Shown here one piece after another: positions 1 to 64,000 of a stretch of DNA of 64,000 nt (position 1 is its first letter; every line of letters begins with the position of its first letter). Below the pieces are notes generated by a model that saw only the letters and a program-made list of their open reading frames with translations, searched no databases and was not told the origin of the DNA. Source of the stretch: Filosporella fistucella (lineage: Eukaryota; Ascomycota; Leotiomycetes; Helotiales); NCBI GenBank assembly GCA_030077755.1, contig JAQJZZ010000007.1, forward strand, positions 1 to 64,000, in the 5' to 3' direction. The position numbers and the translations under genes were made by a program.

Positions 1-99
1 CCTAACCCTAACCCTAACCCTAACCCTAACCCTAACCCTAACCCTAACCCTAACCCTAACCCTAACCCTAACCCTAACCCTAACCCTAACCCTAACCCT
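1..99. repeat. Telomere repeat array (CCCTAA)n
   Basis: About 16 uninterrupted copies of CCCTAA, the C-rich strand of the standard fungal TTAGGG telomere, occupy the extreme left end. The array then stops abruptly and AT-rich sequence follows. The C-rich strand reading 5' to 3' from base 1 means this is a true left chromosome end and not an internal array. Confidence 0.98.
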
Positions 100-390
100 T
101 ATACTCAAATAAAACACTCTAATAAAACACCTAAATAAAACCCTTATACTCAAATAAAATACTTAAATAAAATACTTAAATAAAATACTTAAATAATCTT
201 AATTCTTAATTATTACCTAATAATTTATATTATTAACCTTAATTCTCTTTTCTTTTCTTATTATTCTTTTTCTTAATTATCTTCTTCTTACTTAATTTAA
301 CTCTCTTATTCTAATATTATTTACTTATTATTTATTAATATTTACTCTATCTTCTTAAATATTATTATAACCTTTCTCTATCTCCTTTAT
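100..390. repeat. AT-rich subtelomeric spacer
   Basis: Very AT-rich spacer. Its first 100 bases hold short imperfect repeats of the type AATAAAACAC / AAATAAAATACTT. I see no gene. It separates the telomere array from the GC-rich box at 391-504. Confidence 0.7.
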
Positions 391-504
391 AACCCTAACC
401 CTCCCCCACCTATATATAAATGCCCCCCTTGACCCGCATGCCCGTTTTAACCCTATGGGGTCACAATTGGCGCTTTGCGCCAATGGGTTGGGTTTAGGGT
501 TAGG
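391..504. repeat. GC-rich box with inverted interstitial telomere motifs and a hairpin
   Basis: The box starts with AACCCTAACCCT (391-402) and ends with GGGTTTAGGGTTAGG (490-504), so two short telomere motifs face each other as an inverted pair. Between them is a GC-rich stretch within an otherwise AT-rich region. It holds a perfect 8-bp inverted repeat with a 3-base loop, ATTGGCGC-TTT-GCGCCAAT (466-484). The box lies directly beyond the 3' end of the helicase remnant. What it does is unknown. Confidence 0.7.
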
Positions 505-3500
505 TCTTTAAAAATCTATAATAACCTTAACCCTCTTAATATCCAATAACCTAGCTTCTCCCTCCCTTATTAACTATGGGTGCTCTGCCATTCCCCCTAG
601 CCTCTAATCTTTATCGGTCTTAATATATCCTCTTTATACCTATTTATCCTCCTCCTTTATTTTATTATATATTTCACATGCTATCCGCTATATCTTTATT
701 TAATTACTCTCCTAATCCTAACCAAACCCCTCTCCGACCTCCTTTAACCACTCCTAAACGTTAATCGCATAATCCCCTTAAAATCCCGCTACTTTAATAA
801 TTACCTATAAATGCTATTACTAATATAATATATATATCCCAGGCAATATCACCTCGGGGTACTTATACTACCTATCGTTTTTTAAACGCCGGCATATTTA
901 TTACGATAATCCACACTTCTAATAATGCTAAAACTCTCTTAAATCAATATTCGCTCTTTATACTTTATATGCTATAATCCCGCACCCGGACGCAATTGCC
1001 TGTGGATAATCCTTATATGCGTGTGCCTTACCTCTCGCCTGCTTGTGATATATTAATCTATAATATATGCAATCGCCTTATAATCGATCTATAACCTTAA
1101 TTATCTAGTCTTATAATGCTTGCACTTCCCTTAACCTACCCTGGATGATATCTGCTCCCTTAATTGCTATATTATCTTTTATAATATGCATCCCGGGCTT
1201 CTCTATTAACTCTTCTCCTTTCGGGCCCCTTACCTTACTATTTATCTTATACCGGTTATAAAATACACTATCCGTTTGGCTATAACTGCTCCCGTCTTAA
1301 TCTCCGTCCATATATTAACTTAAAACCTAACGTTAATACCCTTGCCCTTAAATGAATTCTATTATAGCATCCTTATTAATTTATTTAATGGAATACTCGC
1401 TCATAATTTCGCTTTATCTTTATCCGCTATTATTCTTAACCCGCGTAATAATAATCGATTTATTAATCTCTCTATTCCGCCCCCCACGTCCGGATTGCTA
1501 AATAAAACTGGTTAACCCATATGGTCGCCTAATATAAACCATATATATGATTCCTTTAATATTAATTCCTGTCCCTAATGCCCCGGTAATAACGATTTAT
1601 CCGCCGGCACCCTAAACCTACTATTATAATACCTCCCCTTTAGATTTTGCTCGTGCTTAATAAAACGGGCAATCTAATGCTTAACTAATCACTCCTCCTA
1701 TCTCATAACTCCATATATATATAATACCTCTCTTCCCTACGCCTAAATGTGCTTATTAGATAAATTTAATAGCCACGTCTAATGGCACCTCATTCTTGCT
1801 ATCTTTCACCTAATATTAAATGGTCTTCCGCGCTATATTCCGCCGGAATATCTAGGCATTATTAATGCATAACCGCTCGCGTAATATATTTTCCAAATCA
1901 ATTATTAACGTTACTATTAATCCGGTAAATGGGCAATTTAAATATTATAATATTTATAAATCTCATAACCGCTTACGGTATAATATATTTATAAATATAA
2001 TATGGATTTCATTAAAAAATATATGGGCTAACTACCCTTTTAATTCTAACCCCTTAGCGTAATGCAAAAACTCCCCTTAAACTACCCGGTTTACGCTAAT
2101 TATAATTAATTATTATAATTCGTGTCCGGATTTCTTATTAATCCATTCCTTATAATTTAAACCGGCTACTTGCCCACGCGTAATAATATTATCCACTAAT
2201 GCGGCAAATGGCACTATAATAATAACCGTCTATTGCTAGGTCATCGTTACCATTAAAAAAAATAATATTAACTTGCCACTACTAGTGGGTAATACGATGA
2301 CTAATAATTATATTTTGGATGGATAATGGATTAATTATAATATTAACGCTTATCCTTTTAATCGTGGTTTGGCTTGGGAATTATGGTATATCCGCTATAA
2401 TCCAATTAACGCTAGATCGGATCCTTTAATCCGCTTTCTCTTAATAGGCCGATTAATTAATTGCTAGCTAGCTTTATGTTAATGACCGGTTCCTCTTATA
2501 TTATAACTATTGCCAATACTATTATAGCCTAACTTCCATAATTCATGCTATGCTATTAATGCTTGCTTATATGCCGTGATTAACTCAGGCCTTAATCGAT
2601 ATAAAAATGCCTTATTAATGGCATAATGCGCTTGCGCTACCTTATATCCATATCCGGATTACTTATATTCTATATTAATTAAATATTTTATATATATTAT
2701 TTCCCTTGCCCGGCTAGGGAAATTAAACCTACTGGACTATAATATATTAAAATATATCTAATTCTAATTCCTTATTATTATTTCCTTTAATAAACTCTTT
2801 AATTCCATTTTCGGGCTCCTTATGCTCCTTTTCCCACGTCTTACTAGCCCATATTAACTTCTAGGTGGCAATTCCAATTACGGTATGCCTTTATCCGGAT
2901 GCCTTTAAATATATTCCTAAATGCTTTCTAATAACGCTCCCTAACGCTTGGCTTAATTCCTCCCCGGCCTATAATCCTTATAAATCCCTAAATAAATATT
3001 TTAATTCACGATAATCTAATGCTTAGGCAAATAGTCGAACTTATATTAAATATTAGGCTATAATTTGGCTAATATTATCTAATAAATACCATATAATATA
3101 TTTTATATTCCCTCTTCTCTTCCGCGCCTTATTATATATAATTAAAAAATATATCTAACCATTTATAATATATATATTACGTGCCGAATATATATTATTA
3201 CTTACTTTAATAGATCCTAATTCGGGTCTATATGCGGGCTAGCCTCCTAATCTAATAAATAACCATATAATGGATGGAATAGGCGGACATATTAATAATA
3301 TGCATATATATTATTAACTTCCATAAAAATTGACATTCCTTAATTAAATATAATATAACTTGCAAATCCACCTACTTAACTTTCTTGGTAGCGTGGTTTA
3401 TCCTTAATAACCTCTACTAGCCTTCTCTTTTCCGTGCTCGCTCTAATAAAAACTTATAATTCCCGCTTACCTAGTCCTGATTTTGGGCATGGTTAATAAA

Positions 3501-5276
3501 ACTAAAATTTTATTATTAAAATGCTTGGCTCTATGCTATATTATTAATAATTTAACTCAAATTAATAGGGGGCATTAGGGATTCAAATATTAACACTTTT
3601 ATTAATTCCTATAATTCTTTAATTAATATGTAATATATGCTTTAGACCTTAGCTAATATAACTAGCTAGCCTAAATAATTAATTATTTATTTATTATCCG
3701 ACTAATAGATATTAAATAGTGATTAGTACGTTTTATTAAATTTCTTTCCCATGGCCAATTGCGTTAAAATACTAGATATGGGTGAAAATGAACCCTTATA
3801 TAAATGTAACTATTATAACTTATGGATTTAATCGGGCACGGAATTGATATCGGCTTTGCTATCCAATTTTAATTCCGGCTATAGCTCACATGGAATGGCC
3901 ACTTTTAATATAATTAATTGATTAATCCATAATATGCCTACTAAAATGGGCATATAAAAAAATACGAATCATAATAACTAGCTTTGCTCATTAATACCTT
4001 AAATAGCTAAATAATGCATCATGGGTGAATAATATAATCCAATTCGGCTAGTATCCTATATTATGGTTAATATATATAAATATATTAATGCACTAGTTAA
4101 TGGTTAATCTTCTATATCATTATCTGCTACTTCTTTATCTAATTCACTCCGGATTCTTTAAATGCACTTCTATTATGCATTAATATATCTTATTCCGGTT
4201 TTTATAATTATGGTCAAATTTTTTATTATATTTTAGAAATTATATTTGAATTATTAAAAATAATCCAATATACCTATTTTATTTATATGATTTTCTAATG
4301 GCGCTATATGCATTATATAATAAATGAAATATGTAAAAATTCTATTATACTTATTAACGCTTTTGGCATTTTATAATAACTTAAATAGGCGCTAGTCCAC
4401 GGCTTTATTTTTGGGTAATGCCTATTACTTTAATGCGTCTTTGTGATCGGTTACTTTTAATATATCTAAATAACGCTCTAAAATTCGATTTTATACACGC
4501 AATAATCGCTTTAATTACGGTTTATCTAGGTCGGGCATATGGGTATAATGGAATGTCTTAATTAAATTGTGCTTGGATTGGCTTAATACCTCATTCCACT
4601 TTATATACCATAACCACGAATCCATTTTAATAATGGGCACCTCTTTTAACATCCGTAATCGCCGCTCTTAGGCCTTACCCTTTTATTTTTCAATATCCTA
4701 AATAATTTAATTATTAATATTATCCTGGTCGCTCTCACTATTATTAATATTATTATTATTGCTATAGTCTAAATCATTGGTTTCTTTTCTAATATTACGT
4801 ATTATGGCTCGGCGCCTCTGCCGCTCTTACTTATATTACTTGCTCTAATTAATAATCTAATATTAGGCTCATCGATTATTAAACCATAATTATAACTTAA
4901 TTATCTTAAATAATTCTTTATCGGAAACCCTTTTCTTATTATAAATCTTATTCCCATGCTATTATATAACGTCTTAGTTCTGGCTTATATATGGGCAATC
5001 CTAATATAAATGGCCATCTAAAATGGGAATAATAGGCTAGGGCGCTAATTTATTACTAGGCAATTATATACTAGTATAATTATATTAAAACGGAAATATT
5101 TAAATATACTTATCTAACTCTTTTTATAATTCAATTAAGGTTTTATGCTTATTACTCAAATATCGGGAAATGGCGGTAAGCGAAATTGCATATTTGCACT
5201 ATAAATAAATTAATACGCCAAACTTAACATTTAACGTAATAATATAATTTAATGCTTTAGGGATAGGTTAAGCCAT
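505..5276 (-). pseudogene. Telomere-linked RecQ-like helicase, RIP-degraded
   Basis: Reading the minus strand from the ATG at 5276 gives a long interrupted reading frame. Its stops are nearly all TAA or TAG where Gln is expected. In order I see: an N-terminal zinc-finger-like segment of the DUF3505 kind (CKYAISLTAI near 5190, then SNKHKTLIEL, then DGHLYQDCPY near 5010); an Asn/acidic spacer near 4720-4790; helicase motif I as VLPTSSGKL near 2290; PFAALVDNII near 2190; the DExH box as FFNEIH near 2010 (N where D is expected); TGALGTGIN near 1570; motif VI as QSGRGGRN near 1490; and a Cys-rich tail (HYQKCG, QICRRL) near 870-930. The frame changes once between about 4300 and 2650, from an intron or indel. 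Telomere-linked RecQ helicases are known at many fungal chromosome ends; the location and zinc-finger-plus-helicase order fit that family. The 3' end points at the telomere. Confidence 0.85.
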
Positions 5277-5419
5277 AGCTCCTTGGCTATTTATGGTATT
5301 TTGAAATGATTTTGGGCAATGTGTGGGCAATAATAATAGGTTTGAAATTATTTGGGGTTAACCCATTTACGCTATAACTAGGCATAAACTATACTTTAAT
5401 TTCACTATTATAAAAAAAC
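5277..5419. other. Upstream sequence of the helicase remnant
   Basis: Short spacer between the helicase start and the copia remnant. It carries a near-duplicated motif: AACCCATTTACGCTATAACTA near 5358 and AACCCATTTACGGTATAAATG near 5418. No coding potential seen. Confidence 0.4.
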
Positions 5420-7834
5420 CCATTTACGGTATAAATGACGATAACTAATATTAGGCCGTTCGCTTATATATGCCTCCTTGGGCGATATACTAATTTTATT
5501 AATTATAAGGCTACCGGATATTCGGTTTTTAATATACGTATTAGCTTTAATTGCCTAGTCCCAGAATTTAAGAGGAAGGTCGGCGTCCTTTATTATAGAC
5601 CTAGCATCGGTCTCTGCTTATTAAATGCTTCTTTTAGCTATACCGTTTTAGTGCGATCTAATATATAATATGGTAAACTCTTTAATTACCCCTTCCTTTA
5701 ACCATTTATCCAGGAGCTCTTAAATCTCTATAGCGTTATTAGACCTAATAGCCCCGAGCTTAAGCTAAGTATAGCTTTTCTTAGTCGCTTTCTATCTTCG
5801 GATCTGGGTTATTAAGCCGGACTTGGTCTTATTAATAAAGGACCATGTTTTCCTCGTGGCATTATTTATAACTTGGGCAAATACTCTATTATCGCGGATT
5901 AAAGGCAAGAATAGGCTAGCTATATTTATTGAAATGAGAGCTAATAATAATTCCTTTTATAGAGAGAGCGCTTTGCTTATTTGATTCCTTAGCTTCGTAA
6001 TCTTGTAAACTCGGCACATTTCTCTATCCATTAGGACTATAATAGGGCGCTTTATAATTATAACTTTATATAGGTTTTATAACTTTTCGGGTCCTAAATG
6101 CGCAAACCATTAGTGCATGAGTCTATATCTTATAAGGTTTTCATTTTGAGTTAGCGGCTTTATTTTATACTCACTATTATCGTGCATATGGATATCCTTA
6201 TTATTAATTATAAATGTAATATAATAGCAATCACTATTTAAGGGAGCCTAAGCGGGTGCTTTAGTATTTAAAGTTTTCTTATATTCATTTATTCCTTCTA
6301 GCATCTCAATTAGAGCTAACTCTATACCTTTTACGCTTGAAATGATTTTGGATATAATATAGAGTCCCTCTTTAATATTAGCTTATAAGACGGCTTGTTT
6401 AAGCTCACTAATAAACCATATGAATTTGTTATTAAAAACACCTAGGCATTTCCAGTTTATATAAAGCTTTTGACTTAAGAGAAGATTAATTCCTAAACTA
6501 GGAATATAAAGTATATTTTTAAGAAATAATAAGACGCCATTTACCCTTATCTTAACCTAGCCCATAAAATCTATATATAGTCTTCCTCCCCTAACCTTAA
6601 TAGCGCGCCTCTTAATTTGGATTAGCGCACCTTTAAATAGGTTAAGTTTATTAGTCATATATATTATATAACTAGTGTCGGAATACTAATTAGATTTTGG
6701 GATCTTATAAGGAGCCTTATCCTTAGAAAAGTAGCAAACCTCGTCTTCCTTATTTAAATTTAATTTAATAATCTCTAATTTGGATCCGGAATTAATAAAG
6801 CTTATGCCTAGGGTATTACCATCGGCGGCTAGTCCTTTCTTAGCCTTATCTTTAACTAGCTATTGAGTTATAGAGCGGTTCTCCTTTTGGGCCTTAAAGA
6901 GACGAAAGTTAGAGACTATAAATAAAATATATTAATATAACTCGCATTTATTTTTATAATATTCTTGCTTATAAAAGTGGCATTAAACTTTATAAGAGTC
7001 GCGACGCTTCCTTCCGTTTCTCCTAGATCCAGGTTTCTTAATTTCCCCCGCCGGGCGGGATAAATCTCTTTTATTAATATATGCCGGATAGGCACTTTTT
7101 AATATTACTTCGGTCTTATAGCCAAGGTTATATTTCCTCTCGCTCCTCTCTAGGATCTCGAGCCTTTTATAAACATCCGTAATAGTGTTTCCTTTAAGAG
7201 ATTATTAAATAATATTAAATAAATTAGGTAATCCGGCGAGTAGGTATTTTAATAAGGTTTCCTAATTAAAAGTATTTGCAAGTTTTGAATCTATAATAGC
7301 AATTTTCCCCCTTATAGATATAAGGTAGGCCTAGGCTAATTAAATAGTTATATTAACCTCCTTTTTAGCCATAATGCCAAACTTAAATCCTATAATTTAT
7401 TATAAATCTTCTTATTTTACCATTGGATTTATCTTGCTATACTTGGCCTTAAGAATATCCTATTAGTCTTTAATAGTGCTATACCCGCTTATAAATTGCT
7501 AATTAAACTCGTAAATGCATTTATTAAGTATAAATAGCACTTTGGCATTAGCGGCACAATGCTCTTAATATAGCTTCTAATCTAGAGACCCTTAATTAAC
7601 CTCTATTTCCTTATCCGCACCCAACTTCGCAAAACCTCTTATAACCTCCTTTATACTTATATTTATCGGTTTGGTCGAGTTGGCAGGTATAGCATAAGAG
7701 GAGAGCGAATAGGTAATTGCAATATTAATATTCTCGCTAATTATTTAATATTTAAATTCCTTAAACCAGATCCTCTAATTCTCTTAAGAGAGTTCGGGCA
7801 TAGGTCATTTAATGCCGTCGCGTGTACGGTCCAT
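5420..7834 (-). mobile_element. Ty1/copia-like retrotransposon remnant (gag to integrase)
   Basis: The minus strand reads as the front half of a copia polyprotein. It begins at an ATG at 7834 (MDRTRDGIK), with a RIP-altered CCHC zinc knuckle near 6970 (CHFYKQEYYKNKC, Y replacing one Cys and the Gly-His pair). The pre-integrase segment (MHWRFAHLG) lies near 6110. The integrase C-terminal part lies at 5430-5650 (DADLPLKFWD, then NTYIKNR, then ISPKEAY). Copia order is gag, protease, integrase, RT, RNase H; here the sequence stops after integrase, so the RT half and the left LTR are missing. Many in-frame TAA/TAG stops show it is dead. The family call is from motifs only. Confidence 0.75.
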
Positions 7835-8377
7835 TTTAAAGGTAATATTAAATGAGAAATAAGGTAAAGAATATAATAAAGGAAAAGAATAAAATATGTA
7901 TATATATAAGAATATTCCCCCTTAATTAGGAGTCTTATAGAATCACCTCGTCCCTGCTTGCTTCACAAAAGGCTTATAGTCTTATAGGATATTAAGAGCG
8001 ATTAATGGATTAATTACCTCATTTTTGCTATATAGTTATAGACTTATAAGATGTTGGCGGTTCCCCCTAGCCCCTGCTTGCTATAAGATAGTAAAGTTAT
8101 AAACTTATAAACTTATAGGACGTTAAAGCGGTTTATAACCCTTTTATATATTATTAATTATAATTATAGCTGGGCTTATAACCTATTAATAGGTAAGGAA
8201 GCAATGTAATAGCATAGGTAGCATATAGGGGGTATGATCAATTTATTAGAAAGAATTATAGGTTAAATAATCTAAAGCGAATATACTTAAACCCCCGGCG
8301 CCGGGATAACGTTTCCCTAGCGCTACCTATTGCTCACGCGACTTGGCCAAGTGCTTGAGGTATTACCTTTCTCAATA
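7835..8377. repeat. Copia leader/LTR-side region with imperfect tandem repeats
   Basis: No gene. From about 7940 to 8130 there are three imperfect repeats built around CCCTGCTTGCT and CTTATAGGA/ACTTATAAGATG blocks. These probably belong to the 5' leader or LTR of the adjacent minus-strand copia remnant. The stretch 8290-8360 contains a small GC-rich island (CCCCGGCGCCGGG). I could not find a matching LTR on the other side. Confidence 0.4.
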
Positions 8378-8693
8378 TCTATTAATAATGCCATTATTAT
8401 TCTTATAAATTCTTTTAAGAACTGGTCTATATTTGATAAAATATTCGCATCCCTAATTATAATTCTATTTATCTTAATTGCTATTATAATAAGTTAATAA
8501 CTCTTTTTTTCTTTCTTTATTATTAGAAACCACTTGTTTTTATATGGTTTATAATATTATTCTATTATTCCTTTACGTATTCTATTTCTTAGCATCTTAA
8601 TAACTTCTTTATTAAGCGCTTTTGGCACTAAAAATAAGCTTTCTTATTATGCTTGATAAGGAATAGTCTTAATTTTGAGTAATAGTATAATAT

Positions 8694-9473
8694 TATAATA
8701 AGGTAGGATGGTTAAAAAGGAGGTAAAAGGGTTTTGGTTCTGGCCTTAGTGCCTAAGGCACCTAGCGTATATATATTCTCGGCTTTTGGCTTCTTAATTC
8801 TATAGGCAGTCATAATTCCAATTGATTTGCAATTAACCATTTTACCCCTTTATATTAGTAACCTACGTAGGGAGACAATCAAGGCTCCGTTATTACACGT
8901 CCTTATAGCTTGTAACTATATTCTTTTAATATGCTAGCGTATATACCCCCTAATTAGCGAATAATATAAGGAAAGGCTTTAAAAGCTATATGAGAAGAGG
9001 CTTTAAAGGCTATATGAGAGGAGGCTTTAAAGGCTATATAAGAGGAGGCTATATAGAAAGGGCCACCGCCATTCTACTGGATTCGAGATCAGAGAATAAA
9101 GGTCATATAGAAAGGGCCACCGCCATTTTATTAGATTCGAGGGTAGCTTGGATTAGACCCGCCGGGCGGGGAAAAAGGAATTAATATAAGAGCTATTATT
9201 AAAATTAGAGTTTATTATATAGTTAAAATTAGGTTTATTATACAGGGTGCTTTAAAGCTGCTTTCTTATAATAAATATAGTTAAGGGGCAATTATACTTA
9301 GGGAGGGACATATATAATAGGGTAGGATGGTTAGAAAGGAGGTAAAAGGGTTCTGGTTCTAGCCTTAGTGCCTAAGGCACCTAGCGTATATATATTCTCG
9401 GCTTTTGGCTTTTTAGTTTTATAGGCAATCATAACTCCAATTGATTCGCAATTAACCATTTTACCCCTTTATA
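8694..9473 (+). mobile_element. TRIM-like non-autonomous LTR element
   Basis: Two direct repeats of equal length (8694-8854 and 9313-9473, 161 bp each) flank only about 458 bp of non-coding sequence. The repeats begin TATAATA(A/G)GGTAGG and end CCCCTTTATA, consistent with TG...CA ends altered by RIP. The first is followed directly by TTAGTAACCTACGTAGGG, the same primer-site-like sequence as in elements B and C. The second is preceded by a purine-rich run (GGGAGGGACA), which gives plus orientation. The uninterrupted copy of element C (near 46610-46630) shows the empty site; AATAT/ATAT at the junctions fits a 4-5 bp target duplication. Terminal-repeat retrotransposons in miniature have this structure. 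Confidence 0.85.
8971..9145 (+). repeat. Internal tandem repeats of the TRIM-like element
   Basis: Three and a partial copies of a 24-bp unit (core AGGCTTTAAAGGCTATATGA) run from about 8971 to 9050. They are followed by two copies of a unit starting ATATAGAAAGGGCCACCGCC at about 9050 and 9105. The repeats create a short open frame of Gly/Arg/Tyr repeats that is most likely not a gene. Confidence 0.8.
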
Positions 9474-11318
9474 ATATTTAAAGTAATAATTCCTATTTTT
9501 ATCTAATTAAATATAATAGCTTCCTTATAATTTATAAATATTTATATAAGTAACCTTTTTTCTTCATTTATAATAGTCTTTCCTATTATTATTTATTCTA
9601 TCCTTTTTATTATAAGTCTGCTTCCTAATATATTAATTATAAATCTTTTTAATATTTATTCGCTAAATTTACTTATCTTAACATTTGGCTTCTCATCTTT
9701 TAATTTTTTAAGCCAATTAATTAATCTTCCTAAATTCGTTTTATTAAAATCTCGTAAGCTTATTAATTAAACCTTATTAGCGACTTTTTTATATATTATA
9801 TTAACCTTAAATAGTCTTTAGGGGTAGCGTTAACTTGGATTACCTTCTTTTCTTTTTTTAATAATAATAATAAAATCATTTACTTTAGTAATTCTATCCA
9901 TTTATATTATATATATATTAAATTTTACGTATAATTCCCTTTTTATATTTTTCTTCTTTTCCTTTTATCTAATACGTTGCTTTAACCTCGAATTATTACT
10001 CTATTCTCTATTACTTTAAGAGCTATAATATATTAATCCTAGGCTTTTAACCTTATTAACTTGCAATCCGTTTTATAAATTAATTAAACTTTTCCCGCCA
10101 TTTTTACTTCTTTGGCGCTAGCATATTTAATTTCATTTCTAGCAATTATAACCGTTCCTATTATTCCTTAAATATTTATAAAGCAAGCTTATATAATCCT
10201 TCCTCCTAAATAATAAAAGTTAAACTTCATTTCTAGCAAATATAGCATTCCTAAAAAAATCTCCTTTTAATAATAAGAGACTACTTAAAAGTTAATATAA
10301 TAAATAATACCTCTAATATTAATAAGGACATTCTTGATAAAGCCTATAAATGGTCTATTTTTATTATTAATAATCAAATAGGTTATTTGTCTTTTTATTT
10401 CTAATATTATAAGTTTTGCTTCCTTTATCCAATTTCTTCCTATAATATTAACCTCTATTCCTATATTAAGAATTACTATAACCTTAATTTTATTATTAAT
10501 TAAAACTTCTACTTTTGGTATTTTTATTATTAATATTAGGCACCTTTAAATAATAAAACCCATTTTAATAGCATTAACTTTAAGAATAGCTACTTTCCTA
10601 AATCTTTCTAATATTTGATTTTTAATTTCTCCTAAATTTTATAAGATAAAATTATTCCCTTTAATTTTTGGAATAATATATTTTTCTTAAGCTATTTTAA
10701 AGATATTCTCCTAAATAATATAAATATCTTATAAACGCATTTCTTTTTTTAAGAAAAGTCGATTAATGGCTTTTACTCTTACTTTTAGACTAATATATTA
10801 ATTAAGGATTCGGTCCCTATTTTTCTTTATTCCTTAATTTAAGGCTCTTTTGGGTTTCTTAATTATTAGCTTAATAACTTTATCTTTTAACTTAATTACA
10901 ATTTCCTTTATTTTAATATCCCCTTAGGAATCTTACTATTATAATTAGCTTTTATTAATTATAATTATATTAGATTCTTTTAAATCCTTATTATCCTTAA
11001 TGCTTAGGCGCTATAAAATAATATTATAATTTTATTCTCTTATTATTCTTCTTAGATTAATCCTTGGCTTTAAGACTTTTTTGGCTACCTTTATTATATT
11101 CTTAAAATATATAATTGGCTTCCTAATTCTAATAATTATACTTGATATTATTTTTACGTTTATTAAGTCTTCTTCCACTTTTAAGTCTAATTCTATTAGC
11201 GGCAATTATCCGGAAAGCTAAATCTTTTTAATTCTTACTAGCCTATCTAATTAAAGAATAGAGGTTAATTATAATAATAATATAGGTGATTGATAGCCTA
11301 TAAAGGAAATAGGTTATT

Positions 11319-11530
11319 TATAACAATGGCACATAATATCAATGAATATTGACAAGCGAAGACCTAGCTATAAAAGGGTTCCGGGCTAGCTCCTGTATTT
11401 AAGAGGCTCTAATCCCTTACTTTGGCCTTCATCTTTCTTATTTCCTTTATAATAGACCTAATAATATCCGAATTGCCTCCGTATCATACTCCCATATATT
11501 GCCCCGCAGCTTAGTACTCGTGTTATTATA
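11319..11530 (+). repeat. 5' LTR of element A
   Basis: 212-bp copy matching 30266-30477. The differences are almost all A for G or T for C. It is preceded by the 5-bp target duplication TTATT. Confidence 0.9.
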
Positions 11531-11639
11531 TTAAATAAGAAAGATTACGCCCGCCGGGGACGGCCTATATAATATCCCACCCTCGATTTAGATATTATTT
11601 AGAAAAGAATTAAATAATTAGGATCCTAGAGATCTCCTA

Positions 11640-14600
11640 AATAACTAGTGAACCAGGGTTTGGTTTTGCTTAAAGCAATTAATAAAAGCCGCCGGATTGG
11701 TGCCAACGAGAGTAGCCTTTACTAGTTAACTCTAAATAACCCCCTTATATAGAGGACTCTATAGGCAGGATTTGAGGATATATATCACGTATCCGGACTC
11801 TCATCTCTTATGATTACCTTATAAATACCCCTATATTTGACATCCCTAAGAAAAGAATAGCATATCAACTTCTTAATAACCACTAGACCAGAATCCTAGT
11901 CCTAATAAGGCCGAGACCTCTTAGACCCTAGCTAATAGCAATGTTATATAACGCCCTTCTCGAGTTCCTAGGGATAATAGGAACTTTTCTAATCCGGATG
12001 AGATATAGGGCATAATTTAATCCTTAGAGGAAAGCTAACGCGAATTAGTAGCTAGAGAGCGAGACCTTAGCGCCTCCCTTTATTAGATTTAATAGTTGAT
12101 ATTAAAAAGGCTTCCTTTACCGGATTAATCTAGGACCGGATTACCCCTTATTTGAGTCCTAGAATAACATGAAACCGTAAACTTAAACCTTATTGCCCCT
12201 AAAACCGCCGATAATCCTAAAGGGGACCGCCTCTTAGCCGCTTTGGCCTATATTCGATTATCGAGTTAACCTAGGCCAAATAGACCTATGCGGTCAGTGG
12301 AACGTATGGAAGATAATCTTTTAGCGGCCGCTAATTATAATTTACCTGAGAATCGGCCCCGGCCGAGATCCTAGCTCACTAAGAAGATTACTCCCTTAAA
12401 TAATAGGGAGGACCCTTCCTTTTTATAGTGGCGAGCATTAGTCCGGGACCGATTAGAGGTTAATGCGGACCACTACCCTATAAAGCGAGCGAGACGAGCC
12501 CTAATATGGGGATTAACCACTAAATTGGCCAAGTCTTACCTGGAGCCTTAATACCTTTCGGATATGGACTAGTTTATTATCGCCGAATTAATAATCATAT
12601 TACTTAGGACCTATTACCTTATAGGTAATAAGATAAAGGTATATTAAAACATTTTTTACGATATGCGTATATAAGATAAAGGACACGATTTAGAGACCTT
12701 CCCTTAATTTAAGGCCCGGTTTTAGAACGCTATGATTTAGGGTAAGATAGCCTACTTAAAATAGTTCTTTTATATGTGGAATAAGCTTACGCCGGCCCTT
12801 TAAACTATTATAGCAATTATTAAGATTTAATGGAAGGAAGATTATAGGACTATGGTTTTATACCTTATTATAATAGATATGGAATAGCGCCAAAACTAAG
12901 AACTTAACCCTTCCTTTAGGATATAACGTATAAATCAGCCCCGAAAGCCCACCGGTAAGGCAATAAACCAGAATCATACTCCGGGAGCGTTTAAAGCATT
13001 AGTGACTCCATAAAACTCTAATGCTCCATTTTAAAGAAACGCTACCCCTATATAATAGTCCACCCCGTCTTACCCCTAAAAGGACTCCATTTAAACGTTT
13101 AACGCAATTATTAATATAGCTATTATAAAATGCTATGGTTATAATAAGTTCGGTTATTATAAAATTGACTGCCCTAGGTTCCCTAAGATTTAACTCATAA
13201 ACGGAGACGACTTTAAAGGAGAGGAAGAATAATTTTAAGACGTCCTTAAAGAATAAGAGAAAAAAGGAGAGGCTTAGGAAAAGGCTCCTTCCTAGGCCTA
13301 TATAAGTGTAATTTGTTAAATTTGGATTTAAACTCCCTTATGGGTAAAAAGCAATTTACCTTTAATTATATTATTAATATAAATGGATTTGGAGTTTTAT
13401 TATAAAGTTTAATAGATATAAGAGCAAATGGTTATTTATTTATAAACCGGATCTTATTTAAATGCTTATTAAAGGCTTTAGGTGCTAAGATCTATCCCCT
13501 TCCCTATTCGGTCTTAATACGTGGCTTTTAAAATAGCGTATAGAGCTATATAACGCATTATATATAATTTCACTTAATAATTAATAATACAAGAATATAT
13601 AATTATCCGTTTATAATTCTAGACTTAGGTAATAAGGATATTATTATTGGAATTAAATAGATAAAAAGATTCTGCCTTAAAGTTGACGCCGCCAAGAATC
13701 AATTTATCTAGCCATCCGAATACCCACTAACTCTATAATATAACCATAAACTAATAATCCCGCTTTAATTAAGGAAATCGTCCGCGTCTTAGTCCCGGTA
13801 TTAATCTAATATAAACTAGAGGAATATGGCTATGGAATGAGAAGATCGTCGCAGGAACCATGGTAAAGTAAGCTATAATATAATTAACGTATTATAGCTC
13901 CTCATGAATCCATTCTTACCTTTTACTCTCAAGACGCCTCTAACTCTAACCCTATTACCCGAATTAAGGCCTTCCGGTAATATGGCGAGGATATATCTTT
14001 AACGTTAAAAAAAAGGAATAGAGAAGAAGCCTAACCCAAAGCTAGTCCTAATCTGCGAGATTAGTGCTAACGCCTTCCACTATAATATAAGGCGAAAGGG
14101 AACCGAGTTCTTTTAGACTAATCTCATAGAGATTAACCGGATCCTCTTAAAATAATATAAGGATAAAGATCCAGATATTGCCCGTCTCATATCTAAAAGG
14201 CTGCCGTCTTAGTACTAATACCTAAAGGCCGCTTTCTTAAAGAATGAATCAAATAAATTACTACTTTACCGATATTATAATTATAAGATCTACCTAAAAG
14301 GACCCTTATTAGACGCGTACTCGCCCTTTTACCGATAATCCACGGAGGAATTATAGGTGACCAAGAAATATTTATTAGAGAATTTAAATAAAGGATTTAT
14401 TAAATCGAGCTAGAGCCCATTTGCGTCTCTAATCCTATTCGTTAAGAAAGCGGATAAAGGACTAAGATTTTATATTAATTACCGCCGATTAAACGCTTTA
14501 ACTAAAAAGGACGCCTACCCGATTCCGAGGATTAATAAGTTATTTACTAGAGTATTAAAGGCCAAGATTTTTATTAAGCTAGATATTCAAGCTACTTTTA

Positions 14601-16209
14601 ACCGTATCCGGATAAACCCCGCTTTAAAGGAATATATAACTTTTCAGATATAATATGGTTCTTATAAGTGCAAAGTGCTCCCCTTTAAATTATGCAATGG
14701 CCCTAGAACATATTAGAGGTATATAAATAATATTCTCTTTAATTTCCTAAACACATTTTATATGGCGTATTTGGACGACATCTTAATCTATTCCGAGTTA
14801 AAGCAAGACTATTAGGAATATATGGAAAAAGTATTAAAACGATTGCTAAAAGCTGGGTTATAAGCTAATATTAAAAAGTGCGAGTTCCATGTGATTAGAA
14901 CCAAGTACCTAGGGTATATTATAATTATAAACGGTATTAAACCGGACCCGGAAAAGGTAGCACCCCTAAAGAATTAAAAGTACCCAGAGACCGTAACGGC
15001 TATAAAGTCCTTCCTAGGCTTTTATAATTATTACCGGCAATTTATTTAAAACTTTAGGTTAATAGCCAAACCTCTCATTAAGCTCACGCGCCCTATTATT
15101 CCCTAGAACTAGACGGATTAGTGCCGGGACGCCTTCGAGTCTCTTTATACCCACTTGCTCTCTATTTAAAAGATTTATCACTTTAACCCCGAATTGCCTA
15201 TAAAACTAGAGATAGATTTATTAGATAAAGTAATAGCCGGAGTGTTTTCCCAATTATACTTAAATTAGTAATAATATCTTATCGGATTTTATTTGCATAT
15301 ATTAAATAGCTATAAACCAAATTAGGAAATCCATAATAAAGAGCTTTATGCAATTGTGGAATCCTTTTACAAGTAGCGCCCCGAGCTCATATTTATTATA
15401 AGCCGACTTAATATATACTCGGACCACCAATTATTGGAATACTTTATAATTACCAAGGTGCTTACCGCTAAATAGGCACGATGAATGGAATTCCTATTAG
15501 ACTTCAATTTTTAAATTAAATATACCCCCGGTAAAGATAATTAGAAGGCTAATATCCTTAGCCATAAAAAATAGGATTTAAAAGTTTAAGAGAAAGCGAA
15601 AAAGGATAGCCGCTTCCGAGTATTATTAGGTCCGGAATGACTCGATAACCGAATTAACTCCGAGTTGGCCTAAGAATATATTGCATCCGTTATAATACTC
15701 GCCCCGTTATTACCTAGTGACTAGAATCTAATATAGGTCCGAGATTTATTTAACCTAATAGAAAAGCTTTACTTAAATAATAGAGAGTCCTTTATTAACC
15801 TTAGGAAGTCTTTGCCCGAAGATTATACCATTTAAGACGGACTTTTGCTATTTAAGGGAAGACTCGTGGTATAAAGGGATACTCTTCTCTATACCCGGCT
15901 TATATCCAAATCTCATAACCAGCCGTCCACTGCCTATCCGAGCGGACTTAAGACTTATTAATTGCTCGCTCCTAAATATTATTAGACCGGCATGGGTTTA
16001 AATTATAAATGGTATATACGTAATTGCCATTTGTGCTAATATGTCCACTACCGATAATCCAAGTAACTAGGCATGCTCTACCCGCTACTAGTTCCTAATT
16101 ATCTTATATAGCACTTATATATGGATTATAAGGATTTTCCGAAGGATAAAAGCGGGTATAATCGGATCCTAGTATTTATTGACCGGCTTTTAAAGGTATT
16201 AGTTACTAT
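11640..16209 (+). pseudogene. gag-pol of element A, first part (gag to integrase core)
   Basis: Plus-strand gypsy polyprotein with RIP stops. A CCHC zinc knuckle lies near 13125 (CYGYNKFGYYKIDC, Tyr replacing Cys/His). The protease site near 13410 reads LIDIRANGYLF where DTGAN is expected. RT runs at about 14380-14800, including FVKKADKGLRF and AYLDDILIYSE at about 14765. An RNase H-like stretch (LEIDLLDKVIAGVFS) is near 15200. Integrase zinc-finger and core start at about 15950. The frame is cut at 16209 by element B just after FIDRLLKVLVTI, and resumes at 27765. Confidence 0.85.
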
Positions 16210-16415
16210 TATAAAGGGATAGGAAGTGTGCCGTCTAAGTGCACGATAAATAATATAATAACCAAAATAATAGGGGTGGTATTTAAAAGAAGAAGAAGGA
16301 TTATATTATTAAGTTATGCTCGGGCTATATTATATGTGAAGTGAGCACCGGAGCGGAAAAACTATTTACCGGTAAAACATATAACCTAAAATCACGGGGC
16401 TTTAACCCTATCACA
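16210..16415 (-). repeat. 3' LTR of element B
   Basis: 206-bp copy matching 27559-27764 with few differences, mostly transitions. Contains the conserved block CCGTCTAAGTGCACGATAAA. Confidence 0.92.
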
Positions 16416-16473
16416 TACGTCTTCCCCTAAGAATAATCGCCCCTTAACTATTCCATACCTACTTCTCCACGTT

Positions 16474-18987
16474 TTAATCCTCTATAAAGTAAAGACCCTC
16501 CTTATAGGCCTCCGTTAAAACCCCTTTATTTAATATATCCACATCTGGCTTAACCTTAGGCATAGGAGTTCCGGAAGCACGAGATCGCTCTAAGTGAAAA
16601 TAGAACGACTTCTCCTTAAACACACGCTTCTCCTCCTCTATTATATCCCTATATAAAGCCAAAGCCACACGCGTAGCTCTCTCACGTCCTTTTATAATAA
16701 ATCTGTGAGCAGCTTCCCTATTATTACCTAGTAATATGTTCCTCTCCTTTAAAACTATAGGTGAGCTCTAGCGTTTATAATATATAAGAGCATTAAATAA
16801 GGCCCTTAAACCCCCTAATTTAAAGCTTGCAGGAAATCTAAAGGATATAGCGCCATATTTATTAGCTAGCCCGGATGGCATAGCCATTGGAGCAGTCTAA
16901 TCTCTATGCGACTCGGATAGCATACGCTAAGTGCCTCCCTTAGTCACTTCCAAGTTCTCCTTATTATCCTATATGCCCATAAACCAGGGAAGCATTATAT
17001 ATCGCACCTTTATAGTAAGACCGGTAATACCATAGGGTATTAATGGCAACGTGATTCTCGCGTCTCCTGGCCTATAGGGTACGTTCCTCTAGCCCTCTAA
17101 TCCTAGAACTTTGGCGTCTTCTTTAGTAAAAAGCTAGTTAGTAATCCGATAAATAAACCCATTTATAGCCTATCCTCGAGCAATTACGCAATCCCACTAT
17201 TCTCCTAGCTTATGCTACATTTTAGGTAAAAAGAATATGCAATTCTCATCGTCCTCTTTATCTATCGATATTATTCCTTAAATCATGTGTACGCTACGCT
17301 ACTTGGCTAACAAGTCTGATATATTAAGATTGATATAATAAAAGTAAGTACCATCTCTAAGAATATAATACTTCGCATAATAGGGGTAGCTAACCAAGCG
17401 CTATATAGCATTAGGTTTTAGTGCCGCGTATAGCATATAATAGGCATGATCTTGACGCATTAATTGCTAAGCGATCGAGTAAAATATATTTCTTAGCTAG
17501 CCAATATTCTTGCGACCATTAATTTCTCAAAGATGCTAGCGGTATATATTAAACTCATTTAACATCTATTTCTTTAACTCCGGGTTCTAGAACCACTAAT
17601 TAAAGAGCGGGGTAATGACGGATCCGTTAGCCTTCCATTTAAGAAGAATCGTGGGGTCCCAAGCATTTAATATCTTTTTTTAATTAAAAGCAAAATCGGT
17701 TCCTTGCTTATTGTGAAAGAACTTATAGGGGCCTAATCTATTAGAAGGTCTTGGTGGTCGACTTATAACTCGAAACCATTAATATATCGCCTCATTAGTC
17801 TTTAGTTTTCCGATATCCAAGCAGTGATCTAGCACGTATTTTAACCGATAGTCCAAAAGAGGTCGATCTAAGCGTTTAATATAGAGCCCAATTTGTCCTA
17901 CCATGAGCCGTCCATGTGGAAAGTAGACCTTTTTAAAAGTGTGCATCTTAGCTAATAGCTTTATCCTAATCATAATCCCAAGTGCCCTCTTCTTTTTCAC
18001 CGCAATTTTCTAGCCCTCCATAATATCTTTTATATAGCGGCACTAGCTGCTTATTGCCTATATATCCTTATTATCTTCCCCGCCATTCGCTAGTTCTTCC
18101 TCCGCATTATTTATTTCTTTTTTATCTAGATTATCCATGGGTCCTAGAACTATACCGTATTCCTCCGCTTCCTCTTATAGCATGCGAATTCCTTTGGATT
18201 TAAGAGCCCGACCGCTACTTTTAAGATTCGCACCTAAAATTGGTAAATTTTGACCCGCCGGGCGGGGTGAAATTTCTCTACCACTATTATCACTATCCAG
18301 CTATATCGGGTCTTCTAGGATAGGTTCTTTAATCATTCCTACACTAATCTCTTCTAGAAATCCGCAAACGCTAAAGGTTATTCCTAGCTCTCGTGCTTGC
18401 CATAAAGAAATTTCCTCTACCTTTTCGTTCCGAATCTTCCATGCTTTATTAAAATCACTAGACGTGAGACCCTTAACTGGCTTAGCCCATTTCTTTTTAC
18501 TAGTGAGGCATTAAATTGCTGCAATGTTCACTAGTCGCACTAATTGCTCTAAGCTATTAGCAAGTCGAGCCAGCTTTCTATATGCGTAAAGGAAATTTAG
18601 CGAGTAGTTTATTTTATTTAACCATTTTATAATATTATTATCCTTTCACCTATTATATATGGCCTTCTTTACCTCATGCGTTCGGTCCCGTCTCTTCTTA
18701 TTTTCCTTAATAATTAATAGTGCTTGTGCCCATTTATTAGTAAACTCGTCCTCCGATATATGTGTCCGGTAAGCTCCCCCTTCTTGCATAAATAAGAATA
18801 CTTCCTTAATTATATTTAATGCCCTTTCGTAGTACCATAGCATGTCTTAAAGAATGCCTGCCTTAACCTTATACCTATCTTATTCTAGTATACCCGTAAG
18901 GTAATCCTTTACCTCTTGCGCATTCCGAAATATTATGCTAGCGGTAAGAATAGTGCTCTTAGATTAAATGTCTAGTGCATTCTCCAT
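16474..18987 (-). pseudogene. Element-borne 2-oxoglutarate/Fe(II) dioxygenase-like ORF, RIP-broken
   Basis: From the ATG at 18987 (MENALDI) one reading frame runs 838 codons to a stop at 16474 without a frameshift. It is interrupted only by TAA/TAG/TGA at sites where Gln or Trp is expected. Residues 551/553 read YIN in TYFYYINLN; one RIP-type C-to-T and one G-to-A change would give the metal-binding H-x-D. Then comes ENCIFFLPK (about 583-589), like the GxLxxxPG stretch of phytanoyl-dioxygenase-type enzymes. GDARITLP follows at 641-648, then IPYG with Y652 where the distal His is expected. R662 is exactly ten residues later, the usual position of the 2-oxoglutarate-binding Arg. The N-terminal 400 residues I do not recognise. 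It lies downstream of integrase in element B and diverges from the lysine-rich frame. The function call is inference from motif spacing; a relation to transposon-linked TET/JBP-type enzymes is only a possibility. Confidence 0.6.
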
Positions 18988-19596
18988 GGCTGTGGTATGA
19001 CCTATTTTCTCATATAGTTTAAAGGGAAAAAGGTTAAAAAGGAAAAGAAGTTTTTAAGGAAAAGAATCCTTAAATAATTGATTTAATTCGGCCAAAGGTG
19101 AATTATATACGGCTTATAGTTAATAGAAACCATTAAGCAAATAATTTAGTTTTTAACCAATTATTCGCCTTTGCCTCTTACCCTATACGTCTTCCTACTT
19201 AATAAATAAACTTTTTAGCGCTAACCTCGACCTTGATAAACCAATCAAAAATAGCTCCTAAGGACTTAAAGAAGTGTGCTGCCATTTACGGCAAGGGCAA
19301 GAAGCAAGCTAGTATTATTATGAAGGCTGCTTTAACGGGTACTCGCTTTTTGCGGCGTTTATAAAGTTTAACTTTAATTAATAATTTGCTTTTGCTTTCT
19401 CTCCTTTTTAAGGTTTAGCAATTCGCTTTTATATAATAATAAGCCTCATCCTCGTCCTATTTTAAGTATAAATACCCTTCCCTATTCCCTTTTAACTTTT
19501 TCTTTTTAATAATTTTTTAAGTTAGCCAGGTAGGTGCCTCTTTGCACTATTCCCTCCCCCACTTATAATAGTCCCCTCCCTAATTAGTCTCCTATA
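18988..19596. promoter_or_regulatory. Spacer between the two divergent accessory ORFs of element B
   Basis: About 600 bp, AT-rich, with no reading frame I can support. Because the flanking frames point away from each other, this is the only place for their promoters. The right half (19500-19590) is pyrimidine-rich (CTCTTTGCACTATTCCCTCCCCC), as in many fungal promoters. No defined motif was recognised. Confidence 0.35.
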
Positions 19597-20949
19597 ATAT
19601 ACCTCAAGCGCACCAAGATATCTTTACCCAAGCACCGGAACGATTTATCTGCTCCTAAGCACCTCGCTCCTATTACCCCACCTGGTGGAGACGACTAACT
19701 AGATATAGCTCCTTAAGAGCCCGCTACCTCTAACCCCATGTATCATGCCATTAATACCCTCATGCATAGCTTAACTAATCTTGCTCTTACCTGGCTCGTA
19801 GCCGAATCTATTAAGGCTAGCATGGCTCCTACTTTAAGCATTACCGAAGCTGCTAGCCACTAATCCACTACCTAAAACCCCGCTATTACTCCCAAAAAGG
19901 AGTCTTTTAACGGAAAAGCTCTTACTTCTTCTCCTAATAACCCTATCACTCTAGCCGGTATTAAATTCACTGCCACCTATATTAAAAATGCCAAACTCTT
20001 TAATCTAGACCCCGCTAATTATACTCTAGAATCTCTATATAATGCCGGAGTTAAATACCGCCCTCTTTTTAACCACCTCTTTGGCATCTTATGGTTTGCT
20101 AACGCCACATCCCAAATCATATAAATAGAGGTCTACTTATTTAAAGCCACCTTTAAACCTTACCTCAAAATCCAACTAGCCCATAGCTATCTCGGCTATC
20201 CACTTATCGGTCCTAATAGCGGTGTTTTAACCATTCTCGGTGAGGAATATAATGGTAGTAACTTTAACCTGCCTAAGTCTTCCTATAATAAAGCCATTAT
20301 TACCGACCACCTAAATTATTAATAGTGGATTAAACATCTTCTAAATGCTAATAACCCCGTTATAATCAAGCCTCATCGCCACTACCTTGCTCCACCCCGT
20401 CCTTTTATTACTAAAAAGGCTTCTATGTCCGCCACCCCTAATGTAAAAGACCATAATGCCAAAGATTCTCCTATCTCTTCCGGAAAGGGCAAAGGAAAAG
20501 CCATTATAAAGTCATCTATCGCTGGTTCTTTATCTATTAAAAAGACTAGGAAGCGTAAGGCCCCCGAATCTAGCACTATAAACGATTTTAATGCCATTAT
20601 AGACGCCGATCCCACTTTATCTAAGAAGCCTAAGCTTAGAATAACCTATACCCCTATAGCTAGCTCTCCTCTTACTAGTTCTCCTCTTGCCGCTCCTATT
20701 AAATAAACCAAATCTAAGAAAACTTTACCACTTCCATACCCTAAAATTAAGCCTGAATTAACCCTAAAGAAAGCTAAAAAACCTAAGAAGGCTAAGAAAT
20801 CCAAGAAACTTGCCCTTATTCCATTTAAATTATTTAAACGAATCATAACTAAGAAAAGTCTCGCCAATCGCGTACCCTTAGCCGCCTATAACCTAGATAA
20901 GGAGGCCGGTGGTAAATCTAAGGATAATAAAGAGGCAAGCGAGTCTTAA
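19597..20949 (+). pseudogene. Element-borne lysine-rich protein ORF, antisense to gag-pol, RIP-broken
   Basis: A plus-strand frame of about 450 codons runs from an ATA at 19597 (probably a mutated ATG before TACCTCAAG) to a TAA at 20949, with only about nine point stops and no frameshift. The middle is globular-looking (AGIKFTATYIKNAKLFNLD, LFNHLFGILWFANATS, SYLGYPLIGPNSG). The last 180 residues are strongly basic and low-complexity (KGKGKAIIKSS, KKTRKRKAP, KKAKKPKKAKKSKK). That tail suggests a nucleic-acid-binding or nuclear protein, but no domain was recognised. Codon use shows the same decay as the rest of element B. It diverges from the dioxygenase-like frame. Function unknown. Confidence 0.6.
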
Positions 20950-21089
20950 ATATGAGTCTTTTCCTTTTAGAGTAATACGCTTTCTTAAGAGCTAGATAAA
21001 AAAAAGCGTAAATGAAATAAATACCTAAGTAAGATAAATAATAAATATAATGAAATAGAGAAATGAAATAAAATTAAATACCAATTCTC

Positions 21090-24000
21090 CCCCCCCCCTT
21101 TTTTATAAATAAAACTTTTACGTGAGCTATTTCTAGGCGTATTATAATTTATCCCGCCGGGCGGGGTAAAATTTCCTATTATCAAATCCACCTGCCATAT
21201 ATTAATTGCTATTATTTAAGATAACCCCAAAACTCCACCTAGCCGGTATCATTACTTAATAAGCTTCCTATCTTCTCATTTTTGCCTCCCTTCTCTCCAT
21301 TCCTTTAATTGATAGATTTAGCTCCCTTTATTCCTCCGGTGGAATTTTTATAATTTCTTTACCATTTCCCCTCTCCTACTTTATTCCTTTATTATTACTA
21401 TCTCCGCCGCCTGCTTTTATATCGCCTTTAATTATTACGGGGTCCCAAACACCTTGCCTTTGCTTAAAGACTTTTATTTTATTACTAGCATATGTCCTAT
21501 ATAATCTTGTCCTATTTATTTCTTTTAAAAAGTATATTCCCTTATCGGTAACCACCTCATTAATCCTAAACGGACCTAGCCACCTATATCCAAGCTTTAA
21601 TCGCGAGGATATATTTACCTCTTATAGTGCGTCATATAGCAAAATAACGTCTCCCCTTTTTATTTCCTGGATTTAAATCTATTTGGACCCATTAAATCAA
21701 TCCTTGCTAGCAATGCGCATTCTCTTTTATTTTGCCGCGGCTTCCTCTAAATCCTCATCCCTTAGCTAAATTTGCCTGGCCCTAATTGCTAGGAGCTCTA
21801 CTATGCTTTAAACGCTTTCCTAATCTAAAATTCTCTATATGGGGATCCGTATTTTTATAGGTAACACCGCTTCTAATCTATAATTTAAGTAAAAGGGCAA
21901 GAACCTAGTCATTATCTTTACCGTCGCTTTATCCGCTAATAGCATAGCATGCAAATTATCCACCCACTTTCCCTTTCCTCCGTCCATTATCCTGGCTAGG
22001 GCTTTAATAATTGGCTTATATCCTCTTTCTATTATTCCATTTATAATAGCATAATAAGCAGAGATAATAACGCGTTAAACACCGTACTTTTGCGTTAACT
22101 TCTTAACTAGGCCTTTATTTTCTAGCCCTTCATTAACAATTAGCTTCCCAAACACCCCGTATCGGCAAATCACATCTTTTCATATAAAATTGGCTACCAA
22201 TTCCGAGGTCGCCGCACTTAATGCTCGTCCTTTAACCTAGCCTAAGAGATTACATCGTGCTAGGACCAAGTATTTCTTCCCTTTATATTCCGGCATATAA
22301 ATAATATCCAGGCCTATCTTTGACTAAAGGGCACTAAACCAAGTTAGATATAAAGGTTCCTCTTGCCGAGCACTACTCCATAGCTGGTACCTATCGCACC
22401 CTAAGATAAACGCCTTTATGTCTTCGTAGCAAGAGTCTTAGAAATATCTCTCGGCCACCTTTTAATAGGTGCTTTCTCTTCCTTTATGCCCGGTTTCATT
22501 ATGGAGTGCTTAAAGAATTGCTTCTCTTTTAGCTTTTAAGTTAACCACTCTTCTTTTTAGCAGACCCTTATTTGCCCTTTGGAATAGCACCCCTCTCTTA
22601 ACCCTATAATTGAGCGCTCGTGTTTTAAATTATCTAAAATCGGATTTCGCGACTTATAAAGGCCTCTTAAGTGTTATTAAAAATTTAGCTATTAGCCTTA
22701 AGTCGAGACTCTAGTCCCCTTTTAGCAAAAATGCTTGAGCAGGTCCAATTCTAACCTCATGATATGGAATAACTCGATAAGAACCCATGTGAGCATTAAT
22801 GAAATTATTAATATCTTCCTCTTAAGCCTCTAGTCTTAGCTCCTCTTCTATTGCCGGTCGCCGAGATAGCCCATTTATAGCGGTATATTTCTTCCTAAGA
22901 ACGTGCTTAACCTTAAAATCAAATAGCCAGATCCATGCTATTTAACGAGTTACTAATGCTCCTGGTAAATCGGATGTAATAGAATTTAATTAAGCCACCA
23001 GGATAGCTGCATTAGTCTCTAATAAGAAGTGCACCTTATAAAGATATTTTCGGACCTTCTTAAGAGCCTTTAAAACGCCTCTATACTCTCTTTTTATCGC
23101 GTTATAGTTTTACTTAGCCTATGACCACTATCTACTATTATACCGGACCGGGTGCCTTTTCTTATCTATATCCAGCTATATTAAAACCATTCCCCACCCG
23201 TGAAGACTAGCATCCACTACTAAAATAATCAAGCTAACACCTAAGGATATATCTAATTGCACAAGCGCCGGTGCCGAAGTTAGAGCCAGTTTTAATAAAT
23301 CCATAGTAAGGTTATACTCGTCCATTTATTTAAACTTTACCCCCTTATAAAGTAGTCGATAGAGCGGTATCGCGATAATTGCAAAATTCTTAATCCATAT
23401 CCGATAATAGACGCAAACCCTAATAAACGCCCGAATCTCCGTTATTAAAGAGCACTTCTTTTAGTTAATAATTTTTAGCACTTTCTCACTATCTGGCGAG
23501 CGTCCCTATATATAATACACATATTTAACCAGCTTGATTCCATTTATTCCGAATTGTGATTTTGGCCCAATTATAGCTCCTACCCTCTCGATATTTGCCA
23601 AAACTTGGTCTAGATTAATTAAGTGCTCTAAAATAAACTTTTGAATCCTAGGGGTAGCTTCCTCCTTATTATACCTCATACGTGGATCAAGAATGGGAAT
23701 ATTATCCATAAAGATTTTATAATATTTAGGAATATAATCTTTTAAAATTACCTTTCCTGCCCTCATAAATTAAGCGATAAAATTCGTAATACCCTATACC
23801 AAAGTTATGTGTCTAACTAGCCCTCGAGACGTTATAAAGGCAATTATGTCCCTGCTATTCGGGTATAGAGAGATCTAATTATATTTAGAGTAAAAATTAA
23901 TAAATAATATAATCTGGCATCTAGCAAATTCTTCCGAGATTTTATCCATATCCGGCGGTAGGTTAGCGTCCCGAATAGTAATAGCATTATATTTTATAGC

Positions 24001-27000
24001 CGTATTAACCAATCTATGCTTTTTATTCTTTTTCTTTATAGCAAATCACTAGTTCCGGTAAGGTCCATGATAAAACTCTAGTATACCGGCCTTAAGTCGC
24101 TTATTAATTATCTCATCGATCTCCCTTGCCAGATATCGCGGCATAGCAAATCCGGGGCTCTACTAGGCTTTATGTGGCATAGTTTATATCTCTTACGGCG
24201 GAATGATATCCTCATTAATCCGTCCGCACTTTAAAAACTCAAATGCAATGGCCTTTTCCCTTTTAAATAATAATTCTAGTAATATTTCCCTTTCTCTTTC
24301 CTATAGCCCGTCTCCTATAATTAACTTCTTAATCCTCTCTTCTATTAACCTTTTTCCCCTTTTTATATCTAAAAACTTAGGGATTAGCCATGCATCCCAT
24401 CCATTCCTTAGCTTTACCGGCCCTCTCACTTGCTCCATTTCTAGCTTCTTTTATTTCCAATTTGGGTTTCCACTAGGCATTAACCTATTAGAAACACCTT
24501 CTTTTATAGGCATAACTTTATTAGCCTTATTCTTATATGCACCAAAAACGCTAATAATAGGAAAGAAATGCTTCACTTAAAATAAAGATATAAAATTAGT
24601 CGCCCTTAAATAAGTAATATCGCCCCTAATATCTTTTATATTTATAGAAAAAACTTTTACTCCTTCCTATTCCCGAATACCATTATTTAACCCGCCGGGC
24701 GGGGTGAAATTTAAAGCCAATATCCCTTTCCCATTAACCTTGGTGCTAGGCTTACCGGGCAGCCGCACCGCCTCTAACCCGGCTATAAGTTTCCCTAAAC
24801 GGCAGCTCTCCCCTAACGGGAATTAGCTATATTAGCAACGCAAGCTGTGGCTTGCTTCGTCCTCTCATTATTAATAACCGTTATAAATTGGAAGCTATCC
24901 CTATATAAAAAGGAAAGTAGGCTAATAGTAATAAATGGCTGCCCTAATATAATCTCGTTTTACGGGTTATTTATGGTAAAGAAGTTTGTTATTACTTTTA
25001 TGCTCCTAATCTTAATAATAACGTTTTTATAAATCCTAGTAAACCTTTTTTTTTTACCGCTATAACCAATTATCCCAAATTAAGGGTTAGGTCTAATTCC
25101 TAAGCTAGCCCGCTTAGCTAGCTTGGTGTCTATGATATCCGCCTCGGCCCTATAATCAAGTAGCGCTGGCTTCTTAATCCCTCTAATCTTTACCCGGAGC
25201 TTTGGACTAAATATAATAAAAGGTGGTTTAGTTTCCTCTATTATCGCCGAATTTACCTAAACCTCATTGTCCTCCGCTTTTCCCTTTATATGCGCCGGCA
25301 TAATAGTGGCTATATTCTTAAATAATATCTTTTATAGCATATCCGAATAGGCCAAAACCTCCCTTCTAATAATCCCTTTAAGCTCATTATCTAAGATCTT
25401 ATTCATAAGTTTTAAGGGATTGGTAGAGCGCTTTAATATATCTAAATATCGCTCGATTCTTTGAGCTACTCTTGGTCCTACCTTCTTTAAAGCCTCGGTC
25501 TACTCTTTATTAATATCCATTTCCTTTATTTCGCTACTTTTAATCACCTTATCCTCCGCGATTGCCTTCCTCTAGTTCCCGGCCTTAGGGATCTTTGGGA
25601 TAGCCATTTTCCTTTTCCTATTAATCCTTTCCTTTAACACGCGCCTTGGATTCTCCTATCTTTCCTCTTCCGCGGCCCCTTTCCCTCCTCGGAGCATGGC
25701 AGCTGCGATAGAGATCCCCGAATTAATAATTTCCCTAACCTCTTTATTATCCGATTTATCCATTTAAATAATAGTGCTAAATATTCCACCCACATTTATA
25801 TGCCGGACCGGCGTAGGCTAAGGTGGTGCTTATTCCTAGAAACGACGAATGATATCCTTTCCTTTCTCCCCTTTAAGAATATAAGCGGACCTTCCTCCTT
25901 TACCTGGTTTCCCTAAAAGCATCCTTCCTTTAGCGGTTTTATAAATAAGGCCTCGTTTATAATTAATCCCAAAATCGGGATACTATCATTTAAAATAACC
26001 CTCTTTTAAGTAATAATAATAGCGCGTTATTTGAGGACGATACGCTTCTCTAGTAAAGGCACCTATATTAGGTATTAGTCCTCGAGGCGGAGCTGAAGTA
26101 TTAACCTTGCCTATAATATTGGTTAGATAGGCGCCACGATTCTCCCCGCTGGGCGGGGTAAACTGAACCCGCTAGCCTCTTATCCCTATGTCCGTAATTG
26201 CTCTAGCAAATATAGCTAGAGATTGGAAAGCCTTGGTTAGATCCTTAATCGTTTCTTTAAAGACTGCCTAAGCTCGCGGGTCCATAATAGGAACCGTAAA
26301 CTGCTTCTCCCTTAATATTTAAACCGTATTTCCGAATTAATCCACCAATTAACTTAAATTCTCGCGCCCTTAAGCATTGGAATTAAATTCTTAAACCGTC
26401 TTATTATTTGCTAAAATCTTAATAATAGTCTTAACCATATTAATATATATTATTATAAAGGGAAGCTCGATATTAATTTTATTCTTTCAAATAACCTTGC
26501 TCCGAATCCCTTAAGGAAGACTATTTAAAAACCATATTCCCCTTATATAATCTTTAATTTAACCCTTCTTTTTTAACGCAAATAATATAGCCGTGAATTA
26601 TCGGATATAGGCACGCGTCTTAGCCTTATTACCGCGCTTCTTATCCTTTAAAGCTTTTAGGAAAGCACGAGAATTCATTTATTAAATAGCGTCATAATCC
26701 TTATATTTTATCGTAAGTGCTCTAACCAATGCATTCTAGTCCTAATTAACCCATTCCTATAACGTTTTAATATACTAGCCTATAGCCGTGGCATAATATC
26801 TCGGTAGCCGTCTAATCTTCCCTTTTTTATCCCATTTAGCATCTTTAGCCTAGTCTTTAAACCTTTCTAGGAACTCTATAATATTATACCCTTTGAAATA
26901 TAGAGCCCCAGGACTATGCGGAAGGGGTATGATAGGCACCACCCTCATAGATATCGTAGCTATTATTTAAGTAATCTAATCCTATACTATATCCGGTTCT

Positions 27001-27400
27001 TCCCTAAGAAGAAATTTTAATTCGTTTAAAAAGCTTATTAGTAATATCGAAAATCGTAAACTTAATAACCTATATTCTAAAAACTTAAATAAGACTTATA
27101 TACTTAATAGAACCACTATTAAAAGGGTTTATAAGACGGATATAATTAATCCCCGTAACTTAATTTCCATACCATATTCCTTATTTCCTTTCTTATTATC
27201 CCATTTTAACTTTTCCCTCTTAATCTTAATAAGCTTTGCCCGTACTCGCTTTCGCTTAATATTTATTCGTTTACCCATTTCCACCGTCACTAATTTTGGC
27301 TAGGCTTAGCTCTATATTAATAGGAGAGTCCCACTCTATAATTAAAATTTAATATAATAATTTGCCCCTATATTAAGGCCTTATATCATAGCCTGGATTC
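21090..27400 (-). pseudogene. gag-pol of element B
   Basis: Minus-strand gypsy polyprotein with many RIP stops; gag lies toward 27400 and integrase toward 21090. The clearest block is RT at 23506-23766: KIFMDNIPIL at the catalytic site (DN where DD is expected), followed by RIQKFILEHLINLDQVLANIE and GPKSQFGINGIKLVKYV, typical of fungal gypsy RT. The integrase C-terminal region at 21240-22050 includes KLGYRWLGPFRINEVV. Boundaries are approximate; gag was inferred from position and coding look. Four copies of a GC-rich palindrome (CCCGCCGGGCGGG) lie in element B, two of them inside this span. Confidence 0.75.
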
Positions 27401-27558
27401 CTAGTCACTAGACTTTTAACTCTAGACCAATTATTACCGCTTTTTTTTAATTAACTAATATACTTATAACCGATAAAACCGACTCCTACCTCTTAAATAC
27501 GTCCTTATTAATATGGATCGAGTGTATATTATCTTTTATTCCCTACGTAGGTCACTAA

Positions 27559-27764
27559 TGTGAAGGGATAGGAAGTGTGCCGTCTAAGTGCACGATAAAT
27601 AACATAATAACCAAAATAATAGGGGTAATATTTAAAAGAAGAAGAAGGATTATATTATTAAGTTATGCTCGGGCTATACTATATGTGAAGTGAGCACCGG
27701 AGCGGAAAAACTATTTACCGGTAAAACACATGACCTAAAATCACGGGGCTTCAACCCTATCACA
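27559..27764 (-). repeat. 5' LTR of element B
   Basis: 206-bp LTR. On the minus strand it is followed immediately by the primer-site-like TTAGTGACCTACGTAGGG (plus-strand 27541-27558). Target duplication CTAT follows at 27765. Confidence 0.92.
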
Positions 27765-29000
27765 CTATCCCCTATTATTAAGATATTAATGCCCGCGGCA
27801 TAGCAATGCTATTTATTTAGTGGATATACCGGTTTAGACACTATCCGGAAATAATTATATTAGATAGAAGACCCTAATTCGTTTTATCTTTTTAATAAGA
27901 GTTTTGCTATTTAATTAGGGTCTAAATCAAATTCTTTATAGCTTATTATAAGGAGACCGATAATTAGATAAAGATTATGAATAAGTATATTGATTAAAGA
28001 TTGCGCCTATTTATTAACTATTACTAGGATAATTGGAGCGAGTTAATCCCCTTAATTAATAGAGCCTAAGCTACTTTACCTCATGCCTTTATTAGGATAT
28101 TACCTTACCGACTCCTTACCGGTATTAAACCCCGAATAAGCTAGGATTGGAATACCCTTAAGGCAATTATACCCCTAGAAAAGCTCAATTTTAGAGAAGC
28201 CAAAGCGTTAGCGGATCGGATAAAAAATGGATGGGAGCTAGCTAAATCCAATATGCTTTTGGCTTAAGAATAAATAGCGAGAGCTATAAACCGGCACCAA
28301 AGGGAGATTGACTAATAAGTAGGTAATAAAGTTTATTTATTTATTAAAAATCTTAAGACCCAAAGGCCTAGCCGTAAGCTTGCAAGCCAATAGGAGGGAC
28401 TATTTCCGATCCTAGCCCGAGTCGGTAATTCTTATAAGTTAAAATTGCCTAAAGGATTAAAAATCCATAATATATTTATATTAGAGTTATTATTTAAAGA
28501 TCCTAAAGATCCCTTACCCGGATAGGAAACGGAGAAGCCTCCGCTAACCATTATAAAGGGATAAGAGGAGTGGGAAGTAAAAGACATTAAAGCTATACAG
28601 CTATTCTAAAATACCCTAAAATATTAGATTAGCTAGGTCGGATATGACCCGGACCTTACTTGATATCCCGCGTTAGATTTAATAGGTTTTCCTTATAAGT
28701 TAAGAGACTTCCACGCCGTTTACCTAATAAAGCCGGGTCTTTCCCGAAACCTATCCGAATGAATTTTAATATGGGAATTAGGGGAAGATAATTATGATTA
28801 CTTAAAAGATAATAAACCGGTGATAAAGGAGAGGCAAATTAATTAACTTTATTTGCTATTAAATGCTTATGCTAAGCTACTTAAATTCCGCTTAGAAATT
28901 ATCCTAATAACCGAAACGCCTCTAAAACTAGCCCGATTTAAGTTTTATTATTATAAAACCAAGGAAATAGTCACGCGGTAATAGAAGCACTTAAAGTATT
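27765..29000 (+). pseudogene. gag-pol of element A, second part (integrase end and chromodomain)
   Basis: The integrase frame cut at 16209 resumes here: PEIIILDRGPQFV near 27850, followed by the last part of the core (ELIPLINRAQATLPHAF near 28050). A chromodomain-like segment at about 28615-28730 reads ISWVGYDPDPT followed by FPYKLRDFHAVY, the pattern of fungal chromodomain gypsy integrases. From about 29000 to the 3' LTR at 30266 I see no supported coding sequence. Confidence 0.8.
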
Positions 29001-30265
29001 AGCCCGAGAATCCTTTATACCCTCTCCGGCTATCTTCGCCTTACTTCCCTTTTTAGACTTTTTTAAAGGAATTATAATAGTAGCAATTATATCCTTAATA
29101 CCGCTATTACCTTTACCTTCCGGCTTAGGAGTATATCCGGTATTAACCCTCTCCGAACCACTAGGATTATTAACCGGAATAGTAATAGCTTCCGCTAAAC
29201 GAGTTTTCTTTATTACCTAACCCGGACCAATTCCGCCTTTAATACCCGTAGGGGCAAAACGTTTTCGAGACGTATTAAAACCACTAAACTATGAATATTA
29301 GCCATACTCGGACCTAATCCGGATATGAGACCTACCGGAATCTTAGCCGTTAAGATATTAGCGACCTTATTAAGAACCTAAGAAGTATGATTAGTATACT
29401 CGCGAATAGCAAGAAGAAGCGAGTTAATACGCTATTAGAAGTTAATATAAAGCAGATTTGGAAGGGTATTAACCTACCGTGAAATCTCTTTAAAGGGCAC
29501 GGGTTTCCTTTAATAAAGCAAAGGTTGCATTAGCTAGAGTTATGGGAGCTTCCGCATATGTTATGGTTAAGACGTTATTTAGAGTAATAGTAATAGCCTT
29601 AATGGCATTATTACTCTTAGCCTCTTTTAAAGCGTTAAATTCCTCTAAGACAAACCACGGAAGCTATTATTATTAAAGCTGGCGCATAATAATACCGGAT
29701 ATATACCGGAGCATAAGCACCCTTTTAAGAAATGTATTAAATATATTTCTTTAATCCCTTATTCTTAAACTTATAAATAATATTAGGATGGGTTTTTTAA
29801 TAATGAATATAGCGGACGTAAATGACATAATATGCTTTTAAGAGGATTCCGGGAGGTTATGGATAAATTACTAAAATAGGAATTAGCTAAGGCTTACTAA
29901 ACCCGAATTCCAACTTACTTTTAACTCTTTTTAGGATATTAAGAGGATGAACTAGGGCTGTAATAATATTAAAACGTATATGATTAGGAATTGCTTAGAC
30001 TTAAAGAACTTATTATTAGCTAAAGCCTTAGCTATAACTTATTAAAAAGTTTTAATATATAGAAAAGAAGTCGATTTTAAGTAAAAGAAAGATTATATAT
30101 TAGCAAATAAGGCTATTAGGTAAATAAACGTTCTTCCTAAGCTATTAATCCGATTTACTCTTTTTCCGTTAATTCTTCATGTTTAGTTTTTGAATTTTAA
30201 GGCTCGGACCATCCCTAAATATATTTGGATCTTATGGGCAAGCTTTACCGGAGGGGGGGGGGTAA

Positions 30266-30477
30266 TGTGATAATGGCACGTGATATTAATAAATATTGGT
30301 AAGCGAAGACCTAGCCACGGAAGGGTTCCGGGCTAGCTCCTATATTTAAGAGGCTTTAATCCCTTACTTTGGCCCTTATCTTTCTTATTTCCTTTATAAT
30401 AGACCTAATAGTATCCGAATTGCCTCCGCATCATATTCCCATATATTGCCCCATAGCTCGGTGCTCGTGTTATTATA
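30266..30477 (+). repeat. 3' LTR of element A
   Basis: 212-bp LTR starting TGTGATAATGG, preceded by a G-rich purine tract and followed by the TTATT target duplication. Confidence 0.92.
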
Positions 30478-32495
30478 TTATTATAAATATGCCCCTTATA
30501 TATTAAAATATAATAGCTTTATTAATTATCTAAATACTTAAGTATTTATATGTCTTATATTCACGTTCTCATTTAGATCTATGCCATTTATTATTAATCA
30601 AATAGCAGCTACCTAACTTTAATCTCTTCTTTTCCTTAATAATTAAGCTCTTATTCTTCTCGGACTAAGTGCAATTTTATTAAAGTTATTAAAGTGGATT
30701 ATGCCCATAATTATTATATAAAGGTATATAAGATATTTATCCTTAAACCTATGCTATTTTATTCTAAATTTCCTATTATAAAAGTTATAGGTAATATCCT
30801 AGCTTTTATAGACTTTAATAGCATTAATAAAAATATTATTTAAGAGGTTAATATTATTATTATATCTTAAGTCCTAATAAAAATATCCATTATATTTATT
30901 CTTATATATAAGATATTAAGCTCTTGCTTTTTTTCCAAATTCTGGATTATAATTCTCATTATTTAATCTCTTTTTTACTCTCATATTCCTAATCTTTAAA
31001 CGTTTAAAATCCAATGCAAGTGCCTTTAATTTCGCGTTTATATTAGCTATTTAAGAGAATATTATTAGCGGATTAATAGCTAATATTATAAGTGGTTTTG
31101 GATTATTAAGCTATTTAATTATAAATGTTATTTCTTTTTTATAGCTTACTATTAGGTTTTTTTAAAGTTCTTAAACCTTTAAGCTATATTTAATATTTGT
31201 AAAATTCTTAGCGTATTCTCTAAATTGGCTATATTTATTATAAGACTCCGGTTTATTATAATTAACCTAATACTTATTAATAATCTTTTCCCTTATAGAC
31301 TTAAGCAAGCTAATAAGTAAGAATTTCCCTTAATTAATATAATTTAAGATATCCTTTATAATTAGCTCTCTTAATATAGTGTGGAATTCCTTAAGAAATG
31401 CTTTAAGATTAATAAATTTACGTTTAACCCTAATAAATTATTTAAGGAAAATAATAAATATTTTAAGTTATTTAGGGTTAGAGTTAGCGAATTTTTTATG
31501 GATTATAAGAGCGAATTTAGCATATAATTTCTTATTAAGGTATTTAAATAGGCCTTTGATTTATTGTTATCTAATCTAATTAGCATATCTTAAGAGCTTC
31601 TAAATTTTATTGGCTTTTAAGATTTTATAGTTATTACACGTTTCTTTAAAATGACGTATAAATTCTTTAATATAAGTTTTATTAAAATATAGCATGCCTT
31701 TACTCCTTAGTACTAGCATAGGGCCAAAGTAATTAATAATATTAGGGGTAATAGCTAAAGGTGCTTTAGACTTATTATTATCCACTAGTATTAATATATC
31801 CGTTTTAGTAATATTATCCATTTTAAGAGTTCCTATGCTATTTTTAATAAATATAATTATCGGTTTTATAATAAATATATTAAATAATAATTCTAATATT
31901 AGGAGTAAAGCTATTATATCTTATATTTTTCTTATTAAATAATGATTTTTCTAAATATAGGCGTTAAGCTTATAAAGAGTTTAGTTTAATTCCCCTATTC
32001 CTTCCCCTAAAATCTCCTTATATTTTAGGAATAATATCCCTTTTTTTAATATTTAAAGATATTTCGCCGGGATATTTAAAAGGAGCTTTGCCAATTTAAG
32101 CCATAAGTTATAAAGTATAATATAAACTCTAATATATCTTAAAATAATCTAATATATTAATTCCTTTATTAAACTCCAGGTTTTAAATAGTCTTAAAAGA
32201 TTTAATCCCTTATATAACTTATCTCGGTTATTAATTATATATGGAATTGCATAGTTTTTAGAGGCATTTTATAATAAGAGCTTTTTCTCTAACGTTATTA
32301 TAATAAGCTTAGACCTTTAAATATTCTTAGGGTCTCTAGCATAGCCTACATTTTATTTATATTATAGCATCTTATAAATATTAATAGCTTTAAAGCTTTT
32401 ATTCTTATAGCTAGAAATTATATAAATAAATTTCTCATAATAAAAGGGTATATGGAGATAGAGCCTTCGGTTTTTCTCCCTGCGTAGGTTATTAA

Positions 32496-32693
32496 TATAA
32501 ATAAAACCACAAATAATATAAATAAATAAAAAGGGTAAGCAGCTAGTAGTCTTTAGTAATTATGGCATTATTGTCTAAGTCTATAAGTATAAAAGGTTAA
32601 GCCCTGGAATAATATGACAAAACACTAGAAAATAGCCGAATACGTGCCCCACGTGACTAATATAATAAACACTGATTTTAGAGCCCTTTTATA
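32496..32693 (-). repeat. 5' LTR of element C copy 1
   Basis: 198-bp sequence matching the LTRs at 41171-41367 and 50473-50669 (shared AAAACCACAAATAATATAAA and GTAAGCAGCTAGT blocks). No partner LTR exists on the left because the copy is truncated at 8378. Confidence 0.9.
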
Positions 32694-32861
32694 TTAGAAG
32701 TTTATTCTTAAAAGATTAAGTCTTGGGATTGAGGCTTTTACAAATATTAATAATTTAATTTTGTTCTATTCTAGGAATTCTTTACTATATTCTATAAAAG
32801 CATAAGCCGAAGCACCCTATATTACACGTTAGTGTGTAGCGGCCCCCCGCCCACTTATAGC
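32694..32861. other. Boundary between the transposon nest and the gene island
   Basis: Short AT-rich stretch in which base composition returns to normal; around 32840 the HET gene 3' region begins. No feature seen. Confidence 0.5.
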
Positions 32862-34802
32862 TTAACAGAAGCTAAGCATATAGCACTTAGAAGAATCAAA
32901 CTCCTCTCCATTCATAATTCCGTGAATATAAGCATCAGCAACAATGTACCAGTGTCCTTCATCATTTTTCCGTATCACCAGCGGCATCTTTCCTCCTTGA
33001 AAGAGGGCAATTGAGTCGCCCTCTTGCACATCCGGAGATGAAATACCTACGAAACCACGTTCTGTCTTGACAAGAATGCGATTGAATGCCAGCAATTTCG
33101 CTTGAGGTATCTTATTCATCCCAAATGCCATGTTCCAACTCATTTTGAAACCCTTGTAGGTAGCCTTTGCAAGCACTCCTGCTTTGGCAGCCAGTTGAAG
33201 AGCCTTGGCGGATCCACCTGCCTCGATTTCTTTCCAGCGTCTATCGCCCCATTGAGAGAGATTCATTGTCTCTTGGTAGAGAGAGTACCATTTCTGGAAT
33301 ACAGCTTCACTTTTTGCTTCATCTCCGTGCGGATATGAGCCAGCAAAAAGTGTCTTCCAATACACGTCCCACGGTGCCTCACCGGTACAGTATGGCGTGT
33401 TGTTGGTAATTCCGCAAATCTCTTCCCACTTCTCGAAGAGATCAATTCTCGTGTCTGCGATTGTGGTGAATTCCAAGAGCGGATGTGCAGGTTGTGACTC
33501 GAAGTACTCCAATTCAAGAACTCCTCCGGTTTCTCGCACGGTGTCAAACACGTAACCTGACGAGCTAATGACATTTCCATTTTCCGATACTTCTATTACT
33601 GGGTAGCTCGAACCAGTCGCAGATGTCCAAGACATAACCTGACCTCCTCCAGGTGATGAACTTGACAGGAATCGGGGTAGCAATGGCTCCTTGCGGTCAT
33701 GAGCAGCCCAATCCGGAACCCAGGTCGGAAAGTTGCTTTCAACGTGTTCGGGGAGGATAGCGAGACCTCCAAAGGAAAGGACGTCAAGATTTCCTTCGAT
33801 GGCAATACAATCTAGTACGGACTGTGTATAAACCTTGACGACATCAACCCCATAGTCTGGTTGCAATTCCAAGATGGCGAGGTCGGAGGGATTGAAGAGA
33901 CTGTAAAGACCAAAGACCTTATCTCGTGAATCCGTTGCTAGCAAGTTCCGGAATGAGCCCAGATAATCTAGAGGACGTAAGTATTGACCTCGAGCAAAAT
34001 TTCGACGCGCTCGTTCAATGTGCTGGATCGAACTATACGCTTCGGGTAATGTCGATGAGAGGTAGCCGAGGTCAATTGCATAGCTGACAACTTTGTAAAA
34101 GTCTTCCCAAGATGTAGAGTCTGCTCCACATCTCACCTCTGCTTTGGAAGCAAGAGCAACCTCCTGGATTACCCAAACGCGGCGGAACCAAGGCCTGTTT
34201 ACTAACAGGATAAGACTTTTGACGATCGCGTTCCATGTTTTGTCTTTCAGATCCCTTTCATCCTTATACCTTGCTTTCAAAGCTTGACCGAGGCGTAAGT
34301 CTTCCGAATGCCGGATGGGTAAGTCATCACGAGTGAGATTTCCCTCTGCAGCTTCCAGCAGAGGTGGAATAGGCCAAATGTCAGTTCCATCCACATCAAT
34401 TGGGCCACCAAGCCAGATGATGACGGATGATGCCATTTGGTATATATATTTCATCAAAAGGACCTGAGAGCTTCGCTCTTCTAGATCGTCTTGATTTATA
34501 CAGATAGCGTCAGCCCAAATAACTCGTGATTGGGTTGGTACTCGTAGTGCAAAGAGAGCAGAATGTAGATTCTTCGTGATCGTCAGGCCTCTGGAGCCAT
34601 TGCAGATAATGGCAATCCTGTCAGATGCATCGCCCCAGCAATAACTTAATGCTTCATATGCCGGGAGGTGTTTGATATGTGCGACTTCAAGGTCACAGAC
34701 AAGGTCGTTACCGGCGGTCTGAGAAACACGAAGGAGACGTATCTCGCCCGATTGAAGGGAGCGATAGGGGTACCCAGCTTGAAGTGATCTAATTGAATCC
34801 AT
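32862..34802 (-). CDS. HET-domain (heterokaryon incompatibility) protein
   Basis: A single-exon 646-residue protein with an intact frame. The HET domain occupies roughly residues 45-220. Its three conserved blocks are visible: AYEALSYCWGD near 48-58, VIWADAICINQDDLEERS near 93-110 followed by IYQMASSVIIWLGG, and RPWFRRVWVIQEVALA near 205-220. The remaining 400 residues are the variable part usual in this family. HET proteins act in fungal non-self recognition, often triggering cell death after fusion with an incompatible partner; the specific role here is unknown. The gene begins its 3' end only about 170 bp from RIP-decayed transposons yet shows normal base composition. The start (MDSIRSL) is the first ATG of the frame, with a stop-rich upstream region. 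Confidence 0.93.
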   Translation of the reverse strand: MDSIRSLQAGYPYRSLQSGEIRLLRVSQTAGNDLVCDLEVAHIKHLPAYEALSYCWGDASDRIAIICNGSRGLTITKNLHSALFALRVPTQSRVIWADAICINQDDLEERSSQVLLMKYIYQMASSVIIWLGGPIDVDGTDIWPIPPLLEAAEGNLTRDDLPIRHSEDLRLGQALKARYKDERDLKDKTWNAIVKSLILLVNRPWFRRVWVIQEVALASKAEVRCGADSTSWEDFYKVVSYAIDLGYLSSTLPEAYSSIQHIERARRNFARGQYLRPLDYLGSFRNLLATDSRDKVFGLYSLFNPSDLAILELQPDYGVDVVKVYTQSVLDCIAIEGNLDVLSFGGLAILPEHVESNFPTWVPDWAAHDRKEPLLPRFLSSSSPGGGQVMSWTSATGSSYPVIEVSENGNVISSSGYVFDTVRETGGVLELEYFESQPAHPLLEFTTIADTRIDLFEKWEEICGITNNTPYCTGEAPWDVYWKTLFAGSYPHGDEAKSEAVFQKWYSLYQETMNLSQWGDRRWKEIEAGGSAKALQLAAKAGVLAKATYKGFKMSWNMAFGMNKIPQAKLLAFNRILVKTERGFVGISSPDVQEGDSIALFQGGKMPLVIRKNDEGHWYIVADAYIHGIMNGEEFDSSKCYMLSFC

Positions 34803-35984
34803 ATTGCTCAGCTCTGGCTCTCTAAGCTCAGAGTGTCCAACAGATATTTATATCAAGAGATGACTAGCAGGTGATTGATGGAATTTAATTTGTGTGGCGC
34901 CATTTCGACACCAACCCCTGGTCACCGCAACTGTGCTCGTGGCCGAAATGCCCACAGATAAGGATGACTGACCATGCCAGTCCGACTACAACACTTGCTG
35001 ACGTTGATCCTAGTACTTCATCGGCCACAGTGGATTCCAATCGACTCACCAGCCAGCTAATTTAATCCCATCAGAGTCGTTCCCGTCGGAATTACCGAGC
35101 GCCAGAATTGAACTCAACAACCGTTGCGCAATCTCCACATCCCCACAAAATTACATTAGTTTCTCAGCCCTACGACATGGGCGAGGATGTTGTACGGTGT
35201 GTCCACGTCCAGCTAAGCTTTCACGGCCAAGGAAATAGTGTTATGCCCGACAGGGCGACGTCTTGGCACTGCTCCTTTGTTATGAAATGCGTCTGAGTGG
35301 TGGTAACCTGTGTCAATTTACTAATACTAAGCAGACTCTGCACCACCAATGGCAGTATTGCTAGAACTATAGTGCGTTGCAACAGAGATATGAGCTCAAT
35401 GATATAGCATTGATAGTCATATGTGAGATGATAACCTCCCCAGTTTTATATAAATCCGTATTTACGTGCATTAACAGAGAGAGAGAGAGAGAGAGAAATC
35501 AAGAGATTCGGTTTTCGTGACTTGCAATGTACCGGATTTTGTTAGCTATCTGGTAACATGCATATAACTATAAGCAAGGTCGTAATCTCATTGGTTCAAC
35601 GTACGAGAAGGAGTACTCCTTAGTGTCGGCATAGATTTCCTAGATTAGTAGTTTTAAACTACGTGGTATCAGCCCCATAATAAAGAATCAGCTCAATGCT
35701 TACCCTAATACTAGAAGTGTGATCCCACTGGCTCACCTATCTGCAAGGTAATAGGTGCAAACCTAGAAATAAACTTATAAGATATCAATGGTTACATTCG
35801 GGATTCTAGTCATTCATTCGTGGAAATGTCACTGATATGCCTATGTCAAGGGGAATTTGAACTCATGAAAACACATAAATATCCTACATCTCCTCGAGAT
35901 AGAATCTTTATCCATCAGATTTTGATCATCGTTCTTATCCATTGCCCTCAACTACTATAGTCTCCTTTCCCCTTCTATTTCAAA
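34803..35984. other. Intergenic region between divergent HET and secreted-protein genes
   Basis: About 1.2 kb serving as shared upstream region for the HET gene (minus) and the next gene (plus). Contains a (GA)n microsatellite at about 35480-35497. No gene supported; short open frames here look random. Confidence 0.5.
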
Positions 35985-37206
35985 ATGAGATTCTCTACCT
36001 TTTCGATACTGGGGGGTCTCTCTACAACTGTCTCGGCTTTTGTTATTAGTGGAACTGATCTGCTAGAGCGACGAGGTTCCTCTGAGCATGTGCTTCTCTG
36101 TAATTGTAATTACCAAGGCCTACCATGGTCAGATGTGGCATATGTAAGTCAAACCTTCTCTAGTATTGTTCCCTATTTTTCTAAACTAGCCAGTACTCAG
36201 GCACTCCCTCTGGAAGTCCGGCGGCTTCGGTTGTCTCCTCTGATGACAGCCATGGCACCACTTGGTGGGAAGGATCCCAACAATCTGTCACCTTCTCTGA
36301 TGGCAACGTCTTCACTTGGTACATTCCAGGCCAGGTAGCCGTTGGCACTTACGCAGGCACAGCACATGCAAATCAGGGACAATTCTATTGTTACAACAAG
36401 TGGAATGAATTCTCGTTCACCACCGCTGCTGGATCTACCTGTACTGTCGTCTATGACTGCAACCATACCACTCCACCTACCAATGTTCCAGGAGACGAAA
36501 CCCTGATCTACTACGATCTTGATGCGAATTATGTTTCTTTCCCCCCGGCTTTTACCACGAGCCCCTACGACATATTCAACCATGTCTTCTCCCAATTCGA
36601 CAACAACGCAGGTCAAACCGTTAACGACAACTCCATTGACCTCGGTAACGGTGTCTCTATTTCATTCACTGGTAATGGAGAGATTGCTGGCACCACCCTC
36701 GTAGGAATGTCCAAGGTCCTGAGAGATGTTATAAGCAAGCAGGATGGCCTAATTAAGTCCTGGACTCAGAGCGAGAAGACCACGTGTCAGATTCCGTGCG
36801 AGCACGGCCAATGCTGCGGATGGAATTACCAGGACGTGAATTACTGGCAAATGGCACAGTCGGTTACTGTGTATGCGGGGAACTCTGCTTCAAAATCGGA
36901 TCAGGGGAAATTATGTAAGCTACCTTTTTTCTGTCTCTATGCATTACCTTCTCTTGCTGCCTTTCTTCTTTGTCTTGCTTTTCTCTATTTGTCGACATCA
37001 AAATTAGACTATCAACATTCATAACCAAAGTTTTACTAATATCTCTAGCATACACTATTACATACACTCCACCAGCGGCAGACTGCACATTACTTAATAT
37101 TCTTGCTAGTGCTCTTGGAATAGCAAGTTTAGTTCCAGATGTGGGGGCTATCTTTGGAGCGATGGGATCGGGTGTGGGTATTGTGTCCTCCAAGGATGGA
37201 TGTTAA
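35985..37206 (+). CDS. Secreted protein of unknown function, three exons
   Basis: Exons 35985-36143, 36194-36914 and 37049-37206 join in frame to 345 residues. Introns have GTAAGT/CAG and GTAAGC/TAG ends, and TACTAAT serves as branch site in the second. Residues 1-18 (MRFSTFSILGGLSTTVSA) form a signal peptide. The mature part has paired cysteines (CNCNY, TCTVVYDCN, TCQIPCEHGQCCGWN) and Trp/Gly/Asn-rich stretches, consistent with an extracellular disulfide-bonded protein. The third exon encodes a hydrophobic tail (about residues 310-340, LLNILASALGIASLVPD) that could anchor the protein or mark a precursor. I do not recognise the family. The gene diverges from the HET gene. Confidence 0.82.
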
Positions 37207-37853
37207 GTGATATGATATTTGCTTGGTTACAGAACGGACAAAGTGCAGTCAGCCTCTTATTATTCCACCCACTATATCTTTACTAGTTAGCTTTATGAGA
37301 TCTACCAGTATAGCCTTATTTTATAATTCAAAAGTCTTGTCATTGCATTTCGAGATGGTGACACTTTAAAGTGCTCAGTTCAAACAGATTGCAGTCGAAA
37401 GTTTGCTGTGAGCACCACCAATGTAGCGTATCCCTTCTCTAAATTCGTTCGTCACTCATTAGCTGAAATCAGCTCGGGCTCGGATCGATGCCGCCTTTGC
37501 GTAGGATGACCTGTGCAAGGTACGGATTTAGGGTGCATGTTGGTTGTTGAAAACCCTTGGCAGATAAGCTAGACTCGGAGAAAGTTGCTTCGCATGATGA
37601 CTTAGGACTTGAACCCATGAATTCTTGACATCCCTTCGGAAAAACTTTGTATTGTATTACAAACATTCCCTCGCGCATACTTTCTCATGATTGCAAATAC
37701 TCGATCAGATACGACTTCCCTCCATCAAATACACGATGTCCAGTGGTATAAAGGCAGCCTCCTTCCTTATCGACACGTCACATTAAACCATCTTCTCATC
37801 ACACTCCTAAACACTTACAACATTCATTGAACTAGCTGCTTCTCGTATCAAAA
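37207..37853. other. Intergenic region upstream of the dehydrogenase gene
   Basis: About 650 bp of normal base composition with no supported gene. The proximal 120 bp before 37854 is C/T-rich and A-rich near the start codon (TATCAAAAATGG), as in many fungal promoters. Confidence 0.4.
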
Positions 37854-38899
37854 ATGGTATCCTGGGCTATCACCGGCGCAACAAGAGGTATAGGCGTAAG
37901 TCTCCATATCAAACTTCTTCCAAGACTAATCATTCGCAGTTCGAGTTTGTCAATAATCTTGTGAGTGAAATCAGCCATCTCAAAGATATACTAATTATAC
38001 CAGTCGACCAATCCAAATGATCAAGTGTTCGCCCTCATTCGAAGCCTGGAAACTGCAGGTCCTCTCAAGAAGCTTGCTGCAAGGCGCCCGAATATCCACA
38101 TCATCGTCACCGACCTCTCCGACTCGAAAAGGTTGGCTGAAGCTGCCGCTGAAGTTTCTAAAACCACGTCCGGTTCTCTTGATGTCTTAATTCTCAATGC
38201 AAGCTCAGCAGGGCCAGAGACCAGCGCACTTACACCAACTGCTTTGTGAGTAATTAGTCTTCCCGAGTTCCAATCTAACAAAGTGTAGCCACGGAAAAGA
38301 TGAGGCTTTGGAGAATGATATCACCGAGAATGTAGGCGCACCCCCTCAATTTTGCAAAAGCTAACTCTGCAGTTCAAAACAAATGTCATCAATAATATCT
38401 TCATCATAAACTCTTTCGTCGATCTCGTTCGTAAGGGCAAGGAAAAGAAAATCATATTTCTTTCCAGTCAAGGTGGAGATGTCGAGTTCACTCGTATCAC
38501 CGGCTTTCCAAATGTGATGGGATATTCTGCTGCCAAGGCTGGCATGATGGTCGTCATAGCCAAGTACAGTGCTGAACTTGCTCAATATGGCATCAAGACA
38601 CTTTCTATAAGCCCAGGATGGGTAAACACAGAATCTGGTAGGTCAATGAGGAATTGTGCGGACATCACTGACCCAATATAGCTCAAGCAGTTACAGGAAA
38701 TCCAGAAGTCCGGAAATTTGTGCTCGGTTTATTTCATAAGATTGACCCAAATGTCAATGGACCTGCTCCAGTTGATGAAGCAGTCGCAAGTATGCTTCAA
38801 GTGATTCAAGGCTTGACGGAAGCAGACAGCGGGAAGTTTTTGACTCATCACGGAAAGAATGCTTTCGGTGACGGCGGGAAAAATGTTGATTGGTTCTAG
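37854..38899 (+). CDS. Short-chain dehydrogenase/reductase (SDR), six exons
   Basis: Exons 37854-37895, 37940-37960, 38004-38245, 38289-38331, 38373-38637 and 38682-38899 sum to 831 bp and 276 residues, all phases matching. All five introns have GT...AG ends and are 41-44 bp. It is a classical cytosolic NAD(P)-dependent SDR: cofactor motif TGATRGIG (residues 7-14), LILNASS in the NNAG position, catalytic Ser in IFLSSQGG, the YSAAK motif (Tyr and Lys) and SPGWVNT after it. Length is normal for the family (about 250-280). The substrate cannot be read from the sequence. It ends 43 bp from the convergent transcription-factor gene; the two are not obviously a cluster. Confidence 0.92.
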
Positions 38900-38942
38900 T
38901 ATATCTGGCCGCGAATATCTTGATAGAATTTCAATAGATACT

Positions 38943-40646
38943 TCATGCAAATGGTGGCATGAATGGAACCCTACTAATGACCGCATCGAAAATTGTGATA
39001 TAGTCAACTTCGCTCTCAGAAAGATCATACTGATTCCAGACAGCTTCAACCAAATGCTGAATAAAATGAACATGACTTGATCTTCGTCTTCGATCATTCC
39101 CACTTTGTTCGAAGACCTTCAGGATAGCAAGTCGCTGCTCATCGTCAACTGCTTCACACCCAATAATGAACAGTGGCCAAGCATGCTGGCATGTGGACAT
39201 CTTGGTCAATAAAAATATCCCCTCCCGTACAAGCCGTCTATGATGGAATTCTTCTCCTGAAACGTGGTGAACCGCCCGATTGAGATATATCAAACAGGCG
39301 AGACGATGAAGGTCAGAGACCATGTTATCTCGGTCTCTCAGAGATGTATAAGTAGGGCCATAATCTCCCACTGCTCTGGAAATGTCCAGCTCCAGTACAT
39401 TCATACGTTTCTCACTACTCGCGTTCATCTCTGGTGCTGGCATTATAGCTTGCCTACACGCATGTACAAGGAGTTGGAGCACATCAACCGGACAGCCGAT
39501 TTCGTTCTCTACCTGCCAAATTATCAATCAGTGTCCAATAAATCAGGGAAGCAATTACCTTTGAAATGTTCCCCTCGATCCCTATATGTGATCTTGCTAT
39601 CGGTTCAAAACCGCAACCTTGATACGGTACATGCCAATGCCTAACTGTAAATTCTGCAATGACTTCATGATAATATATCCAGTCGAGGAAGACTGAGTAC
39701 TCTTTTCGAACCAGCTTTTTAATTGCGGGTGACGTGTTGATGATCCTTTTCACTGCACATAAAAATACAACCCAACTCCCTTTTGAGTTAGTGTCGAGGG
39801 AGAGCTATGACTATTAGTCAAACTGAGAAAACATATGGGCCGTGATACATTACCTCGTAGTGATACAAAAGCATCATTACCATCAAATTTTGAAGTAGCG
39901 CGCTCTCATCGAGGGAAGTTATCAGCTCTTGAATCGATGATACGGCAAGATATTTATAGCGAAAGCTCTTTGAGCTACCTTGAAGCTGAAGTGATGCAAG
40001 AGCAAATATGCTTTGTAGAACTGGATTGTTCTGATCGGAAGGATTTGAGAATGCAACTCTGAAGATTAATTGTGCCAAAGCCTCCCCGTCGGTTGGTCCA
40101 AGTATCAATGATCTTGATTCGGCAACTGGCTTTGTCAGAATGTTTGTGAAAATGTTACTTAAACATACAAAATTGTAGCCAGTGCGACTGCTCCTTGCTA
40201 ACAATAGTGGACGACAGATATCTTGGGCTTGGTACTTTCATAGTACGAAGGTATCGAACTATGAACAAAATCCGTCAGCATCAAGTAACTTCCTTATATA
40301 TCAAAGTTTTATCTACCAGAAGTCTTCCCATTTCCTAGTTCCTCCGAGAGTGAGAGGTCCCAAGATGATGAATTCAAGAATCCCTTGATATTTGATTGAA
40401 GAGAAATTGCTGTGTCCCCTGAGGTTATAGCTCTTCGTCTATCGCCATCTCGAGGCCAGGACAGCTGGATGCCGTGGCCTTCACAAGTCCGCCGTGCCTT
40501 CGTGCAATTACCACATCTCGGCAGCTGTAGGTCACACCGAACCTTCCTCTCTATTTACAAGTACAGATCAGCACATCAGCCATCATATGGCAGGTTATCA
40601 ACGTGAGGTACTTACTTCTGCAAGTCCAGCAACCTTTTACCCCCAT
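38943..40646 (-). CDS. Zn2Cys6 transcription factor, six exons
   Basis: Exons 40646-40616, 40550-40317, 40258-40169, 40125-39849, 39775-39559 and 39512-38943 sum to 1419 bp (472 residues) in a consistent phase. Residues 6-33 contain the binuclear zinc cluster with the exact C-x2-C-x6-C-x6-C-x2-C-x6-C spacing (CWTCRKRKVRCD, then RCGNC), followed by ARRTCEGHGIQLSWPRDGDR, common in this fungal family. The remainder is the helical fungal-specific regulatory region, ending PFMPPFA. Acts in the nucleus as a DNA-binding regulator; targets unknown. Intron 3 is only 43 bp (branch CTGAC, acceptor CAG). The intron 4 boundaries (39848-39776) are chosen for phase and are the least certain. Convergent with the SDR gene. 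Confidence 0.85.
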
Positions 40647-41170
40647 GGCGGACCCCTTGACGCCTATCCTCCAAATCTTAGAAGCTAGGAGTCCTTATCA
40701 AAACTGATGTGACTACCTAGCGACCAAATAATTTTCACAAACATGACGTGAGTTCAATATGAATACAGCCTGAAGGTGACTTTACATCGCACCGTAAGCA
40801 TGCTGCTGCAGATCTCTCCGTCGCGCCCTATCATGTTATTGAAGTATTTCGCCGCTTACTCATCAGATGCAACTTTCTCCGAAAGATGGGGCGTCTCGGC
40901 TGTGGGGGCAACCATCTTCTGCTCCAGTTGCTCCAATCATAAATCAACTCGTTGCGATAGAGGATAATTCCAGATAAGAAATGAGAAGGCTTCTTCATCA
41001 CGTTGACTGTGTACAGGCAAATGATCAAGCTTGTCATCCACAATTTGCTCAAATTGACCCTGCTTCAAATCTACGCAAGCTTCCCAAAATAATAAAGCAT
41101 CAAACAAAATTGAGTAGAATATTCTTAGTATAACCCTAATAGAGTGTCAAGACTGATTCTATCTATATAT
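40647..41170. other. Intergenic region before element C copy 2
   Basis: About 520 bp upstream of the transcription factor gene. No gene supported. A 73-codon minus-strand open frame at 40831-41052 has no recognisable features and is probably chance. Confidence 0.4.
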
Positions 41171-41367
41171 TGTAAATAGAACCACAAATAATATAAATAA
41201 TAAAAAGGGTAAGCAGCTGGTGGTCTTTAGTAATTATGGCATTATTGTCTAAGTCTCTAAGTATAGAAGGTCGAGCCCTGGAATAATATAATAAAACACT
41301 AGAAAATAGCCGAACACGTGCCACACGTGACTAGTATAATAAACACTGATTTTAGAGCCCTTTTACA
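41171..41367 (-). repeat. 3' LTR of element C copy 2
   Basis: 197 bp; matches 50473-50669 with few substitutions. Preceded on its coding strand by a purine tract. Confidence 0.93.
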
Positions 41368-44200
41368 CTTGCCCCCACCCAGTTTTATTAAACGAGTACG
41401 TTTAAGTCTTCCAAAATAGGCCCAAATAACTCTAATTATAAGGAAATGCTCAAAAGAATAAAGTAATCCCTAATATTAAAACCTAAAAAGAAAATATCCC
41501 GTGACCTTCCTTAAAAGTTTACTTTTAAAGAATAGCGGACAATTGGCTATTTATTCTTAATTCTAGGCTCACATGGCTTCTCATAGCGTATATAAACCCT
41601 CTTATTCCTTTTAACCTCTTAAACTTAACATTTTTCCTATTTTCTTTATAACTTTTCGCCTACCTCTTTTATAGTGGCCTATGGCAATAATGATCCTTCC
41701 TTAAATACCCTTATTGCTATTGCTATCCTCAATTATAAAGGTCTATTGCTAAGGTAGGTAATAAAAAGATGCGCTAATAATAAATCGAGATTTTTATAAT
41801 TACGGGGTATAATAATACTTGAAGATAAACACTTTTGGCCTTTTATTAAAGCTAAGTTTTGCCATCTAATATATCTTTTATCCCTTCTTTAACTTTTTAT
41901 CAAGTCTTGCTCCTTTATTAATAATTATTATCGCTATTTAATATTATCATTATCGTTTGGCGCTCTCTTAAAGTAATCGAATTAGGGTAATTATATAAGC
42001 TAAGTACCACTTTATTATAATAGTCTCATGGTAATCACGCATAGGGTTTTCACACTCGCCTAAGGTAGCTAATATGTCCTTAGTTAATCTTAGGCCAAAT
42101 ATGGTTTCTTTTACGGTTAATTGATTTAAAAGTATAAATATAAGGTTTAAAAAGTGCCCGGGCACCTCCCTTATAGCTATAATAACTTAATAAGTTTAAT
42201 AAGCTTTTATTATAAAAGCAAATAGCCAAAGTCCATAATAGCCAGCCACTAATTAAAGATATATTTCCTCTATTAAAGGAGATATCCTTAAAATTTGCAT
42301 TAATAATCCTTTAAGAGTTTTACGTTTATTAAAGAAACTTTAGTGACGATAACGTTCTTAACCGTGAATAAGTCTCTCTCATATTCTCGCACGGATCCAT
42401 AAAGAGGCACTCTCCCTAGCGAAAGCCAAAGGTGCATGTAATATAGGATAAGCTATTGAGATAAGTATAATATAAAAAAAAAAGAAGCTATTAAGCCCTC
42501 TATAAAAACTCTTAATATATACCAACCAGGGTAATATACCGCTATTTGAACATATAAAGCACGCCTTGCATAGCTTAAATAACCTATGAAAGGCACTTTA
42601 TGGAAATAGAGGCTTAATATACTTTTAATCCCTTAACCCATAATTTGGCACTAGCTAAAAAGATCCTTATAAAACTCTTTATAATAATAAAAATAAATAA
42701 TATTATAAGGATAAGCAAAGAAATATAAGGAAAATAATTAAACTGGCTGCGCTACTAGTGCTTACCGACATTTACCTATTTATATAGAGCCCTATTACCT
42801 AATACCTCATTATCCCATATATACATTTAAATTCGAGGTTCTCATTTGAGGTTATTAACCTATTTATATCCTAACCACTAATATATAAGTCAAAGTTATT
42901 AAAGGAAGGAAGGATTAAAGGAAGGAAGGAAGGATAGAAAATGGAATCTAAGAAATATAAAAGACGGTTAGCCAATTAATTCTCTAATAAGCAGTGTGCT
43001 AAGAAGCTAATGGGGAATATTAATTATTTAAGGGAAAATACTTTATTTTTTAAGCTAGAATAAATGTATTGTAAACCAATTATAAAGATTATTACCTTTT
43101 TAAGTCTTAATAAGGGGTAATTGCTAGCTATAGCTGCTTTTCCTTAAGATTTGAGATGGCGACTATTTAAAATTAAGGGGAATTCCGAGGGCTTTATTTT
43201 ATTTTTAAGGGTTTTTCTTTTAAGGGCTTTCTTAAGATTTACTTCGGTGTGTCTTATAATAGGTTCCTGGTCTAATCCTAGTCTCCTATTACCTTTTTAC
43301 TTTAATTTATTAAAGCAAATCTAATATTAAACCCTTTATGGAATTGTAGTTATAAGAAAGGTGTCCTAAAACCTTACTTAGGGTATAATTGAGATATCTC
43401 CTAATCCTATTTAAAAGAGGTTTAAAGACACCAATTTAAAGCGCTTATAGAGCTTTAGCTCTCCTGCTTATTTATAATTAAAGTCGGCCTCATCTTATAT
43501 ATTAGGGTAACGCGAGCTAATAGATTTTATATAAAAGCAAATAAAGGATATTATATCGGTGTCCTTTATAATTTTTAACTATTAAGGTAATCTTTTAATT
43601 ATCGCATAAGGATAGCGCTTATAGAGCTTTTGATTCTCCCGCTATCTTAAAGAATGGCTCTTGCTTAGGGCTAAGTCGAATATTAATATAGCATTGCCTA
43701 GGCCTAAAGATAGCTAGCTAATTTGGTGTGATTTAAAATGGTCGCCGCTAATAATATTTATTAATTATCGCCCTTAGAGTCTTTATATTTAAATTTATTT
43801 GAGTTATTTAACCCTTTTAAGCTATTGCTATTATTATTATCCTATGCAATAGGGTTTATTATAATAAATCCTTCTCTTCTTTAAATAAACCTCTTTAGCC
43901 TATTTCCTGTAAATAATCCTTATAATTAAATATCATCTAGCTCTTTTAGCTTAAAATATCCTTTTATATTATTTGCTAAGGTAATTCAATAAGGTCCCCT
44001 CTATTGGTATTTGAGTTTAATATTTAAAGATATATTAATTGCCTTCTTTATATTAAGAATTAGAATAATGTTATTAACTTTAAGGCTATGTGTTTATAAT
44101 TTATAAGTTTTATTAAATGCTTCCTTTCCTAATTCCCTAATTCTTCTTTTTCTTAAGGTGATTTCTTTTATGTCTTTATCTCTCAATTTTAGCTATCTTG
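41368..44200 (-). other. 3' internal region of element C, unassigned
   Basis: About 2.8 kb between integrase and the 3' LTR, longer than a gypsy element needs. The minus-strand segment 41968-42240 looks coding: VPGHFLNLIFILLNQ, then ETIFGLRLTKDILATLGE and NPMRDYHETIIIKWY, with stops only at Gln-type codons upstream. I do not recognise the protein. Small GA-rich repeats (AAGGAAGGAAGG) lie near 42901-42932. This may be an accessory frame comparable in position to those of element B, but its extent is unclear. Confidence 0.4.
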
Positions 44201-47200
44201 CTTATATAATTAAAAAATTAACTTGTGTTCTTATTTTCTTTTAACCTAGCATTCTTTAAATAGGATGCTATATCTCTATTAAAAGAATTGCTTCCCTTTT
44301 ATAGAGTAAAAAGAATGATATAATACCGGTTAGTCTATATATGCTAATTTGGCATGCTAATAAAATTAAATAAAATTTCTTGGTTTATTTCTATATCCCT
44401 CCTCTTATTATTTTTACTAGCGATTCTAGAATATCCTTATATTCCCTCTTAATTATTCCGTTTACTTTTAAGTTATATGCTAAAATCTATATTCTTTTAA
44501 TTTTATACTTCTTAGTAAACTCCATAGCAATACCCTTATTTTTTAGACCTCCATTTATTATAAGTTTCTTAAAAATCCCATGCCTATAAATAATATCCTC
44601 CTAAATGAATTTTGCTATTAAAGCGGCGTTTGCTTTTATTAAGGCTCTTCCTTTTAGCTAGCTAAATAAATTATCTTTTATTAAAATGAAGAATTTCTTA
44701 CTATTATCATTTAATATATAGACCACATTAAGACCTATTTTCTACCACATACCAGTTATTTAAGTTATATAAAGTGGCTTATTATACTTTAACCCTAATC
44801 TCATTTAATATTCTTTATAGCTTATGTAAAAGGCTCTATAATTAGCAAATATACTATTTTACTAAAATTTATTCGCGAATCTGCGATATGTCTCTTCTTT
44901 TTTATAATAACCACCCTTAATATAATATTCCGATATGACTTGGTTCCTCTTTTTAGCTCTATTCACGATTAATTTTATTAGGATATCCTTAGAGGCTCTC
45001 TTATAAAGTTGCTAATCTCTAATAATGAAATCCAAGGCTTTATTCTTAAAGATTTTAAATTATAATATAGTTATACCGCCCGGATTTTAGAGTATTATAA
45101 GGAAGGAAGCAATTATTTAAGATTTAGGTAAATAGGATCTATTTAGGTATTGCTTTTAAGTTAATATTATATTATATATTAATATATAATAAATTCTTAC
45201 GTTAATTTAATTATCCAGGTCTTTTTTATTTTCTCTTTCTTCTTTATCTCCTGGGAAAATTGGTCTTTTTAATAGGCCATTTATAGTAGTATTCTTGGTT
45301 CCTAAAATGTATTTAACTTTAAAGTCTATTAATCTCATCCAAGCTATCTAGCGTGTGAGTATTACTCCCGGCAAGTCAAATGCGGCTCCATTTAGCTACG
45401 CTATTAGAATTATAGCGTTTATTTCTAGGATAAAATGCACTCCATATAAATCTCCTCTCATTTTCTTTATAGCTTTTAAGGCACCTCTGCATTCTCATTT
45501 AGTGGCATTATAATTTTATTTAGCTAAAGACTAGAGTCCGCTTTCATATCTGCTTAAATGTCTATTTTTATCTTTATTAAGCTATTAAAGTATAGCACCC
45601 CATCCTTTTAGACTAGCATCCACTATTAAAATAATCTCTCCTAAGTCCTTCCCGTACCTTATTTTTATTAAGGCTAGTGCCGATATTAGCGCATATTAAA
45701 TTATAAGAAGCGCATCTTTTTAAGGTTACTCTCATTTGAAGTCTATTCCTTTTTTTATTAGAGAATATATCGGTTCTATGATTTTAGCATAGTCTTTAAC
45801 CTAAATATAATAGAAAACACAAATGCCTATAAATGCTTTAGCTTTTATGACATTATCGCATTTTAACCATTTTAAAATTTTATTAATTTTGGCTATTTCT
45901 AGGTGTCTCCCTTTTAAATCGGTAATATAGCCAATAATTTTTAAGCCTGGCATGCAGAATTATAATTTGATTCTAATAGTCGCTCTAGCTCTTTTTAATC
46001 TTTTTATTATTAGGTCTAAGTTTTAAAGATATTCTAATATAAAACGTCTAATTCCTAGCGCCACTTCTTTATTATTATAAAAGAAATATAATCCTTTTAC
46101 TCCGATGTTATTTATATATGGTAGCGTGATATATAGCACGTAATTAAGCAAAATCTTATAAATTACTCTATAGAATTATATAATTGAGTTGATATTACCT
46201 TAAGGGAGTCTTATTAACCTAATGAGTCCGATTAGGGTATATATAGCAATTATATCTCTATCCCTGAAATTTAATAATATTTGATTATAGCTAGAAAATA
46301 AGTCTACTAATAATGCTATTATTATTCCTATGAATTCTTCTAAGAACTAGTCTATATTTAATGGAATATTCGCATCCCTAATTATAACTCAATTCATTTT
46401 AATTGCCGCTATAATAAGTCAATAGCTCTTCTTTTCCTTCTTTGCTATTAAGAACCACTTGTTTTTATATGGACCATAATATTATTTTATTACTTCTCTA
46501 TGCATTCTATCTCTTAGCATCTTAATAACTTCTTTATTAAGCGCTTTTGGCACTAGAAATGAGCTTTTTTATTATGCTTAATAAGGAATGGTCTTAATTC
46601 TAAGTGGTAATATAATATCTAAAGTAATAATTCCTATTTTTATCTAGTTAAATATAATAGCTTTCTTATAATTTATAAGTATTTATATGAGTAACCTTCT
46701 TTCTTCGTTTATAATAATTTTTCCCACTATTATCTGCTTTATCCTTTCTATTATAAGTCTACTTCCTAGTATACTAATTATAAATCTTCCTAATATTTAA
46801 TCGTTAAATTCACCTATCTTAATATTTGGCTTCTCATCTTTTAATTTTTTAAGCCAATTAACCAATCCTCCTAGATTCGTTTTATTAGAATCTCCTAAGC
46901 TCACTAGTTAAACCTTATTAGCGACTTTTTTATATGCTATATTGACCTTAAATGGTCTTTGGGGGCAGCGTTGACTTAGATTACCTTCTTTTCTTTTTTT
47001 AATAATAATAATAAAATCATTTACTTTAATAATTCCATTTATTTATATTGCATATATATTAAATTTTGCGTATAATTCCCTTTTTATATTTTTCTTCTTT
47101 TCCTTCCATCTATTACGTCACTTTGACCTCGAATTATTACTTTGCTCTCTATTACTTTAAGAGCTATAATGTATTAATCTTAGGCTTTTAACCTTATTAA

Positions 47201-49885
47201 CTTATAACCCATTTTATAAATTAGCTAAACTTTTCCCGCCATTTTTACTTCTTTAGCGCTAGCATACTTAGTTTCATCTCTAGTAATTATAATCATTCTT
47301 ACCACTCCTTAAATATCTATAAAGCAGGCTTATATAATCCCTCCTCCTAGATAATAAAAGTTAAACTTCATTTTTAATAAATATAGCATTCCTAAAAGAA
47401 TCTCCTTTTAATAATAAGAGATTACCTAAAAGTCGATATAATAAATAATACCTCCGGCATTAATAAGGACATTCTTAATAAAGCTTATAAATGGTTTATT
47501 CTTATTATTAATAGTCAAATAGGTTATTTGTCTTTTTGTCTCTAATATTATGAGTTTTGCTTCCTCTGCCTAGTTTCTTCCTATAATATTAACCTCTGCT
47601 CTTATATTAAGAATTGCTATAACCTTGATTTTATTATTAATTAAGACTTTTACTTTCGGTATTCTTATTATTAATGCTAGGCACCTTTAAATAATGGAAC
47701 CCATTTTAATAGCATTGACTTTAAGAATAGCTACTTTCTTAAATCTTTTTAGCATTTAATTTTTAGTTTCTCCTGGATTTTATAAGATAAAATTATTCCT
47801 TCCAGTTTTTAGAATAATATATCTTTCTTAAGCCATTTTAAAGACGTTCTCTTAAATAGCATAAATATCTTATAAACGTATTTCTTTTCCCGAGAAAAGT
47901 CAATTAATAGCTTTTATTCTTGCTTTTAGACTAGTATATTAATTAAGGATTTGGTCCCTATTTTTCTTTATTCCTTGATTTAAGGCTCTTTTAGGTTTCT
48001 TAACTATTAGCTTAATAACTTTATCTTTTAATTCAATTGCAATTTCCTTTATTTTAATATCCCCTTAGGAATCTTATTATTATAATTGGCTTTTATTAAT
48101 TATAATTATATTAGACTCTTCTAATTCCTTATTATTTTTAATGCTTAGGCGTTATAAAATGATATTATAGTTTTATTCTCTTATTATTCTTCCTAGATTA
48201 ATCCTTAGCTTTAAGACTTTCTTAGCCACCTTTATTACATTCTTAAAATGTATAATAGGCTTCCTAGTTTTAGTAACCACACTTGATATTATTTCCACGT
48301 TTATTAAGTCTTCTTCCACTTTTAAATCTAATTCTATTAATGGCGATTATCCGGAAAGCTAAATCTTTTTAATTCCCGCTAGCCTATTTAATTAAAGAAT
48401 AGAGGTTAATTATAATAACGGTATAAGTGGTTAGTAGCTTATAAAGGAGGTAGGTTATTATAAACGTGCTCCTTATATATTAAAATGTGGTGGCTTTATT
48501 AATTATCTAAATACTTAAGTATTTATATGTCTTATATCCACGTTCTTATCTAGATTTATGCCATTTATCGCTAGTTAAATAATAGCTACCTAACTCTAGT
48601 CTCTTTTTTTCCTTAGTGGTTAAGCTCTTATTTTTCTCGGACCGAGTGCAATTTTGCTAAAGTTATTAAAGTGGATTATGCCTATAATTATTATATAAAG
48701 GTATATAGGACATTTATCCCTAAACCTATGCTATTTTATTCCGAATTTCCTATTATAAAAGTTACAAGTAATATCCTGACTTTTATAGACTCTAATAATA
48801 TTAATAAAAATATTATTTAAGAGGTTAATATTATTATTATATCTTAAGTCCTAATAGGAATATCTATTATATTTATTCCCATATATAAGATGTTAAGCTC
48901 TTACTTTTCTTCCAAATTCTAGATTATAATTCTCGCTATTTAATCTCTTTTCCACTCTTATATTCCTAATCTTTAAACATTTAAAATCTAACGCAAGTGC
49001 CTTTAACTTTACGTCTATATTAGCTATTTAAGAGAATATTATCGGCGGATTAATGGCTAATATTATAAGTGGTTTTAAATTATTAAGCTATTTAATCATA
49101 GATGTTATTTCTTTTTTATAGCTTGCTATTAGGTTTTTCTAAAGTTTTCAAACCTCTAAGCTATATTTAATATTTATAAAATTCTTGGCGTATTCTCTAA
49201 ATTAGCTATATTTATTATAAGACTCCGGTTTATTATAATTAACCTAATACTTATTAATAATCTTTTCCCTTATGGACTTAGGCAAGCTAATAAGTAGGAA
49301 TCTCCCTTAATTAGCATAACTCAAGATACCCTTTATAACTAGCTCTCTTAATATAATATGGAATTCCCTAAGAAATGCTTTAAGATTAATAAATTTGCGT
49401 TTAACCTTAATGAATTATTTAAGGAAGATAATAGACATTTTAAGTTATTTAGGGTTAGAGTTAATAAATTCTTTATGGATTATAAGAGCGAATTTAGCAT
49501 ATGATTTCTTATTAAGGTACTTAGATAGGCCTTTGATTTATCGTTATCTAATCTAATTAGCATATCTTAAGAGCCTCTAGATTTTATTAGCTTTTAAGAT
49601 TCCATAGTTATTATATGTTTCTTTAAAATAACGTGTAAATTCTTTAATATAAGTTCCATTAAAGTATAGCATGCCTTTACTCCTTGGTGCTAGCATAGGG
49701 CTAAAATAATTGATAATATTAGGGGTAATAGCTAGAGGTGCTTTAGACTTATTATTATTCACTAGTGCTAACGTGTCCATTTTAGTAATATTATCCATTT
49801 TAAGAGTTCCTATGCTATTTCTGGCAGACATAATTATCGGTTTTATAATAAATATATTAAATAATGGTTCTAATATTAGGAGCAA
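44200..49885 (-). pseudogene. gag-pol of element C copy 2
   Basis: Minus-strand gypsy polyprotein. The gag part at 49577-49885 is the best preserved (MDNITKMDTLALVNNNKSK, TPNIINYFSPMLAPRSKGM, TYIKEFTRYFKETYNNYG). The RT part at about 45700-46550 reads MHREVIK, YYGPYKNKWFLIAKKEKK, LPQGNINS and LPYINNIGVKGLYFF, the last with NN in place of the catalytic DD. The integrase core at about 44400-44720 reads GRALIKANAALIAKFI, LIINGGLKNKGIAMEF and AYNLKVNGIIKR, matching the usual DGGPENKG and AYxPQANGxIER motifs with RIP changes. Reverse transcription and integration are not expected from this copy. Confidence 0.8.
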
Positions 49886-50472
49886 GGCTATTATATCTTA
49901 TATCTTTTTTATTAAATAATGATTTTTTTAAATGTGGGTATTAAGCTTATAAAGAGTCTGGTTTGATTCCCCTATTCCTTCCCCTAAAATCTCCTTATAT
50001 TCTAGGAATAATACCCCTTTTTTTAATATTTAAAGATATTTCGCCGGGATATTTAAAAGGATTTCTACTAATTTAAGCCATAAGTTATAAAGTATAATAT
50101 AAATTCTAATATATCTTAAAATGGTCTAATATATTAATTCCTTTATTAGACTCTAGGTTTTAAATGGTCTTAAAAGGTCTAATCCCTTATATAACTCATC
50201 TCGGTCATTAATTGCATATGGAATTATAAAGTTTTTAAAGGCGTTTTATAGCAAGAGCTTTTTCTCTAACGTTATTATAATAAGCTTAGACCTTTAAATA
50301 TTCTTAGGGTCTCTAGCATAGCCCACATTTTATCTATATTATAGCATCTTATAAATATTAATAGCTTTAAAGCTTTTATTCCTATGGCTAGAAATTATGT
50401 AAATAAATTTCTTATAATAAAAGGGTGTATAGAGATAGAGCCTTTGGTTTTTCTCCTTACATAGGTCACTAA

Positions 50473-50669
50473 TGTAAATAAAACCACAAATAATATAAAT
50501 AATAAAAAGGGTAAGCAGCTAGTGGTCTTTAGTAATTATGGCATTATTATCTAAGTCTCTAAGTATAAAAGGTCGAGCCCTGGAATGATATGACAAAACA
50601 CTAGAAAATAGCCGAACACGTGCTACACGTGACTAGTATAATAAACACTGATTTCAGAGCCCTTTTACA
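50473..50669 (-). repeat. 5' LTR of element C copy 2
   Basis: 197 bp; ends CAGAGCCCTTTTACA. Normal-composition DNA starts right after it. Confidence 0.93.
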
Positions 50670-51661
50670 ATACCTAGCTTCTCCAAATCATCGTGGGCGT
50701 TAAATGTCGCTCGTTTTTCAAGCAATAATTCCTGTGTTGGACAGTGTTGATGGCGGTTTAATTCACCCCACCTCCCCTATCTTCTTCACATACTCACAAC
50801 ATGATCCTACAAAAGAAATCAAAATATCACCCATTTCGAACATTGACCCCACGGGCTGGCGATGAAATTATATCCGATTGTGTCTCTACCGCAGGAAGCC
50901 CGGTTTCATCAAGTTATAGGATGCATCTTCAAATTCACAAAGTGATATAATACACTTCATCGAACAAACCCACATAAGTGTTAGCCCGGGACAATTTGGC
51001 GCGACCTGAGGAGTAACAAATCCTCAAAGCACAAATGCCATGCGTTTTCTTATCAGATTCAATTTCATACCTCAATCCTCTTGTTGACAAACCTGCCTCG
51101 ATATACCCGGATCACCCTCTCGAGTGTATCATCCTATCTAGGAATTAAGCTTAAACCAAAATAAATTAATTTCTATCCTTATCCATCTTCTCAGACTCGG
51201 CGCTACCTATTTCAATCCAACCGCCCTGAAATCTAACCGCGAGACCGAAGTTAGTGCACTCTACCGCCAACGTTGCATCGGGATGCACAAGTTCAGGGGC
51301 TGCTTACTTTTCCCAACGGGGTACCTGCAGACGCCGGATAAAAATTGTTTCGTTTCAGGAACACCCAAAAATGGCTGCTTATCACTTCGCTCATTGGACT
51401 TTCTTTTTGAGGCTTGCAGATATGTTATCCAACATGCGTGTGCTCGACCCTCAAATATCCAACTTTTCACTTTGCATCTGTTCCTTATCACCCCCTATCT
51501 GACTGCAGGATTGGTTGCGGCGGGGTCGAAGATATAACTCCCCACTTCTCCCCGAACTTTTCGTCTTCACCAGCTTCCTCTCTTTTGAAAAGACATACAT
51601 CCACTCCGTCTCTAGTTAGACAGTACATTCCTTTAGTCTCTAGTTAGACAATTCCATCACC
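50670..51661. other. Intergenic region upstream of the DUF1996 gene, with a short tandem duplication
   Basis: About 1 kb with overlapping open frames on both strands that look like chance. Just before the start codon, GTCTCTAGTTAGACA occurs twice (about 51608 and 51635), a 27-bp-period tandem duplication within the probable 5' leader. Confidence 0.5.
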
Positions 51662-52948
51662 ATGCATTCGGCCATGGCTATTCGTTTCTTTTCGCTCCTT
51701 ACAATTGCTTCATCAGTCTCAGCATCAAATGTCTGGACTGTGAATTGCGCCGCTCTCTCAGTTCAACGTACCGATCCTATCGTCAGCCCAGGCCAAATTT
51801 CTAGCCATGTTCATGCCATCGCTGGAGGCACAGCATTTGGCAAAACAATGGACGCTCATGCCGCCGTCAATGCAGCAGCTACAACTTGTGACAAGTTCAC
51901 AGATCACAGCAATTATGTAGGTTCATCACTCCTCCAATTGACAATTACTAATTTCGTAGTGGTGTCCCCAACTTTACCAAATGAAAAATGGCATGTTCGA
52001 AATCGTCAAATTCACCGGCGCAAACAGCTACTACACAAACTTCACTTGCGATTATCACCCCAGCGGAAAATGTGACACGCCAAGAAATGCGCACGCCTTC
52101 CCACCTGGATTTAGAATGATTGCTGGCGATGCAGAAATGAGGTGAGCTTCCTTCAAACACTATTGTTAAATCGCTGACCTTCAGAACTATGCCAACTGGA
52201 CCAAACAAAGACACCGTTCTCTTCACTAGCGGCAATCAAAAAAATGTCAACGGAATTCCTACCGTCCTGGGAGATAATTTCCAAGCTGCAGTGCGATTCC
52301 CATCGTGCTGGGATGGAGTGAATGTGGACAGTGCTGATCACAAAAGCCATGTAAGCAACCCGAGAATCCTTCGCAATCTCCTTCTAACAATGACAGGTCG
52401 CTTACCCTGACCCAAAGTTGGGAGGTGACACAACAGGAGGAATGTGCCCAAAGTCCCATCCTGTCGCGTTGATTGCTGTTGGTACCGAATTCGGTTTCGA
52501 TATTAGAGGTGTTAGTGATCCAAAATCTCTCGTCTTCTCCAACGGCGACACCACAGGTTTTGGGTTTCATGGAGACTTCCTCCAAGGATGGACAAACTCT
52601 GCCGCGCTAGAGAAATCATTCTCGAACTGTTTCGACAATAACAATTGTCCATGGCGAGCATTTGGAACTCCAGACGGAAAACCATCAAACCCACAACAGA
52701 GAACACCTCAGGTCGCAGCACTTCCAGATGTTGAGATTGGATTGAATGGACCAATCTCCAAACTTCCTGGAGATAATCCCGTCTTCAAAGCCGGTGGATC
52801 GGTCCCAACGAGGACTGCTATTCAATCTCTACCGGCCTCAACCTTCACAACGAAGACTAAGACGAAAACAACCTCATCGTCCTTCGTTGCTGCTACTTGC
52901 CCGCCAGGATGCGCGCCAATTTCGAACCAACATCCACTCAATGGATAG
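51662..52948 (+). CDS. DUF1996 secreted protein, four exons
   Basis: Exons 51662-51916, 51960-52141, 52185-52350 and 52397-52948 join in frame to 384 residues; introns are 43-46 bp with GT...AG ends. A signal peptide is present (about residues 1-21, FFSLLTIASSVSA). The DUF1996 domain fills most of the protein: WTVNCAAL, RTDPIVSPGQISSHVHAIAGG, WCPQLYQ, FPPGFRMIAGD, FPSCWDGVNVDS, SHPVALI and GFHGDFLQGW, the conserved Cys/His/Trp-rich blocks of this fungal family. The C-terminus is Thr/Ser/Lys-rich (about 340-370) and ends in a CPPGC pair. The biochemical role of DUF1996 is unknown; proteins are typically extracellular or wall-associated. A second ATG at 51674 in a strong context (GCCATGG) is an alternative start that keeps the signal peptide. 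Confidence 0.93.
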
Positions 52949-53099
52949 GATTCACGCTGTACTTTTATGCTGGTCACTTCAGATGGAGATGAGGGAGCTC
53001 AATCAAAAATTCGCTTCATGCTAGAACTGCTGTATTATTATTTTGCGTTAGAAGATTTCAATAAAAAGTGTGTGATACCAAGATGGTCCCTGTCCACGG
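52949..53099. other. 3' flank of the DUF1996 gene
   Basis: Short untranslated flank; an AATAAA sits at about 53060, a plausible polyadenylation signal. Confidence 0.4.
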
Positions 53100-53995
53100 G
53101 AAAAGTAACAAAATGATATTCTGTTGGTGATTGCTTATTCATGTACCAAGTCAAGCCGAAGTATGGCTGTGGAATCAGGAACCATAACTGTGGCTGCGCA
53201 ATTATGTTTCAGCAAAATAAATTGGTTCCCTCGCCCTCGCTCCCAACACTTGATGATTGCGAAAAACATGAACAACAAGGCCTTGACAAATTCGGGAGAG
53301 ATTGATACGGTTATCAGGTGTCAGACCAGCGAGAAAAATGTCACAGCTCCATCTTCAATACCGATAGCTTCTAGTAGTCCCAGCCGAGCACCGATTCAAT
53401 GCCATCGTCCGAGTGACAGAATCTGGATGGCCTGGGTATACTTTGCACACCTTGAAGACAACGCGGACAATGTAAAGAAAGGAAAGGCACCAAATGCCCA
53501 CCATATTGAACACTGATGCTGGCAAGGCAGTTCACCTTATAGATATTCACAATGGGTACCTACTCGCCTTTGGCACAAAACTTGGAATGACTCGTCGCCG
53601 CAGAACATCGAAGCATAGCATCATCTCGAGCGGGAGAAATACAATTCTCGAATGAACAAACCAACACAGGTAAAAGCAGCCCAGATAATATGCGACGTAC
53701 CACGAACTAGAGTTCGAGTGTAGGTATAGCACAAAAGTAAAAAGCACTTTCTTCCGAGTATTTCGCATTCGAATTTCGAACCTTCGAAAGCCGTTATACA
53801 AGCCTTTGGAACCCGAATATGCACCACCATGACAGTCTTTACTTGCGCTCTTCTTATCGTGTATTGTGGTATGCAATGATTACCTCAATTGACGACAGCA
53901 GAAATACAAGCGCAATTCCTACTGCAGACGAAGAGCCTTGCGGACGTGGATAATTGAAAGATGTTGCTCTGCTCCACTGTGTATCAGCCCGGTTC
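53100..53995 (-). pseudogene. Possible membrane-protein gene, decayed or with unresolved exons
   Basis: The minus strand looks coding in several pieces but I cannot build one clean model. From about 53992: SQNRADTQWSRATSFNYP, then PQGSSSAVGIALVFLLSSIE up to a GTAATC donor at about 53882. A possible exon follows at 53830-53600 with hydrophobic stretches in two frames. The piece at about 53510-53130 reads QHQCSIWWAFGAFPFF, LGLLEAIGIEDGAVTFFSLV, ISPEFVKALLFMFFAIIKC and CWERGRGNQF, broken by two TGA stops. The hydrophobic segments suggest an integral membrane protein of several helices. Either introns remove the stops or the gene is dead. No family recognised. Confidence 0.4.
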
Positions 53996-56571
53996 TGGCT
54001 TAATTAAACACCATTACCCTTTCCACCAAGCAGCTACAAGAATAGTCGGCGACGGTATAGACAGACAGCCACCAGTAATCCACCTCTAGCATCTGCGACC
54101 TGATTCTTGAACGTGAAACTCCTGCAATGGATGTGCTAGAGGTTTGCATCCCTCCATCAATACCGCCTCGTGTCCGGTTCCATATGTCTATTTTTTCTTC
54201 GCATCTGATTTCGCAGACGGATATCTGGGGGAGATGTTTCGTAGAATTCGATTCTTGGTACCCTCAAAGGTAATGCATCGTGAGGAAGAAAGGAACTGTT
54301 GAGTTGTGGTTCAGATAGGGTCGTGCGCTAAAATTCTCCTCAATTTCGCCAAAGCCATTTGCTAAAACTCCTCTCAAACCATCTGCCATCTTGGACAGAG
54401 ATATGCTTCAGAGTCCGCTGCTATCTGGGATAGAGATAATCTAGTGCGCCTTTCTTGTTGTTCAAAATCATCGATTCAATAGCACACCTGCTAGAATGAT
54501 TGCGAGAACCTGGTCTCTTCACCCTGCCATTCAAGCTCCAGCACCCGACTCCAAGTTGGATAAGCTGATATAATGGACTTTCGGGTCCTACAATCAATTA
54601 GCAAGTGCTTTACCGTTCTCGATGTCGCTTTCTAGGCATAAAAACCTCTGTCCAGAGACTCAGCAGATGTTGTGGACACCGCGGGAGTCCCTGAAGATTA
54701 CCATGCAATTGAACTTGATCTGATCATAATTTCTGTTTCACCAGATGTAGGTCTATTCGAACCCTACTGCAGAAAATAATTCGTTGGTCTTTGAAGTGAT
54801 TCACCTCTCAAGCATTCAAGACCTTGGCTGTCCGAGGCACCTCTTTGCGATTCGATCGTCTCTTTCACAACGCCACTGAAACAGCCGCAAGCAATCACAC
54901 AACTTCGTCCTTCAAACTTTTGGACTACAAATTCTCTCTACCTTCCCCAGATTTCATGGTCTAAAGTCATTACACGAGATCAACAAATAATAACTCGAAA
55001 CTACATCAGCTAACCTTGTCTAAATCCAAAGAGCACACCCTATTGAGTCTTCCTTTTCCAGGTTCGACGCAAATAAGAGCTCGAACAAGCCAAAAATCAG
55101 GCGACAATCCAACCCATTCAAAGGTGAGTTCCAGCCACAAGTAGCGTCTGTGTCGTTTTCTTTCATGCAGTCGGAGAAGATGGCATCGTATGCTCCCTCG
55201 CTTTCATTCTCAGACATGTAGCAATATACTTCTACTTACTTCATGCAGGGCATATTAAGCCTCAAGTTGAGCGACATCATCGAAGAATAAAGAACTATTT
55301 GGACACACGTTGTTCGTTACGCAAACTTTCAAATATGAGCAACACTTTGCCCATAGTCCTCGGAAGTTTGATTATCGTCATTTTCTTGATCGGCGTTGCG
55401 TCACTTGTCAACCTCTCAATCAAAAAAGAAACGAGGTCATCAACTGGCGCCCCAGTTTAGTACCATCAGAATGTGGAATCCCATAAGTATCTGAAAGTTC
55501 GCAATGGAATCTTTCTGGGAAATCAACGGCATGGCACACGGCAGACATTCATTTGAACCTATAATGATGGTTGCGTTTGATAGGAAATTTCCATGATATG
55601 AAGCAGCGACTCTACCAGCTACATTCGTTTTCCCACTTCAACGGATGGGTCGAAGACAAGTGGAATGTGAAAAGAAGGTCGGAAGAAGGGTACCAGATAA
55701 TTACTTAAGCAAATGGAGTGAATGTGATAGAGATAATGGATGTATTAGAGACTTACGATGTGTGTGGAATGGACCATCGGTTGGGAGAGCTTGACCGAAA
55801 GACACCAAACTTGACAGCCAGATCTGAAGATATACAGGTTGCTGTATGCGAACCAGAGGAGTTTAACCTTATCACCATTGTTTCCGTGCAGCTCCCAGTG
55901 GCGAATGGTCTATACTTGCAGGTAGCTTAACTCAGATAGCCCACAAGTTGCTAGCAACCCCCCTCTTCGCCCCTGAAACTTGCCTCGCCTTTTCTAGAGG
56001 CATGTCCTGGGCAAAAGTCAATTCATCTATGGTTTCCCTGAGCGAGCAACAAGAGGGCCCGTTGAATTGCAAACAATCTTCAGCCCGCTGAAGATCTCCA
56101 TACTGTTCCAGTTTTCTTGTAGGCTGAAAACACTTAATGCACACTTTCCTCGTACACTTGGACTTCCAAGGTCCAAATTTCCAGCATCTTCTGATGCTCT
56201 TTGCAAAATGGGTCCCCGCATGAATGCAAAGGATCAAGTATCACATATGTCGCGAGGTTTATGCGATGTCGAGCTGGGTAATTGCGCTTGCTCACGTACT
56301 TCACGTCAAGGGCAAGCTTATAATGAAGTAGAATTATTCAATTATTTCATTCCTTGACGGCTAGTCATTTGTGAAGAGACAGTCTATGAACTATCCCATG
56401 CCATAAACCCAGATTATGAAGCAACGCCTCCAAATGTGTATGTCCCAACTCCAAATCAAATTCTTCCACCCACGCTTGATCCATAAACCCATAATGCATA
56501 TCCACTTAGAGTCATCGACCAACCTGCTTTTCCGTTTGGTGAAAATCTGCCCTAAACCACTATCGAAACCC
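53996..56571. other. Intergenic region, no confident gene
   Basis: About 2.6 kb of normal base composition. Open frames on both strands are short (up to about 100 codons), overlap one another, and show no domains, signal peptides or convincing splice sites. The one exception listed separately is the small membrane-like frame at 55335-55460. Confidence 0.4.
55335..55460 (+). CDS. Possible small single-span membrane protein (41 residues)
   Basis: An ATG-to-TAG frame of 41 residues. After the short polar start MSNT it has a continuous hydrophobic stretch (PIVLGSLIIVIFLIGVASLV), then a basic polar tail (KKETRSS). The start context is AAATATGA with A at -3. A one-helix micropeptide is possible, but a frame this short can occur by chance and nothing nearby supports its expression. 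Confidence 0.25.
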   Translation: MSNTLPIVLGSLIIVIFLIGVASLVNLSIKKETRSSTGAPV

Positions 56572-58131
56572 TCATGCAGCTACAACTCTCGCAGCTCCTC
56601 CAATGCCCCACTTGAACTTCCTCAGACTACCGGTGCTGCTCCTTACTGCTTCTCGACCACATGAACCTCCATCAACAAGCCCTGTGCTATTAAATCCAGC
56701 CAAAGCTTCTTGTCTACCAACTTCCCTTCCGATGACATACCCCGCACCAAAGCCCACCACGCTAACAAGAACCACCACACCAGCAGACATGACCCAAGTA
56801 AGAAGTGTAGGAGATATTAAGGCTTCTTCTGAATCGACAGCTTGAGTTCTCTTCTTCTTCAACGCCCTTGTCTTCTCTCCACTTTTTGTACTCACTGCTT
56901 TCCGCTTACCCTTCTCAATAGCCTCCTGACTTGATATTGAGGGACTGCTCTTTGCTCGAATAGAAGGTGATAGTGGACGGGATGTATTGGCTGCAGCAGG
57001 TGTTGGTCCCATCAATTCTGATTCCGGAACAAATCTTAGTCCCATAGGCTCAATACTTGTATTTCCTGCAGGTTGATTTCTCTTTGGAAGACCTCGAGCA
57101 GCGGCAGCACCAATAGATAGAAGGGTAGTCAAGGAAGCTCGAAGCGCAGCGTCATGATCAGCTTGATTATTATATGCCGAACTTTGGCACGATGCCATTC
57201 GGGAGGGAGGATATGATTGTCTGGATTCTGCATGGGGAGGAAAATAGGAGCCCGAATTCGGAGCGCCGTGTCGTTGAGAGCAAGGAGGATGTGAAAACGC
57301 ATTTGGCTGAGGTGTAAAAGCTGGTCCGTCATCATTTCGTCGTCCCAGAGCCGTCGCATTTTCATCATCATCATCAGAATCAGATCCAGATCCTGCCTCA
57401 TATTCCACCTGTGAAATTCTTGTAGCTGGAACAATATGCTCGTTCGAACTTGTCATGACTTGATCTTCATCGCTCTCGCTCTCATCATATTCCTCTTGAC
57501 TACTCGTACTGGTTTGTCTTGCTTGTAGGCTGATATGAGATGGAATTCCTGCTGGCACTCTCCTCCGCCTCCGTGTATTGGGACCGTGTTGGACGCGCAG
57601 ACCGGTTGTCACAATCTCGTCGCCGATCGAAGAAAGGGATGATGAGGAAGGTTGTGAAGATATCTCGACCCAGGATTCTATGAGGTCAGTAAGGTTGGAG
57701 GTAGTGAGCAAGGGAGGCATACCATCATTGCGCAACCGCGGCGGAACTCCCGTAGATTGGGACATAGATTCTGTATTCCTCAGTGACCTTGCTTGAGGTA
57801 TGTATTCATTGTTCTGTCGAGGTGGAAGCTCGTTGCGTGGTGGGGGCATTGCGGATGGGTGGGGTTGACTTGAAGTTGATATGAGGTTCAAGGGCGGTGA
57901 AGTCTTGCTGCGAGGTGTCGCAGATAATATTGAATAGCTATCAGACTGAGTAAAGGGAACTTGAAATATTTGGAGACTTCGCAGATACTTGTGAATGATA
58001 TCCGCCAAGTCAAGGCAGACCGCTTCTTTGTTGGGGGCTTTGTTGTCGAGTTCAAGTACGTAGCCGCAATCAAGGAATTGTGATGCGTACTTCGGCTGCA
58101 ACGTGGATTGGCTGAGGGGTAATAAAGCCAA
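56572..58131 (-). CDS. Proline/serine-rich protein with a C-terminal membrane anchor
   Basis: A single-exon 519-residue protein. Residues 1-60 look folded (GYVLELDNKAPNKEAVCLDL, IIHKYLRSLQIF). About 65-430 is low-complexity, rich in Pro, Ser and Gln, with an acidic run near 250-260 (SGSDSDDDDE) and a basic nuclear-signal-like cluster near 405-430 (KGKRKAV, ALKKKRTQ). One transmembrane helix follows at about 443-468 (LLTWVMSAGVVVLVSVVGFG), leaving a tail of about 50 residues. The layout suggests a tail-anchored protein with a long cytosolic part, in the ER, outer mitochondrial or nuclear membrane. I do not recognise the family. The frame is intact and the upstream start is the first ATG. Confidence 0.8.
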   Translation of the reverse strand: MALLPLSQSTLQPKYASQFLDCGYVLELDNKAPNKEAVCLDLADIIHKYLRSLQIFQVPFTQSDSYSILSATPRSKTSPPLNLISTSSQPHPSAMPPPRNELPPRQNNEYIPQARSLRNTESMSQSTGVPPRLRNDGMPPLLTTSNLTDLIESWVEISSQPSSSSLSSIGDEIVTTGLRVQHGPNTRRRRRVPAGIPSHISLQARQTSTSSQEEYDESESDEDQVMTSSNEHIVPATRISQVEYEAGSGSDSDDDDENATALGRRNDDGPAFTPQPNAFSHPPCSQRHGAPNSGSYFPPHAESRQSYPPSRMASCQSSAYNNQADHDAALRASLTTLLSIGAAAARGLPKRNQPAGNTSIEPMGLRFVPESELMGPTPAAANTSRPLSPSIRAKSSPSISSQEAIEKGKRKAVSTKSGEKTRALKKKRTQAVDSEEALISPTLLTWVMSAGVVVLVSVVGFGAGYVIGREVGRQEALAGFNSTGLVDGGSCGREAVRSSTGSLRKFKWGIGGAARVVAA

Positions 58132-59074
58132 GTCGTAGTCGAAGTATCAGATGAGAATGCTTGAAATGGCTCGAGAAGTGGGATGTGAAGAGCATAAAGT
58201 TGGGAGGGATGTATTGAGATGGTCAGATAGAGAGAAAGCGAGTATGTGGTGTAAGGTAAATTGTTGAATTAAATGCAGCGGATGACTTGCTCCTGGTCTC
58301 ACCTCAGAGACTCGTGCCCTGTAGTTGTGGTGCCCTCCCCGTTCTCGGTGTGGTGTCTTCGTAGCTGAGCCCAATTGAGGGGGTAATTCATCAACATCAG
58401 CGGCTAAGCTGATAGCCACGATAAGCCTGAAGCCTGAAACGGCGAACGGACCTGTGATGGAATGACGATCATAACCAAGCTTTCTCGTTATTTTGGTTTC
58501 TTCTTCCATGTTTACTTTGACAAGCATGAAAAAGCCTTCGGGGACAAGCAAATATAGACACGAAAGTAAATACTATACTCAAGCTACATTTATATCCAGC
58601 AACGCAAATGCTATTCTGCTTAACGCGATACCCACCATCATTTGTGCCTTCCCATTTTCAGGGTCCTGCAGTCGTGTCCTGACTCTAGAGGTGGAAGAGG
58701 TCATGCTGCTAGGGCTTTGAAGCAGTCGAGTGATACCGATTCAGAGGCAATTTCGATCAGCGGCTGATAGTGATTGGCTTCAGCATGCTGATGACCTCCA
58801 TTCCATTCATTCCAAGCTACATACCAGAGTCATGGTTAAGTTATCACGTGTTGGCGTCACGAGACAAATATACCTTGCAAGGAGATACAAGTTTGACATA
58901 TCAATCAAACCCACGGGAGACGCTCAGTACATTCTTGATTTCCACTTCTGTATGAACACTTAGGCACCTACGCTGAAATATTTGGGGTTATATTAGTGTA
59001 TATCCCGAAGATTATCTGCAGTCCACACACTTGTGGAATTCGTCTAAAGGATTTCTTTCAGCCCACCCAGTTCA
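58132..59074. other. Intergenic region upstream of the tail-anchored protein gene
   Basis: About 940 bp. A 134-codon minus-strand frame at 58147-58551 lies just upstream of the gene and probably reflects leader sequence. No domain or splice signal supports another gene. Confidence 0.4.
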
Positions 59075-60585
59075 TTAAATCACGTTCTTCCGCCCTCCGC
59101 TTCCATTCATACCAGGAGTTGAAGTCTCTTTCGCCACCTCAGCTGTGCGACTTCCTGTTGGTCTCACAGTCATCGATCCCTTCTTTTCCTTATCTCCGTC
59201 CAAAACTGTAGTCATGCTCTCCTCAATCCGCACAAGTTTTGGCTGCATCCCATACCAATTATTGCAGCCCCAGCTTTTCCACTCTGGTGCAACAGAGACG
59301 AGTTCCCGGGGCACCTGGAAGTAGGGTTTGTAATCGTCGTATATAGTAGCTGAAAGCGGGCAACTACTCCAGTATTTTGCCACGACACGGTTGCTACATT
59401 GGAAGTTGTAGGCGCTAAGTGGGACATTCAAGTCGTTGAAATCCTCCCAATTTACAGTTCTTTGATCATCCGAGTATCGGAAGTTCCCTTTCTGAAGAGT
59501 ACTAAGAGCTGTTGGGTCGAGACTTAGCGTGATAGACGTCAGGATAGGACCACAATACTGGGAAATTGTGTTGGCGCGCTGTCCGGCATGTCCAGGATAT
59601 ATCGTGTATTTCCACTGTGAAGTTCAGTCGTTATATACGGGAATTTTAAGTACATAGATGACTCCTTGGAAAAGGCTTGATCCACGAACCTCTGCAGTTG
59701 CCGTTTCTATAACGACGTATACACTTGGCGACGTAAACGTCAAGTTTCCAAAGTCTATCGTCTTCAACCCCTCCTCCTCAGTAGGCGTTTTGGCAACGAG
59801 AGTCGAATTACACAGGCTTCTAGAGGCGTTATGGACTGGCCAATAATAAATGGTCTGTCTTTCTCCAGCATTCAGTGTACAGCTGCCCTGTGGGCAGACA
59901 CGCACCGGTTCTGAACAGGGCGGAGTCCTTCGATCATTCAACCTTAGATTGTCCCAATCTGGAGAGTGTTCATTTCCAGCATGTAAATACACAGAACTGA
60001 CGGAATTCCAGGTTGACCACAGTCTGTTACAGTCTGTACCTGAATCTTTCACAGAGCAAGTCGGCAAAATGGCCGTGCGGACTACAGGCAATGGTGTAAT
60101 AGTGGACTCACGTTCTCCAGAGTAGGTGGTAACGTAAACATCGAAAACAGTCGAGTTTCTTGGACGAATTGCGCGGGGAACACCATCGCAAAGTGTAGTG
60201 AGTGGGATGCTCTCAGTATTTTCCCAAAGAGTGAAGCTGGAAAGCATTTCAGTCATACCAGTGACCGTAGTAACATTGGGAAAATATGGGTGGTCATGAT
60301 CATCAGCTGATTCTTGTGCTGAGCGATAATCATTCCATGATAACCAGCAACGGCCTGCTTCGCTGTCGTCTACTAATGACGGGGCGGATGTGACGGTGCT
60401 AGGAACATCGGTTTTTGTTGTGGATGTTGGATCTAATATCGACGTCGTGGTCTGAGCAGACCACGATCCTTATATTGTTATTAGCACATTACGGATTACA
60501 CTTTGAAGTGAGGTTATTCACCTGCAGCGGCAAGCAATGTATATAAAACGCCGGCGAGTACCACGTGCAGATTAGCATGATGCAT
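59075..60585 (-). CDS. Secreted Thr/Ser-rich protein, with an in-frame TGA or mini-intron
   Basis: Exon 1 is 60585-60522 (signal peptide, LHVVLAGVLYTLLAAA). A 53-bp intron has a GTGAAT donor and TAAG acceptor, and exon 2 begins at 60468. The frame continues to a stop at 59075. Within exon 2 there is one in-frame TGA at about 59624, after KIPVYND; beyond it the same frame continues convincingly (WKYTIYPGHAGQRAN, YCGPILTSITLSLDP, WGCNNWYGMQPK). A 39-bp intron (GTACTT...TTCACAG, in phase) would remove it and give 472 residues; otherwise it is a nonsense mutation. Cysteines are spaced through the protein (RCWLSW, TLCDG, TDCNRLW, PPCSEP, VCPQGSC), and N-glycosylation sites are common. Extracellular; family not recognised. 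Confidence 0.75.
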
Positions 60586-61905
60586 GTTAAAAAGTAGTAT
60601 TGAGTGGAGATGGAAGATGAACTGGGGAAGGAAGTGAGCCAAAGGATGTACCACATTAGTTGTATCAAAGATGATTCTGTACCTGGGAAGCTTTCTCCTT
60701 TTCTCGTCCTACAAAGTCTCACATGGCTATTAGCCTATGCACACCGTCTTCAGGGAACTAAAGTGCTGGCCGCGTAATATCATGAGACTTTCCGCACAGA
60801 GAAGAAGTCAGCAATTCATGAGAAAGGTGCCTGGTCAAAAATGTCACTCGTGCACCGGTGATTCCTATCTTCGACATGCCAGGAGTAACGTAGTAAAAGC
60901 CTTTCTTCCACGTCAGGGTAACTTTGTGTTCACCATTATGGCTACGTACATTTAGGCTCTGTTTGCCGAGATCACAAAAGTTCCCTGTGTTTGATAATCT
61001 CTAATTGTGCAACGTCGTATTGCAGGAGCAGTACCCGATTGCTTATCTCGTATTCATTCCAAGAACAGCGAGTAGCTCGTTGCGATTCCTGAATTGCGAG
61101 GCCGTGGCCAAGTAGTACGGTACTTTCAATGGATATATAACACACAGAGCAGATAGAGCGAGAGAAAGGGGCATCACATGATCAAGTCACTCAAGTTCTT
61201 GCGAAATTATCAAGGGATGGCAACAGCATCTGAGAAAGAGAACGTTCAAATGTAAAGAGACTGTATATTTTCAAATATTGAGGTGCTAACATGGAGGAGA
61301 TGATTATATGACCTAAATTCCTTACACCCCATATGTTCATGAAAATGTTTACGCCTGAGGATGCTGTAATGCTCATCTCAATTGATACTAACCCACCTCG
61401 ATCTACAACCCTTCTCTTCTCACAACCACCCATCTTATTTCACTCAACACGTTTCGATTGCCTGAGTGCACAAATAGCTGAACACGGTCCAATATGGTGG
61501 TGGTCTCGCACTCGCCTCCAGATCTATCTACCACGTTCATATGCGCATCTGGTTGTCAAAGATATTTCTCTACCCTGTAACCAAGGAACAGGAGTAGTGG
61601 GGAAAGGGGAGATCTGAGGTTCTGAGAACGGGGAGGAGTTAAGAGAATTTGAGAAAGAGTTGACTTTTTTGAATTTCAGGATTCGATGGGCTGAGGAGGA
61701 TTGGACATTGGGAAATCTGTGCGAATCTATTGATTGCGAAGGGTTGCTGTTGGAACTGATTGGACTTTGAAATAGGGTTCCAACCACCTTTAAAGATTTT
61801 ATTGCATTCTATGCTAAGTAGTAAAGTTTCTGTGTCCAGACGTTTGCTTTCCTTTCACAGTATTATACTATGCCTTAACGTAATTTGTTTTGCTTGGTTC
61901 AAAGT
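60586..61905. other. Intergenic region
   Basis: About 1.3 kb between the secreted protein gene start and the 3' end of the CorA-like gene. Short overlapping frames on both strands only; no feature supported. Confidence 0.4.
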
Positions 61906-64000
61906 CTATGCTGTCTCTTCATCATGTTGGTGTCGATTTGGCCTCCTCCACCAATTTCTTCTCTTGGAGCCTAAATTATCCAAGGAAATTCTGCTCACCG
62001 CCTTATTATATGCGTCATCATGGACTAAAGCACCATCTGGTCCAGTCTTCAACTTTGTCCCTCTCCCTGACAGCAGACGCCATACCACAGATTCCTTAAA
62101 TGTAGCTCTTTCTCTCTTGAATTCTTTCCAGAATGATTTGCCAAACATCCACAATATCAAAACCCCGACGATCGGTAGACTGACTACCCAAAAGATCCTG
62201 ACATGTTAATTGAAATGTGGTATATAAATCGCTAGTGTTACGTACCAGAACTTGGAGTTCCCAGCTGCGAAATTGCCACCCATCGAACTGAACATGGTCA
62301 ACATCAAATTCCTGTCAGTTAAAATAAAACTCACAAAATTGCAGCCGCGAGGCTGACTGGAACGAATATAGTAGCCATTCTGAGATCGTTCGTCAGATAC
62401 AAGTCAGACTATCACAGTTTGGGCAGTATTACTGGGTCAATTTTCCAACACTATTTCATAGAACCATCAGTAACTCCTCATAAACAATACATTCTTGTCA
62501 CAAACCTCATTGCTTGGAAATTGGAAGCCTGGGACTCTCGAGCTTGCACAGTCTGCAAGTAGCTTTCCGTAGTCCGGACAATGACCTGATTGATGTAATC
62601 TGCTGTATCATCAAGATCCCTCCATTCATGTAGATCGTCCATCTCTTGACGATATAGTGCTGATACAATTCGGTCTAACTCGTTGGTCAATGATTCGGAG
62701 ATTGGTTTCAATCTTTCATAAGAAAACGGTAGGGTTGATCTGTGGTCGTCTTCAAACATCTTGCGTATCTCCTGATCAGTAAGTGCCAGTCGCTCTGCAA
62801 CTTTTAAGTTGTGCCTCATATTATAGCGTAACAGTTCCAAGTTTTCACGTTGCTCCCAAAGCCTGGTGAATCGCCTTCCCTCCCATTGCGAGTTCCAAGC
62901 CTTCTTATCCAAGTTCGCATAATCCAAATTAGACATTTCTTCTTCAAGTGGTAGTCCTGCTGTTGATGATACCGCTAGCTGGTAAGCCTCTAAGAAGGCG
63001 ACCTGGAAGGTAGCTACTGTACGAGCCAACACCAAACGCCGTACACCAAAACTGACGGTTAGAGCATCTTGCGTAGGAATCCCTTGAGGAGTGTGAAGGA
63101 TGTCGTGAAACATAGATACACCTTCTGGATTGCGAATAGTTTGGATATTCAAGGGGCTTTTAGATACTCCAGGAGCTGGTTCATCTCTGAATTTTCTTCT
63201 CTGAGAGAGTGGCGGAAAGTATGACTCCAGAGTCGATCTCCTTTGCCTCAACTTATATCCCACACGAGGAAAGGAACTTAGTCGAGGCAGTAGTTCAATA
63301 GAAGCCTCATTTGAGTACACGTCTGGGTAAGTGAACATACTATTTATTTCTTCTTGAGTGTAAATGCTCCCCCTTAAGGCCTCAGGTAAGGTTTCGCTGG
63401 CTCGAATGTCTAAGCCCAGTCGGTTCAAAGGTGGATCTACAAGTATTAAAGCTATACAATTTTTAACATGTGACTCCTCATCAATCGATGATACTTGCCT
63501 ATTTGTAATGGTATATTCTCGTCCCGATCAGGGGCCCAGAAGGTTACTAGCTGCTGGCTACTGTATACTGATGAGGCTCGTTCTCGCTGTTCGATTTCTC
63601 TGTGTTTGTCCCTTTGCTTTCTGTCTTGACTTGCTTTGGAGCCATCGTCATCAAAAGTTTTGAGATTGAAGGCAATATTTCGATATGACCTGCACGCAAT
63701 CCGGTGGGTGAGGCCTGCATATAATGAACGTTTTGTGGTGCAAGTAGGGTTGGGAGGAGACGTTTGATTCACTTACCCTTGTTGATTTTGTTAAGGAATG
63801 TAATGCCATGCTGTTGTTCATAATTGAGGATGAAGTGTCGACGCAAGTTCTGACCCAGTGGTACCCGCGACCTTCCATCACTATGCTGGGTAGGTGGAGC
63901 CCAGTGCTGAGCAAAAACTTCAACAGGCACATCACACTGCTCCGAGAGAACACTGAGCCAAGAACTTCCCAAGTCTTCCAGCACTATTAGCAGCGGTCCA
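61906..64000 (-). CDS. CorA-like divalent cation transporter family protein, 5' end outside the window
   Basis: Exons run (beyond 64000)-63777, 63714-63499, 63436-62506, 62379-62335, 62287-62246 and 62197-61906; all phases match. No ATG precedes the frame at the right edge, where it already reads LLIVLEDLGSSWLSVLSEQ, so the start lies outside. The N-terminal part (VPVEVFAQHW) and the long helical middle (about 310 residues) fit fungal CorA-like proteins. Two transmembrane helices sit near the C-terminus: RMATIFVPVSLAAAIF, then SMGGN in the place of the GMN signature, then WIFWVVSLPIVGVLILWMF. A charged cytosolic tail follows. Such proteins form Mg2+-type channels, but many fungal members are divergent and transport is unproven. 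One intron is GC-AG (63498-63437). Confidence 0.85.

What the first reader, a model, noticed from the sequence alone, without database searches (positions are those of the whole stretch)
16210..27764. An 11.6-kb LTR retrotransposon carries two divergently transcribed cargo genes
Seen in sequence: equal 206-bp LTRs, a target duplication and a minus-strand gag-pol. Between integrase and the 3' LTR are an 838-codon minus-strand frame (16474-18987) and a 450-codon plus-strand frame (19597-20949), back to back with a 600-bp spacer. Both keep one frame end to end and are broken only by transition-type stops, so both coded for protein when the element was active. Ty3/gypsy elements normally carry only gag-pol; extra genes with their own shared promoter region would be an unusual architecture.
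Basis: partly seen in the sequence, partly recalled or inferred. Interest (0 to 1): 0.88.

Follow-up and report, generated by a model that had tools for sequence, protein, structure and literature searches.

The report
Fungal retrotransposon carrying its own dioxygenase
A jumping element in a fungal genome carries, besides the genes it needs to copy itself, two extra genes back to back, one of which looks like an iron-dependent oxygenase enzyme; both were kept working by natural selection, which suggests that they help the element, perhaps against its host's silencing defences.

Summary
The element (16210-27764, minus strand) is a Ty3/gypsy retrotransposon of 11.55 kb, one of about 20 copies in a fungal genome that mutates repeats by RIP. 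All eight LTR pairs found at 11.3-11.4 kb spacing hold the 4.7-kb segment, so it is not a nested insertion. All 656 differences from one un-RIPed copy over 5.4 kb are C-to-T or G-to-A. In that copy both extra frames are open: 842 aa (sense) and 443 aa (antisense), head to head around a 630-bp spacer.

Transversions, which RIP does not cause, show purifying selection on both frames (N/S relative to sites 0.09 and 0.26). The three indels shared by copies inside the frames are multiples of three, against 2 of 14 beside them.

Antisense genes in this position are known (plants, fungal Boty). A dioxygenase in a fungal LTR element did not appear in the rows seen of ten literature searches. The substrate is unknown; a role against silencing is inference.

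The parts
16206..16209 (.). target-site duplication CTAT, left copy
16210..16415 (-). 3' LTR of the element, 206 nt
16459..18987 (-). accessory gene A: 842-aa Fe(II)/2-oxoglutarate dioxygenase-like protein, sense to gag-pol; 32 RIP stops in this copy, none in the C19 copy
18988..19617 (.). 630-bp spacer between the two start codons, probable divergent promoter
19618..20949 (+). accessory gene B: 443-aa basic protein, antisense to gag-pol; 8 RIP stops in this copy, none in the C19 copy; start ATG is ATA here
21202..24816 (-). pol: RT, RNase H, integrase, broken by RIP in this copy; lower end placed by colinearity with the C19 copy
24783..27290 (-). gag (CCHC knuckle) and aspartic protease, in another frame than pol, broken by RIP; placed by colinearity with the C19 copy
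27541..27558 (-). primer-binding site, RIP-altered here; in the C19 copy 18 nt next to the LTR are complementary to the 3' end (with CCA) of host tRNA-Arg(ACG)
27559..27764 (-). 5' LTR of the element, 206 nt
27765..27768 (.). target-site duplication CTAT, right copy

Best explanation
SHOWN: this is one RIP-mutated copy of a Ty3/gypsy LTR retrotransposon family that carries two genes of its own between pol and the 3' LTR, starting head to head from a 0.63-kb spacer. Both bear the mark of purifying selection between copies. Gene A (842 aa, sense) has the predicted fold and the iron- and 2-oxoglutarate-binding residues of Fe(II)/2OG dioxygenases, nearest to DUF1479 structures, with a helical N-terminal part and a conserved CxC...CxxH site. 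Gene B (443 aa, antisense) is a basic protein with a lysine-rich tail. INFERRED: both are made from their own transcripts started in the spacer, independent of the LTR. Gene A oxidises a mark or macromolecule that the host uses against the element (methylated DNA or RNA, or a chromatin or RNA-binding protein). Gene B serves in the nucleus as a nucleic-acid- or chromatin-binding partner or regulator. Together they would delay silencing or RIP of new copies. Architecture and selection are near certain (0.95), the dioxygenase identity very likely (0.9), the anti-silencing role only the most likely of several (about 0.35).
Against: No substrate, transcript or activity data. The closest folds are DUF1479 and small-molecule hydroxylases; TET, JBP or AlkB are not in the rows seen, so a nucleic-acid substrate is not indicated by fold. 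All 20 other copies aligned or the window itself except C19 carry RIP mutations in gene A or B where they cover it, so the genes give no lasting protection. Per-site density of transversion columns is no lower in gene A (0.023) or B (0.035) than in the spacer (0.019) or LTR (0.019); the case for selection rests on codon position and N/S. Gene B has no family match, so its role is a guess from composition (pI 9.3, tail 10.0). Whether the fungal homologues of gene A also lie in elements could not be seen: no DNA of those contigs was available.
Confidence: 0.5

Rival explanations
1. Gene A is a protein or small-molecule hydroxylase that serves the element in another way, for example by modifying Gag, integrase or a host metabolite, with no link to silencing.
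For: The best structural matches are DUF1479 proteins, then GriE, SnoN, EctD and proline hydroxylases. Pfam's nearest family is PhyH (E 0.0029, below the curated cut-off; 7 of 40 family members at E<=0.001).
Against: The conserved CxC...CxxH site and the large helical N-terminal part go beyond a typical small-molecule hydroxylase (general knowledge); a metabolic benefit to a retroelement is hard to name.
Confidence: 0.25
2. Passenger capture: the element picked up two host genes that do nothing for it and are merely carried.
For: Gene B has distant relatives in the same genome, at C12:2033541 (31%, 274-codon open frame) and C9:1551445 (34%). Gene A belongs to a broad family.
Against: Purifying selection on both frames, frame-keeping shared indels and presence in all eight LTR pairs. 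27 of 29 gene A matches in the genome lie at or beside an LTR or segment match of this family; the other two are short remnants.
Confidence: 0.12
3. Regulation by the antisense unit: gene B and its transcript matter mainly by dampening or timing gag-pol expression, as proposed for antisense genes of plant elements and retroviruses; gene A is secondary.
For: [quoted passage not shown] PMC11963269 abstract).
Against: Gene A is under the stronger constraint (0.09 against 0.26) and has far more detectable relatives.
Confidence: 0.1
4. The segment is a separate nested insertion or an assembly composite.
For: None found beyond the unusual length.
Against: Present in LTR pairs on seven contigs, no terminal repeats of its own, and similar protein divergence to the flanking pol copy by copy.
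Confidence: 0.02

Closest known systems
Boty of Botrytis cinerea with the antisense gene brtn (Zhao et al. 2011, as cited in PMC7264820 and PMC8365987; original paper not seen)
   Same: Fungal LTR element with an antisense additional gene between pol and 3' LTR
   Different: The passages seen name one antisense gene, further predicted ORFs in other BcGypsy types, and no dioxygenase; homology of gene B to BRTN was not tested
Plant Retand, Grande and RIRE2 elements with antisense ORFs (PMC11963269 abstract; PMC7264820 passages)
   Same: Antisense coding frames between pol and 3' LTR; in Grande a promoter of their own
   Different: Plants; proteins without clear relatives or of the TRP28 type; no dioxygenase in the text seen
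Phalaenopsis Gypsy elements with an AlkB-type 2-ODD ORF (PMC9289625, abstract and passages)
   Same: Gypsy element with an additional Fe(II)/2OG dioxygenase ORF and a tRNA-Arg primer site
   Different: Plant, 25 kb, AlkB type active on m6A RNA; here the fold is nearest to DUF1479, with an extra zinc-like site and a second, antisense gene
Fungal DNA transposons with TET/JBP dioxygenases (PMC12730594, passages and section 4.2)
   Same: Fungal mobile elements carrying a dioxygenase gene, proposed to act against methylation or hypermutation
   Different: DNA transposons; [quoted passage not shown] gene A is not recognised as TET/JBP here
Fungal gypsy elements with a dUTPase domain or an additional ORF of unknown function (PMC2864245, passages)
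   Same: Fungal gypsy elements with an extra enzyme domain or ORF
   Different: dUTPase within Pol in the passage seen; no dioxygenase, no divergent pair
DUF1479 proteins (Candida GIG2, YbiU) and PhyH dioxygenases
   Same: Predicted fold and active-site residues of gene A
   Different: 12-13% identity over the fold; gene A adds a helical N-terminal part with CxC...CxxH

Membership tests
Ty3/gypsy LTR retrotransposon | Paired LTRs with TG...CA ends and a short target duplication | tested here: met
   206-nt LTRs, CTAT duplication
Ty3/gypsy LTR retrotransposon | Domain order gag, protease, RT, RNase H, integrase | tested here: met
   Pfam hits in that order in the C19 copy; rve E 0.00036 is below its own curated cut-off, RT, RNase H, protease and H2C2 are above theirs
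Ty3/gypsy LTR retrotransposon | tRNA primer-binding site next to the 5' LTR | tested here: met
   18 nt complementary to the 3' end of host tRNA-Arg(ACG) with CCA
Fe(II)/2OG dioxygenase superfamily (gene A) | HxD...H iron triad and a downstream R | tested here: met
   40 of 40 (D 39 of 40) in a chosen set; at least 90% in 122 rows
Fe(II)/2OG dioxygenase superfamily (gene A) | Double-stranded beta-helix fold | tested here: met
Fe(II)/2OG dioxygenase superfamily (gene A) | Iron- and 2OG-dependent catalysis | not testable with these tools
   needs an enzyme assay
PhyH (PF05721) | Score over Pfam's curated cut-off | tested here: not met
   18.4 bits against 22 for this protein; 7 of 40 relatives match at E<=0.001
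DUF1479 | Match to the sequence family | tested here: not met
   Only PhyH is listed by Pfam up to E 10 (HMMER's filters drop weak matches); the resemblance is by fold
TET/JBP | Match to the TET/JBP family or fold | tested here: inconclusive
   Not among Pfam hits nor in the structural rows shown; the genome search had no ringing control
Boty/brtn-type element | Antisense gene between pol and 3' LTR | tested here: met
   Gene B, window 19618-20949, plus strand
Boty/brtn-type element | Gene homologous to BRTN | not tested
   No BRTN sequence was at hand

The most novel reading that the evidence does not exclude
The fungal dioxygenase family with CxC...CxxH (at least 163 proteins, those named being mostly 'hypothetical' or PhyH) is a lineage of retroelement accessory enzymes that LTR retrotransposons of RIP-active fungi use, with a divergently transcribed DNA- or chromatin-binding partner, to undo a silencing mark. 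It would be the retrotransposon counterpart of the TET/JBP genes of fungal DNA transposons.
Probability: 0.25. Interest if true: 0.88.

Novelty: new variant of a known kind. Interest (0 to 1): 0.72.

Why it matters
Retrotransposons are usually thought to need only gag and pol. A fungal element that has kept a dioxygenase and a second gene under selection points to a specific barrier that it must overcome. RIP-active fungi offer an obvious candidate, since methyltransferase-dependent hypermutation destroys repeats. A recent paper notes that no retrotransposon with a TET/JBP dioxygenase was found and discusses why (PMC12730594, section 4.2). This element gives a concrete, testable case with another type of dioxygenase, and it gives a first genomic context to a large family of unexplained proteins.

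Tried and rejected
Nested insertion and chance frames were rejected. An Env-like role for either gene was dropped: no membrane-spanning stretch (largest 19-residue hydropathy means 1.17 and 0.79). Viral contigs were scanned with one sequence and with alignment A2 and gave no relative. Prokaryote genome contigs gave none. A PDB sequence profile gave only weak helical-bundle, MAK16 and ORC1 rows (best E 0.3). Gene B: no homologue at E<=0.001 among 7,995 scored candidates, no Pfam, NCBIfam or PDB match. The first AlphaFold run with 9 sequences was poor (pLDDT 57); the second with 122 was good. TET, JBP and AlkB structures are not among the 50 rows shown; this does not exclude them. The host species was not identified; Leptosphaeria maculans (its Rolly element, recalled) was considered, and the one passage seen gives no description to compare. 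An extra exon upstream of gene B in the spacer was considered (a lysine-rich frame), but two copies carry a 1-bp deletion there (19318). N/S counts use transversion columns only; transitions were dropped because RIP makes them. Indels of 100 bases or more and the gaps at the outer alignment edge (16210) were left out of the indel counts.

Literature: ten searches, of which only the listed rows were seen (at most 20 each; for example 20 of 120 and 20 of 1,456). No fungal LTR retrotransposon with a dioxygenase gene appeared in them. Seen beyond listings: PMC12730594 (passages and section 4.2), PMC9289625 (abstract, passages), PMC11963269 (abstract), and passages of PMC7264820, PMC8365987, PMC3538342, PMC2864245, PMC3248453, PMC5872316, PMC5987419 and PMC2973834. 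Most subscription papers are not held.
Full report
WHAT IS THERE. The window starts with CCCTAA telomere repeats (1-99) and is the left end of contig C6 of a fungal assembly of 45.77 Mb in 19 contigs. At 16210-27764 lies a Ty3/gypsy element on the minus strand. It has 206-nt LTRs with nine differences, all transitions, a CTAT target duplication, and gag-pol broken by stops. In the corresponding copy on contig C19, gag-protease and pol are open and carry CCHC, aspartic protease, RT, RNase H and integrase matches in gypsy order. Next to its 5' LTR, 18 nt are complementary to the 3' end, with CCA, of the host's tRNA-Arg(ACG).

THE FAMILY. The LTR search gave 42 matches, 40 of 56 candidates being scored. 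Eight LTR pairs lie 11.3-11.4 kb apart, on C6, C9 (two), C11, C12, C15, C18 and C19; the C19 pair is cut at the contig start. Matches at other spacings (1.0 kb on C6, 13.4 kb on C2, 19.3 kb on C6) were not examined. The 2.9-kb centre of the extra segment has 25 matches in the genome; 19 of them cover at least 2,458 of 2,901 bases, at 79-100% identity, and each of the eight pairs contains one. Loci were fetched around 20 of the 24 matches outside the window. Against the window, 13 of 20 are colinear from the LTR or its edge through the integrase end; L028, L031 and L036-L040 are incomplete or rearranged.

RIP. The window copy differs from the C19 copy at 656 of 5,391 aligned sites, from L021 at 570 and from L022 at 613, with no transversion in any of the three. 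From C19 to window every change is C>T or G>A, 432 of 656 in CpA, where 28% of the cytosines lie (754 of 2,675). This is repeat-induced point mutation, and the C19 copy is nearly untouched by it.

THE TWO EXTRA FRAMES CODED FOR PROTEIN. In the C19 copy the sense frame runs 842 codons and the antisense frame 443 codons without a stop. In the other rows that cover a frame fully, in-frame stops number 6 to 58 (gene A) and 1 to 15 (gene B). Transversions are not made by RIP, so they were used to test selection over 21 aligned rows. In gene A 43 of 57 transversion columns fall on third positions; nonsynonymous to synonymous is 18:39 against 2107:418 sites. In gene B it is 28 of 47, and 24:23 against 1061:268. 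Fisher p values are about 1.6e-17 and 2.7e-5. These treat columns as independent; 37 of 57 and 32 of 47 columns have the rarer class in two or more rows, so events are partly inherited. Per-site density of such columns is 0.023 in A, 0.035 in B, 0.019 in the spacer, 0.019 in the LTR and 0.037 after gene B: the frames are not poorer in changes than the spacer, and the argument rests on which codon positions change. Indels found in at least two copies: gene A none; gene B three, all multiples of three; spacer five, two of them multiples of three; the stretch after gene B nine, none. Against the trend, one copy each has a single-base insertion in gene A (L034) and in gene B (L021).

GENE B. No homologue at E<=0.001 among 7,995 scored candidates, no Pfam, NCBIfam or PDB match. 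Among its 26 matches in its own genome two are distant and outside the family: C12:2033541 (31%, open frame 274 aa) and C9:1551445 (34%). The first was read and aligned: 26% identity, with a shared core GHP...PD..V.TI.GE..NGG. The protein is basic (pI 9.3), with 39 K or R in its last 184 residues.

LAYOUT. The two genes start head to head across 630 bp. In the C19 copy a TATAWA site lies 151 nt before the ATG of gene B and none in the other direction. A gag-pol transcript cannot give gene B, so gene B needs an antisense promoter; gene A, lying third in the sense direction, is most simply made from the same spacer. Both statements are inference.

RELATIVES. Pol of the C19 copy finds this family at 54-100% and then other gypsy families at 32-50% (43 rows scored of 92 candidates). 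None of those lower sites has a gene A or gene B match of its own; only C9:19513 lies within 5 kb of one, which belongs to the family copy at C9:3319-14877. One lower site is in this window: LTRs 41168-41367 and 50470-50669, pol at 44034-46940 (36%), a similar primer-site sequence, and 2.7 kb between the pol match and the 3' LTR (part of it the integrase tail) in which no long frame is visible. That stretch is heavily mutated, so an old accessory gene there is not excluded.

HOW IT PROBABLY WORKS. The element replicates as an ordinary gypsy retrotransposon. In addition it supplies a dioxygenase and a basic partner protein. The most economical use in a fungus with RIP and DNA-methylase-domain genes is to act against the host's marking of repeats. 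The same has been argued for TET/JBP genes in fungal DNA transposons, where the author notes that no retrotransposon with such a gene was found (PMC12730594, section 4.2). Gene A is not shown to be TET/JBP, and its nearest folds act on small molecules or are unknown (general knowledge and entry titles), so the substrate remains open; I give the anti-silencing role about one chance in three.

NOVELTY. [quoted passage not shown] a different dioxygenase is known in an orchid gypsy element; fungal gypsy elements with a dUTPase domain or an unknown extra ORF are known too. The combination here, a DUF1479-like dioxygenase in a fungal LTR element with a divergent second gene, did not appear in the rows seen of ten full-text searches.

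Noticed in passing
window 41168-50669: A second Ty3/gypsy element (LTRs 41168-41367 and 50470-50669, 95% alike, minus strand, pol 36% identical to the first) with a similar primer region and up to 2.7 kb between pol match and 3' LTR without visible long frames.
   Followed up: partly
L057 1400-1520 (G000 C7, about 2357430) against L058 1498-1572: Two tRNA-Arg(ACG) genes are alike, but the C7 one carries a 49-nt insertion in its D arm that begins with GT, ends with AG and holds TACTAAC, like a spliceosomal intron inside a tRNA gene; ARAGORN does not call it.
   Followed up: partly
window 18254, 21153, 24691, 26145; also 7047 and 9158: A GC-rich palindrome (CCCCGCCCGGCGGG) occurs four times in the C19 copy: in gag, at the start of pol, between pol and gene B, and in gene A, reading through inside the open frames. 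All 17 exact matches to a 19-nt version in the genome lie at copies of this family. The window has six such places, 12 matches on both strands against 0.06 expected.
   Followed up: partly
G000 C12:2033541-2033996 and C9:1551445-1551753: Distant open relatives of gene B outside the element family; the C12 one has a 274-codon open frame and no Pfam match, so it may be a host gene from which gene B came, or the reverse.
   Followed up: partly
G000 C6, C9 (both ends), C18, C19: Five of the eight LTR pairs start within 20 kb of a contig end, suggesting that copies gather near chromosome ends.
   Followed up: no
L023 2084-2713 (window 18988-19617): A lysine-rich open stretch of 52 codons lies in the spacer in the direction of gene B, upstream of its TATA-like site; two copies have a 1-bp deletion in it.
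   Followed up: partly
window 8694-8857 and 9313-9476: A 164-nt direct repeat (93%) with copies 619 nt apart in the AT-rich end region, perhaps the LTRs of a short element.
   Followed up: no
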